Assembly: GCA_019914995.1 (NCBI GenBank)
Contig: CM034142.1
Location: 1,922,001 to 1,986,000 of the forward strand
DNA length: 64,000 nucleotides
Reading direction: 5' to 3'
Source: Acanthochlamys bracteata
Lineage: Eukaryota > Streptophyta > Magnoliopsida > Pandanales > Velloziaceae
The notes beneath the pieces were generated by a model. It saw only the letters and a list, made by a program, of their open reading frames with translations. It had not been told where the DNA came from and made no database searches. Positions within the stretch are counted from its first letter, which is position 1. Each line of letters begins with the position of its first letter. The position numbers and the translations under genes are program-made. Below are positions 1-64,000 of this stretch, piece by piece.

Positions 1-425
1 TGTTTGATTTTTTTTTTTTTCAAAACTATCCTTTTCATTGTTACTTTTAAATGTCTTTTTTCACTATTTCTTACTGTAAATAGTGAGGATTTTTTCAAAA
101 TTTTTTGATTTCATTATATTTTTCACTATTTCTTATACTACCCATTTACTATTTCTTACGAAGATTTAAATTCAAACGAAGACCAGATATATACAATGTA
201 AGAAGTTTGTGGTCCGTTAAGTATTTTGTGATTGTATTACTTTCATAACCAACTACTTCTCATAATCTATTACCTTCTTTCTTATCTTTATTAACGCAAA
301 ACATTTGCATTTCACTGTGCTTATATTTTTCCTCTTCTATACTTCTTTCTCATAACTCTCATCTCTCTTATGTGATCAATGACCTCTATAATTATCAAAA
401 CTGTCGCATGTCATTTGACAAATAT
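1..425. other. AT-rich non-coding DNA
   Basis: No coding region, RNA gene or clear repeat boundary is visible. The sequence is dominated by T-rich runs. Because the next feature is a scrap of MULE transposase on the minus strand, this stretch may hold the decayed remainder of that transposon, but nothing can be aligned by eye. Confidence 0.5.
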
Positions 426-638
426 TCACTTCAATTTAATTGGAAATATTTTATGAGTACTTTGAATAACAACGCTAAATTCTGATGCTTTTCTATAGTT
501 TATAAACTTATTTTGCAGCTTTGAGACTCTCAATGTCATCCCTAAATACGGCATTTGAAGAGAAGAAACACTCTCAAACATCGTCATTTGTATGTCGCTA
601 AAAAAGAAGTATAAGAATGAAAAGGAGAAAAACAACAA
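426..638 (-). pseudogene. FAR1-type MULE transposase, N-terminal fragment
   Basis: The minus strand reads a 70-residue open stretch whose middle (PYLGMTLRVSKLQNKFINYR, then KASEFSVVIQSTHK) matches the start of the FAR1 DNA-binding domain in the two larger MULE transposases of this window (INYEKASGFSVITKSTQK near 47.05 kb; INYGKSNGFSAVIRSTNK near 33.65 kb). In this family the domain binds the element's terminal repeats. Only the first part of the domain is present. The C2H2-like zinc residues, catalytic domain and SWIM finger are absent downstream, so this is a fragment of an older copy. A host FHY3/FAR1 gene fragment is the alternative, but resemblance to the neighbouring transposases favours a transposon. 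Confidence 0.6.
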
Positions 639-1739
639 TGGGCTTTGTCTAGAAATAGAGAGAACAGAGAAAATAAGAAATAGAGAGAACGAAAAGTATC
701 AACACTCTCTCGTGTAGTGTGATCATTCTCCCGTCAATGAAGAAAAATAACCAGGTGAAATGATAAAATTGCCCTTAGTGAAAAATTTTCAAATACTTTG
801 AATGCATTGTATACTAAGTTTATAGTTACCTGGACATTATATTTACCTTGTTGATGAAGTTTATGGTTACCTGCACACTTATTTACTTGGCATTCGCAAC
901 ATTAGTTCCAAACAGGTTCACATAATATTCACCAACGATCAGGATTCATGACACAAGAACAAGCACATGAGACTTCGTTCACATTCATTCATTAATTGAG
1001 CATTACAATCACAGTATTTTCATAACACATACATTCACTATCACTCACTTCAATAGTATACGTTCATTTTTCTTCACAAAATTTGACAATTACATTACTT
1101 TCACAGAGCTGTTACAGATTCATAGGGAAGCTTTCTATAGCAGCATTAGACTCACAAATTTTCTTCTCTCCTTCCTGTCTGCATTTGCAAGTGTTACAAA
1201 ATTCCCTTAGCTGAAGAAACGACATTCATCAAATATGAAGGGAAAAAAATAGAAGAAGGAGAAGATATCTTGATACTTTTATGTTCACCCGTGCACCAAT
1301 TTCTATCTCTGCAAGCAACAAAATTCAGTCAATGTTCGACTACAAAACAAACAACAAAAATACCAACAATGAAAATATCAACTTACAGGCATTCACAACG
1401 CTGTTATATCGACATGGATTTTGCTTCGAACTCTCTATCAATAAGCTCAATTCACATGTTTAAAGTGTGCAAAAATTTTAAAGTATTTGAAATATTAAAT
1501 CATTATAACACTTCTCCACAAATTGGGTAAAAGTTATGTATATTCGATCGTCATCCTGTGAACGAACCGTCCGTCCGCGACAAATGAATAGAAATTGTGG
1601 CGATGAAAGCAGAAATTGATGATGGTATAAGACATAGAATAAAAAGGAGAGGAGAAATTTTTAGGATTGTTAGCATGAATTTTGACGACTGTTTCGGTTG
1701 TGACATCGCTCTTTATGATTTTGTAAGGTGGGTAGCCGG
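639..1739. other. non-coding DNA upstream of the FAR1 fragment, likely decayed MULE arm
   Basis: No protein is supported; the short open frames here have no recognisable domain. CATTCA/TCATTC motifs recur between about 980 and 1,070. The 6.0 kb MULE at 31.8-37.7 kb has the same kind of GAATGA/TCATTC-rich sequence just inside its inverted arms. With the FAR1 fragment reading away from it, this stretch is best read as the eroded 5' arm of a third MULE. No terminal boundary can be placed. Confidence 0.35.
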
Positions 1740-2024
1740 TAGGGGCACATTGCTCCTTATGCGACTCTCCACATCACCGTGATTTTCTATAAAGTTTCAA
1801 ATTCCATCTCCAGTGTTAGATATGAAAAGCTATAACTTTGAAAATTCTAAAAAAATTTCAGCTCAATCGGATTACGAATCAACTTTCATCTGACATCCTA
1901 ATTAAGATGACAAAAAGAAGGCAATATATATGTTTTGAAATTTTCTTTATTTATCTTCTTGATTGTGAAGTCGGATGAAGGTTGATTCGAGACCAAATTG
2001 AGTTAAAATTTTGACATATGATTG
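1740..2024. repeat. truncated fold-back element of the TA-tract family
   Basis: The sequence contains the family core: a line resembling CTCCACCGTTGGATATGAA, then TTTCAGCTCAATCGGATTAC, then a centre near 1,930 and an inverted second arm (TGAAGGTTGATTCGAGACC). The first arm starts near GGGGCACATTGCTCC at 1,741. The second arm ends early near 2,020, where homology to the duplicated peptidase region begins, so the right end is missing. It is non-coding. Confidence 0.65.
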
Positions 2025-3897
2025 CTAGCTCATCCCAATTTGGAGTGAATTGTCGCCTTAAGGATTATATGCCTAGCTTCTTTGCACCATTTTTGTCTTC
2101 ACTTTGGTGGATTTTCAGCGACTCATATAGTTTGAGTTTATCTCCTAGTGTCGATGATAAGTGTACAACATTTGCATGTTAGTGGCTGATTATAATTATT
2201 GCTTAAAGCGAGTAAAAGAGTATTTCAAGCTTTGAGCATTATGAATTTCCATTAGCATCTAATGGTTTTTTTTTAGTTTTCCACATTTAGATGGCTGCAA
2301 CAATTTTCAATTATATATTTTATATAAATGTGTGATTATCACTCAGTCCACTGGAGTGCGTCACACGTGCTTTAAATACATCCCAACAGGCTGATTAACA
2401 GTAATCAATTTTCTATATGTTTTATAATCCATGAAAACTTGTCTGTGACCTAGGATAAGATATTGCTAGAGTTAAAAGTAGATTTTACTCCATTCTTTGG
2501 TTATTTAGGAAATATTGGAGCAATTATATGCCCTTAGCAAATTGCTTAAAGTAAGGAAACATGAGTTATAGTACATCAGATGTGCAATTTTACCATTGAC
2601 TTTAAATGCAATAAAGATTAATGCTGATATATAAATTCAACTAGACACTTCTAGTCAAACACCAATGAACTGATAGTTAGACACTAATAATTACAACTTA
2701 GTTGTTACGCTTGTCATATTTCAGTTAGTTATTGCCATCCTGATGTTTAGAGCTATGGGCTTCTTTTAGATGTACCCTAGTGTTATACTATCATTGAAGA
2801 AAATTTAGGTTTATGAAGGATTAACAAACCGTCTTGTATATACGCTTCTTACAATGTTTGGATAAGTGCCTCTAACATGAACATTTGACTTAATGCATAT
2901 GGATGCCTTTTGGTTGCAGATTGAAGAAAGGAATGAGGTCGTCGTTGTCTATTCACTGAACGTTGAATTTACAAAACCAATTTGGGTTTTGGTACTTGCA
3001 CATATGATTTCTTTGAGAAAGATGGAGATTATCCTAAGATGATATGCACATATAGGTTTAAAAGTTTGTTGAACGTGTTTTATTTTTACCATATATAATT
3101 AAGTGCTGAAAGAAGGTGTTTATTTACATAGTCTATTTGCACTTACAGGAAAAATAAAAGGTCATATGCAGGCATTATAGACTATGTCTTGAACTCCTTT
3201 TCATTGCTCGATATTCCTTTCATTGATGTTAACAGTATCGTAGGTTGCATTCCATGCAATAGTAAGGGGTTTAATAGGCTAACTTCATAAAGATGTTCAT
3301 ACTTTTAACAGGTTTGTGGAGGTGGGTGCATATTTATCGAAGGTGCATCTGCTAGCATGCCTTTGCCAGTCGCAAAAGTAACCACAGATGGATTATTGAT
3401 AATTTTACAGGAGAGTACAGTTCTAATAAACATAGAATTCCTTTCTCTTATTTCAGATGACTTTAGATAAGAAGCAATCTAAAGCCCAAGAATTCACTAT
3501 TGTGTGATCTTCTTAGGTTGTTAGCAAATATAAACGATGTTTTAGCTCACCAAGTTTATTGAGTCCTCCATAGAGATTTTAGATCAGAATGCTTATGCGT
3601 ACTTTTATCCTCTCTCAAATCCCTCTTATCAAGCTAAGTCCAATGAGAAGCCTCCTTTATTAGTGGAAAACCATAGTAATTTAGTGAATTTGACATTTAG
3701 AAGCTCAATTTTTATTTTTTATATTTATTCTTTTGGTAGTGAAGGTTTTGATTGATAACTTATTTTCTTTTGCACATTTTTACAATTTCGACTTACTTAG
3801 TTGGCTTCGGCAAAATGTGTGTGCACCTCCTACCATTATATATTAATTTGCTTTACCAATATCCATCAAATTGCTAATAGTTAACACATTCACATAC
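2025..3897 (+). repeat. inverted segmental duplication, plus-strand arm
   Basis: This segment is the reverse complement of about 51,512-53,351. Introns and exons both align with scattered substitutions and short indels. Examples are the TTTAAGCGAG region near 2,200 against 53,150, and GAATGAGGTCGTC at 2,931 against about 52,435. Intronic conservation means a genomic duplication, not a retrocopy. The similarity stops at the end of a fold-back remnant on the left and in intron sequence on the right. Confidence 0.85.
2920..3675 (+). pseudogene. S9-family serine peptidase, partial duplicate (four exons)
   Basis: Four exons are legible: 2,920-3,055 (IEERNEVVVVYSLNVEFTKP), 3,149-3,243 (LLDIPF.DVN), 3,322-3,377 (GCIFIEGASASMPLPVAK) and 3,457-3,675 (ending NEKPPLLVEN). 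All have AG/GT borders, and their order matches plant At5g36210-like dipeptidyl-peptidase/acylaminoacyl-peptidase proteins. They cover part of the propeller domain and the linker before the alpha/beta-hydrolase domain. The catalytic half is absent here. Lesions include a one-base loss in the T run of the first exon (about 2,994) and Trp-to-TGA and Ser-to-TAG changes in the last exon (about 3,506-3,518), so it is non-functional. It sits in inverted orientation to the longer copy at 51.7-53.6 kb. Confidence 0.85.
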
Positions 3898-4352
3898 TTT
3901 AAGAGCAGTAATCAAGGTATATACTTTTTTCGGATCTAAAAAGAGAATATATAAAGAAAATATATGCAAGTAGCCACATTTGGCAAACATTAGTGTACAT
4001 TTGCCGATATAATGTGAGTAGGCAGGTCAAAATTCAATCTCTACTATTAGATATGAAAAACTACAGCTCAATTGGATCACGAATCGATCTCCATCCATTT
4101 TCTTGACTAAGATGACAAAAAATAGAAAAATCTTATGTTTTGTAATTTTTGTCAATTCTTTTTCTATCATATATATCAAAGGACAGATGGAGGACAATTA
4201 TTGATCCAATTAAGTTGAAACTTTGTTTGCATGTTAAAGACTTCTAATTTGTTTTATCCAATAATAAAAATTAGATTTTGAGTTTTTTACGCACCTTATA
4301 TTGGCCAATGTACACCAATATGCGCCCAAGATGTCAATGTGGATATATCTTC
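3898..4352. repeat. degenerate fold-back element in the duplicate's intron
   Basis: From about 4,020 to 4,350 the family core appears in weak form (TCTCTACTATTAGATATGAA, CTCAATTGGATCACGAATCG) with a centre near 4,150 and a degraded inverted arm. The ends resemble the element at 57,993 (TTATATTGGCCAATGTACAC). 3,898-4,020 is unassigned intron-like DNA. No coding content is seen. Confidence 0.5.
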
Positions 4353-4368
4353 TTCTATATATATATAT
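4353..4368. repeat. (TA)n tract
   Basis: This short TA microsatellite forms the left flank of the fold-back element that the Athila array later split. Confidence 0.8.
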
Positions 4369-4381
4369 GGAAATATGGGTA

Positions 4382-5657
4382 TGATAATGTGTAATGATAC
4401 ATATTTATTATATCTTATTGTTATAGTAAACATTAGATTTTTATTAAAATTCTATTCATAATATGAATTAATTTATATTATTTTATTTTGTGAAGTATAG
4501 GTGAATAAAGAAGCAAATTATTGAAGGAATAAAATAAAAGAGCTAATCATGAAAGGAAATGTCAAGCGGCGGTCCTCATTGATGCATTTGACCAATCAAA
4601 TCTAAACCAAAGATCAAGCATCAAATATAGTAACAAATCTCTATCAAATCTAATTCGAAAATCCTGAAGATATTTTTTCCTAATTTTGTGGGAGAAAGTT
4701 CAACTATAAAAAGGGGTGAATGGAAGGCCAAAAAGAAAGAACAAGAAGCGAACGAAGAGCCAACGGAAAACCTAGAGAGAGCCGAACGGGAGACAGAAGG
4801 AAGATCAGATTAAGAGACGAAAAATTCTTCAGATTTGCTTTCTTCTCTTTTTCTCATGTTTTATTTTTCATACAATATTATTGTGTGTAATATTAATATG
4901 AGTGGCTAAATTCTCTAAACTGGAGTTAGGATGAAATCCTAATAAATTTAATTTATTTCTTGAATACTATGTGATGTATAGATTGTTATTTTATGTGATT
5001 TGTTAATTCTTATTTGAAAGGATGTTAGATGTTAAATTTGCATGCATGATTAGCATTGAGTTTGATATCTAAATTATTCTATTAATTGTGTTTGCGAGGA
5101 CCAATCGGAGCATAACTTACGAATTATAGAATTAATAACTGTAGTTAATATTTACTGGACGAAAGTGAATGTAATTACATGATTTATGATTTCACAGAAC
5201 CTAATGCATCGTTAGTAATTTCTAAATAAGGAGTTAGAATATCACTAGCGATAGGTGATTTTATACTGGACCAAAGTTAAAGTCATAATTAGAAATCGTA
5301 TCTAAGAACTGGACCAAGGTGTTAGATACAAGGTCTTCACAATCATCATAATCTGTTATCATATTTATTTAAAGATTAAATTAGAGGCATTAGTGGTGGA
5401 TTTTAAAACTCCAGTTGTTTGCATATCTATTTTCTCGATCCGTGCGTTATTTTTCGTTCTTAGCTCTCGTACCTTTTGATTCGCTTTTAGAAACACAACT
5501 TTTGTTAGTAAAAAACAAAAAAAACTTGAATTAAAGTTAACAACAATCTCTGTGGAACAAACTCGTTATTTGCTATACGGTAGACGACAACCGTGCACTT
5601 GCGGGATATATTAGGATAGAATCACTGAGTTTTTCTTAGTCGGTTTTATCTACATCA
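4382..5657 (+). repeat. Athila LTR 1 (left)
   Basis: The 1,276-base LTR runs from TGATAATGTG to CTACATCA. A TATA box (TATAAAAA) lies at 4,705, with the presumed transcript start downstream. It lacks a short duplicated AGCATCAAATAT unit that LTR 2 and LTR 3 share. Confidence 0.92.
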
Positions 5658-5662
5658 AGTTT

Positions 5663-5680
5663 TGGCGCCGTTGCCGGGGA
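5663..5680 (+). promoter_or_regulatory. Athila primer-binding site, copy 1 (tRNA-Asp)
   Basis: TGGCGCCGTTGCCGGGGA is complementary to the conserved 3' end of plant tRNA-Asp(GTC), five bases after the LTR. It primes minus-strand DNA synthesis in this family. Confidence 0.9.
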
Positions 5681-5797
5681 TTGTTTTGTTTTGACTTTGA
5701 TTCAATTTAGCTTCATTTAGATTCATTTATATTTTGAATTGTTCTGCATTTAGCTTAGAACATATTAGTTTGTTTTTTATTATAGTTACATTATTGC

Positions 5798-7068
5798 ATG
5801 ATCACTCGCTCTCATAGTCAATCTTCACTTGAATTTGATCCTGAGCTTGAAAGAGAGGTTAGGAGAATTAGACGTGAGCGAAATCATTTTAATATTAGAA
5901 TTGAAGAGATGGTCATTTGTAATCAAGGCAAAAACAATGGGAGATCTCGACATTCTCACAATTCCAGTATCTCCATCTAGTATAGTTCTCCCTGATGCGG
6001 TTAGAAACTATGAGTTGAAAACTATTCATTTTAATATGATGCTTTCCTTTCATGGTTTGAACAATGAGGATCCTTTAGCTCATATTCGAGAAATTTTTAA
6101 TATGGTTTCTAATATGCCTTTGACAGATGGGGTTACTGAGGAACACCTTCAAATGAAAATCTTTCCCTACACTTTAAAAGATAGAGCAAAGGTATGGTTA
6201 CAATCACTTAATCTGGTTCACTTACTACTTGGACTGAAATTCAAAACAGATTTTTAGAGAAATTCTTTTCAACTCAGAAAACTGATACATTAAGAGATAA
6301 AATCTTGCAATTCACTCAACAATCTGATGAGTCATTTTCTGAGGCATGGGAACGATTTAATAACTTACTAATTCAATGTCCTCACCATGGTTTGTCTATT
6401 TTGGTTATGATGCGTATATTTTATAAGGCACTAACCGTTTCTAGCAAGGCTGCAGTGAATAATTATGCAGGTGGATCTATTCGAATAAGACACCAGCTGA
6501 ATGTCAAACGCTATTCGAAAATCTAGCTCTTGAGATGCAACATATAGATACACGAGAAAGACGAGCTGGAATTTATGCGGTGAATGGTAATAACGATTAT
6601 GCTTCTAAAGCGGAGGTGAATGCTATTAATAATAAATTAGATGCTTTGCTGGCTATGAACGGAAAACTTTCAACATAAGAGGTATGTAGCATTTGTGATT
6701 TATCTGGTCATTCTACTATACATTGTCCACAGGGACTAGATTTTCCTGAGTTTGTACAAGAATAAACAAATATGGTAAGTTTGTATAACCGACATCCTAA
6801 ACATGATCCATATTCAAACACTTACAATTCTGGATGGAGGAATCATCCCAACTTTTCGTGGAGCAATCAACAACACCAACCTCCACCTCAACCGAAGCCA
6901 TCGACTTTATTGGAGGATTTGGTAAGACAGTTGGCAATTGGTCAACAAAAGCTTGAAGCTCAGGTAGGTCAAATTGCGCAAGCTTTGAGCCAAAGAGAGC
7001 CTGGTAAGTTTTCTAGTCAATCTAACATTAATCCAAGAAATAATGAACAAGCAAAAGCCATTCAATAA
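5798..7068 (+). pseudogene. Athila gag region, copy 1
   Basis: The start is the ATG at 5,798 (MITRSHSQSSLEFD), followed by the retrotransposon gag domain, recognisable by FHGLNNEDPLAHIREI and EAWERFNNLLIQCPHHG. A proline/glutamine-rich linker follows near 6,880 (HQPPPQPKPS). The product would form the virus-like particle. The region is broken. Confidence 0.85.
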
Positions 7069-7133
7069 AGATCATGTAAACTTATTAATAATGACGATAA
7101 AGATGATGTTTCGATAAAAGTGTAGTTGCGGTA

Positions 7134-10100
7134 ATGAAAAACAATTTGGATAGATCTGATTTAAGAGAAAAAATGTCGGAATCATCGCCATCTAAGAATG
7201 ATCAACACCATAGGAAGAAATTTGATCATCATCCTTCCGGACTGCATAAGGCGGTTGATCGTTATACACCTCCTATACCATTTCCGGGTCGGTTAAAACA
7301 AAATAAACAGAATAAGCAATTTCAAGATATTTATGATATGTTAAGTAAAGTGCATATTAAACTTCCTTTACTTGATGTGATTGAACAGATTCCAACACAT
7401 AGAAAATTCATTAAAATTTTGAAGGCTCACAAACTCAAATTTGCACCAACTAAAGAAGTCAGGTTGAACAAGAATCTAAGTGCAGTGTTGAAAAACGAGC
7501 TTCAACCTAAGTTTGATGATCCAGGTAGTTTTGATATTCCTATCACTATTGGTGCCAAGAAACTTGGACGTGCTATGTTGGACCTAGGAGTAAGCATTAA
7601 CTTGATGCCATTTTCTATCTATAAAGAGTTGAATTTGGAAGGTATAAAAAAGACTACTGCACGTCTCGAACTTGCTGACCATTCCATACGGCATCCCACA
7701 GGTATTATAGAGGATGTTTTACTTCAAGTTGACAAATTAATTCTTCCTGCAGATTTCATTGTTTTAGACATGGAGAAAAACTTGAGAAATGATCGTGAGA
7801 TCCCTATTCTTCTTGGTCGTCCGTTTATGGCTACTGCAGACACATGTATCAACGTGAAAAAAGACACCCTCACAATGACAGTATTGGGTGAAACCGTTAA
7901 ATTCAAAGTGTTTGATGCTTTAAAACATCCTTCTATTACTTCAGATTCTTGCTTTTCTGTTGATTTATTAGATCCATTAATTGATTCTGTTGTTTTGCAT
8001 GAAAAATATAAGGATGATTTGGAAGCAGCGTTAACTTTAGATATAGCAGATAGTGATAATTCAAATGATATGCTCGCTGCCCTAAATGTGTTAAAACCAA
8101 TTCAACCTAGTTATAGAGCCTCATTTGAACCTTTAGAGATGAATAAAATAAGGATAGAGCCATCTAGTGTAGTCCCTCCTAAGTTAGAACTCAAACCATT
8201 GCCTGAACATCTTAAGTATGCATTCTTAGGTGATAATGAAATCCTCCCAGTCATTATATCTTCAGATCTTAAAGTTAGAGAATATGAGAGCCTCATTAAT
8301 ATCCTAAAAGAGCATAGGACAGCAATAGGTTGGACAATAGCTGACATAAAAGATATTGTGATGTGTATGTATAGAATTTTAATGGAGGATGATGCCAAAC
8401 CTACTCGTGAAAGCCAAAGGAGATTAATCCTAATATGAAAGAGGTTGTTAGAGCTAAAATTTTAAAACTACTTGATGTAGGAGTAATCTATCCAATTTCT
8501 GATAGTAGATGGGTTAGTCCTATACAAGTAGTACCTAAGAAATCTGGGATAATAGTAGTTAAAAATGAGAATAATGAATTGATCCCTACAAGAACAACTA
8601 CGGGATGGCGTGTTTGTATTGATTATAGGAAGTTAAAATCTGCAACAAGAAAAAATCATTTTGCTTTACCTTTCATTGATCAAATGGTTGAACGTTTAGC
8701 TGGACACTCACATTATTGTTTTCTTGATGGTTTTTCAGGTTATAATCAAATTCCAATTGCTTCGGAAGACCAAGAGAAGATAACTTTCACTTGTCCATTT
8801 GATACTTTTGTCTATAGGAGAATGCTCTTTGGTTTGTGTAATGCTCCAACAATATTTCAAAGATGTATGATGGCTATATTCTCTGATATGGTAGAGAGAA
8901 TCATCGAGGTATTTATGGATAACTTTTTAGTTTTTGAATCTTCTTTTGATGGATGTCTTGATAATTTGAAATTGGTTTTATCTAGATGTGAAGAAACGAA
9001 TTTGGTTTTGAATTGGAAAAAATGTCATTTTATGGTTAAATAAGGAATTGTCTTAGGACATGTGGTTTCTAGTAAAGGAATTGAGGTGGATAGAGAAAAA
9101 ATTGAAATTATTAAAAATCTACCTTCCCTAATTTGATTAAGGGCATTAGAAGTTTTTTAGGCCATCTTTGGTTTTATAGAAGATTCATTAAAGATTTTTC
9201 TAAAATAATTATGCATCTATGTGATTTATTAGCTAAGGATGCTGTGTTTGATTTTAATAAAGATTGTTTGCATGCATTCAATAATTTGAAAAATGCCTTA
9301 ACTATCGCCTCCTATCATCTTTGCTCTGACCGAATTTACCATTTGAATTGATGTGTGATGCTTCAGATTACGCTATTGGTGCAATTTTAGATCAACGAAT
9401 TGATAAACTACCACATATTATATATTATGCTAGCAAAACTTTGAATGATGCACAACTTAATTATTCAATAACAAAAGAGTTACTTCTTTGTGGTGCTTGC
9501 TTTAGAAAAATTTCGTTCATATATTTTTGGTTCTAAATTTATTGTATTTACTGACCATCTTTGCTCTTAAATATTTGTTGTCTAAAAAAAGATGCTAAGT
9601 TTAGGTTGATTCGATGGATCTTATTGCTACAAGAGTTTGACTTTGAGATTAAAGATAAGAAAGGAAGCGAAAATGTGGTAGTGAGACCATCTTTCTCGTG
9701 ATCGTGATTGAAGATTAAAGAGAAGGAGATGATATGCCTCTAAATGATTCTTTTCGGATGAACAACATTTTTCCATTACTTATAAAGAACCTTGGTATCT
9801 GATTTTGTGAATTATCTTGCTCTTGGTGTATTGAAAAATAATTTATCTTTTCAGTAAAAGAAGAGGTTTATGTCTATAGTGAAGCACTATTATTGGGATG
9901 ATCCCTATTTGTTTAAGCACTGTCTGGACCAAATCATTAGAAAATGCGTTCCTGAGGATGAACAAGAAAGCATTCTAAGGCATAGCCATGAGTTAGCATG
10001 TGGAGGTCATTTTGGTGCTAAGAAAACAGCCCATAAAGTCCTTCAATCAGGTTTCTTTTGGCCCACTTTATTTAAAGATGCATTTTACTTTTGTTCTAAG

Positions 10101-10935
10101 TGTGACAAATGCCAAAGAATAGGAAATATCAGCAGGAGGAACGTGATGTCTTTGACTAATATTTTGGTTGTAGAACTCTTTGATGTTTGGGGTATATATT
10201 TCATGGGTCCATTTCCTTCCTCTTTTGGGTATTTTTATATTCTTGTTGCTGTTGATTATGCATCTAAATGGGTAATGATCATAAGATTGTTCTCAAATTT
10301 TTGAAGAATATGATTTTCACTAGATTTGGAACCCTTAGAGCAATCATTAGTGATGGTGGTAAATATTTTTGCAATAAACTTTTTCATGCTTTGCTAAGAA
10401 AATATGGCATAACTCATAAGGTAGCCACTCCATATCACCCTCAAACCTCAGGACAAGTAGAAATTAGCAATAGAGAAATTAAGAATATTTTGGAGAAAAC
10501 TGTGAACACCACAAGAAAGGATTGGGCAATAAAACTTAATGATATTTTATGGGCTTACAAGACAGCATATAAAACACCTATAGGGATGAGTCCATATCGT
10601 ATTGTATTTGGAAAAGCATGTCAATTACCTATGGAACTTGAACATAATGCATATTGGGCATAAAGAAGCTAAATTTTGACATGAAGGATGCAGGGAATGA
10701 AAGAAAGTTGCAACTCAATGAATTGGAAGAAATTCGTAACGAAGCTTATGAGAATGTAAAGATTTATAAGGAACGCACAAAGTCCTATCATGACAAGTCA
10801 ATTCAGCGAAAAGAGTTTACTCAAAGTATGAAAGTTTTATTGTTTAACTCACGGTTGAAACTCTTTCCAGGAAAGCTAAAGTCAAAATGGCATGGACCAT
10901 ATGAGATAGTTGAAATCTTTCCACATGGAGCTTAG
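7134..10935 (+). pseudogene. Athila pol region, copy 1 (PR, RT, RNase H, IN)
   Basis: Protease-type sequence lies around 7,520-7,830 (MLDLGVSINLMP). Reverse transcriptase follows at about 8,435-9,043 (GWRVCIDYRKL, LFGLCNAPTIFQRC), RNase H at about 9,348-9,700 ([14 protein letters not shown]), then integrase at about 9,870-10,663 with its zinc-binding part (CSKCDKCQRIGN) and catalytic-core landmarks ([19 protein letters not shown]). The integrase C-terminal part reaches about 10,935. The polyprotein is broken by several interruptions. No chromodomain is seen. Confidence 0.88.
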
Positions 10936-12302
10936 AAATCAAGGATCTCAAATCTGGAGCACAATTTAAGGTCAATGGGCATCGCTTGAAGCCATACTTG
11001 GAGGCCACCCCCGCAATCCAAACTGAACCAACCCTTAAATCTGCGCCATCCTATTTGACAAAACTCAAATGCCTGTCAAGACGTTAAATTTAGCGCTTAT
11101 TGGGAGGCAACCCAATGCCTTTCTCTCTAGTAGCAATTGAATTTTGTAGGATTTTGTTTTCGTTTGATTTGATATGTTTATTATTTTTTAAGGATTCGGA
11201 AAGTAAGAAGAATCACTATAATGCAAAGATTTGTTGCTGTGATGCAGTTGATGGAGAAGTTAATCAAAGATTTAGACCATTTAAAATCAGGGGAGCTTTC
11301 CGATACCTCAATGTTTATCCCTTTGCTTTATATATTATTCAGTTTTATCTTTCACCATTGAGGACAATGTCGAATTCAAGCTTGGGGGGAAGAGAAAATT
11401 ATGTATAAACATCGATTGATAGTCTATCATCCATTTTTCAATAATAAATTTGAACACTCTTTCTAGTATGGCTTTTGAAACTAGAATCTTTATTGAGTTT
11501 GTTCGTATAATATTCTTATTAACTAAGCCTACATTCTTCTTGATATAGTACTGTATATAATTGAGTTGATAAAATCTTGTCATTCTAGACAATGCAATTG
11601 AATACATTTTATAGAGGATTTCGATTTCATAGTCTATAGCGAGTGATGACATCTATCACCATACAGTGCGAGGCTTAGAGTTGATCTTAGTATTTTATGT
11701 GTTGTCTTATTTTGTTTTCAATTTTTAGGGATAATTGAGATATAGAGTTATAAAAAGTCTTTGAAAAGCACAAGGGTAAAGAAAGAGCATTGTATTAAAA
11801 AAAAAAAAAAAAAAAGCTCAGTATACATTGTAAAGTGCAATGGTGAAGAAAGAGCAATTAAATAAATAAAAGAGCCGCAAAATTGGGCCAATGCTTGAGT
11901 ATACCTTGTTCTTCTTGAAGTTAAATATGCTCTTGGTTACTTTGTATTTTGACGACTTCCTAAATTTGATTTCATTCATTACAACATTTAAAATAACTTG
12001 GTGAATCTCTAAAAATTGTATGTGTAGTAGGGAAATGATTTCTAAACATACTTATGGACATTGAATTCTAAACTTCCTTCTAGTATGTTGTATATATTTT
12101 GGAATGCGAGGTTGAATTGATTTGATTACTATATAGTGCAATTAAGGGGAGTTTGTAAATGATGTTAATTTGTTTATTATGCTTACATTATTCTTTAAAT
12201 ATTTTGGGTGATCAAGCTACACGAAGAAATTGAAAATTATGAGAATAAGTTGTGAAGAATAATATATATAATTTTCTTATCATTTGCTTTAGAGGACTAG
12301 CA
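10936..12302 (+). other. Athila 3' non-coding region, copy 1
   Basis: The stretch from the end of integrase to the purine tract has no recognisable domain. It holds a poly-A-rich run near 11,798. Its equivalent appears in degraded form at 60.3-61.1 kb. Confidence 0.7.
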
Positions 12303-12323
12303 AAAAATTAAGTTTGGGGTATT
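12303..12323 (+). promoter_or_regulatory. Athila polypurine tract, copy 1
   Basis: A purine-rich stretch (AAAAAATTAAGTTTGGGG, then TATT) immediately precedes LTR 2. It is the plus-strand primer in this family. Confidence 0.75.
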
Positions 12324-13608
12324 TGATAATGTGTAATGATACATATTTATTATATCTTATTGTTATAGTAAATATTAAATTTTTATTAAAATTCTATTCA
12401 TAATATGAATTAATTTATTTTATCTTATTTTGTGAAGTATAAGTGAATAAAGAAGCAAATTATTGAAGGAATAAAATAAAAGAGTTAATCATGGAAAGGA
12501 AATGTCAGCGGCGGTCCTCATTGATGCATTTGACAAATCAAATCTAAACCAAAAATCTAGCATCAAATATAGCATCAAATATAGCAACAAATCTATATCA
12601 AATCTAATCCGAAAATCCTGAAGATATTTTTTCCTAATTTTGTGGGAGAAAGTTCAACTATAAAAAGGGGTGAATGGAAGAAAAAAAAAAAAAGAAGAAG
12701 CTTAACGAAGATCCAACGGAAAACCTAGAGAGAGCCGAACGGGAGACAAAAGGAAGATCAGTTAAGAGACGAAAAATTCTTGATTTGCTTTCTTCTTTTT
12801 TCTCATGTTTTATTTTTCATACAATATTATTTGTGTAATATTAATATGAGTGGCTAAATTCTCTAAACTGGAGTTGGAATGAAACCTAATAAATTTAATT
12901 TATTTTTTGAATACTATGTGATGTATAGATTGTTGATTTTATGTGATTTGTTAATTCTTGTTTGAAAGGATGTTTAGATGTTAAATTTGCATGCATGATT
13001 AGCATTGAGTTTGATATCTAAATTATTATATTAATTGTGTTTATGAGGACCAATCGGAGCATAACTTACTTAATTATAGAATTAATAATGTAGTTAATAT
13101 TTCTTTGGACCAAAGTGAATGTAATTACATGATTTATGATTTCATTGAACCTAATGCATCGTTAGTAATTTCTAAACAAGGAGTTAGAACATCACTAGCG
13201 ATAGGTGATTTTATCTTTGGACCAAAGTTAAAGTCATAATTAAAAATCGTATCTAAGAACTGGACCAATGTGTTAGATATAAGATCTTCACAATCATCAT
13301 AATCTGTTATCATATTTATTTAAAGATTAAATTAGAGGCATTAGTGGTGGATTTTAAAACTCCAGTTGTTTGCATATCTATTTTCTCGATCCGTGCGTTA
13401 TTTTTCGTTCTTAGCTCTCGTACCTTTTGATTCGCTTTTAGAAACACAACTTTTGTTAGTAAAAAACAAAAAAAACTTGAATTAAAGTTAACAACAATCT
13501 CTGTGGAACAAACTCGTTATTTGCTATACGGTAGACGACAACCGTGCACTTGCGGGATATATTAGGATAGAATCACTGAGTTTTTCTTAGTCGGTTTTAT
13601 CTACATCA
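12324..13608 (+). repeat. Athila LTR 2 (middle, chimeric)
   Basis: The LTR is 1,285 bases with its TATA box at 12,659. From its start to about 13,285 it carries LTR 3-type variants, such as the duplicated AGCATCAAATAT unit and GATATAAGATC. From about 13,290 to its end it carries LTR 1-type variants, such as GGATTTTAAAAC and ATCTCTGTGGAAC. This is what a crossover between the left and right LTR of one element would leave. Confidence 0.88.
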
Positions 13609-13613
13609 AGTTT

Positions 13614-13631
13614 TGGCGCCGTTGCCGGGGA
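13614..13631 (+). promoter_or_regulatory. Athila primer-binding site, copy 2 (tRNA-Asp)
   Basis: The site is identical to that of copy 1, again five bases beyond the LTR. Confidence 0.9.
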
Positions 13632-13748
13632 TTGTTTTGTTTTGACTTTGATTCAATTTAGCTTCATTTAGATTTATTTATATTTTGAATTGTTCTGCAT
13701 TTAGCTTAGAACATATTAGTTTGTTTTTTATTATAGTTACATTATTGC

Positions 13749-15015
13749 ATGATCACTCGCTCTCATAGTCAATCTTCACTTGAATTTGATCCTGAGCTTG
13801 AAAGAGAGGTTAGGAGAATTAGACGTGAGCGAAATCATTTTAATATTAGAATTGAAGAGATGGCTGTTGCACCGAACGAAACAATGGGAGATCTCGACAT
13901 TCTCACAATTCCAGTATCTCCATCTAGTATAGTTCTCCCTGATGCGGTTAGAAACTATGAGTTGAAAACTATTCATTTTAATATGATGCTTTCCTTTCAT
14001 GGTTTGAACAATGAGGATCCTTTAGCTCATATTCGAGAAATTTTTAATATGGTTTCTAATATGCCTTTGACAGATGGGGTTACTGAGGAACACCTTCAAA
14101 TGAAAATCTTTCCCTACACTTTAAAAGATAGAGCAAAGGTATGGTTACAATCACTTAATCTGGTTCACTTACTACTTGGACTGAAATTCAAAATGCATTT
14201 TTAGAGAAATTCTTTTCAACTCAGAAAACTGATACATTAAGAGATAAAATCTTGCAATTCACTCAACAATCTGATGAGTCATTTTCTGAGGCATGGGAAC
14301 GATTTAATAACTTACTAATTCAATGTCCTCACCATGGTTTGTCTATTTTGGTTATGATGCGTATATTTTATAAGGCACTAACCGTTTCTAGCAAGGCTGC
14401 AGTGAATAATTATGCAGGTGGATCTATTCGGAATAAGACACCAGCTGAATGTCAAACGCTATTCGAAAATCTAGCTCTTGAGATGCAACATATAGATACA
14501 CGAGAAAGACGAGCTGGAATTTATGCGGTGAATGGTAATAACGATTATGCTTCTAAAGCGGAGGTGAATGCTATTAATAATAAATTAGATGCTTTTTGGC
14601 TATGAACGGAAAACTTTCAACATAAGAGGTATGTAGCATTTGTGATTTATCTGGTCATTCTACTATACATTGTCCACAGGGACTAGATTTTCCTGAGTTT
14701 GTACAAGAATAAACAAATATGGTAAGTTTGTATAACCGACATCCTAAACATGATCCATATTCAAACACTTACAATTCTGGATGGAGGAATCATCCCAACT
14801 TTTCGTGGAGCAATCAACAACACCAACCTCCACCTCAACCGAAGCCATCGACTTTATTGGAGGATTTGGTAAGACAGTTGGCAATTGGTCAACAAAAGCT
14901 TGAAGCTCAGGTAGGTCAAATTGCGCAAGCTTTGAGCCAAAGAGAGCCTGGTAAGTTTTCTAGTCAATCTAACATTAATCCAAGAAATAATGAACAAGCA
15001 AAAGCCATTCAATAA
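13749..15015 (+). pseudogene. Athila gag region, copy 2
   Basis: Parts and order are as in copy 1: the MITRSHSQSS start, the gag domain and the HQPPPQPKPS linker. Broken. Confidence 0.85.
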
Positions 15016-15123
15016 AGATCATGTAAACTTATTAATAATGACGATAAAGATGATGTTTCTGATAAAAGTGTAGTTGCAGGTAATGAAAAACAAGAGCTGG
15101 ATAGATCTGATTTAAGAGAAAAA

Positions 15124-18100
15124 ATGTCGGAATCATCGCCATCTAAGAATGATCAACACCATAGGAAGAAATTTGATCATCATCCTTCCGGACTGCATAA
15201 GGCGGTTGATCGTTATACACCTCCTATACCATTTCCGGGTCGGTTAAAACAAAATAAACAGAATAAGCAATTTCAAGATATTTATGATATGTTAAGTAAA
15301 GTGCATATTAAACTTCCTTTACTTGATGTGATTGAACAGATTCCAACACATAGAAAATTCATTAAAATTTTGAAGGCTCACAAACTCAAATTTGCACCAA
15401 CTAAAGAAGTCAGGTTGAACAAGAATCTAAGTGCGGTGTTGAAAAACGAGCTTCAACCTAAGTTTGATGATCCGGTAGTTTTGATATTCCTATCACTATT
15501 GGTGCAAGAAACTTGGACGTGCTATGTTGGACCTAGGAGTAAGCATTAACTTGATGCCATTTTCTATCTATAAAGAGTTGAATTTGGAAGGTATAAAAAG
15601 ACTCTTCGCACGTCTCGAACTTGTCGACCATTCCATACTGGCATCCCATGTGTATTATAGAGGATGTTTTACTTCAAGTTGACAAATTAATTCTTCTGCA
15701 GATTTCATTGTTTTAGACATGGAGAAAAACTTGAGAAATGATCGTGAGATCCCTATTCTTCTTGGTCGTCCGTTTATGGCTACTGCAGACACATGTATCA
15801 ACGTGAAAAAAGACACCCTCACAATGACAGTATTGGGTGAAACCGTTAAATTCAAAGTGTTTGATGCTTTAAAACATCCTTCTATTACTTCAGATTCTTG
15901 CTTTTCTGTTGATTTATTAGATCCATTAATTGATTCTGTTGTTTTGCATGAAAAATATAAGGATGATTTGGAAGCAGCGTTAACTTTAGATATAGCAGAT
16001 AGTGATAATTCAAATGATATGCTCGCTGCCCTAAATGTGTTAAAACCAATTCAACCTAGTTATAGAGCCTCATTTGAACCTTTAGAGATGAATAAAATAA
16101 GGATAGAGCCATCTAGTGTAGTCCCTCCTAAGTTAGAACTCAAACCATTGCCTGAACATCTTAAGTATGCATTCTTAGGTGATAATGAAATCCTCCAGTC
16201 ATCATATCTTCAGATCTTAAAGTTAGAGAATATGAGAGCCTCATTAATATCCTAAAAGAGCATAGACAAGCAATAGGTTGGACAATAGCTGACATAAAAG
16301 ATATTGTGATGTGTATGTATAGAATTTTAATGGAGGATGATGCCAAACCTACTAAGTGAAAGCCAAAGGAGATTAATCCTAATATGAAAGAGGTTGTTAG
16401 AGCTAAAATTTTAAAACTACTTGATGTAGGAGTAATCTATCCAATTTCTGATAGTAGATGGGTTAGTCCTATACAAGTAGTACCTAAGAAATCTGGGATA
16501 ATAGTAGTTAAAAATGAGAATAATGAATTGATCCCTACAAGAACAACTACGGGATGGCGTGTTTGTATTGATTATAGGAAGTTAAAAATGCAACAAGAAA
16601 AGATCATTTTGCTTTACCTTTCATTGATCAAATGGTTGAACGTTTAGCTGGACACTCACATTATTGTTTTCTTGATGGTTTTTCAGGTTATAATCAAATT
16701 CCAATTGCTTCGGAAGACCAAGAGAAGATAACTTTCACTTGTCCATTTGATACTTTTGTCTATAGGAGAATGCTCTTTGGTTTGTGTAATGCTCCAACAA
16801 TATTTCAAAGATGTATGATGGCTATATTCTCTGATATGGTAGAGAGAATCATCGAGGTATTTATGGATAACTTTTTAGTTTTTGAATCTTCTTTTGATGG
16901 ATGTAAATGATAATTTGAAATTGGTTTTATCTAGATGTGAAGAAACGAATTTGGTTTTGAATTGGAAAAAATGTCATTTTATGGTTAAATAAGGAATTGT
17001 CTTAGGACATGTGGTTTCTAGTAAAGGAATTGAGGTGGATAGAGAAAAAATTGAAATTATTAAAAATCTACCTTCCCCTAATTCAGTTAAGGGCATTAGA
17101 AGTTTTTTAGGCCATGCTGGTTTTTATAGAAGATTCATTAAAGATTTTTCTAAAATAATTATGCATCTATGTGATTTATTAGCTAAGGATGCTGTGTTTG
17201 ATTTTAATAAAGATTGTTTGCATGCATTCAATAATTTGAAAAATGCCTTAACTACTGCTCCTATCATCACTGCTCCTGACTGAATTTACCATTTGAATTG
17301 ATGTGTGATGCTTCAGATTACGCTATTGGTGCAATTTTAGATCAACGAATTGATAAACTACCACATATTATATATTATGCTAGCAAAACTTTGAATGATG
17401 CACAACTTAATTATTCAATAACAAAAGAGTTACTTGCTGTGGTGCTTGCTTTAGAAAAATTTCGTTCATATATTTTTGGTTCTAAATTTATTGTATTTAC
17501 TGACCATGCTGCTCTTAAATATTTGTTGTCTAAAAAAGATGCTAAGTTTAGGTTGATTCGATGGATCTTATTGCTACAAGAGTTTGACTTTGAGATTAAA
17601 GATAAGAAAGGAAGCGAAAATGTGGTAGCAGACCATCTTTCTCGTATCGTGATTGAAGATTAAAGAGAAGGAGATGATATGCCTCTAAATGATTCTTTTC
17701 CAGATGAACAACATTTTTCCATTACTTATAAAGAACCTTGGTATGCTGATTTTGTGAATTATCTTGCTACTGGTGTATTGAAAAATAATTTATCTTTTCA
17801 GTAAAAGAAGAGGTTTATGTCTATAGTGAAGCACTATTATTGGGATGATCCCTATTTGTTTAAGCACTGTCTGGACCAAATCATTAGAAAATGCGTTCCT
17901 GAGGATGAACAAGAAAGCATTCTAAGGCATAGCCATGAGTTAGCATGTGGAGGTCATTTTGGTGCTAAGAAACAAATTTATAAAGTCCTTCAATCAGGTT
18001 TCTTTTGGCCCACTTTATTTAAAGATGCATTTTACTTTTGTTCTAAGTGTGACAAATGCCAAAGAATAGGAAATATCAGCAGGAGGAACGTGATGTCTTT

Positions 18101-18883
18101 GACTAATATTTTGGTTGTAGAACTCTTTGATGTTTGGGGTATATATTTCATGGGTCCATTTCCTTCCTCTCTTTGGGTATTTTTATATTCTTGTTCTTTG
18201 TTGATTATGCATCTAAATGGGTAATGATCATAAGATTGTTCTCAAATTTTTGAAGAATATGATTTTCACTAGATTTGGAACCCTTAGAGCAATCATTAGT
18301 GATGGTGGTAAATATTTTTGCAATAAACTTTTTCATGCTTTGCTAAGAAAATATGGCATAACTCATAAGGTAGCCACTCCATATCACCCTCAAACCTCAG
18401 GACAAGTAGAAATTAGCAATAGAGAAATTAAGAATATTTTGGAGAAAATGTGAACACCACAAGAAAGGATTGGGCAATAAAACTTAATGATATTTTATGG
18501 GCTTACAAGACAGCATATAAAACACCTATAGGGATGAGTCCATATCGTATTGTATTTGGAAAAGCATGTCAATTACCTATGGAACTTGAACATAATGCAT
18601 ATTGGGCATAAAGAAGCTAAATTTTGACATGAAGGATGCGGGGAATGAAAGAAAGTTGCAACTCAATGAATTGGAAGAAATTCGTAACGAAGCTTATGAG
18701 AATGTAAAGATTTATAAGGAACGCACAAAGTCCTATCATGACAAGTCAATTCAGCGAAAAGAGTTTACTCAAAGTATGAAAGTTTTATTGTTTAACTCAC
18801 GGTTGAAACTCTTTCCAGGAAAGCTAAAGTCAAAATGGCATGGACCATATGAGATAGTTGAAATCTTTCCACATGGAGCTTAG
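15124..18883 (+). pseudogene. Athila pol region, copy 2 (PR, RT, RNase H, IN)
   Basis: Protease-type sequence lies around 15,470-15,720, reverse transcriptase around 16,384-17,000, RNase H around 17,298-17,663 ([30 protein letters not shown]) and integrase around 17,817-18,883. It is nearly identical to copy 1 and also broken several times. Near-identity of the two internal regions fits a tandem duplication of one element, not two independent insertions. Confidence 0.88.
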
Positions 18884-20249
18884 AAATCAAGGATCTCAAA
18901 TCTGGAGCACAATTTAAGGTCAATGGGCATCGCTTGAAGCCATACTTGGAGGCCACCCCCGCAATCCAAACTGAACCAACCCTTAAACTGCGCCATCCTA
19001 TTTGACAAACTTCTCGTCTGGCTGAAGACGTTAAATTTAGCGCTTATTGGGAGGCAACCCAATGCCTTTCTCTCTAGTAGCAATTGAATTTTGTAGGATT
19101 TTGTTTTCGTTTGATTTGATATGTTTATTATTTTTTAAGGATTCGGAAAGTAAGAAGAATCACTATAATGCAAAGATTTGTTGCTGTGATGCAGTTGATG
19201 GAGAAGTTAATCAAAGATTTAGACCATTTAAAATCAGGGGAGCTTTCCGATACCTCAATGTTTATCCCTTTGCTTTATATATTATTCAGTTTTATCTTTC
19301 ACCATTGAGGACAATGTCTAATTCAAGCTTGGGGGAAGAGAAAATTATGTATAAACATCGATTGATAGTCTATCATCCATTTTTCAATAATAAATTTGAA
19401 CACTCTTTCTAGTATGGCTTTTGAAACTAGAATCTTTATTGAGTTTGTTCGTATAATATTCTTATTAACTAAGCCTACATTCTTCTTGATATAGTACTGT
19501 ATATAATTGAGTTGATAAAATCTTGTCATTCTAGACAATGCAATTGAATACATTTTATAGAGGATTTCGATTTCATAGTCTATAGCGAGTGATGACATCT
19601 ATCATCATACAGTGCGAGGCTTAGAGTTGATCTTAGTATTTTATGTGTTGTCTTATTTTGTTTTCAATTTTTAGGGATAATTGAGATATAGAGTTATAAA
19701 AAGTCTTTGAAAAGCACAAGGGTAAAGAAAGAGCATTGTATTGAAAAAAAAAAAAAAAAAAAGCTCGAGTATACATTGTAAAGTGCAATGGTGAAGAAAG
19801 AGCAATTAAATAAATAAAAGAGCCGCAAAATTGGGCCAATGCTTGAGTATACCTTGTTCTTCTTGAAGTTAAATATGCTCTTGGTTACTTTGTATTTTGA
19901 CGACTTCCTAAATTTGATTTCATTCATTACAACATTTAAAATAACTTGGTGAATCTCTAAAAATTGTATGTGTAGTAGGGAAATGATTTCTAAACATACT
20001 TATGGACATTGAATTCTAAACTTCCTTCTAGTATGTTGTATATATTTTGGAATGCGAGGTTGAATTGATTTGATTACTATATAGTGCAATTAAGGGGAGT
20101 TTGTAAATGATGTTAATTTGTTTATTATGCTTACATTATTCTTTAAATATTTTGGGTGATCAAGCTACACGAAGAAATTGAAAATTATGAGAATAAGTTG
20201 TGAAGAATAATATATATAATTTTCTTATCATTTTGCTCGAGGACTAGCA
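18884..20249 (+). other. Athila 3' non-coding region, copy 2
   Basis: This is a near-identical counterpart of 10,936-12,302. Short open frames on either strand here have no domain and are not genes. Confidence 0.7.
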
Positions 20250-20271
20250 AAAAATTAAGTTTGGGGGTATT
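20250..20271 (+). promoter_or_regulatory. Athila polypurine tract, copy 2
   Basis: A purine-rich run ending TTTGGGGG, TATT lies directly before LTR 3. Confidence 0.78.
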
Positions 20272-21548
20272 TGATAATGTGTAATGATACATATTTATTA
20301 TATCTTATTGTTATAGTAAATATTAAATTTTTATTAAAATTCTATTCATAATATGAATTAATTTATTTTATCTTATTTTGTGAAGTATAAGTGAATAAAG
20401 AAGCAAATTATTGAAGGAATAAAATAAAAGAGTTAATCATGGAAGGAAATGTCAAGCGGCGGTCCTCATTGATGCATTTGACAAATCAAATCTAAACCAA
20501 AAATCTAGCATCAAATATAGCATCAAATATAGCAACAAATCTATATCAAATCTAATCCGAAAATCCTGAAGATATTTTTTCCTAATTTTGTGGGAGAAAG
20601 TTCAACTATAAAAAGGGGTGAATGGAAGACCAAAAAGAACGAACGAAGATCCAACAGAAAACCTAGAGAGAGCCGAACGGGAGACAAAAGGAAGATCAGA
20701 TTAAGAGACGAAAAATTCTTCAGATTTGCTTTCTTCTTTTTTTCTCATGTTTTATTTTTCATACAATATTATTATGTGTAATATTAATATGAGTGGCTAA
20801 ATTCTCTAAACTGGAGTTGGAATGAAACCCTAATAAATTTAATTTATTTTTTGAATACTATGTGATGTATAGATTGTTGATTTTATGTGATTTGTTAATT
20901 CTTGTTTGAAGGGATGTTTAGATGTTAAATTTGCATGCATGATTAGCATTGAGTTTGATATCTAAATTATTATATTAATTGTGTTTGCGAGGACCAATCG
21001 GAGCATAACTTACGAATTACAGGATTAATAACTGTAGTTAATATTTACTGGACCAAAGTGAATGTAATTACATGATTTATGATTTCACAGAACCTAATGC
21101 ATCGTTAGTAATTTCTAAACAAGGAGTTAGAACATCACTAGCGATAGGTGATTTTATACTGGACCAAAGTTAAAGTCATAATTAAAAATCGTATCTAAGA
21201 ACTGGACCAATGTGTTAGATATAAGATCTTCACAATTATCATAATCTGTTATCATATTTATTTAAAGATTAAATTAGAGGCATTAGTGGTGGATTCTAAA
21301 ACTCCAGTTGTTTGCATATCTGTTTTCTCGATCCGTGCGTTACTTTTCGTTCTTAGCTCTCGTACCTTTTAATTCGCTTTTACAAACACAACTTTTGTTA
21401 GTAAAAAAAAAAAAACTTGAATTAGAGTTAACAACAATTTCTGTAGAACAAACTCGTTATCTACTATACGGTAGACGACAACCGTGCACTTGCGGGATAG
21501 ACTAGGATAGAATCACTGAGTTTTTCTTAGTTGGTTTTATCTACATCA
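20272..21548 (+). repeat. Athila LTR 3 (right)
   Basis: The LTR is 1,277 bases, TGAT to ATCA, with a TATA box at 20,607. It carries private variants in its last 250 bases (GGATTCTAAAAC, ATTTCTGTAGAAC) that LTR 2 lacks, which supports the chimeric reading of LTR 2. Confidence 0.92.
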
Positions 21549-21903
21549 GGCACATCGTTTCACTAGTACAAAAATTTCAAATTCGATCTTCACTGTTAGA
21601 TATTAGTAATAATGAGTTGAGAACATGATGATAAAATTTCAGATCACTCTGATCTCGAATCAACTTTCATCCTACTTCCTAATCAAGAGACAAGAAAAGA
21701 AAATTTTCAAAACATATATTGCATTCTTTTGTCATCTTGATTAAGATGTCAGATGAAGGTTGATTCATGGTTCAATTGAGCTGAAAATTTGTCAGTATGT
21801 TTCGAAATTATAGTTGTTAATATTTAGCGATGGAGATGGAATTTGAAACTTCATACTAAAAACCAATATGGAGATTCACATAAGGAGCGATGTGCTCCTA
21901 TCC

Positions 21904-21908
<5 letters not shown>
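21549..21908. repeat. fold-back element split by the Athila array
   Basis: The family core (CGATCTTCACTGTTAGATAT) opens this part, the centre is near 21,720, and the inverted arm ends with GGAGCGATGTGCTCCTATCC before a (TA)n tract. Its left terminus (GGAAATATGGGTA, preceded by TA repeats) is found at 4,369-4,381 on the far side of the Athila array. Athila therefore inserted just inside the left end of this element. Confidence 0.75.

Positions 21909-21940
<32 letters not shown>
21909..21940. repeat. (TA)n tract
   Basis: The TA microsatellite separates two fold-back elements. Confidence 0.95.
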
Positions 21941-21942
<2 letters not shown>

Positions 21943-22353
21943 GATAGGATATAGGCACTCTATTTGCTATTTGCACTCTATCGGTTTCTTCGGCCATATT
22001 TTGCCGGATAGACCTCCAAACCCGATCTTCACCGTTGGATATATAGAACTATGAGTTGGAAACATGTTTATCAAATTTCAGTTCAACTGGACCACGAATC
22101 GACCTTCATCCGGCCACTTGATCAAGATGACTCAAAAATAAAAAATATATATTTGTCAACTTTTACTATTTGAGTCATCTTGATCAAGTGGCCGGATGAA
22201 GGTCAATTCGTGGTCTGATTGAACTGAAATTTGATAAGCATGTTTCCAACTCATAGTTTTACATATCTAACGGTGAAGAACGGATTTGGAGGTCTCTCCG
22301 GCCAAATATGCCCGGAGAAACCGATGAAGTGCATATAGCATATAGAATGCCTA
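21941..22353. repeat. fold-back element, nearly full palindrome
   Basis: It begins GGGATAGGATATAGGCACTC, with an inverted counterpart at the right end. The arms match closely: GGCCACTTGATCAAGATGAC at 22,118 against GTCATCTTGATCAAGTGGCC at 22,172. (TA)n lies on both sides. No coding capacity. Confidence 0.88.
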
Positions 22354-22383
22354 TATATATATATATATATATATATACACGTA

Positions 22384-22492
22384 TACCATTATGTTAAAAC
22401 ATCTGAATTTGTATAAGATATTTATAATTTGATAAATCAATTGTATTATATGGAGGGAATTTCATTTGTATTCTTCTAAACACACGCAACAA
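22384..22492 (+). repeat. intron sequence duplicated from the S9 locus
   Basis: This is the reverse complement of about 31,671-31,756 (TTTGTATAAGATATTTATAA, TATATGGAGGGAATTTCATT). In the minus-strand peptidase locus that sequence lies just inside the right edge of the transposon-filled intron. It is therefore the continuation of the plus-strand duplicate beyond its own transposon block (4.0-22.4 kb). Confidence 0.8.
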
Positions 22493-23530
22493 GGAAATTA
22501 TTTATTATCTTATTGGGTATTTTGAAGGTGTTCAGCAACACTCAATGGCTCTCAGCTTTGTCTTTTCTAATTGATTATTAACCATTTTTTAGGTGAAAAT
22601 AATGCGGGTCGAGGGTTGATAGGTTGATTGATAAGTGTTTGAGTTTGCCTTACAACATCCTTCTGAATTTCAAACAAAATCCACTTGATGGGGCTGTTGG
22701 ACAGATCCTCTATTTGGTATATCGTGCTATCTTATCAAGAGGATTTTCATTGAATGGCTTCTGTAATTCAACAGCTCCCATGCACCTTTTCAATGGCATT
22801 AATAATTTCAATCTATAACAATTTTTACTATTCCTGAAGTTGATTCATAGAGTACATCTTTCTTGTTATGTTCGTGACAACTATCCATAAGTCTTGTAGG
22901 AAACATGAAACGAACTGCATCAGAGATGATGGGGAAGAACATGCTACAGTTTTCATTAAATATGCTCATTTTCTTCATATCTTTGAAAAATTTTGTTTTT
23001 TACTATATCTTGTGTGATTTATGCTGATTTGTGATAGATTCCATGTTTGTATGTCATAAAAGAATCTCTTTCAACTTTCAATAAAATAGGCCTAGAAATC
23101 GTGCTGAAAAGTGGCATACAAGCAAGCTCACAGAAGCTGCACTATATAGGAAAACAGTATAGAAAGATTATGTTGTTTTGATGAAGACTTTTATCTTGAA
23201 ACAATATCAAAATAGTTTGTTGTTTTTACCAACTTTTGTTTTTGTTTTCTGAAACATTTTATGTTAAACTATAACTCTTAACCCTTTATTGTTATCAAAA
23301 TTAATTCGGAGTACCGACAGAGGTTAACAGAACTCTATGTTAAACTTCAGGAGAGAGCTGCTACTTAGTGGGATGGCCCACCAGATGTATGGATTTTTTA
23401 TAACCCTATCAGAGTGATTCGGTTTTGTAATAATGAGAGCAGATGTCGCATTAGAAATATTGGTAGTCATAATGGTATATCGTCGCCTCTCAAAATAAGA
23501 AAATGAGACTATCTTTTGACTCCAACATAA
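22493..23530. other. low-copy DNA without a recognisable gene
   Basis: A 64-residue open frame at 22,624-22,818 has no recognised domain. The parts 22,516-22,560 and 23,096-23,180 recur at the very end of the window (63,873-64,000), where the 0.5 kb between them is missing. No other feature is supported. Confidence 0.5.
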
Positions 23531-24535
23531 TATTTTTCTATATTACAATCCTATTAGTAATTTTTCACGTCTACATATCCGATCACTAACAAATATGTTA
23601 TATATCTTTTAAACACGAAATGCAAAAGCTTCTTTTTAGTACAAATAAATATAGTTGTCTTTTCGAATTATTCTTACTTTCAAATTTTAGATGATCAGGA
23701 TTTGTACGAATGATGTCACGGACCACTATTGCTGCTACTTAATTCCAGTGGTATGTTAGGAGCTGTACCGGATGTCATGTTGTAGGTTGCTTCTCCCGTA
23801 AGCGGTTGACACTTTGTGCGGACATAGATGCCATAGCAAGTAAAACATCAGCATACATTTCGTGTTCAAATACCTCAGCCCCTTTGCTATTAAGTTCAGG
23901 ACCATGATGAGCATATTTTGTCTCAACTTACTCTTCCAGATCGATCACATTAAATTTCAAAATTAATAGGAATAAATTATCACTAGATGATGTTAACTCC
24001 ACTCTAGATGAAGGAACTTCGAAAGGATTAGCACCAAATATTCCCTTTCTAAGATCTACGTATAGTAGTAGTTTTTGTCTTCTCAATTGTAGAACAACAT
24101 ATAATCTCTTAATTTATAATCCAACACTTTAGTGAATGGAATAGCATATGCAACGATAGAATCGTAAATACTTTAACGACTCCAAGTTTTACATAGACTA
24201 TTGCTAATAGATTCTAGTACATGCAGTTAAAAAACAATCTAAAAACCTTTAGTATCAATACATCGGGTTCAAATGCCTTCGGTCCATCAATTAGGACCGT
24301 AATGACCATATTTTGTCTCAACTTGCTCTTCTAAGCCAATCACATTAATAGCACTATCACTAGATAAACATACTTCACTTTGATCATAGCTCCACTTTGG
24401 ATGAAGTAACTGCCAAAGGATGAGCATCGATTACTTTCTGTTTAAGATAAACATACTGCTATGGTGTTTTATCTTCATCGTATAACAACTAATCTCCTAT
24501 TTCATCACCGTAGGTAAATTAAAGATCACAATTTA
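23531..24535. other. unassigned DNA with an internal repeat
   Basis: Two related stretches (about 23,871-23,960 and 24,258-24,345) share the line CATATTTTGTCTCAACTT, with neighbouring similarity. They may be parts of the copia fossil that follows, but no protein could be read in them. Confidence 0.35.
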
Positions 24536-24995
24536 GTGTGGAATGAAATGCTATATGTGCAACAACAGTTTCTTACCCAGTTGAGCGACCCTAAGTTTTG
24601 TGTAGACATTAGCAATATATTTGTATACGTGAAGTACAAAGACATTTTAAAAATATTTTTTTATAGAGGTCATTGCAAACATAACTTCTTAACAAATGCA
24701 ATCAACCACATGACCTTCTGCAAAAAGCCTATGTCAAAAAGATTAGACAAGATATCATTGGTGGCTACAGTGCTAACAACAACTAATCACAATATTTGTC
24801 AATCAGATTGCAAAGGTAAAATTAGGCTACAATTATGAAAGACGAACAAATTGTTCGTGTCATTATTTAGGTGCTTGCTTCAGACCATATAATGATTTAA
24901 CAAGTTTACATTATGTTCATTTCCAGGTAAAACAAATACTTCGAATTGTTCCATGTAGACATTCTAATCTAGATCACCACTAAGAATATTGTTAT
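24536..24995 (-). mobile_element. Ty1/copia reverse-transcriptase fossil
   Basis: The minus strand reads KSLYGLKQAP, the copia RT signature, at about 24,868-24,897. Before it lies a degraded PGFV/CKLVK-type stretch, and further matching sequence follows. It is an old, much-broken fragment with no LTRs visible. It ends abruptly at 24,995, where LTR-like sequence begins. A second related fossil lies at 28.2-28.5 kb. Confidence 0.7.
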
Positions 24996-27350
24996 TATGT
25001 AATACCGGATGGTTAGGTTAGGGGTAGTTGAGTCAATTTGTCTCTTATCGGCTGTTACATGTAAGCTAGCTGAGCCAAACCCAAATGTTTTCTTCTCAAA
25101 CCTTCTATTATTTTCCAGGTTATTCTTTATATATTCTATTTTCCCTTCCTATTATTCCTTCCTTCACGCTGCCGAAACCCTCACGCGTGCCCCCTCCCAT
25201 GCGATTTCTTCCCCGCTATATTCCCCTCAATTAGTATCCGATTTGTTCCTTTTTCTCCGATCATCCTTGTCTAGCAATCACTGAGCTAATTGCTGCCAAA
25301 GAAGTGCAAGATCACGTTCTGTGCCCCCACTTGTGTGCGTATGCGGCTTCCCTTGAGAAATTCGGCCAGTTCGTCAGTGATTTTTCCATTGAGTGATTCA
25401 GTAGCTCCTCACTTACTGCTCGCTCTTTATTCAATTTGCACCGCATCCAGCTACAATGCCGTTAAGCTAAAAATCCTATATGTTGTCGGCGTCGCTTCCG
25501 ATCGACAATCATCGCGGTGAGCCACCCTGGAGCTATTCATTGTTGCTGTTTATTTGCTGCCACTTGAATTTCCCCATCCAGCCACCTCAATTCCTAGCTA
25601 GTACTTTAGGTCACCGAAATCCGGCAGCCTGGTTGGCTTCGCTTCGCAGTGCTCTTTGTGATCAGAAATTTCAAGGAGTGTGGTCTAAATTTAATTTGGA
25701 ACTTAAACTCTTCGTATTTATACAAGTCTTTATTTTAAAACTAGTACTAGTGCTAGGCGAATGCATTGTGGTTTATTAGGTGACAATAGTTAGGTTAATT
25801 CAGCATTGTATTTTAAAGATCGGTAATCATACTTATGCGTGTTTGATAGAGTTGTTTAAATGTTAGGTTAGTAGGAGTAATATTGTTACTAAAGTTAGAT
25901 TTTGTTGGCTAGTGAATGGTGATTACATGTCTGTAGGTGTCAGGATTGTGAGTGTTATGGTAGGGTAGCTTGGCTTGAAGTTAGCCCGTGAATTCAAGAT
26001 GTAGTAGGGACGCAAGGTGAGGGTTACCGTGCCACCTTTCTTTCTAGATTAATGTTAGATTTTTCGGTACAGGTAACATTTGCTTTGACCCTTCGGCACG
26101 TCTTGCCACTTCGTTGCATACATGATTTACCCCTCATGATGCATGATATATTTATGCATTTGTTATTGAAATATGACATATTTTTATGCATGTTTGTTAT
26201 TGGAACATGATACTATGCATGGTATTTAAATTATTGGAACCTATGTTGACAATAGTATATTTAAGTACGATAATTCTAAGATGATTGATGATGATTTATG
26301 ATTTGTTATCATGTTTTTGCATTGGATGGCACATGAATTATGGATAATGAAATTATGAGTTGGAGCAGACTTTTTATAAGCTTAAGTATACATTATATGT
26401 ATACGTTTGCTTATACGGAAGTATTCTTATCATTATGTTAGGATACTCGCACTGCATCGAGGCAGGCGAGTAAGGGATAGAGATTAGAACTCTAGTGGGT
26501 GCGGAGAGAAGTTACACCCATCTATGGCCATAATATTAGGTAGGCTCATGCGCGTGGGGGAGATATCACGGCCTATCCGGACCGATCAACCGGATGGTGG
26601 TAGGTTCGGAGGGGCGCAGGACACTGAGTGCTGGTAGAGGTATTTGGTTGCAGATTAGATTCGATTTGAATAGCCTTACTCTCTGAATGTTGGATTTCAT
26701 CTTAAAATTTATGATCTCTTAAACTATTATATTTTGATAAAGTATTTTGACATGATAGCTTATTATGTTTTCGACGATAGCACCATTTAAGATTTATTAA
26801 TATTTACTATTTTGTTTTAATTAAATTGTTGCATTTTTAACTCGCGATTTTATATACAGTTTATACTTCATATGTAAATTTTATTAACTGCTTGATTTAT
26901 CTATTTAATTTATTAATTATCTATTTATTGATTTAATAAATTATGTTTAACTAATTATTTATGTATAATTTGATTTTGGTTTAATATTTTATTATGTGTT
27001 GAATTGTTTATAAGTCCTTTACTTATTTTATTTTATTCAAGTACTTATTTTAAATATTTGATTGCTCTAATTGTAAAGTACTTACTAATGTAATATTTAA
27101 TGTGTTTTAATTAAGTATTTATTCATACCCTAGCTTTATTTTTCTTATGAATATTTATTTGAAATGTTGAGTAATATCTTATATAATTTATAAAACATAT
27201 TAATTTGGTTTCATTGGACGCTCTTAGCTTGTTGCATACTGTATTGCATATAACTGTACCCTCCCTACTAAGGACTGAGTCAGTATAGGACGATTCAAAA
27301 CTTAGTAAGAATGATTCGATCTAATCCTTGCATTTTTGTTCATGTAGAAT
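24996..27350 (+). mobile_element. possible solo LTR of a gypsy element
   Basis: The stretch starts TGTAATACCGGATGG, which resembles LTR starts of chromovirus-type gypsy elements. It continues with a C/T-rich leader (25.1-25.6 kb), a GC-rich block with GGACCGATCAACCGGATGG (26.4-26.6 kb) and ACTAAGGACTGAGTCAGTAT near 27,270, a style seen in such LTRs. It interrupts copia-like sequence. No right border, primer site or coding part was found, so the family and the right end are guesses. Confidence 0.3.
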
Positions 27351-28189
27351 AATAGAAATAAACAATTAGGTAATGCATTAGTGATCTAACCGGTGCAATC
27401 TGTTTTTCACTTCACTAAGATTGGGCTCATTTTTTTCTTTTTTTTAGCCTCCCACCCCCCCCCCCCGATTTGTTTGAAGCCAGTAGAAAAGAATTCGCCG
27501 TAGCTTCATCTTCGCGCATACATGTTCAAGAGTATACGTCTTTACGTTATTTATTTTATTTTGTATGTAGTTGGCTCTGTGATTCGAAAGACCTGTATAT
27601 TTCTATCGGGTATGTATTTGTTGTTGTGACTTATAATAGATTTGAGAAGATAATAATAAGAAATGGTTGATGTATTTGTCCTATTAAGTTGTTGTTTAAA
27701 ATTCTAATTGTGATATTCATAGTGCTAAAGTATATCATGGTAAATGTGCAGGTATCCTCCTAGATTTGGGAATCGTTCTTTGAAAAATTTGAAAATTTTG
27801 ATGCTATATATATTTGAATTGTTTAGGACAGAATCGATGCTAAGCGAATAGACTTTCTCGGTATGCATGAAGATAGTATAACACAGTCAAGATTATGCAA
27901 TTAACATGACTTTCTTCCTCGTAAAATGCAGTTTCTTTCATATAAGTCCAACAGTATTTAATTTGTACTAACACACGTGACCTATAAGCCAACTTGTAGT
28001 AGTAATTAATCAAAAGATTGCAGGATCCTAGCTCAACTCTATTTAGCTCTCACCAAGTCGCAGAAGTAAAATTAGCAATGCATGTGTATGAGTTAGAATC
28101 ACGTGTCTAAGAGTTATCTTTTTTATGATCACCAACTTAAAAGCACTCGCGAAAAAAACAAAATAATATGAAGTTCTAGCAATGAATGT
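27351..28189. other. unassigned DNA, C-homopolymer at 27,455
   Basis: The stretch holds a run of about 13 C bases near 27,455-27,468 and otherwise AT-rich sequence. No gene, RNA or repeat boundary is supported. Confidence 0.4.
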
Positions 28190-28560
28190 GTATGACATTG
28201 CTAACATATCTTCTTAAATAAAAGTAATCAGCCACATGACCCTTCTGGAAAGAGCCTTTGTAAAAGAAGATTTGACAGGATATCATGGGTGGCTGCAGTG
28301 CTAACAACAACTAATCACAATATTTTCCAATCAGAATGCTGAGAAGATTAGGCAACCAATTATAAAAGACGAACAAATTGTTTCGTGCCATTATTTAGGT
28401 GCTTGTATTAAACCATTTAATGATTTAACAAGTTTACATACTTTATGTTCATTTTTAGATAAAACAAATTCTTCTAATTGTTTCATGTAAACCTTCTACT
28501 CCAGATCATCATTTAACAATGATATTTTTACATCAAATGGATTCCTAAGGATCATAAAAA
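28190..28560 (-). mobile_element. second Ty1/copia reverse-transcriptase fossil
   Basis: It aligns over its length with 24,640-24,990 (shared TAACAACAACTAATCACAAT, TAAAACAAATTCTTC-like and GGTGCTTG lines). It is more degraded, and the SLYGLKQAP equivalent is barely legible. The two copies are either two fossils of one family or one fossil duplicated around the LTR-like insertion. Confidence 0.6.
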
Positions 28561-28664
28561 TCATGAATCGATTCTTAAATGAATCTATTCTTAAGCAAAC
28601 AAACTCCCAATTATGATTAGGACAATTTATTACCTCATAGCGAAACTGGCACAAGAGCAAATTA

Positions 28665-30386
28665 TCATTCCAAATCAAAGTTGTCAACTTTTAATGGGCA
28701 TATTTTGTCAGCCACATCAAAGTGACCTACTAGCCTCGCAAGAAACATCATCTGCTGTTCCGGTGTAAACTTAATATTCTCAGCGTACGTCCGATAGCAA
28801 AGTCGAACTCAAATTGTTAGTACCCTAGAGGAAAAGTGCACAGCAATCCTCTAATAGTAGTAAAAGGCATATACCTTCCATGCTGTTCTCCTTCAAATTC
28901 CACCAGAGCAACTGGCAAACCTTTTTCCTTGAGAGCCTTGTATAAAAATATCTTACGAGCTTGACCTGGTGGCACAATATGCATTTATAATGCATAATGT
29001 TAGTAAAATTGGTGCGACAGTAATCTACTTCCCCTTAATCATTCAAAGAATTTACGTTAACAAAGTAAATCTGGCTCCATGTATTATGAAGTTTAAACAT
29101 ACCATGACAATAGATCCAACAGATAGCACATGATAGAAAAGAATATAGAATTCCATAAAATAAAGAACTCCAATAGGTGACAGTATTAAGGACTTCCATA
29201 ATAATAGCCATATACATACCTTGTCTTCCAAACCCTGAAACAAGATGCCAAACAAATTTCTAATTAAGGTAAAGCATGTCACTGTTAGTTTGCAGAAGCA
29301 TAAAGCAAAACAAAATCTTGTCTTTCACCTTGCTTTAAGAAGTCATCAGGAAAAGAAGAGTACAGAGAACATAAATAATGATGTCAGCAAAGCCAAGAGG
29401 TAACGCCAGTAATGATGAACAAGAAAATGGATACCTTCCTTTAACATTTCAATATTCATCAGAAAAAGGAGAGGAGAAAGAAGGATTTCAGCTAGACAAT
29501 GATGGTAGCCAAGATTTAATTCAGGGATTAACAAGAAAATTGGAAGTGGATCCAACTTGATCATTGAAACTACTAGGAGTCTATATTGATTCATTACATA
29601 TATGTGCATATATCAAAGGTTAGTATACTTCAAACAACAGAAGTTACATACTCAATAAAATAGGGGGTGCGTATTCAAACAAGCTAAATCATGTGTGATT
29701 TATGTCCAGCAGACCACCCTAAAGATGCAACCCAAAACTCATCATATAAGATGAACTTGTTTATATATTATTGGTACTTACACCATACAAAGATGCACCA
29801 GCCTTAAACGTATCTTTGAACGCAAGACAGGCCAATGTAGTATACCCACCAGCTGACCTTCCTGTTATACAAAGACAGTTCCTGTCGACCTTTCCTTTTG
29901 AGGCCTATGAAATCATTTTAACCAAAATACTTCAAATTTCTTTATATGGACCTACAAACATGGAAAATATAGAAAAAAGTAGGATGATACCCGAAATAAA
30001 GCACAACTGCAGCAATCGTTAACATCCACAATGCCCTATTGCCCTAGAAGCCGTTCTCTGAATTGTCTGCATAACCTCTGATAAAGCACATTTTCTTCAG
30101 GCAGAAACTTTCATGGGATGAAAAATAAGAAGATTGCAAATTCAACAGAAACTACTTTGATATAAACGGTAAAGGTCGAGATCAAGCAAGACTTAATCCC
30201 ATTAGCTGGAGTCAGATTATCTATGGTTCAAGAAGTAAGTCTAAACGTCATTGGTCCATTCAAGGAAGTAACAAGAGGACAAACCTGTGCTCCCTCCATA
30301 GTTGACATCCACAAAAGCCCACCCTCGACTAGTCCAATATTGGATACTAAGATCTAGCACACCACGTGTTTCAGCTGTGGGTCCTC
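28665..30386 (-). pseudogene. S9 peptidase, catalytic-domain exons
   Basis: The first exon gives [18 protein letters not shown] and [17 protein letters not shown]. The next gives RERLLGQ, a TAG in place of the family Trp (30,036-30,038), then GIVDVNDCCSCA; a one-base loss near 30,070 shifts its frame. The exon at 29,904-29,782 holds the nucleophile motif GRSAGG and [23 protein letters not shown] (before 29,220) contains the catalytic Asp region, and EFEGEQHG (about 28,876-28,900) the catalytic His. The last exon reads AENIKFTPEQQMMFLARLVG and ends NFDLE-stop. The exon beginning near 28,975 (VPPGQARKIF) lacks an AG acceptor. All three catalytic residues survive despite the lesions. The exon between GASLYG and GILFQG could not be read with confidence. 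Confidence 0.88.
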
Positions 30387-31757
30387 CTGCGAAAGATGTC
30401 AAATCTAATCACAAAAGAAACTAGGATCCATTTCTCTAATTTCTACATGATAAGGAATACTAGTGAGCATACACATGGATCCTTTAATCTTAAAACGAGC
30501 GTGAAACTTTCCACCCAAAAAACAAAAAGGAAAAGAAAATCATACAAGGAAGGTAAATGCCTCCCATGAGAGCAGACATCCATAGGAATTTGCATATCTG
30601 TAACCACCAAAATTCTGCAATGATATTTGTTTAAATTCATGTTGTCTAAAAGTCTTAAATTGAGATTATGTAGGATACAGATCACTGAAAGGGCAGTACT
30701 AATTTGTCTCAATTTTCGAGATTCGCATTCAATATTTGACATTGGGCAATCCGAAGAAGAGATAGGAAAAGTGAAAGCTAATCAGATAAGAACCTGAAGT
30801 TAGTTACATGTGGAAATATGATATTTTAGAAAAGGATCTACCCAGCAGTAGAATCTAACACACTGGTTATGGGTAATCCACTTTAGATTTCGAAGGGCAT
30901 CTATATACTTATATAGACACCCTTCTGATTCCACTTTTGATTCCGAATGGCATCTATATGCTTATATACTAAAACAAAGTAAAACAATATACGCCACATG
31001 CCCCATTTTAACTTTTGTATTCCATTCCTTAAATATAATTACTAAATTGGATGATGTTTTGTTGGTTAATTGATAACTTCTTAGGCAACATATTTATATG
31101 CTTTTGGAAGAAAGTTTGAAGCTTTTTAAATGCACTTTATAATCTTTTGACACATCTTTTCATTTGTTTATGAACCCGGAAGGAAACATAGCCTTTTAAT
31201 AAATCTTAGAAATAACCGGTACGGTAAAGCAAGTGGCTATTTAAGGCTAAAAACCAAACAATGGTTCATTTTACGAAACTATAGCTACGCCAAATATTCC
31301 AACTCCAAATTTGTCATCTAGTTTCAACCCTACCATTGATTTAGTTAATCTATTTATACATAAAGTTTAAACCAGTAAAAAAATAACTGAATAATTAAAC
31401 AAATAGTTAGGACCCAGTTTGATAGGTTTTTAAATGTGCATGACACAGGTATTAAGCTAGTTATTAACTATAGTGGACTTCCTCTAATATTTTGAAACAC
31501 ACCCAAAGCCGCTAATGCAACCTTCTCTGTTTGGTGGCAAATTCTCATTCCTCTTTAACATGTGGATATTTCCAGAAAATTTTAAGAATTTAATAGGTGT
31601 ATCCATGAGTGCAGCAATGAATGGTAGTTATATGTTTTATGATCCTTTGCAACAGTGTCCTTGTTGTGTGTGTTTAAGAGAATACAAATGAAATTCCCTC
31701 CATATAATACTATTAATTTATCAAATTATAAATATCTTATACAAATTCATGGACCAA
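30387..31757 (-). other. S9 peptidase intron, right-hand remainder
   Basis: This is non-coding sequence between the acceptor at 30,387 and the transposon block. It contains two similar lines near 30,890 and 30,950 (GGCATCTATATACTTATATA-like). Its last 85 bases recur inverted at 22.4 kb. Short open frames here have no domain. Confidence 0.6.
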
Positions 31758-31773
31758 TATATATATATATATA
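31758..31773. repeat. (TA)n tract, left flank of the 6.0 kb MULE
   Basis: TA repeats directly abut the MULE terminus. Confidence 0.9.
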
Positions 31774-32788
31774 GGATTGAGATATATACACATATATTAC
31801 TGTGCATACACACCCACACACCCAATCTCAGCCGTCTGATCGCTTGATCAGACGGCTGAAAGAGAAAAAAAACGCGAAGAAAGAAAACGCGGTGCGAGCA
31901 AGGACTTATCCAATTTTCATGCGTTCCCTTTCATTCTTCTTCCTCGTCTCGCCCGAGCACGACTCTCTCTCGCCTTCCTCTCAATTGTTCCTGCCGGTGC
32001 TCTCCCACCGGCAGGCTTCGCTTTTCTTCATTTCTTCTTCTTCCTCTCTTCCTCGGTGTGCTCTCCGGCGTTTCTTTCTCTCTTCGGGCGGAACGAGCGT
32101 GTGTGTGGATCGGTTCGGGTTTCGCCGTCGACCACGATTAAGAGAATCCGACGACATGAATGGGAAATTCCCTCTGTCTCCCTCCTATGTTACTTTTCTT
32201 AGCTTCAATTTCACCCGCTCCGGTGATTTTTACGGTCCGACTGGCTAAGGCTGCTCCGAGTCGCCGCGGTAAGGTAATTTTTTTAATTCTTGATTTTCTT
32301 CTCTCAATTGATGTTCTCTTTCGAACCCGTAATTTTGTTGAGTTTTTTTGCATTTTTCTCTCAGAATTGGCAGGGCCGATCGGCTCACCTAGGATGCTGT
32401 CGAAGACGATAGTTCTGTAAGGTTGAATTTGCGATAATTTTATTAGTTTGCTTCACATTGTGGTAAGCTCTTGGTTGTTTTTGTTCAGTTTTTTATTCTT
32501 TTGGTGAGTCGATTTTGTTCAGTTTTTTCGTTGGCTGATGATGTTCGGCGTGTTTTTTTTTTTCCTTTCTGTTACAGGGAAGAGTTCATGCAGTGTCAAA
32601 GATTTGCTCAAAGCATTCGAGAAAAAGGTTCAAAGCTGCTCACGGCTCACCATAATTTCTGTTATATTTTTTGAATTTCTTCTCAGCTGGAGCAGCTTCC
32701 TAAGCTCATGTTGTGTCATTCCTCTCAAGACATTCCTAAGCTGCAGCAGCTGAAAAAATTCCTTCTTGTCAAGATTTCTGAATGTTCA
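31774..32788 (+). repeat. MULE-1 left inverted arm
   Basis: The arm is about 1 kb and matches the right arm inverted. A perfect hairpin lies 60 bases from the tip. A Ser/Arg-rich open frame runs through it (31,802-32,248). It is partly open in the right arm too (37,703-37,506, minus strand), but has no domain. Confidence 0.9.
31830..31859. promoter_or_regulatory. subterminal hairpin in the MULE-1 left arm
   Basis: CAGCCGTCTGATC and GATCAGACGGCTG face each other across four bases. The same hairpin occurs at 37,648-37,677 in the right arm. A comparable one (CCGTCCGATC...ATCGGACGG) lies in the 37.8-39.3 kb element. It may be a binding site for transposase; that is inference. Confidence 0.7.
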
Positions 32789-33425
32789 CATTCATGTGCT
32801 TGTACTGTCAATCTGTTTGTCTTGTAAAGTAGATGTTGTGTTTAGAACAGAGGAAGTTGAGAAAATGAATTACCTTCTTTGTAATTGTGGTGAATGGAAT
32901 GAAGGAAGTGTTCTGAATGAATTATTTTGCCAAATCTGTAAATGATTTTCTTGTGGCTGAATTATTCTGAATGAATGAGCATCAGTTTGTGAATGAAGTG
33001 TTGTTTTAATGTAGTAACGAATGAAATCGTTGTGAATACTATGAATGAAGCTGTTGAATCAGTAAGTGGAGAATAGATTACTTAATCTATTCAACTAATG
33101 TAATCAGTAAGTATTGGCACTAATTAAATTATTAAATTTTTATTAAGTTTGTATTGAATTAAAATAAATTGTAATATTAGCAGGTTGCTGCTTATACGAA
33201 AATATTATTTTAAGAGATATGGGTGATCATTAACTGCATGAATGGATAGGGTGGGAGAATGCACAGAGCGCAGGAGATAGCTAACAGTCTCTGTTCTTTC
33301 TTTCCTCCTTTTTCTGTTTTGTTTTCTGCTCTCTGTTTTGCTCGTTTTCGCTGTTCTTTTTCTGCTTCTTCATTCTTTTTTTTTTCGTTTCAAACCTTCT
33401 CCTTAACATTCTAAACTCCAGCACT

Positions 33426-35936
33426 ATGGCACATGAATTAAAAGGTATTTGTTTGTCAAGCATCAAATTTACAGCATTACTGTTTCATTCATTACTATAT
33501 TTGAAATTTTGTTTCTCTTTTTCAAAAAATTCAGATTTTGAGTTTGGTTCTCCTCTTCCAAATTCGAATGCAACAAATGAAAATGTCAAGTCACCGCATG
33601 CAGAGATGATATTTGGCAGCCTTGAAGAAGCGAAACAGTTCTATATAAATTATGGAAAATCCAATGGATTTAGTGCGGTGATTCGAAGTACAAATAAGAG
33701 AGTTCGAGGCTCAGATGAAGTAACTACTTGCCAAATGACTTGTGATCGTTTTGGAAATCATAGGAGCCACCCAAGACAAAGTACAGAACAAGAATTAAAA
33801 AAGAGAAGCACGAGTACGGCGAAATGCGGATGTTCTGCAACAATGAGAGTAACAAAACAAGCTACTGGATTGTGGAAAGTTGTGACGTATATCAATAAGC
33901 ACAATCACGATCTAGTTAGTCCAGCAAAGAGGATGCTCATGCCCGTTTGTAAAAATATACCTCCTGCAGCTAAGTGTTTGATTGATTCATTTCGGGATGA
34001 AGGCTTACCCGTCAACAAAGTTGCAAATATATTTGATGGATCACAAAATGATTTTGATGACAGGGATTGCTGGAATAATTTTTGCCGTTCGAAGGAGTAC
34101 AAAAAACCTATTGGAGGTGATGCTACTGCAGTGTTTGATTTCTTTAAAAGAAAAAGTATAGAAGATCGAAATTTCTTTTATGCAATACAAATGGATAATG
34201 AAGCAAGGACAATCAATTTTTTCTGGGTAGATGGTCGATCACGTATTCAATATGAATATTTTGGTGACGTGATATTTTTTGACACTACCTATAGAAAAAA
34301 TGTGTATGACATGCCATTTGCGCTATTCACTGGAGTTAACCATCATATGCAGTCAATCCAGTTTGTTTGTGCATTACTTTTGGATGAGACAGAAGAATTA
34401 TTTCAATGGCTTTTTGAAATATGGCTTGCAGCTATGGGCGGCGTGCCCCATCTTCAATCATGACAGATCAAGACAGAGCTATGACAGCAGCTGTTGCGAA
34501 GATATTCCCAAATACACGACATAGATTTTGTTTATGGCATGTTATGAAAAAATTTGCCGAAAAGTTTTCACATGTTTATTTCAAGAAGTCAAAATTTAAG
34601 AAGGATATCAAGTCGTGTATTCGGGATACTTATATTCCTAACATCTTTGAAAAGAGGTGGGAGGAATTGATATGTGCATATGAGTTGTAGGAAAATGAAT
34701 GGCTTCAAGGAATATACGAGATTCGACAAAAATGGGTACCTGTCTATCACTTGAATACATTCTATGCAGGCACGAACACTACTGGATGCTCTGAACGTAT
34801 GAATGCTACATATAAAAAAAATTTTCAACCAACAACAACTTTCCGAGAATTTGTATTGAAGAACGACAAGTTTTTGAGCAGAATGGTTGCAAAAAGAAAA
34901 AAAAGAGGATTATATCAGTGAACACTCATCTCGTATTATCAATGGTAATTCACTTGTTTTGAAATATGCTGCAAAAGTATATACAAGGAATGTGTACAAG
35001 AAATTCAAGACAGAATTTGAGAGAGCTGAAACAGAGTATGCCCTTTACGACGATGAAAAAGATAGTGATGGCTACACGACTTATATTTATAAGTCTCGAG
35101 TGGAAGGTGATCGGCGTGAGTGGAAGGTAAAATTTTGTCCATCAACAAAGGAAGGTAACTTGAATGTAAACTTTTTGAGTTTATGGGGATTCCTTGTGGG
35201 CACCTTATAAAGGTTTTCTAAAGTCGTGATATAGAGATATCAGATCAGTTTGTCCTTAAAAGATGGATGAAAGGGGCTAATAAATATAGAGCCAACTACG
35301 ATGGTGGACCAGTAAAGAGCAATGAGAAGTCTGAGCTATTGAGAACTACACAACTTCAAATGGTTTTCAATCAATTGATTTATGAAGCGGCCGAAACAGA
35401 CGAGGGATATCAAATCATGTTGCTAACATCACAAGAACTGTCACAACGGCTCAAAGAAGTAAGAAAGGTTGATAATAGGGATAAGATTCTTGTTGACACT
35501 TCAGGTACCAATGACAGCTCATCAGCACCAATTGATGTCTCTCAAGTTTTATTTTTAAATTCCAATATCTCACAAACCAAGGGAAGAAAAAAAGAAGGAA
35601 ATGTTTATAAGGGCAGTACTAGAATTGAAGGAGGTTTGGAGAGAGCTACTTCAAGAGGCAAAGCGAAAATGGGAAGAAAATGTGCTTACTGTAACAAGTA
35701 TGGTGTTCAACATGACAAACGAAATTGTTCTGAAAATCCAAATAGAAAAAAAAAGACAAGTAGGTATTATAATTTTCGTAGTTTTGATTCCTAATATATT
35801 TTATTTTTTTGAAAAAAAATTGAAATTGACATGTGTCTTCATTTTCCTACTGATAGTTCTTGATAGAGATGATGATAAAGACACAAGTGAAGATGGAGAT
35901 AGTGTAGACGAAGAGTTAGCTATTCATTTGGAGTAA
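33426..35936 (+). pseudogene. MULE-1 transposase (FAR1 domain, DDE core, SWIM, zinc knuckle)
   Basis: The ATG at 33,426 starts a six-codon first exon (MAHELK). A GT-AG intron (33,445-33,534) joins in phase to DFEFGSPLPN. Domains in order: FAR1-type DNA-binding (about 33,600-33,930, CGCSATMRV and HNHDLVSPAKR); MULE transposase core with DTTYRKN (first Asp, near 34,281), TDQDRAM (second Asp, near 34,463) and CLWHVMKKF; a degraded SWIM region (about 35,150-35,215); a knuckle CAYCNKYGVQHDKRNC (near 35,680). A second intron (35,760-35,856) leads to an acidic tail ending at 35,936. Lesions: one-base loss near 34,440, Gln-to-TAG at 34,688-34,690, and frameshifts near 34,895 and 35,155. It cut and joined the element's ends when intact. 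It is not a host FAR1 gene, because it lies inside inverted arms. Confidence 0.92.
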
Positions 35937-36357
35937 AATTAATAAAGTGCTGATGCTATGTATCTGTTTTTGTTTAATGAAATTTAAAAAAAAAATCATA
36001 TTTGTTCGAAAATGTTTGGAGATATGCATGCCTTTGAAGGAGAATTGATGATGCAAGTTTTTCCTTAAGTAAGCTCTGTGTATAGCTCTCTGTAATATAG
36101 CTCTACAAGTTCTTTTCAGCAATATAGCTCTTTGTTGCTGTGCAAGTTTTGTCAAGTAACATATAGCTTTCTGTATAAATCTGCTCTATGTTCAAGGAAA
36201 AAAAAGGAAACAGAAAAGCTGGGAGCCTCTATTGTTTTGATTTCATATATGCTGTTTGATTTATCTGTTTTGAACATATATTGTCTGATTTCACTGTTTT
36301 GAACAAATGCTACTGTCCAGATGAATGAATGAATCCAGATGAGTTCATTCATGCATT

Positions 36358-36505
36358 CATCGCCAGCATTCACTGCTAGTTAACAGCACTTCATTCACTT
36401 TAATTTCACAGCACCTCATTCATTCATTCATTGCCAGCATTCACTGCTAGTTAATAGCACTTCATTCACTTTGATTTCATAGCACCTCATTCATTCATTC
36501 ATTCA
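36358..36505. repeat. two tandem units of about 70 bp inside MULE-1
   Basis: The unit GCCAGCATTCACTGCTAGTT...CATTCATTCATT occurs twice in a row with few changes, in the subterminal region just inside the right arm. Confidence 0.7.
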
Positions 36506-36737
36506 TTCATTTACTAAACAGACAACAGCTGCACAATTAATCAAAGCATATTTGTTTTCACAGCACTTCTGATTCATTCATTCATAAAGAATTCACTAGT
36601 GATAGCATCCACAAGAAACCATTCACAGCTTTAGCTCAATATTTCATTCAAAACAACAGAATTCATTCTTTTATCCAATAAAAACTTCATTCACGACGGT
36701 TTGACAGTAGTACACAAAACAATAGCTAAACAAATGC

Positions 36738-37731
36738 TACATTCAGAAATCTTGACAAGAAGGAATTTTTTCAGCTGCTACAGCTTAGGAATGTCTTGAG
36801 AGGAATGACACAACATGAGCTTAGGAAGCTGCTGCAGCTGAGAAGAAATTCAAAAAATATAACAGAAATTATGGTGAGCCGTGAGCAGCTTTGAACCTTC
36901 TTCTCGGATGCTTTGAGCAAATCTTCGACACTGCATGAACTCTTCCCTGTAACAGAAAGGGAAAAAAAAAACACGCCGAACATCATCAGCCAATGAAAAA
37001 ACTGAACAAAATCGACTCACCAAAAAAATAAAAAACTGAACAAAAACAACCAAGAGCTTACCACAATGTGAAGCAAACTAATAAAATTATCGCAAATTCA
37101 ACCTTACAGCACCATCGTCTTCGACAGCATCCTAAGTGAGCCGGTCGGCCCTGCCAATTCTGAGAGAAAAATTCAAAAAAACTCAACAAAATTACGGGTT
37201 CGAAGGAGAACATCAATTGAGAGAAGGAAATCAAGAATTAAATAAATTACCTTACCGCGGCGACTCGGAGCAGCCTTAGCCAGCCGGACCGTAAAAATTA
37301 CTGGAGCGGGTGAAAAGCTAAGAAAAGCAACATAAGAGGGAGACAGAGGGAATTTCCCATTCATGTCGTCGGATTCTCTTAATCATGGTCGACGGCGAAA
37401 CCCGAACCGATCCACGCGCACGCTCGTTCCGCTCGAAGAGAGGAAGAAACGCCGGAGAGCACACCGAGGAAGAGAGGAAGAAGAAGAAACGAAGAAAAGC
37501 GAAGCCTACCGGCGGGAGAGCACCGGCAGGAACGATCGAAAGGAAGGCGAGAGAGAGTCGTGCTCGGGCGAGACGAGGAAGAAGAATGAAAGGGAACGCG
37601 TGAAAATTGGATAAGTCCTTGCTCGCACCGCGTTTTCTTTCTCTTTCAGCCGTCTGATCAAGCGATCAGACGGCTGAGATTGGGTGTGTGGGTGTGTATG
37701 CACAGTAATGGGTGTGTATATATCTCAATCC
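36738..37731 (-). repeat. MULE-1 right inverted arm
   Basis: It is the inverted counterpart of the left arm, with the same subterminal hairpin and a terminus directly abutting (TA)n at 37,732. Confidence 0.9.
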
Positions 37732-37756
37732 ATATATATATATATATATATATAGA
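37732..37756. repeat. (TA)n tract between MULE-1 and the next element
   Basis: The TA repeat is shared as the flank of both elements. Confidence 0.92.
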
Positions 37757-39344
37757 GGGTGAAGATATACACACTCTAGGCTACTATACGTGCACTCCAC
37801 CACTCTAATTGTGAACCGTCCGATCGTATATCGGACGGCTCACAATCAACACAAATGAAAAATTTACGGGATCACTGTGAGGGACACGTCGTCATTTCGC
37901 GTGCCTGTCTACAGTGATCCCGTAAGAGGTCCGTCTGCAAATGGTAGCTGGAGTGCATCCTTCTCCCCGTAGCCTTCCTCTCTTCTTTCATTCTCTTCGT
38001 CTGCAGTCTGCATTCTTCCCGTCGCCCCTCCAAGCCAGCTCGAGTAATCTCCGGCCAGTTTTTCGAGCTCATGCTGCCATTCCTTCATCTTCTCCTTCCT
38101 TTCAATTTATTTCAAAAATTCGCTCCCGAAATCGGAGTCGATCGAAACCCCTATCACGTCCGAACCTTCAATCGCCGGCCGGCGATCTTCAATTCGAAAC
38201 CAGAACCTCTTTTTCTATCTCCTGCTCCTTCTCTTCCTACTCCCGTCATAAATTTCATCAATTACAGCCCGTCGGCCGTTTTCGTTGTTCGTCGTGAAAC
38301 TGTCGCCGTGCCGAGTGCGATAATTATGTGAAAATTTTCTTTTATTATGATTTCTTTATAATTGGCATTCACACCACTAAAGAATCTGTCATTCATTACC
38401 AGCAAAAAAAAAAAAGAAACCAAGTCAGATGGAATGCTAACACGACTGAAGAATCGGCATTCATTAACAGATTCTCTGAAGGTTTCATTTTTTTTTTTCT
38501 TCAGACTCGGGTAGTGCTCCAGCAGCACCTCCTCCTTCTCCGGCTCAGGTCCGAGCACGGCAGATGGAATGCACCGGCAATCTCAACTCACTGCAAAATA
38601 ATAAAAATTAAAATAAGACTTACATCACATCGTTGTACATGGACGAATTCGCCGACGGTAGATGAATTCGCCTACGATTCCAACAAAAATCAATTCAAAT
38701 AATAAAGAAATAATATGACAAAAATACAAATAAATTATAAAGAAATCATAATAAAAGAAAATTTTCACACAATTATCGCACTTAGCACGGCGACAGTCTC
38801 ACGACGAACAACGAAAACGGCCGACGAGCTGTAATTGATGAAATTTATGACCGGAGTAGGAAGAGAAGGAGTAGGAGAGAGAAAAAGAGGTTCTGGTTTC
38901 GAATTGAAGATCGCCGACCGGCGATTGAAGGTTCGGACGTGATAGGGGTTTCGATCGACTCCGGTTTCGGGAGCGAATTTTTGAGAGAAAATGAAAGGAA
39001 TGAGAAGATGAAGGAATGGCAGCATGAGCTCGAAAAACTGGCCGGAGATTACTGAGAAATGGCTTGAGGGGGGCGTCGGGAAGAATGCGCATCGCATTTT
39101 AAGAGAATGAAAGAAGAGAGGAAGACTACGGGAGAAAGAGGCACTCGCCTACGTTATAGACGGACTTTACGGATCATCAGAGACAGCACGCGAAAAATGA
39201 CGAACGTGTCCCTCACAGTGATCCCGTAAGTTTCTCATTTGTGTTAATTGTGAGCCTCCGATATGCGATCGGACGGTTCACAATTGGAGTGGTGGAGTCT
39301 TATATATATAGATGATATATAGCTGGAGTGTGCATATCTTCACC
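37757..39344. mobile_element. non-autonomous MULE-like fold-back element, 1.6 kb
   Basis: The termini read GGGTGAAGATATACACAC on the left and GGTGAAGATATGCACAC inverted on the right. The inverted arms are about 600 bp (37,757-38,358 and 38,735-39,344). Each has a subterminal hairpin (CCGTCCGATC near 37,817) and a long GC-rich block. The centre of about 375 bp has no transposase. The termini resemble MULE-1 (GATATATACACAC), so a MULE-1-type transposase is the likely mover. Ser/Pro-rich open frames in both arms carry no domain. Confidence 0.85.
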
Positions 39345-39349
39345 AATAT

Positions 39350-39388
<39 letters not shown>
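39345..39388. repeat. (TA)n tract
   Basis: An interrupted TA tract (with TGTA units) into which the copia element inserted. Confidence 0.9.
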
Positions 39389-39389
<1 letters not shown>

Positions 39390-39538
39390 GTTGGCGTGAG
39401 TCAACACATAATTTATTTTAAATACTTTTCTAATTATTTTAGATATTTTTTTTAGAATTAGATATTTTTTTATTATTTTAGAACTCTCATTATTTAGTAT
39501 TATAAGGAGTCTATATATATATAATAGTTTTTTCATCA
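39389..39538 (+). repeat. copia 5' LTR (150 bp)
   Basis: It begins TGTTGGCGTGAGTCAACA and ends TTTTTCATCA. The 3' LTR is about 32 bases longer near its end. Confidence 0.88.
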
Positions 39539-39550
39539 TGGTACCAGAAC
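39539..39550 (+). promoter_or_regulatory. copia primer-binding site (initiator tRNA-Met)
   Basis: TGGTACCAGAAC immediately follows the LTR. The usual plant copia site is TGGTATCAGAGC. Confidence 0.8.
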
Positions 39551-39898
39551 AAAAATCTTAGATCTGTCCGCCGCCGTCGTGGAGATAACGACTGTTACGG
39601 CCAGATTTCGACTAGATTATCCGTTGCGATTGTGGAGATAAGATTACAACGGTTAGAAATTCCGACCAACATAAATCCGTCGTTTTAACCGGATTAGATC
39701 TACAGAAAGAAAAAAAAAATCATCATCAAACCTATCTGCCGTCGCCGTCGTCGACACTTCCGCCACCGCCGCTTACTATCACAATAGTCGCTGCCTCAAT
39801 AGCGGATCCATTTGCTCTGCGTCCGGTCGCCGCCGCTGCATCGCTCAATCAAATCTTTACCGCCGATCGCTCTTGATTCAAACTCAGATTTGAGCTGA

Positions 39899-42800
39899 AT
39901 GGAGACATGTACTTATTGTGGTAAGTTTGGCCACAATAAAGATTCATGTTTCAAATTAATTGGATATCCAGATTGGTGGGAAGAATTGAGGAAAAAAAGA
40001 AAGCTCCTTAGAGAAGCACAGGTTGGTTCAGATTTTTCAAATTCAGGTAACGAAACATGTGGTTTAAATACCATTTCAGATTCTAACAACGAGATGAATT
40101 TTAGACTCTGGAGCCACGGATCATATGACATTTGATCCGAAAAACTTTCATACCACGACTACTCCAGTTAGACATAATGTGACATATTCTAATGGAGACA
40201 TTTATCCAGTGACAGGTGCTGGGATAGTGATGTTGACACCATCTTTGTCTCTACAGGATTGTTTACTTGTTCCTTTTTTATCAAATAACCTATTGTTTAT
40301 TGGACAAATCACTGAACAATTGAATTGTATTGTTCTATTGTATCCACATTTTTGTTTACTTCAGGATATCCAGACACATGAGATTATTGGGCGTGGTACT
40401 AAAATAGGAGGCCTATATTATTTGGATGATATCAGTTCCGGAAGAGTTCATAGCCTTTGTGGATCTGATATTGACAAGAAGAATAAAGTTTGATTTTGGC
40501 ATTGATGACTAGGTCATGTTTTTTTTGCCTATTTACGTCATTTATTGCCCTCTTTATTTTCTGGCCTCAAAGAGTCTGAGTTTTAGTGTGAAGGTTGCAT
40601 TTTTACTAAGAGTCACCGAGTGCCTTATTCTTCTGTTATGAGTAAACGATCAATTCCGTTTGAATTAGTACATTCGCATGTTTGGGGACCCTCTCCCATT
40701 ATGACACTTACCGGCATTATGTGGTTTGTGATATTTGTGGATGATTGCATAGGTATGACATGGTTATATACTTTAAAAAGTAAAAGTGATGTAGTAGATA
40801 TATTTGTACGGTTTCACAAGATGGTGCAGACTCATTTTCTTTTCCTATTCGAGTTTTTCGCTCTGATAATAGAGGAGATTATGTTAATATCTCTTTAAGC
40901 TCTTAGCTTCATCAGAATGGTATTATTCATGAAACCTCATGTTCATACACACCACAATAAAATGGAGTAGCTGAAAAAAAAAATCGACATATTTTAGAGA
41001 CCGCCCGTGCTTTATTATTTGGAGCTCATATTCCAAAGCACTATTGGGTAGATGCAGTTCAGTCTGCAGTTTCTTTGATTAACCGTATGCCTTCTAGAGT
41101 GCTAAATTTTCGGACACCACTTGAGGTTTTAGCTACATTTGTCACTATACATTCTGTTCTTTCACTTCCACCTCGAATTTTTGGATCTGTTGCATTAGTA
41201 CATTTACAGAAGACTCAGAGGAACAAATTAGATCCATGTGCTTTGAGGTGCATTTTTCTTGGTTATGCTCCTCAGCAGAAAGGTTATCGCTGTTATCACT
41301 CAGCACACATATTGAGGAAGGTCAGAGACAATGTATGAGTTATCACTCAGGTCTAAAAGAGAATAGAACTACTGAATATGAATTAAAAGAAATAGAAGAG
41401 GTAGAAAGAGCTGAAGTTGTGGGAGAAATGCCTCACTCGCATCCTTTAGTACCTCTTCAAACTACTGAGGATATCCTTGAGATAAGCACCGAAACTCAAA
41501 ATGCTGTTGTGGATAAATCTAACATTGTCACCAGGAGTTATTAGTTGCCATACAGAGAAAATCGTGGAAAACCTCTTTAGAGATATTCACCAGAAGAAAA
41601 AGTCTCTAGATATCCTATTGCTAATCATGTATCTTCTCACAGACTGTCTTCTTCATATGTGGCTTTCCTTAATCAGGTAGGAGCTGTGACTCTTCCTTCT
41701 AGCACTAGAAAAGCCTTATCCGATCCTAAATGGACTAAGGCTATGAATGACGAGATGGATGCTCTTCAGAAAAATTTGATTTGGGAGATAGTGCCACTAC
41801 CAGAAGGAAAGAAAGCAGTTGGTTGTAAGTGGGTGTACACTATTAAACACAAAAGTAGATGGAACGATAGAGAGATATAAGGCAAGATTAGTGGCCAAGG
41901 GATATTCACAGACTTATGGAGTGGATTATCACGAGACATTTGCTCCAGTTGTAAAAATTAATACCATCAGAGTATTGCTGTCTCTCGCAGCAAATCTTGA
42001 TTGACCTTTACAGCAGTTTGATGTAAAGAATGCATTTCTTCATGGTGAATTAGAAGAAGAAGTATATATGGAACTTCCGCCTGGTTATAGTGTATTGGGA
42101 AAAACTGACTATGTCTGCAGGCTAAAAAAGGCTCTATATGGGCTAAAACAATCTCCAAGAGTAAGGTTTGGTAGATTTAGTTAAGTCTTAAACAGATATG
42201 GTTACTGAAAGAGTAATGCTGATCATACATTATTTTTGAAGAACCGGAATGATAAGGTAACTACTTTGATAATCTATGTTTATGATATAATTGTTATAGG
42301 TAATGATCATGAAGAAATTTAGAAATTGAAGACATATCTAGCGTCTGAATTCGAGATGAAAGAACTTTAAAAGTTGAAATATTTTTTGGGCATTGAAGTG
42401 ACCAGATCTAAGTAAGATATTTTTCTATCATAAAGAAAATATGTCATTGACTTATTATCTAAGACAGGAATGTCGGATTACAAACCTACCGACACACCTA
42501 TCATTGAGAATCATAACTTAGTAACGCTCCCTAATCAAGTGCCAGTAGCTAAGGAAAAATATCAACGATTAGTTCAACCTCGTTGATTTATTTATCACAT
42601 ACTCGTCCTGATATAGCATATGCCGTTAGCGTTGTCAGCCAGTTTATGCATTCTCCAAGTGTTGATCATATGGAAGTTGTGAACAGAATTCTGAGATACT
42701 TGAAATCTGCACCAGACAAAGGATTATTATTTAGAAAAAATAATTATCTAAATATATATGGATATACTGATACAGACTGGGCAGGAGATAAGATAGATAG

Positions 42801-43233
42801 ACGCTTTACATCTGGCTATTTTACATTTGTTGGAGGTAATCTAGTCACATGGAGGAGTAAGAAACAGAAAATTGTTGCTCGATCTTATGTTGAAGCTAAA
42901 TATAGAGAAATGACACATGGAGTTTGTGAATTTTTATAGCTTCGAATATTATTGACAGAGCTTGGTTTTCCTCCAAGGAGTTCTATGAAGCTATTTTGTG
43001 ATAATAAGGCTGCAATAAATATTGCTCATAATTCAGTACAGCATGATCGCACCAAGCACGTTGAGGTGGATCGACATTTCATCAAAGAGAAACTAAATTC
43101 AAAGTTAATTGAGTTACCTTTTGTGAACTCCGAAGCACAGCTAGCAGACATAGTGACAAAGGGTGTCTCGAGTAGAATTTTTTATGACTCACTAAGCAAG
43201 TTGGGTATCGATGATATCTTTGCACCAACTTGA
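39899..43233 (+). pseudogene. copia gag-pol region
   Basis: Parts in order: a nucleocapsid zinc knuckle (CTYCGKFGHNKDSC, near 39,908); protease and pre-integrase region (about 40,090-40,490); integrase (about 40,620-41,330, with RCIFLGYAPQQKGYRCY at its C-terminal end); reverse transcriptase (about 41,700-42,300, [20 protein letters not shown]); RNase H (about 42,583-43,233, TDTDWAGDKIDRR and FCDNKAAINIAHN). The region is clearly broken. Copia is certain from the domain order and RT motifs; the clade is not assigned. Confidence 0.9.
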
Positions 43234-43240
43234 GGGGGAG
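43231..43240 (+). promoter_or_regulatory. copia polypurine tract
   Basis: TGAGGGGGAG lies directly before the 3' LTR. Confidence 0.85.
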
Positions 43241-43420
43241 TATTGGCGTGAGTCAACACATAATTTATCTTAAATATCTTTTCTAATTATTTTAGATATC
43301 TTTCCGTAGAATTAGATATTTTTTTAATATTCTAGAACTCTCATTATTTAGTATTATAAGGAGTCTATATATATGTGTTTGTATTGAACTATTGAAACAA
43401 GATTGAAACAGTTTTTTCAT

Positions 43421-43422
<2 letters not shown>
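43241..43422 (+). repeat. copia 3' LTR (182 bp)
   Basis: It starts TATTGGCGTGAGTCAACA and ends TTTTTCATCA, followed at once by (TA)n. Confidence 0.88.

Positions 43423-43452
<30 letters not shown>
43423..43452. repeat. (TA)n tract
   Basis: The TA tract lies between the copia and the next fold-back element. Confidence 0.95.
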
Positions 43453-43454
<2 letters not shown>

Positions 43455-43865
43455 GGAGGGATAGAGGCACTCCCTCTTTAAGGGCACTCCCGTGCACTCC
43501 CTCTCCGGTTTATGATCGGGGTGACCACCAAATCCAATCTCCACCGTTGAAAATGAAGAATTATTAATTAGAAACATATATATAAAATTTCAGCTCAATC
43601 GGACTACGAATTCACGTCCACCCGATCACTTGATCAAAATGACAGAAATGATACAATATATATTTTTATATATTCTTACTTTCTGTCAATTTGATCAAAT
43701 GACCCGATGGACGTGAATTCGTAGTCTGGTTGAGCTGAAATTTTGTGAATATGTTTCTAACTCATAGTTCTTCATATCTAACGGTGGAGATTGGATTTTT
43801 AGGTCACCCCGACTATAAACCGGGGAGGGAGTGCTCTTAAGGAGGGAGTCCCCCTATCCCTCCCC
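43453..43865. mobile_element. fold-back MITE with MULE-2-type ends
   Basis: It starts GGGGAGGGATAGAGGCACTC and ends with the inverse (CCCTATCCCTCCCC). The two arms of about 190 bp are inverted copies carrying the family core (CCACCGTTG, CAGCTCAATCGGACTACGAA, GATCAAAATGACAGAAAT). There is no coding capacity. The ends match those of the 6.4 kb MULE at 44,983. Confidence 0.88.
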
Positions 43866-44060
43866 TATTGATTCATCATTATCAAGTGACCAGATGAAGC
43901 TATATTCGTAGTCCGATCGGAATGAAATTTTGTCAGTATGTTAACGACTCGTAGTTCTTCATATACAACGATAGAGATTAGATTTGGAGGTCTCCAGGGC
44001 CACAAACGGCGATGGAGTGCGCTGGAGTGTGCATAAGAATTAGAGTGCCCCTATCCCTTC
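43866..44060. repeat. right half of another fold-back element
   Basis: Only one arm is present, from TATCAAGTGACCAGATGAAG to GAGTGCCCCTATCCCTTC before (TA)n. The missing left arm suggests truncation by the neighbouring insertion. Confidence 0.75.
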
Positions 44061-44097
44061 ATATATATATATATAGATATGTATATATATTTATATA
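44061..44097. repeat. (TA)n tract
   Basis: An interrupted TA tract. Confidence 0.9.
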
Positions 44098-44448
44098 CAG
44101 GTTTTTTATGCGCACAATCGTGCACATCAGTCCGGTACCATCGATACAAATCTCCCTATATGATATTCATAGTTGGACATGAAAAATTATAAGTTGAGAA
44201 TATTTTGACTAAATTTAAATTCAATCGGAACATAACTCAACCTTTATCGGACTTCCTAATTAAGATGACAGAAATAAAACAATATTCTATTTTTCAATTT
44301 TTTTTATATTAATTGATTTGTGGTTCGATTGAGTGATTGAGTTGAAAGTTTCTTGACATATTCTCAACTTGCAGTTCTTTATACGTAACCGTGAAGATAT
44401 ATTTGGAGCTTTGTACCGGTAGAACCAGACCAACCTACGCCAACATGC

Positions 44449-44450
<2 letters not shown>
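44098..44450. repeat. fold-back element, divergent termini
   Basis: The arms mirror each other (CCGGTACCATCGATACAAAT against GCTTTGTACCGGTAG) around a T-rich centre near 44,290. The family core is degenerate (CATAGTTGGACATGAAAAAT). The ends do not carry the GGGGAGGGATAG motif, so this is a separate subfamily. Confidence 0.7.

Positions 44451-44499
<49 letters not shown>
44451..44499. repeat. (TA)n tract
   Basis: About 48 bases of nearly pure TA. Confidence 0.95.
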
Positions 44500-44501
<2 letters not shown>

Positions 44502-44895
44502 TAGGGGCACTCCCTCCTTAAGGACACTTCCGAGCACTCCCTCTCCGATTTATGACCGGGGTAACTCCCAAATCCAATCTCCACCGTTGGATATAAAGAA
44601 CTATGAGTTAAAAATCTTTCCACAAATTTTCAGCTCCATCCAATTACTTGATCAAGATGACAGAAATGATACAACATATATATTTTTAAGTTTTTCTACT
44701 TTCTGTTATTTTAATCAAATGATCCGATGGAGTTAAATTCGAGGTGCGATTGAGCTGAAAATTTATGGGTAGGTTTCTAACCTATAGTTCTTCATATCCA
44801 ACGGTGGAGATTAGATTTGAAAGTCACCCCGGCCATAAATCGAAAAGGGAGTGCCCGAAAGTGCCATTAAGAAGGGAGTGCCCCTATCCCTCCCC
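44500..44895. mobile_element. fold-back MITE with MULE-2-type ends
   Basis: The left end GATAGGGGCACTCCCTCC and right end GAGTGCCCCTATCCCTCCCC are inverse copies. The core is as in the 43,453 element. It is non-coding. Confidence 0.87.
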
Positions 44896-44982
44896 TACAT
44901 ACATATATATATATATATACATATATATACATACATATATATACATATATATACATACATATATATACATATATATATATAT
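44896..44982. repeat. (TA)n tract with TACA interruptions
   Basis: Nearly 90 bases of TA/CATA repeats form the left flank of the 6.4 kb MULE. Open frames reading Tyr-Ile repeats through it are not genes. Confidence 0.93.
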
Positions 44983-46663
44983 GGGGAGGAATACGGGCAC
45001 TCCTTCCTCTCGGGCACTCCACTACGTGTAAACATCCCGAGCAGTTAACATCTTTTATTTATCTCATCCAACGCGCTCGGTTTGTATATATTTTGTTCGT
45101 CCGAAATTTTGCGTTTTGGCCGATATCTCACTGCATCGGCACGTACCTTCACTGACACCTTACGAATTCTCTCTCCTCTTTTGGTTTTGTTAATTTTCAT
45201 TACTACTAATTAATTTGGCTTATGTTAATCAAATTCATTTTTTAATTAACTTGTTTTCTTATTAACTAAACTCATTCGTTTATTTTGTAGATGAGATGTA
45301 TTTCAATTTTCTTTCTCGTGGTCTTGGCAGCCACGATCGTCCGTGAGTGGCCGACGACGATCTCAACTGGCAATAGCTTATCTCTCAGCGCGATCTCTCC
45401 TCTGTGCTCTCCGCAGCAACTGACGGCGATCTCTCACGGCGTCTCTTCCGTGTGCGATAGACAGCTAGTCATGGCCGACGGCGATTTTTTCTGGCAGCAG
45501 CTCAAGACGATCTCTCCTGTCTGCTCACATCAGCAACTCACGGTGATCTCTCACGGCTTGTCTGTCCAGTGTGCTCTCGGCAGCTACTCATGGCCGACGG
45601 TGATTTTTATAGGCGGCAGCTAGCTAGTTGTGGCTTACGGCGGTATTTGTCAGCAGCAGCTCAGCCACTCATGGCCGATTCGAAATTTTGATGCAGTTTT
45701 ATTTTTTTTTTTAGTTTTGAATTCATTGATTTGAGTTAGTGATTTGTTTTGAATTCGTTTGATTTGTCTTTTTTTTCTTAGTTTTGAATTCTATGATTTT
45801 TCTTTTCCTGTGTTTTTTTTTGGTGTATTTTGTTTTTCTTTGGTGTATTGGATTCTTTGATTACTGGAAATTTTCACGGTGTATTGTATTTTTTTATGTA
45901 TTGCTTTTCTGTGGTGTATTGAGGTTTTTGATGTATTGATTTATGGTATTGAAATTGTTCTGATGAATGCTGGATGTCGTTCGAATAATGCCAGATGTTG
46001 AGGCAATGATGAGGGAAAAAAATTGAAAGATGTAGGATCTGTTAGACTCAGCAGTTGTTCTTTTTTCTAACTCCACACTACCTCTCAAAGTGCACAGCAA
46101 GGCAGTAAGGATGGCCATATCTCTGTATGTGGCAACCACTGCAGCTGCAATTAGAGAAGGCATGTAGTGAAGGAGAGAGCAACTGATGGTGAAAATAGTC
46201 CTGGAACGGGTAGCTCTACAAAATCTCGATGATCGAGTGAAGGCGAATCTGAGCCTCCCTCTTCTTTTCATATCTGTTTTGTTGTTGACTTGTTATTACA
46301 TCTTTATATGGAAAAGTGATCGATGAATTACAAAAGTTGGATGGTTGCGTTCTCTACTATCCCTGGATGGACAGATATCTTCAATGTATAATGTATGGAT
46401 GGATCAGTTACCAGGTAGGAATGCCATGAATGTAAATAGAGAGCTTTTGTAAGCAGATAGCTCATGTAATTACTGTGTAAGTACAATCACGTACAGTTAC
46501 CAATGTTCGATATACAATTCAACGGAGATGTCAAAGAAACTCCGTTCGATTATTCTTATAAAATTTTTCTATAATCTATCTTTATGTAAACTTTGAATTA
46601 TTAATAAAGCTGTTTATTTCTTACTCCACTCTTTATATTTTTTCAACTGATCCACTCTTAATA
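44983..46663 (+). repeat. MULE-2 left inverted arm
   Basis: It is inverted to 49,655-51,362 with few differences. It contains a GC-richer block (45,290-45,690) built of two related units of about 115 bp (each with GGCGATCTCTCACGG-like and CATGGCCGACGG lines). Confidence 0.92.
45291..45623 (+). CDS. hypothetical ORF in the MULE-2 left arm, signal-peptide-like start
   Basis: A 110-residue open frame begins MRCISIFFLVVLAATIV, a hydrophobic signal-like segment, just after a TTTTGTAG that could be a splice acceptor. The rest is a Ser/His-rich repeat (LTAISHGVSSVC, MADGDFFWQQL). The same frame stays open from the matching ATG in the right arm (51,050 to 50,736, minus strand). Its function is unknown, and it may be incidental to a repetitive GC-rich block. 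A second frame, MKRRGRLRFAFTRSSRFCRA, is likewise open in both arms (46,271 down to 45,894; 50,048 to 50,272). Confidence 0.25.
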   Translation: MRCISIFFLVVLAATIVREWPTTISTGNSLSLSAISPLCSPQQLTAISHGVSSVCDRQLVMADGDFFWQQLKTISPVCSHQQLTVISHGLSVQCALGSYSWPTVIFIGGS

Positions 46664-46971
46664 ATGTTTTTTCTTTGTCATTATCAACTTTAAAATAAGT
46701 TCTCATTAACACATTATGTTAATGAGAGTTTTATTTCTAAATCATCTGGGGAGCATATTCGAGGTATACCGATACAACATTTCTCCCGCGCTAATCATTT
46801 TTTTTCTGCGCTTATCATATTTGTTCCCGCTAAATTTTGTTCTCTTATCTTTCTTCTTTATTTGTTCCTTCTTCACTACTACGGAGCATTCAACTACAAA
46901 ATTTTAGTATTAGAAAACAAGTTCTATTCAGTTCTACAAACTAGAAATATTCTCCAGCAATAACTGTGACT

Positions 46972-49377
46972 ATGGCCGACTGTTCTATTGCTCCAATTCC
47001 AGACGTAGTAATAGATAAGGAAAATTCACCGTATTTAGATATGCTTTTTCCAAGTCTCCAAGCTACAAAAGAAATATACATAAATTATGAAAAAGCAAGT
47101 GGATTTAGTGTTATTACTAAAAGTACGCAAAAAAGAAATTTAGATTCGGAAGAAGTTACTACTTGCGAAATGACAAGAAAAGAACAACTGAGGTGCCTGA
47201 AGTAGAAGCAAGTCAAAAGAGAAACAGAAATGCAGTAAAATGCAAATGTCCTGCAAGAATGAAAGTGATAAAACAACGTACTGGTTTGTGAAAAGTGGTG
47301 AAATATAATGACAACCACAATCATGGATTAGTTAGTCCTGCAAAAAGAATGCGTATGTCTGTCTGTAAAAGTATGCCTGCTGCAGCTAAGATGTTAGTTG
47401 ATTCATTTCGTGATGAAAGTATACCTGTAAATAAAGTTGCAGATATATTTGATGGTCTACAGTATGATTTTGATGATAGAGATTGTGGAATCATTTAAGA
47501 TTTACAAAGGAGTACAAAAAATCTGTCACAGGAGATGCCATCGCAGTGCTTGATTTTTTTAAAAAGAAAAACTTAGAAGATCCAAACTTTTTCTATGCAA
47601 TACAGATGGATAGCGAAGCAAGGGCAGTAAATTTTTTCTGAGTAGATGGTCGATCACGTTTACAGTTTCAGTACTTTGGCGATGTATGTTTTTTGATACA
47701 ACATATCGTAAGAATATGTATGAAATACCATTTGCGCCATTTACAGGAGTTAATCATCATATGAAGTCGATTCAGTTTGGTTACGCCTTGCTTTTGGATG
47801 AGACAGAAAAGTCTTTTTGTTGGCTTTTTGAGACTTAGCTTGCTGCTATGGGTGGGCGTGCCCCATTTTCTATCATCACAGATCAAGACAGAGCTATGAC
47901 TATAGCGGTTGAGAAGGTATTTCCAAACACCCAGCACCACTTTTGTTTATGGAATGTGATGAAAAAATTTCCTAAAAATTGTCTCATATTTATTTCAAAA
48001 AGTCACGGTTCAAAAAAGATTTCAAAATGTGTATTAGAGACACCTATACTCCTAGTGTTTTTGAAGCAAGATGGGAGGAATTGTTATGTACTCACAACTT
48101 GCAGGAGAATTGCTAGCTTCGAGGAATGTATGAAATTAGAAAAAAGTGAGTTCCAGTTTATCACTTGGACACTTTTTATGCTGGTATGAACACTACAGGA
48201 CACTCTGAAGGTACGAACTCTGTTTACAGTAATTTTTTCCATTCAACGACAACTCTTCGAGAGTTTGTTTTGAAGAACGAGAAGTGTTTGGCTAAAATTG
48301 TTGAAAAGGAAAAAAAAGAAAATTATATTAGTGAACATTGTAATCACATTGTCGATAGTCATGCCTTTCTTCTGAAGAATGCAGCAGATGTGTACACGAG
48401 AAATGTGTACGATAAGTTCAAAAAAAAATTTGATAAAGCTCTCGCCGAGTATGTTCTGTTCGACAATGAAAAGAAAAGTGATGGCTATACAGCATATATT
48501 TATAAGTCTCGACTGCTTAGTGATGAGCGTGCGTGGAAAGTGAAGTTCAACCATGCCACAAGAGAAGGTTATTGTGAATGCAAACTATTTGAGTTTGTAG
48601 GAATTCCTTGTGGTCACCTTGTAAAAAGTTTTTTTGTCTCGTGACATGGAGAAAATACTTGATCATTTCATTTTGAAAAGGTGGATGAAAGAAGCTAATA
48701 AATATAGAGTTGAATATGATTGTGGTGCGGTGCAAGGACATGAGAATTCTCATCTACTGAGAACTACCCAACTATTAAGGTTTCTAATCAATCATCTTAT
48801 GAAGCTGGTGAAGCAGATGAGACTTTCCAATTGATGTTGGAAGCATTACAAGAATTGTCGTTACGGATCAAAGAAGTAAGAAAGACTAAAGAGATGCAAC
48901 AGATGCATTCATGTACCGCTAATGAGACTTTACAAGAGGCAGTTAATGCATCTCAAATTCTACTCTTGAATCCCCACATCTCGCAAACTAAGGGAAGGAA
49001 AAAAGAAGCAAAAACTTCATTCCGAGTCGGAAAAAGAATAAAAAGTAGCTTGGAAAAAGCCATTGCAAAAAACAAAGCAGAGACATGGAAGAGATGTACT
49101 TGTTGTAACAAGTTTGGCGTTAGACATGACAAACGAAATTGTCCTGAAAATCTAAATAGAAAGAAGAATATGAGTAAGTATAATAATTACTTAATTTTGG
49201 TTCATAATACAGTAACTCTGTTTTTGTAATTTAGTGTTGATATTTGATTAATTTTTTTATTTGATAGTTATTGATGAAGATGTTTACGAAGATGAAGATA
49301 ATAATCAAAACTCCATAGGTACAGATGAAGACGATGATAATATTGATGAAGTCTCAATTGGGTTTTCTTCTCACTGA
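46972..49377 (+). pseudogene. MULE-2 transposase (FAR1 domain, DDE core, SWIM, zinc knuckle, acidic tail)
   Basis: The ATG at 46,972 gives MADCSIAPIPDVV. Domains in order: FAR1-type DNA-binding (47,040-47,360; CKCPARMKV, NHNHGLVSPAKR); MULE core with TTYRKN near 47,700, the TDQDRAM motif near 47,879 and CLWNVMKKF; an intact SWIM zinc finger CECKLFEFVGIPCGH near 48,578; knuckle CTCCNKFGVRHDKRNC near 49,097. A GT-AG intron (about 49,172-49,267) leads to an acidic tail (DEDVYEDEDNN) ending at 49,377. Several family Trp codons are TGA or TAG (near 47,288, 47,639, 47,836, 48,114 and 48,147), and there are also frameshifts, so it is inactive. It is close kin of MULE-1. Confidence 0.92.
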
Positions 49378-49654
49378 TAAGAGTGGTGTTGTTCCTTGGT
49401 AACAGAGAAGAACTCGGCGTTCTGTAATGTACTGTATAAGCTAATATATCGTTACTGTTTTGTTATTTTGTATACTTTAGTTTAACTTGTTTAATTGTAA
49501 TACGATGTTATATAAACTAATACATTGTTACTGTTTTCGTATAATTTAGTTAACTTATTTAGTTGTAATATTTTGTCTGGGCTTAAGCAGCCTTCATCCA
49601 AATACGTCAACAGATACAATATTTAGTATATTTAGGGAGGAAAAAAAGTATGAG

Positions 49655-51362
49655 AATAAAAGAGTGGATCAGTTGAAAAAATATAAAGAGTGGAGTAAGA
49701 AATAAACAGCTATATTAATAATTCAAAGTTTACATAAAGATAGATTACAGAAAAATTTTATAAGAATAATCGAACGATGTTTCTTTGACATCTCCGCTGA
49801 ATTGTACATCGAACATTGGTAACTGTACGTGATTGTACTTACAAAGTAATTACATGAGCTATCTGCTTACAAAAGCTCTCTGTTTACATTCATGGCATTC
49901 CTATCTGGTAATTGATCCATCCATACATTATACGTTGAAGATATCTGTCCATCTAGGGATAGTAGAGAACGCAACCATCCAACTTTTGTAATTCATCGAT
50001 CACTTTTACATATAAAGATGTAATAACAAGTCAACAACAAAACAGATATGAAAAGAAGAGGGAGGCTCAGATTCGCCTTCACTCGATCATCGAGATTTTG
50101 TAGAGCTACCCGTTCCAGGACTGTTTTCACCATCAGTTGCTCTCTCCTTCACTGCATGCCTTCTCTAATTGCAGCTATAGTGGTTGCCATATACAGAGAT
50201 ATGGCCATCCTTACTGCCTTGCTGTGCACTTTGAGAGGCAGTGTGGAGTTAGAAAAAAAGAACAACTACTGAGTCTAGCAGATCCTACATCTTTCAATTT
50301 TTTTCCCTCATCATTGCCTCAACATCCGGCATTGTTCGAACGACATCCAGCATTCATCAGAACAATTTCAATACCATAAATCAATACACCAAAAACCTCA
50401 ATACACCACAGAAAACCAATACATAAAAAAATCCAATACACCGTGAAAATTACCAATACATCAAAGAATCCAATACACCAAGGAAAAACAAAATACACCA
50501 AAAAAAAAACATAGGAAAAGAAAAATCATAGAATTCAAAACTAAGAAAAAAAAGACAAATCAAACGAATTCAAAACAAATCACTAACTCAAATCAATAAA
50601 TTCAAAACTATAAAAAAAAAATAAAACTGCGTCAAAATTTCGAATCGGCCATGAGTGGATGAGCTGCTGCCAACAAATACCGGCGTAAGCCATAACTAGT
50701 TAGCTGCCGCAGATAAAAATCGCCGTCGGCCATGACTAGCTGCCGAGAGCACACGGGACAGACAAGCCGTGAGAGATCGCCGTGAGTGGCTGATGTGAGC
50801 AGACATGAGAGATCGCCATGTGCTGCTGCCAGAAAAAATCGCCGTCGGCCATGACTAGCTGCCGACCGCACACGGAACAGACGCCGTGAGAGATCGCGTA
50901 AGAGATCGCCGTTAGTGGCTGCATAGAGCACAGAGGAGAGATCACGCCAAGAGATAAGCTATTGCCGGGTGAGATCGCCGTCGACCACTCACGGACGATC
51001 GTGGCTGCCAAGAGCACGAGAAAGAAAAATGAAATAAATCTCATCTGCAAAAGAAACGAATGAGTTTAGTTAATAAGGAAACAAGTTAATTAAAAAATAA
51101 ATTTGATTAATATAATCCAAATTAATTAGTAGTAACGAAAATTAACAAAACCAAAAGAGGAGAGAGAATTTCTAAGGTGTCAGTGAAGGTACGTGCCGAT
51201 CCAGTGAGATATTGGCCAAAACGCAAAATTTCGGACGAACAAAAAATATACAAACCGAGCGCGTTGGATGAGATAAATAAAATATGTTAACTGATCGGAA
51301 TGTTTACATGTAGTGGAGTGCCCCGGAGTGCCCAAGGGGAGGGAGTGCTCGTATCCTTCCCC
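49655..51362 (-). repeat. MULE-2 right inverted arm
   Basis: It is the inverted counterpart of the left arm. It carries the same GC-richer repeated block (50,640-51,040) and an open frame equivalent to that at 45,291. Confidence 0.92.
50736..51050 (-). CDS. hypothetical ORF in the MULE-2 right arm, counterpart of 45,291-45,623
   Basis: The frame starts MQMRFISFFFLVLLAATIV and continues with the same SPLCS, ISHGV and MADGDFFWQQ lines as the left-arm frame. Preservation of one frame in both arms can come from recent arm homogenisation as easily as from coding constraint. No known domain. Confidence 0.25.
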   Translation of the reverse strand: MQMRFISFFFLVLLAATIVREWSTAISPGNSLSLGVISPLCSMQPLTAISYAISHGVCSVCGRQLVMADGDFFWQQHMAISHVCSHQPLTAISHGLSVPCALGS

Positions 51363-51364
51363 TA

Positions 51365-51416
<52 letters not shown>
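51363..51416. repeat. (TA)n tract
   Basis: About 50 bases of pure TA on the right flank of MULE-2. Confidence 0.95.
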
Positions 51417-51419
<3 letters not shown>

Positions 51420-51511
51420 AGGATAGGGCACTCCTCCTTATGGGCACTCCCTCCCAAGTTTATAGTCGGGGTGACCTCCAAATCCAATCTTCACCGTTGG
51501 ATATGAAGTTT
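51417..51511. repeat. left fragment of a fold-back MITE
   Basis: It starts GGGAGGATAGGGCACTCC and runs to the core line CTTCACCGTTGGATATGAAG. It then stops where sequence shared with the plus-strand peptidase duplicate begins, so it is truncated at the edge of the transposon block. Confidence 0.8.
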
Positions 51512-53351
51512 AAACATATATTTAAATGTGTTAACTACTAGCAATTTGATGGATATTGCTAAAAAAAAAACTAATATAATGGTCGGAAATGTACACACTT
51601 TCTACCGAAGCCAATCAACCAAGTTCAAATTGTAAAATGTGCAAAAGAAAATAAGTTATCAATCAAAACCTTTAATGTCAAATGAATAAAGATAAAAAAT
51701 GAAAAAATGCGCTTCTAAATGTCAAATTAAGAGAACCATGGATTACCATGGCTTTCCACTAATAAAGGAAGCTTCTCATTGGACTTAGCTTGATAAGAGG
51801 GATTTGTGGGAGGATAAAAGTATGCATAAGCATTTTGATCTGGTAAGTTAAAATATTCTTCATATTTGCTAACATCCGAAGAAGACCACACAATAGTGAA
51901 TTCTTGGGCTTTCGATTGCTTCTCACAAAGTCATCTGAAATAAGAGAAAGGAATTTTATGTTTATTAGAACTGTACTCTCCTGTAAAATTATCAACAATC
52001 AATTTGTGCTTACTTTTGCGACTAACAAAGGCATGGTAGCAGATGCACCTTTGATAAATATGCACCCACCTCCACAAACCTGTTAAAGGTATGAACATCT
52101 TTATGAAGTTACCTATGAAAACCCTTACTATTGCATGGAATTCAACCTACGATATTGTTAACATCAGTGAAGGGAATATCGAGCAATGAAAAGGAGTTCA
52201 AGACATAGTCCAAAATACCTGTATATGACCTTCCATTTCGCCTGCAGGTGCAAATAGACCATGTAAATAAACACCTTGCATCAGTACTTAATTATATATT
52301 GTAAAAACAAAACACATTCAACAAGCTTTCAAACCTATATGTGCATATCATCCTAGGATAATCTCCATCTTTCACCAAAAACCCAAAGTGGTTTTGTAAA
52401 TTTAGCGTTCAATGAATAGACAGGGACGACCTCATTCCTTCCGTCCAATCTGCAACCAAAAGACATACATATGCATTAAGTCAAATTTTCATGTTAGAGG
52501 CACTTATCCAAAAATTGTAAAAAGCGATATACAAGATGGTTTGTTAATCCTTCAGAAGCCTAAATTTTCTCCAATGATAGTATAAATTAGGGTACATCAA
52601 GAAGAAGCACACAGCTGAACATCAGGATGGCAAATAATTAACTGAAATATGAGAAGCGTAATGATTAACTTGTAATCATTGGCGTCTAACTGTCAGTTTA
52701 TTGGCGTCTGACTAGAAGTTTTACATATCAACATTAAATCTTGATTGCATTTAAAGACAGTGGTAAAATTGCACATTTGATGTACTAGAACTCATGTTTC
52801 CTTATATTAAGCAGTTTGCCAAGGGCATATATTTGCTCCAAAATTTCCAAAATAACCAAAGAATGGAGTAAAACTCTACTTTCAACTCTAGCAGTATATT
52901 ATCCTAGGTCACAGACAAGTTTTCGTGGATAATAAAACATATAGAAAGTTGATTACTGTTAATCAGCATGTTGTGATCTAGTTAAAGCACCTGTGACGCA
53001 CTCCAATGGACTGAGTGATAATCACACATCCGATGGAGAGTGTATAATTGAAAATTATTGCAGCCATCTGAATGACGCAAACAAAAGGAAACCACTAGAG
53101 GCTAATGGAAATTCACATTGCTCAAAGTTTGAAATACTCTTGTACTCGCTTTAAGCGATAATTTAATCAGCCACTAACTTGCAAATGTCATATACTCATC
53201 ATCAACACTAGGAGATAAAACTCAAACTATATAGGTCGCTGAAAATCCACCAAAGGAAGGATAGAAATGGTGCAAAGGAGACAGACATATGATCCTTAAG
53301 GCTACAATCCACTCCAAATTGGGGGCAACTAGCCTTCACTCTATTCATACA
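51512..53351 (-). repeat. inverted segmental duplication, minus-strand arm
   Basis: This is the partner of 2,025-3,897, covering four peptidase exons with introns. Indels distinguish the copies. For example, this arm lacks about 30 bases of the exon at 51,747-51,934 that the plus-strand copy keeps. Confidence 0.85.
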
Positions 53352-53573
53352 ACAGGAAGAAATGCGAAGCGTCCTTCAATCCAAACTGCTTGTAACTGTA
53401 AAGTAATGTAACAAGGACAAATTTGAAACAAAATGATTTAATAAAACCCATAGCGACAAAAGCAAAGAGTTAAGAGAAAAACAAATACAATGTTCATCAA
53501 GACATCTTAATTCTTACCCATTTATAAATATTCCAAAAGCCACTTTTTCTATCTGTAATGAAAAACAATTCTC
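51747..53573 (-). pseudogene. S9 peptidase, propeller and linker exons
   Basis: Exon 53,573-53,518 reads ELFFITDRKSGFWNIYKW and ends at GTAAG. Exon 52,449-52,335 reads RNEVVPVYSLNAKFTKPLWV; it has one extra base near its start and a 23-base gap at 52,373/52,374 relative to the plus-strand copy. Exon 52,241-52,147 gives RNGRSYTGILDYVLNSFSLL. Exon 52,069-52,014 gives GCIFIKGASATMPLLVAK. Exon 51,934-51,747 gives AQEFTIVWSSSDVSKYEEYF and NEKLPLLVESHG. It ends at GTAATCC in a phase that joins exactly to GGPTAETRG at 30,386. Confidence 0.9.
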
Positions 53574-56343
53574 CTGCAACATCAAGGAAAGATAACCTCA
53601 CTAAGAATGTCAAAGAGCTCATAGCGTTCCCCAAAATAACTTAATTACATTCTAGAGAACAATGCCACGTAACAACAACAGTTTACAGTTTGTAATAGAC
53701 AATAATACTAAAGAAAAGAAGCATAAGTGTCTAAGTTACAAAGGCAAGCAAAAGACATGTGAGCCATCAGATAGGGGCTGAGCTTTTTCAAGCAAAAAAT
53801 GATTAGAAGATCCTAAGGTCAGACACTAGAAATTGACCATTTTTGTTGTCTGTTAGGGGTTTCAGCCATCAACTAGACCTGGATAAAAGAATGACAAGGA
53901 CTTTTGTTGCTACTTTTCCATGTGAAAGTAATCAAGTGAGGGGCAAATGTCCACACCTAACAACTTCCTCTTAATTTGCTTCCGTAAATGATTTTTCCAC
54001 CTACAGTTCACTTAATACTAAATAATTACATACACTCAATTCTAAGGTCAGAATGATACAGCATAAGGAATTTCCGTGGTGAAAAGCTTGACATTCAGTT
54101 CCTTCTAACGATGATCAATGTCAATGTTTTGAAATCTTCTCCCCTCCCCATAGTTCTCTCAGACTTCTTTTCCGACCAACTTTTGACTCCTTTCCACCAT
54201 ATTTCGCTGAGAGAGAGAGAGAGTGGGTTGGACTACACATTCCAGGTTTTTCGTTACCCAACTGACATTTTCAAATATAATTTTCAAACAATTATTCAGA
54301 CTGTCTAAGTTGATCTAGGCTATTTCAAGTGCTCAGAAACTAAACTTTCAATAGCTTTTATCGTGGTTTGGTCATTCACTACAAGTTTGAAAAGTGAAAG
54401 ACGGAAAAGCTATCCAAATGACCAAATAAGAATTAAATGTGATGCCTACAGTGAAACTAATGTTTGGATCAAGATCCATGATTTGGATCCAAAAGAAAAG
54501 TATTTTTAGTTCATATTTTTAAATTCAGTGCTCTATGTTCTTTAAATGGACAATAAAAATATAATATAAACTAGTGAAAAGAGATGCAACCTGCCCAGAT
54601 CTTCGATTTGATTATGAAAAGCTCTCCATTAGCAAAGAAATACATATATGTAGAGGTGCCCCTATTGTTGAAACAAAAAATTGGGATATATACAAGAAAA
54701 AACAAAACATATCCATATAAAATATTCAGCACAAAAGTTTTGAGAGAGATTTAAGAGAGATGGGCGTCACTCTCATCATATGTTACTTTTGCGAAGGATT
54801 ACCCACACCAAATTTGTAGGAGGAGTTAGTGTTGGGGAGATGCAACACCGGAAAAGTTAAACAAAATAAAACACTTGAACGGTCCAGTCTATACACTAGA
54901 AGCTCAATTCAACCCAAAAGCTTAAACCAATAGATTATGAAACTCTCTAGTAATTAATCCCCTTCTCATCTTATCTTTATTCAATATGAGACTAATCTAC
55001 TCACTTTTAACCCAACAATCTCTCTCTCAAGAGTGAGTCACTCATATTTTCTCCTCATCCGAGCATCATATCATGCACCAAGTGCGTCTATCGCTCAGAA
55101 TCCCAACCACTTGGCCTCGAGCACCATCACTGCACACCAAGAGCTAGCTTTCAGAGCCCAACTTGCTTTGAATCTTTACTCACACCTTGCAGAAGCCATA
55201 TGTGAGTCACACTGTTTTTAACCTGCTCATCGCACTACCAGCTAGAGCTATAACATACGTCCATCGTCTCCCTTACGCACCGTCTGCGCAACTAAGAGCC
55301 AGCCATTATAGTCCAACTTGTTCCGGATCCTCGCTCACACTTTATGAAAGCCCTATGTGAGTCGCGCTGCTCTTAACCTTCTTACCCACTATCAGCGAGA
55401 GCTACTACGTGCATCGAGCTCCCTGCCAAACTATCAGTTCTGATACAACTGTTGGGGAGATACAACAACGGAGAAGTTAACCATGACAAGACACATGAAG
55501 GGTCCGATTTTTACACTAGAAAGCCCAATCCAACCCAAAGTTTAAGCCAATAGGTTATGAAACTCTCTAGTATATTAATCCCCTTCTCATCTTATCTTTA
55601 TTCAATATAGGACTAATCTACTCACTATTAATCCAATAATTAGAAGCTCTATATATGTATGCATCTAGAACTCGAAATGTTAAACACAAAAACATTGGAA
55701 AATTTGCACAAATCTGTACTGAACTTCAAAACTCCCTACAGGTTTTTTGATTCGGAGTTGAACGACATACTCCTCCATACCATGCCAACTAACAATTATG
55801 GCATGGTCGAAAATCAGTGTTGCAGCACCACACTAAGACATTTGACATCATAAACTCCAACTGCACCACATCACACCTCTATTAAGGTTTGGGTATAAAT
55901 TCTTGAAGGACCACCCCTTAATGAAATGGATACAATTTTTTTGAAGATAGAGACGTAAAATGAATTGAATTCAATACTTATCATATCTAAGGAGAAAAAA
56001 ATAGATAACTTCAACACTTAGACAGTTATAACTACTAGATTGCCTGTCGGAACACTCTAACCTCTAAATTGACGTGTCTAAATAATTTCTCATAGCAAAA
56101 TCTCAATCTTAGATAGCTTTATTGAACGACTCAGTGTTGCTTCAAAAATATGCTTGAGAGATTACTCGACACTCTATGAATCCAAGAAGAGTCTAGTCTG
56201 GATAAACTACTCTATTAACCATAGTTGCCAGAAGCTTTAATCATGATGGGTCCATTCATGTACAATACACCTACACTGGTACTGTGTATACCACTTACTG
56301 TGCTTCGCTTGAACAAAAGTGGAAGATATGGTCTTGAAAATAC
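53574..56343 (-). other. S9 peptidase intron holding a TRIM element
   Basis: This non-coding DNA lies between exons at 56,344 and 53,573. It contains a (GA)n run near 54,208-54,225 and the miniature LTR element at 54,830-55,638. No other gene is seen. Confidence 0.65.
54830..55638. mobile_element. TRIM-like miniature LTR element, 809 bp
   Basis: Two direct repeats of about 188 bp (54,830-55,017 and 55,450-55,638) begin TGTTGGGGAGAT and end CCCAACA or its variant CCAATA. The flanks GTTAG and ATTAG form a 4-of-5 target duplication. The internal part of about 430 bp has no coding region and is itself a diverged tandem pair (AAGAGCTAGCTTTCAGAGCC against AAGAGCCAGCCATTATAGTC). It is a non-autonomous LTR element of moderate age. 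Confidence 0.8.
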
Positions 56344-56426
56344 CTCTTGGCGACCATTTTGGTTATGTTGGAGACTCTATCAATTTTGAATCACCGCCAG
56401 CCACACAAACCCGATCACGTACGTCA
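56344..56426 (-). pseudogene. S9 peptidase, furthest-upstream exon seen
   Basis: The 83-base exon lies between TAG (56,427-56,429) and GT (56,342-56,343). It reads DVRDRVCVAGGDSKLIESPT, then a TAA (56,363-56,365) where the family has Glu, then PKWSPRG. Exons for the residues before it were not found between here and the window end. Confidence 0.85.
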
Positions 56427-57058
56427 CTACAAAAGTTACGTATTAGAAATGGAGGAATGGAATGTCAAAAGATCGAAATGGATAATTCATATGTTAGCAT
56501 AAGCAACTTAAGGAGACAAATGCAGACCACAAGCATACAAGAACTGCAATTTAAGGAAAACCTAGCATGAATCCTTATCAAATTGGAAAGAAAAGCAAAC
56601 TCCATAACATAAATATATGGTCACTAGAAAGGTTAACCATATAATAGCTATTATAATTATGTTAACAAATCAGCATATTGTCTAGTCAGTATTCAATTAT
56701 TAACATTACCCTATCCTCTTCATAGAAGGTACAACTTTACCCTTATACAAAGGATTAAAAACAAAAAAAAAAACAAACATACAACACTCCTTGTTTATGA
56801 ATTTAGTTTCTAAATCATACTTTACTCTGATAAAAATTCAAACAACCTGCTTTCATTATGAATTATCCATGAAACCAAAATGAAAGGGCACCTTTGCATA
56901 TACAACTTGAATTTTAGTAACAAACAAGTACCAGGAATACTACACATATACATATGTATATATGTCCATGGATATGCACATACATGTGTGTGTTGCATAT
57001 ACATATACATGTATCTATACAAATATATTGACTTCTATAGGTCTTTGGTTCGCCCTCT
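56427..57058. other. non-coding DNA upstream of the last peptidase exon
   Basis: AT-rich with ATATACATATGTATAT-type stretches at 56,940-57,020. Nothing else is recognised. Confidence 0.5.
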
Positions 57059-57076
57059 ATATATATATATATATAT

Positions 57077-57111
<35 letters not shown>

Positions 57112-57113
57112 TA
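57059..57113. repeat. (TA)n followed by (TTTA)n microsatellite
   Basis: About 18 bases of TA run into about nine TTTA units, forming the left flank of a fold-back element. Confidence 0.95.
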
Positions 57114-57499
57114 GGGATAGGATAGAGGCACATGATGCACATGCCGGCCAAAAGTGGCCGGCGAGATCTCTAAATCTAATCTCCACCGTTGGATATGGAG
57201 ACCATGAGTTGAGAATATATTATTAAAATTTTAGCTCAATCAGAATACGAATCGACCTTCATCGGAACTCTTGATCAAAATGACCCAAAAATAAAATGTA
57301 TATATTTTGTCACTTTTAACTCTTTTTGTCATTTTGATCAAGAGTTCCGATTAAAGTCTATTCGTATTCTGATTGAGTTGAAAGTTTAATAACATATTCC
57401 CAATTCATGGTTCTCCATATCTAACGGTGGATATTAGATTTAGAGATCTCGCCGGCCACTTTTGGCCGATAGGTGCACCATGTGCCTCTATCCTACCCC
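57114..57499. mobile_element. fold-back MITE, GGATAGAGGCACAT type
   Basis: The ends AGGGATAGGATAGAGGCACA and, inverted, GGGGTAGGATAGAGGCACAT flank two arms meeting near 57,310. The core line CTCCACCGTTGGATATGGAG is present. (TA)n follows. It belongs with the element at 21,941. Confidence 0.87.
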
Positions 57500-57520
57500 A
57501 TATATGTATATATATATATA
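57500..57520. repeat. (TA)n tract
   Basis: A short TA tract between two fold-backs. Confidence 0.85.
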
Positions 57521-57700
57521 ATGGCACTTCCTCCTTAAAGGCACTTTTAGATACTATTTTTCTGATTTATGGCTGGAGTGACTTTTCTCCACCATTAGAT
57601 ATAAAGAAGAATGAGTTAGAAACCTCTACAAAAAAATTTATTTTAATTGGATTACGAATCGAATTTCATCCGGCCAATTGATAAAACTAATATAAATAAT

Positions 57701-57739
<39 letters not shown>

Positions 57740-57929
57740 TCATCTTAATCAATTCATCGGATAGAGGTGAATTCGTAATTCGATTGAGTTGAAATCTTAT
57801 AAAATATATTTGTATCTCATAGTTTCTTATATTCCAATAATGAAAATTAAATTTGGAGGTCCACTCGGTCATAAATCAGATAAGGAGTACCAGAACGTGA
57901 TTCTAAAAAAAAGTATCATTATCCCTCCC
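57521..57929. repeat. degenerate fold-back MITE with an internal (TA)n
   Basis: The left end AATGGCACTTCCTCC and right end ATCATTATCCCTCCC are recognisable. About 32 bases of TA lie at its centre (57,703-57,734), which could act as a target itself. Confidence 0.78.
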
Positions 57930-57992
57930 ATATATACATATATATGTATATAAATATATATATGTATGTATATACATATATATAAATATTTA
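57930..57992. repeat. TA-rich tract
   Basis: Interrupted TATA/TACA repeats. Confidence 0.8.
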
Positions 57993-58465
57993 TAGGAGAG
58001 CGATACATGAGCTTTCTTTTTAGGAACACTACCTTCCTACTTCTTCGCACTTTATATTGACCAATGTGCGGCAATATGCACCTACAATGCGTGCTCAACT
58101 ATTTTTTGCCGTGAATACTTTTAGACCCAATCTTTACTATTAGATATAAAGAATTACAAGTTTGTAATACATTAACAAAATTTCATCTCAATCGGATAAC
58201 GAATTAATCTACATCCGGCCACTTGACCAACATGATAGAAATAAGCAAAGCTCCAAAGTATATATATTATCTTCTTTTTGTCATCATGATGATGAAGTCA
58301 GATAACGATCAATTTGTTGTCCAATTGAACTAAAATTTTATTAGTATACTCCCAATTCATTTTTTTTCATATCTAAAAGTATATATCGAATTTGAGACAT
58401 TATATCGATGGAGCCGTATTGATGTACACTGATGTAAATTTGAAAAATAATTTAGATATCCTCAC
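57993..58465. repeat. fold-back element, divergent subfamily
   Basis: It contains a core-like line (CAATCTTTACTATTAGATAT) and arms around 58,260. The outer part resembles the element at 4,020-4,350 (ATTGACCAATGTGCGGCAAT). Confidence 0.6.
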
Positions 58466-58482
58466 TATATATATATATATAT

Positions 58483-59272
58483 GGAAGGGATACCATAACT
58501 CTTTTATTAGTGGCACTTTCGAGCACTCCGTTTACTGGTTTACGGCCGGAACGATCTCCAAATTTAATTTCCACCGTTGGATATGAAGAATTATAAGTTA
58601 GAAATTTACTCACAAAATTTCAGTTTAATTCTATTACAAATTCATTTCTATCCGGTTACTTCATCAAAATGACAGAGAGTAAGAAATCTTCAAAATATAT
58701 ATTGTATTATTTCTGTCATTTTGATCAAATAATTACATTGTGGTCGATTTATAATTCAATTGATATGAAATTTTAGCAGTAAGTTTTAATTCATAATTTT
58801 TTATATTCAACGATATAGATTGAATCCTGAAGTCACACTGATCATTAACCAAAGAGTGAGTGCCCTTAAGTAAGGAGAGCACCCAGGCACTTTCTTACTG
58901 GTTTATAATCGGGGTGACCTCCAAATTCAATTTCCAATATTGGATATGATAAATTATGAGTTAGAAACATACTCACAAAATTTCAACTCATATCGAAAGT
59001 ACTAATTCACCTCCATCCGACCACTTCATAAAGATTACAGAAATAAAAAAAAATTCGAAAAATATATATTGTATCATTTCTGTCACCTTGATCAAATAAC
59101 CAGATGGAGGTGAACTAATAATCCGATTGAGCTGAAATTTTGTGAGTATATTGCTAATTCGTAGTTCTTCATTTTTAAAGGTGAAGATTGAATTTAGAAG
59201 TTACCCTAGCCATAAACTAGGGAGGGAGTGACCGGAAGTGCCCCTAAAAAAAGAGTGCCTCTATTCCTCTCC
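58483..59272. repeat. two fold-back MITEs end to end
   Basis: The first runs from GGAAGGGATACCATAACTC to about 58,882. The second starts with GCACTTTCTTACTGGTTTAT and ends CTATTCCTCTCC before TA repeats. Each has the family core and an inverted partner arm. The junction has lost one outer end, with no TA tract between the two. Confidence 0.72.
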
Positions 59273-59287
59273 ATATATATATATATG

Positions 59288-60179
59288 AAGCTTATTTTTC
59301 CAAAGATCTTTAAACTATCTTTCATTTTAGAAAATCTACATTTTATAAGCACTCCCAAATCTCCCATGAGTGTTTACTCTTGGGAGTTGCTAAAGCATTT
59401 GTTGTAATAAAAGATGTCTAACAAACAACTTCGATTAGTTGCGGACTGAAGATGAACGTAGAAAGAAATGTCACTATTAGTAATAGAATAATATATAAGG
59501 GGGTAACAGTTATAATATTTTCATTATCACCACTTTGAGAGACAAATTGAATCATTAGAGAGATGTCTGAAGAGCATTCACTTTTGAGACCATCATTGAC
59601 TCAAGCATAGGGTAGCTAAGGGTGCCTATAAACTCGGATAACTTTGTTATGTTGAAACTAATAGCTGGGAGTGAGGACTTCATGATCCTACTTTTATTGG
59701 AGTGAACTGTCTATAGTTAGGTATTTTTCATGCCATTGTAGGGATTTTGAAACGATTGTGTATGGATATGCAGTACATGAACTCCAATTTTTTGTGAAGA
59801 GTATTTCTTGAAATGTTTGATCTATTCTTTCAGCGCAAGTGTTGCTCCATATATATAAAGAACTTCGAATTGATATTTTCTTCTTACTAATGTTTTCTAC
59901 CACTATTTTTTTTTTTTTGCTCATATATGATAAGAAGTATAATTTTATTTTATAGTAGTTTTGGATGTTGGCTTTATTTACAGCTTTGAAAGTGCCTATT
60001 TTTAGCTGAAAAGAGCCTCTCCTATTGTTTCCTAAGAGGCCTATACATAACTAGAATTCATCTAACTTTTCGGACAGTGCAAAGAAAGAGATAAAATAAT
60101 GATATGGACTAAATAGTCCGCTAATTTTCAAGTTCAAGTCTTCTTATTTTAGTTTGTGATTTGGTTTTATAAACCTACC
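59288..60179. other. unassigned AT-rich DNA
   Basis: No protein, RNA or repeat with visible borders was found. Small open frames lack domains. Confidence 0.45.
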
Positions 60180-62138
60180 TACTTTGTCTTCATATGGAGA
60201 TGAGGTATTACAACCAGGAAGTAGCTCCACATCAAGAGTCATCTGATTAGTATTCAACCCAAGGTTTGTAGGAGAAAGAAGTTAAAGAAGATGCAAACTA
60301 GTCAAATTAGGCGAGTTTCTCTTACACCTAAATTTTATGTTGTTTATTCTATGCATTGCTTGTTTATTTCTATTCCTTCACCATTAAGGACAATATTAAG
60401 ATTGAAGTTGGAGAAGATGAGTAGATGGTAACAATAACTTTTTTTAAAAAAAGAAATCTCGTGTTACTTTTCTTTAGTTTCTCTTTTTACAATAGTACTC
60501 TGTATAATTGAGTTGATAAGATATTGGTACCATTTTTAGAAAGTATAATTGAATATGTTCCAGAGGATCTTCAATTTACACTTTGTAACTAGTAATAATA
60601 TCTATCAGGGTAATACAAGTTTAGAGTGTGATCTTGATATTTTTACCGGTGTTGGGTGGATTTTGTTTTCTTTTTGTAGCAATAGTTAGGATACACAGTA
60701 ATCAAATAGATTTTGAAAAGTACAATGATAAAGAAAGGGTAAAAAAAACTGCACAAAGCAACTAAATAAAAGTAGAAAAGCCATAAAACAGTGCCAATGC
60801 TCAAGTATTCTTCATTTTTTGTTAAATTAAAACTTTTTTTTTATTTCTTTCTATTTTAAGGATTCTCTATTTTCATTACATCAATTACAACATGTGCAAA
60901 ACTTCGTCCTTTGGAAGTGTATTTGAAGTTGAGAAATTACATTAAAACAAGTTATGGATACTAAATTTTTTATTCTTTTTAATACATTGCACATGTTCTT
61001 TGAATGAAGATCGAATTGATTTACACTATTTACAGAATGCATTTAAAAGAGTTTATAGTTGACGTTAACTTGGGAATTATGTTTAAATAATAATAAAGAT
61101 TTCTATTTGCTTAAGTTGTGTATAGAGAATGAAATCTTTAAAATTTGGAATATTTGATAAGAGTGTAATTATAGTGTGTTTGGTATCCTAGTGTTATAGT
61201 CTAGATGCTGATATTTCACATGAACTAAATTATCTTATATTTATAATGTTTTACCAATCCAAATCTTTACATTGCTCATCTACTCCTTATTTCTTATGTA
61301 ATGATGTCTTCGGTTAGATGTGAACATCAAGGTCCTATTTCCACTACTTTCTATTATTTTTCTATAAAATTAGAAATGAATTCCTACCGAATATTGGAAA
61401 TTGAAATCTCTTTCCTATTTGGGAGGGATTCAAGGTTCTTATAAATAAGGCGCATCATAAAGCCACAAAGATCATCAACAGCCACCTCGATCGTAAAATA
61501 GAACCGCCTTGAGGGAAAAAGGTTTCTGTAGAGCAACGAAAGAGAGGAAGAGCTACGGTAGAGGGGAGAACGATAAACATCTTTACTGCTCGATCCTACA
61601 CCAAATCAAATTTGCTCTTATAGCTCATGTTTATTTTATATGACTATTTTGTGTAATATAAGCATGAGAAGGTAATTTCTTTAACTGAAGTTTTGGATGA
61701 ATTCTAATTTAATTTAGTTGATTTTAATAATGTGTGATGAATTATTGTAGAATTTTATAGTGAGTTATTAATCTTTATGAGAATTCAACATACATGTTGA
61801 AATTATATGTTTCATCAACATTGAACTAAATATTTAAATTATATGGTTAATTATTTTACTAGAATTAAGTGGAATATATTTGAGATTAAATTAATAACTA
61901 TAATTAGTAATTTTTGGATCAACGTAAATATAGTTACATGATTGATGATTTCATAAAAATTAGACTAGACCAAAATTAAAATAAATTGGAGGTAAGTGAT
62001 TATAAATTAATTCAATGTTAGAACCTTAACTACAAATTCGACTTAAGTACTGAATTAAGGTATTATGTATAAAATCTTCCCTATAATTAGTAATTACCAT
62101 CACATGTAATTAAGGATCCAAACAAAAGACACAGGTGG
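60180..62138 (+). mobile_element. old Athila-like remnant (3' region plus partial LTR)
   Basis: Sequence from about 60,360 follows the 3' non-coding part of the 4.4-21.5 kb array in order: CACCATTAAGGACAATATTA, TAATTGAGTTGATAAGATAT, GCCAATGCTCAAGTAT. An LTR-like part starts TTTGATAAGAGTGTAATTAT near 61,157. It contains GTGTAATATAAGCATGAG and the downstream LTR order, but fades near 62,130. It is much more diverged than the array and lacks coding parts, so it is an older, truncated relative. Confidence 0.7.
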
Positions 62139-63454
62139 CAAGGTTGTTAAAATTTCAATTTAAATTTTAAACTATTACGATTTTACTTTACCAAAATTAT
62201 CCTGATTCAAGCAAAGAAAAACTTGAAGTAATATTGCACCCACATCATGATTTTAACTGTAAAATTAGTAAGATCACGATTTTTTTGCGATTTCATATAA
62301 CTTTGCTTTCGGAGGAGTTTTTGTAATTTTGGGAAGCTCAAGGGTTTTTTAATAAAATTTCTAAATAGTAAATAACCTAATTTGACCACGTTCTTAATTA
62401 GTCATGCGACATAGAATCAAAGAGTCCATAATTTTACGTTCTGCCATGATAGGCCTAACATAGAGAAATTTCTTCAAAATTTTACAGATCTTTTCCTTCT
62501 AGTCTACTATAGTAGAATTTTTTTGTTCTATGCCGATCGTTTTCTTGATTTGAGCTCGAGACTATTAAATCTTCTAATTGGTCATATCTACAGCGATCAC
62601 GGAGTTTTTCTTCATTTCGAATGTTTTTTCAGTTCTTTTGGACCCTAGTACTTGTGTTCTCTTTTTTTCACTGTACGAATGATGAATGCATTACTTTAGA
62701 TGGTTGTCTCACTGTCCAAAGCCTTTTGGATGGCTCTGTCACACTGTCTGGCTAACCAAAGTAATCTGAGCCAGAGGACTAAACCAACATATTTCTTGTA
62801 ATGGTATGCTTATGTTTTTGTACATGTCTTGTATAGCTATGGCTTGAGTTTGCTGGCATGTTGTAGAACTTCAAGTTTGCTGGCTTGAAATATAGAAAAT
62901 TATTGATGAAAGATATAGAACTTTAATTTCTCCATTTTCCTTTTGCATCTATCTAGAGCCTCTTGAATTTTGATATTTTTGTACGTGGTGTTTGTCATTG
63001 TCTTGTAATGGTATGCTTGTGTGTAGAAAATAATCATTAAATAAATGATTCATATTGCTGCCAAAAAAAAAAGTGCACCGCTATCATCATTTTGTTATAT
63101 AATTCCACATACAAGTAAGAATTTGAGAATTAGAATTATAACAAGCTAACAATATATTTATACATGCTTTTACCTTCTAAGGAAGCTTGAAAGTTACGAT
63201 TAAAAGCTCCAAACTTCTACTAGAATGTCCAAAATAACATAATACATAAATGTAAATCATCTGAAACCCCAATAATAACATGTATTAGTTTATTACAATA
63301 TTAAAAAATATTACGTAAACTTTTACGTATTAAAATAAAATTTTATTAAGAATTAGTGATAAGTAAAATCTTAAGATATAACTATAAAAATTCGATTTTA
63401 TGATCTTACTCAAGTGGAACGATCCTACTTAAAATTTCGACCTTAACAACCTTG
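62139..63454. mobile_element. possible non-autonomous DNA transposon, 1.3 kb
   Basis: CAAGGTTGTTAA at the left is inverted as TTAACAACCTTG at the right, with further weak similarity inward. The flanks ACAGGTGG and ACCATTGG match at five of eight bases, which would fit an eroded 8-base duplication of hAT type. No transposase is seen. The right boundary of the Athila-like remnant coincides with the left end, as if this element had inserted there. Confidence 0.4.
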
Positions 63455-64000
63455 ACCATTGGTGATTTCTAAAATTCTAATTAAAATCACTTTTGCTTTC
63501 AAAACACAAAACTTCATTCCTTCAAGGATAATGCATCTCTTTATAAAATTTGAGCTTAGTAATACTTCAAAAAATGACAAATTTAGAGGTTTAGTTTAAA
63601 TTAAGTTGACAACCGGCCTTGTGAAATAACCTCATTTGCTAATATATGGTACAGCATAAATGTACGCTTTGGTTAATTAGGATATAAAGAATACAATTTT
63701 CTTAGGTTATTCTTCTATCCACAATAACTGCACAAACATACTTGTCTTCTCAGATGTACCTATTTCTTCTTTATCCTTTGAATACTTTAGATAACCTAAC
63801 TTATTATGTCTGTGAAGAAGGAGCTAAGATGAGCTAGTACATTGAATCTTTATTATCTAATCGGGTACGATTGAAGGTGTTCAGCAACACTCAATAGCTA
63901 AAGACTTCTATCTGAAAACATGCTGAAAAGTGGCATACAATCAAGCCACCGAAGCTACACTCTATAGGAAAACAATATAGAAATATTATGTTGTTTTGTA
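63455..64000. other. low-copy DNA; last 128 bases duplicated from 22.5-23.2 kb
   Basis: From 63,873 (GAAGGTGTTCAGCAACACTC) to the window end the sequence matches 22,525-22,560. After a jump it matches 23,103-23,183 (GCTGAAAAGTGGCATACAA). No gene is seen. Confidence 0.6.

Follow-up and report, generated by a model that had tools for sequence, protein, structure and literature searches.

TA tracts as insertion targets of Mutator-like elements and related fold-backs in Acanthochlamys bracteata

Results

Organization of the locus

The window analyzed here is a stretch of 64,000 nucleotides from the Acanthochlamys bracteata genome (assembly GCA_019914995.1, contig CM034142.1, forward strand, positions 1,922,001-1,986,000), and feature coordinates are given as window positions. 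Between 31774 and 51511 it contains a chain of transposable elements joined by TA repeats, in which the two Mutator-like elements (MULEs) and several fold-backs directly abut (TA)n at exact junctions. The following features were mapped, with the strand stated for units that have one:

31757-31773, (TA)n tract left of MULE-1
31774-37731, strand +, MULE-1, Mutator-like element of 6.0 kb carrying a FAR1 domain
33285-34460, strand +, open stretch of MULE-1 with the FAR1 domain (PF03101, E 1.4e-16) and the first part of the MULE domain (PF10551, E 4.7e-14)
37732-37754, (TA)n tract at the joint of MULE-1 and fold-back
37755-39344, fold-back of 1.6 kb with MULE-1-like termini, arms 88% alike
39345-39388, (TA)n tract, interrupted
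39389-43422, strand +, LTR retrotransposon, a putative copia named so in the preliminary description
43423-43452, (TA)n tract
43453-43865, fold-back of 0.4 kb
between the preceding fold-back and the following TA tract, truncated fold-back
44061-44097, (TA)n tract, interrupted
44098-44451, diverged unit
44452-44499, (TA)n tract
44500-44895, fold-back of 0.4 kb
44896-44982, (TA)n tract with TACA interruptions
44983-51362, strand +, MULE-2, 6.4-kb Mutator-like element
51368-51416, (TA)n tract
51417-51508, fold-back end fragment
21909-22377, (TA)n, fold-back (21941-22351) and (TA)n
57058-59286, additional chain of fold-backs linked by TA tracts

The order of units and tracts agrees with the preliminary description. 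One joint deviates from the pattern: no TA tract is present behind the fold-back ending at 43865. The recurrence of the same pattern at 21.9-22.4 kb and 57.1-59.3 kb could be confirmed.

Both large elements are Mutator-like elements of the MULE superfamily, because they combine a MULE transposase domain with terminal inverted repeats, and both are degenerate. The inverted ends of MULE-1 comprise about 1.0 kb and are 94.6% alike. Its coding part is split over several frames, with the remaining MULE domain located at 34418-34687 in a different frame (PF10551, E 4.1e-12), while SWIM gave no match in the scanned MULE-1 stretches. The presence of FAR1 and MULE domains within one open stretch places MULE-1 in the FAR1-type MULE lineage. 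MULE-2 has inverted ends of about 1.7 kb that are 93.2% alike, and matches to MULE (PF10551, 47839-48186, E 4.8e-10) and SWIM (48150-48641), while FAR1 was without match among the five scanned MULE-2 stretches. The two elements share 73% nucleotide identity over 2.2 kb.

The LTR retrotransposon has LTRs of about 180 bp and 5-bp flanks reading ATATA. It had been assumed to follow the same TA rule as its neighbors; however, none of 21 LTR starts elsewhere in the genome lies in TA (21 of 44 matches examined, the window's own copy excluded; these 21 include four or more 3' LTRs, which are uninformative on the target). Hence, this part of the earlier reading is rejected, and the window copy is an incidental insertion into the chain.

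TA runs beside element ends in the genome

The flanks of genomic relatives and of the window's own elements were then compared with random AT-rich sites, as had been proposed. TA runs of 8 bp or longer, with up to three stray bases tolerated at the junction, adjoin 26 of 30 MULE-1-type ends, 15 of 22 MULE-2-type ends and 85 of 103 fold-back ends, versus 2.5% of 2733 control sites (at least 18 of 20 positions A or T, taken from 30 kb of random stretches). Scoring covered 156 of 173 ends; the remaining 17 were left out because their termini matched poorly, and one of these had a short flank as well. Exact fold-back termini were situated within a TA tract in 34 of 35 cases. A perfect run of 8 is missing at 7/22 MULE-2-type ends, and certain ends outside TA, such as those of MULE-2 type at C10:5344345 and 5352770, show no clear duplication when judged by eye. 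Most copies lie inside (TA)n, as is typical for TA-targeting MULEs; the family inserts mostly into TA-repeat tracts already present, where its members line up like beads.

Target duplications and empty sites

MULE superfamily members generate target duplications of 8-11 bp, typically 9 bp. Clear 9-bp duplications flank a MULE-1 relative and a fold-back that lie outside TA: AATTTAAAA at C15:6630295-6631105, for which an empty paralogue at C15:6657353 holds a single copy, and TTTTATAAT at C1:12833078-12833485. None of these duplications outside TA comes from the MULE-2 type.

The search for empty sites holding a bare TA tract was successful at three of four TA-inserted loci, comprising six of eight empty paralogues. 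The MULE-1 copy at C9:6092371 has empty paralogues with TA runs of 12 and 32 bp, the MULE-1 copy at C6:7829883 has three with runs of 10, 11 and 26 bp, and the fold-back at C13:4451705 has one with a run of 11 bp. The TA run is missing at the two others, namely L168, which is among the four empty paralogues of the C6 copy, and L169, the single empty paralogue of the fold-back at C15:947602; hence the tract might have grown there at or after insertion, or it might have been lost in the paralogue.

Two further candidates were not used. The repeat left of MULE-1 has its sole other genome match in inverted orientation at 22404-22495 of the window and provided no readable empty site. At C8:5032695, found with the joined flanks of the MULE-2 copy at C8:6241406, similar neighbors are joined by bare TA; this site was left uncounted because both neighbors are repeat families, so that an empty site and an independent chain are both possible. 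The fold-back beside a MULE-1 interior at C12:5736095 shows neither TA nor a duplication and looks like a rearrangement.

Junction parity

In 35 of the 42 elements that could be scored, the two ends carry different junction bases (odd parity): 7/7 MULE-1-type, 2/2 MULE-2-type and 26/33 fold-back elements. Among those with the best-kept ends, 27/29 are odd. When ends were paired by shuffling, 21.7 of 42 odd cases (about half) were expected, and none of 10,000 shuffles reached the observed count. MULE-1 of the window has A at one end and T at the other, as predicted for an odd-length duplication. Among the seven even cases, six have eroded or divergent termini; the seventh, C19:2329856, is unexplained, its termini being intact.

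For these counts the boundary was set by ungapped alignment to the consensus, blind to the partner end. An initial rule using the first G of the terminal run had given 27 odd versus 18 even pairs among all scorable pairs; it was replaced because many even cases lack one terminal G, which moves the junction by one. The consensus rule was thus adopted after the 27:18 result was known, but the strict first-G subset with intact terminal Gs (12 odd versus 1 even) is independent of that choice. Differing junction bases fit an odd-length duplication of TA and, taken with both 9-bp duplications found outside TA, they point to an ordinary 9-bp cut. Hence, TA represents the target and not the terminus of the elements.

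Discussion

Insertion into TA tracts is a known transposon route to sparing genes, but the mode of entry into such tracts is disputed, because the duplication is unreadable within the repeat. The junction-parity test added here is simple and shows whether TA is target or terminus even where empty alleles are lacking. Since parity is unaffected by slippage in whole TA units, the test is applicable to every genome that carries elements of this kind. Collectively, flank census, junction parity and empty sites support the earlier notion that entire 6-kb MULEs as well as fold-backs target TA tracts.

In our favored model (probability about 0.84), a MULE lineage, FAR1-type as judged from MULE-1, and fold-back derivatives with similar terminal sequences would insert by cut-and-paste with a 9-bp staggered cut, strongly biased toward alternating TA tracts already in place. 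The 9-bp duplication would retain TA on either side of the element, replication slippage could afterwards lengthen or shorten both pieces in whole TA units, and further family members might enter these flanking pieces, giving rise to chains. It appears probable that the transposase itself favors TA tracts, that transposases of the MULE-1/2 type mobilize the fold-backs, and that the longer TA flanks result from slippage. The insertion process is read here from the sequences of existing copies.

The most serious alternative starts from short TA motifs of 4-12 bp, which would be expanded to long tracts by insertion or repair and thereby become new long targets. It is likewise compatible with the 9-bp cut and differs from our model in the origin of the long tracts; we regard it as possible but rather unlikely. 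The pure TA of both flanks, added up and reduced by 9, amounts to about 47 bp versus 11 bp in the empty site for C13:4451705 and to 17 versus 10-11 bp for C6:7829883, the empty site L169 is without tract, MuTAnT empty sites have nine repeats versus about 15 per flank (PMC4486113), and expansion of maize TAFT is cited in the SaTar paper (PMC5907723). However, equally long tracts exist without insertion: L164 has 32 bp, whereas the calculation for the occupied C9 copy gives 26 bp, and L167 has 26 bp versus 17 for the occupied C6 copy. Moreover, the paralogues are only 71-92% alike, hence tract length had time to drift.

The other explanations are far less probable. It might be argued that TA-rich regions are simply where insertions survive, without any target choice, in line with the weak selection on microsatellites put forward in the MuTAnT discussion (PMC4486113), but the copia LTRs of the same genome are found outside TA and the junctions fall exactly within alternating TA rather than merely near it, which makes this quite improbable. 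An even smaller chance is given to circular intermediates with microsatellite filler that recombine into genomic TA tracts, as modeled in the SaTar paper (PMC5907723); chains exist, and guayule flanks are often unlike a duplication according to that source, but the model, as we understand it, sets no fixed parity, in contrast to the bias among the best-kept elements. Finally, the TA repeats might belong to the termini and move with the element, which would explain TA beside most ends. Inverted ends would then give the same junction base twice, while most elements differ, two copies without TA have clean 9-bp duplications, and most empty paralogues carry the bare run. Parity and empty sites contradict this reading, which is hardly tenable.

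MULEs that target TA and include an autonomous member as well as fold-back relatives are already known, as are chains joined by microsatellites. The MuTAnT/AutoMuTAnT system of Medicago truncatula is Mutator-like, with a 4.9-kb putative autonomous member, a Jittery-like transposase and fold-backs of 200-300 bp; it shares the TA target, the 9-bp duplication in non-TA copies and empty sites with short TA (PMC4486113). However, AutoMuTAnT has a complete ORF whereas MULE-1 and MULE-2 are degenerate, the likeness is drawn from the description of that system, and chains as found here are without mention in the parts of PMC4486113 drawn on. SaTar and the AgS-/ArS-MULEs of guayule and rice are unrelated MULE-type elements chained by microsatellites, about 30% of them linked, and, as here, their chains include MULEs of autonomous size (5.3 kb, with inverted ends of 400 bp; PMC5907723). 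They differ by 10-bp duplications, many flanks reported as unlike a duplication and varied microsatellites, whereas the present family shows 9 bp in both clear non-TA cases, mostly TA, and duplication-type parity. The Ac-mMITEs of pineapple are similar in being flanked by dinucleotide repeats in >80% of cases, mostly (TA)n, in clustering via adjacent insertion (46.1%) and in 9/10-bp duplications outside repeats, of which we find the 9-bp form; an autonomous member was not found for them according to the sections used of PMC8449440, while here two MULE types have similar termini. Micron of rice and TAFT of maize also target TA microsatellites, as cited in PMC4486113 and PMC5907723, again a likeness by description.

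It had also been proposed that every insertion supplies new target and that chains grow in this way. For 31/143 element ends the tract leads to another terminus, versus 2/36 sides of long TA tracts taken as a sample (one-sided p 0.017; 20 tracts, all from contig C1 up to 7.8 Mb, two omitted as they filled the fetched stretch). The difference depends on the mismatches allowed in the terminus motif (p 0.070, 0.017 and 0.13 for up to 1, 2 and 3), and it was not significant in the initial run with one extra short motif (50/143 versus 10/36, two-sided p 0.55), a motif that was dropped afterwards because it matched chance sequence. Among unselected exact termini, 6 of 28 scored face another terminus. 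Such growth is thus faintly suggested. A more far-reaching version, in which TA would expand to the left and right of an element inserted by a 9-bp cut into a short run, so that every insertion creates more long TA target than it consumes, chains outpace TA availability and a share of the roughly 3,000 long TA tracts of the genome are by-products of the elements, is speculative and rather doubtful.

Some units are located within others, while nesting is not reported in the sections of PMC5907723 used here for SaTar. A MULE-1 copy and a fold-back appear to reside inside fold-back loops, and a fold-back appears to lie inside the TA run of a copia-like LTR, hence internal TA runs also receive nested insertions.

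Transposon units and their TA flanks

The transposon units of the chain (31757-51508) are directly flanked by (TA)n tracts with exact abutment, the exception being the joint after 43865, which has no TA tract. Two of them are Mutator-like elements:

31774-37731: MULE-1, whose inverted ends measure 1 kb; an open stretch in it holds a FAR1 domain and a portion of the MULE domain
44983-51362: MULE-2, whose inverted ends measure 1.7 kb and which matches the MULE and SWIM domains

The FAR1 domain gave no match in the MULE-2 stretches scanned. The two elements share 73% identity across 2.2 kb of the coding part, which in both is split into several frames or exons. The fold-back starts (at 43453 and elsewhere) read GGGGAGGGATA, close to the MULE-2 start, and the fold-back at 37755 has ends resembling MULE-1. 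The FAR1-type transposase, together with the sequence composition, points to a plant.

The 195.5-Mb assembly (557 contigs), in which the window is C17:1922001-1986000, was searched with three queries: the outermost sequence of MULE-1 (160 bases; 41 matches), that of MULE-2 (200 bases; 30 matches) and a fold-back arm (at least 103 matches, with 40 of 1288 candidates scored). Among the 173 ends located, the window's own included, 17 with poorly matching termini were left out, several of which adjoin TA too, and 156 were scored. TA runs reaching 8 bp or more, and lying no further than three stray bases from the terminus, were present at 26/30 MULE-1-type, 15/22 MULE-2-type and 85/103 fold-back ends and at the single FB2-type end; several of the failing ends have TA interrupted by a single base. 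Across 30 kb of background sequence, drawn as 20 random stretches, the same rule was satisfied by 0.36% of 28,800 sites and by 2.5% of 2,733 AT-rich sites. An unselected set comprised all 35 exact genome matches to a 22-base fold-back terminus (two in the window): 29 of these have an unbroken run of 8 bp or longer, five an interrupted TA tract, and the remaining one lacks TA. Hence, the preliminary description was right that whole MULEs as well as fold-backs occupy TA tracts. Its extension of this rule to the copia-like element did not hold, since none of 21 copia LTR starts lies in TA (21 of 44 matches checked, the chain's own copy excluded; at least four of the 21 are 3' LTRs, preceded by the interior of their own element). 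ATATA borders the chain's copia on either flank, as would be expected had the element happened upon a TA tract and duplicated 5 bp of it.

TA as target and the length of the duplication

The flanking TA could alternatively be part of the element termini. Were the TA carried by the inverted ends, both ends should show an identical base just outside the terminus when read inwards, whereas insertion into TA predicts differing junction bases (odd parity) for a duplication of odd length and agreeing ones (even parity) for an even length. Parity can be used despite slippage, because slippage by whole TA units leaves it unchanged. The ends were paired into 79 elements. Scoring required 16 or more consensus matches in the termini and an alternating run of 8 or more on each side, which left 42 elements and excluded 37. 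Parity was odd in 35 of the 42 (MULE-1 7/7, MULE-2 2/2, fold-backs 26/33) and in 27 of 29 at termini with at least 18 consensus matches, while shuffling of partners gave a mean of 21.7 odd out of 42 and reached 35 in none of 10,000 shuffles. A cruder boundary, the first G of the terminal run, yielded 27 odd versus 18 even among all scorable pairs and 12 versus 1 among intact termini; the rule was changed to an ungapped consensus alignment after the 27:18 count was known, because the loss of a terminal G in many even cases shifts the junction by one. The differing junction bases identify TA as target and not as terminus. In the literature search we recognised no earlier use of junction parity as a test, and novelty is not claimed.

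The target duplication is 9 bp long. A 0.8-kb MULE-1 relative at a non-TA site (C15:6630295-6631105) is flanked by two copies of AATTTAAAA, and a paralogue of this site 27 kb away, with 92% identity, has one AATTTAAAA copy and no element. Likewise, the fold-back at C1:12833078-12833485 is flanked by two copies of TTTTATAAT. At other non-TA ends a clear duplication was not seen where these were inspected by eye, and such ends slightly weaken the case for 9-bp cut-and-paste targeting of TA. The account as a whole, with 9-bp cut-and-paste insertion into existing TA tracts, slippage in the flanking TA, and further insertions there giving rise to chains, is very probably correct (roughly 0.84).

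The MULE-1 relative on C15 (L024/L031) lies in a short loop between two inverted sequence copies; together with the fold-back loops mentioned below, this hints that hairpin-prone sites, TA tracts among them, attract the element.

Empty sites and proposed chain growth

The joined flanks of 16 insertions, including the non-TA copy on C15, served as queries in two sets of eight, some of them edited by hand. The best 40 of 487 and the best 40 of 236 candidates were scored, so that a miss does not mean absence, and C8:5032695, a place found in this search, was left out of the count. Among these best-scored candidates, four TA-inserted loci had eight empty paralogues. Those of the MULE-1 copy C9:6092371 hold TA runs of 12 and 32 bp, those of the MULE-1 copy C6:7829883 runs of 10, 11 and 26 bp, with one lacking a run (longest 5), and that of the fold-back C13:4451705 a run of 11 bp; the empty site of the fold-back C15:947602 has no TA run (longest 3). 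The bare TA tracts expected at empty sites are thus present, at 10 bp or more, in 6/8 empties and at 3/4 loci. Moreover, one fold-back occupies the TA run native to a copia-like LTR, the far half of the fold-back and part of the LTR being absent. The AT-rich loops of other fold-backs harbour a MULE-1 copy in one instance and a fold-back in another, with one junction read for each of these cases.

The pure flanks summed minus 9 amount to 26 bp (C9), 17 bp (C6) and about 47 bp (C13), compared with 12/32, 10/11/26 and 11 bp in the matching empties. This fits TA expansion at C13 and relative to the shorter empties; two empties, L164 and L167, nevertheless have TA runs longer than the occupied-site sums with no insertion in them.

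Long TA tracts (at least 20 bp) number roughly 3,000 genome-wide, estimated from 2,993 matches taking each of the four possible end types to be equally frequent. A compound TA/TACA array at C1:5139730-5140202 (L180) extends over several hundred bases and is longer than the other sampled tracts. A match to the window's elements within 160 bases past the tract was found at 85/156 ends, weak and internal matches counted. By terminus motif, another terminus faces across the tract at 31/143 element ends, compared with 2/36 when both sides of 18 sampled long tracts are counted, and with 1/759 random AT-rich sites. The excess of element ends over long tracts is fragile: one threshold gave p 0.017, the two neighbouring ones 0.070 and 0.13, and an initial run with one additional motif 0.55. 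TA targeting by itself is enough to produce chains; faster growth through renewal of the target is no more than suggested.

Between them, the papers on MuTAnT (PMC4486113), SaTar (PMC5907723) and pineapple Ac-mMITE (PMC8449440) already report TA-targeting MULEs accompanied by fold-backs and by an autonomous member, target duplications of 9 or 10 bp, chains, and empty sites with short TA. TA-targeting MULEs with fold-backs and chains are already known from other plants.

Further repeats in the window

A 92-bp sequence occurs at 22404-22495 and, inverted and 95% alike, at 31658-31749, its only two genome matches; both copies adjoin the TA tract of a chain, which suggests a local inversion or copying between the two chains. 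A 1.8-kb inverted repeat (2034-3896 and 51519-53323, 85% alike) has its second copy beginning directly past the last fold-back fragment of the chain. Finally, 4377-21548 is a tandem repeat of about 9.3 kb (97.4% identity) whose first 1.3 kb recurs a third time at the end. It has a reverse transcriptase match and looks like two retrotransposons with a common middle LTR.
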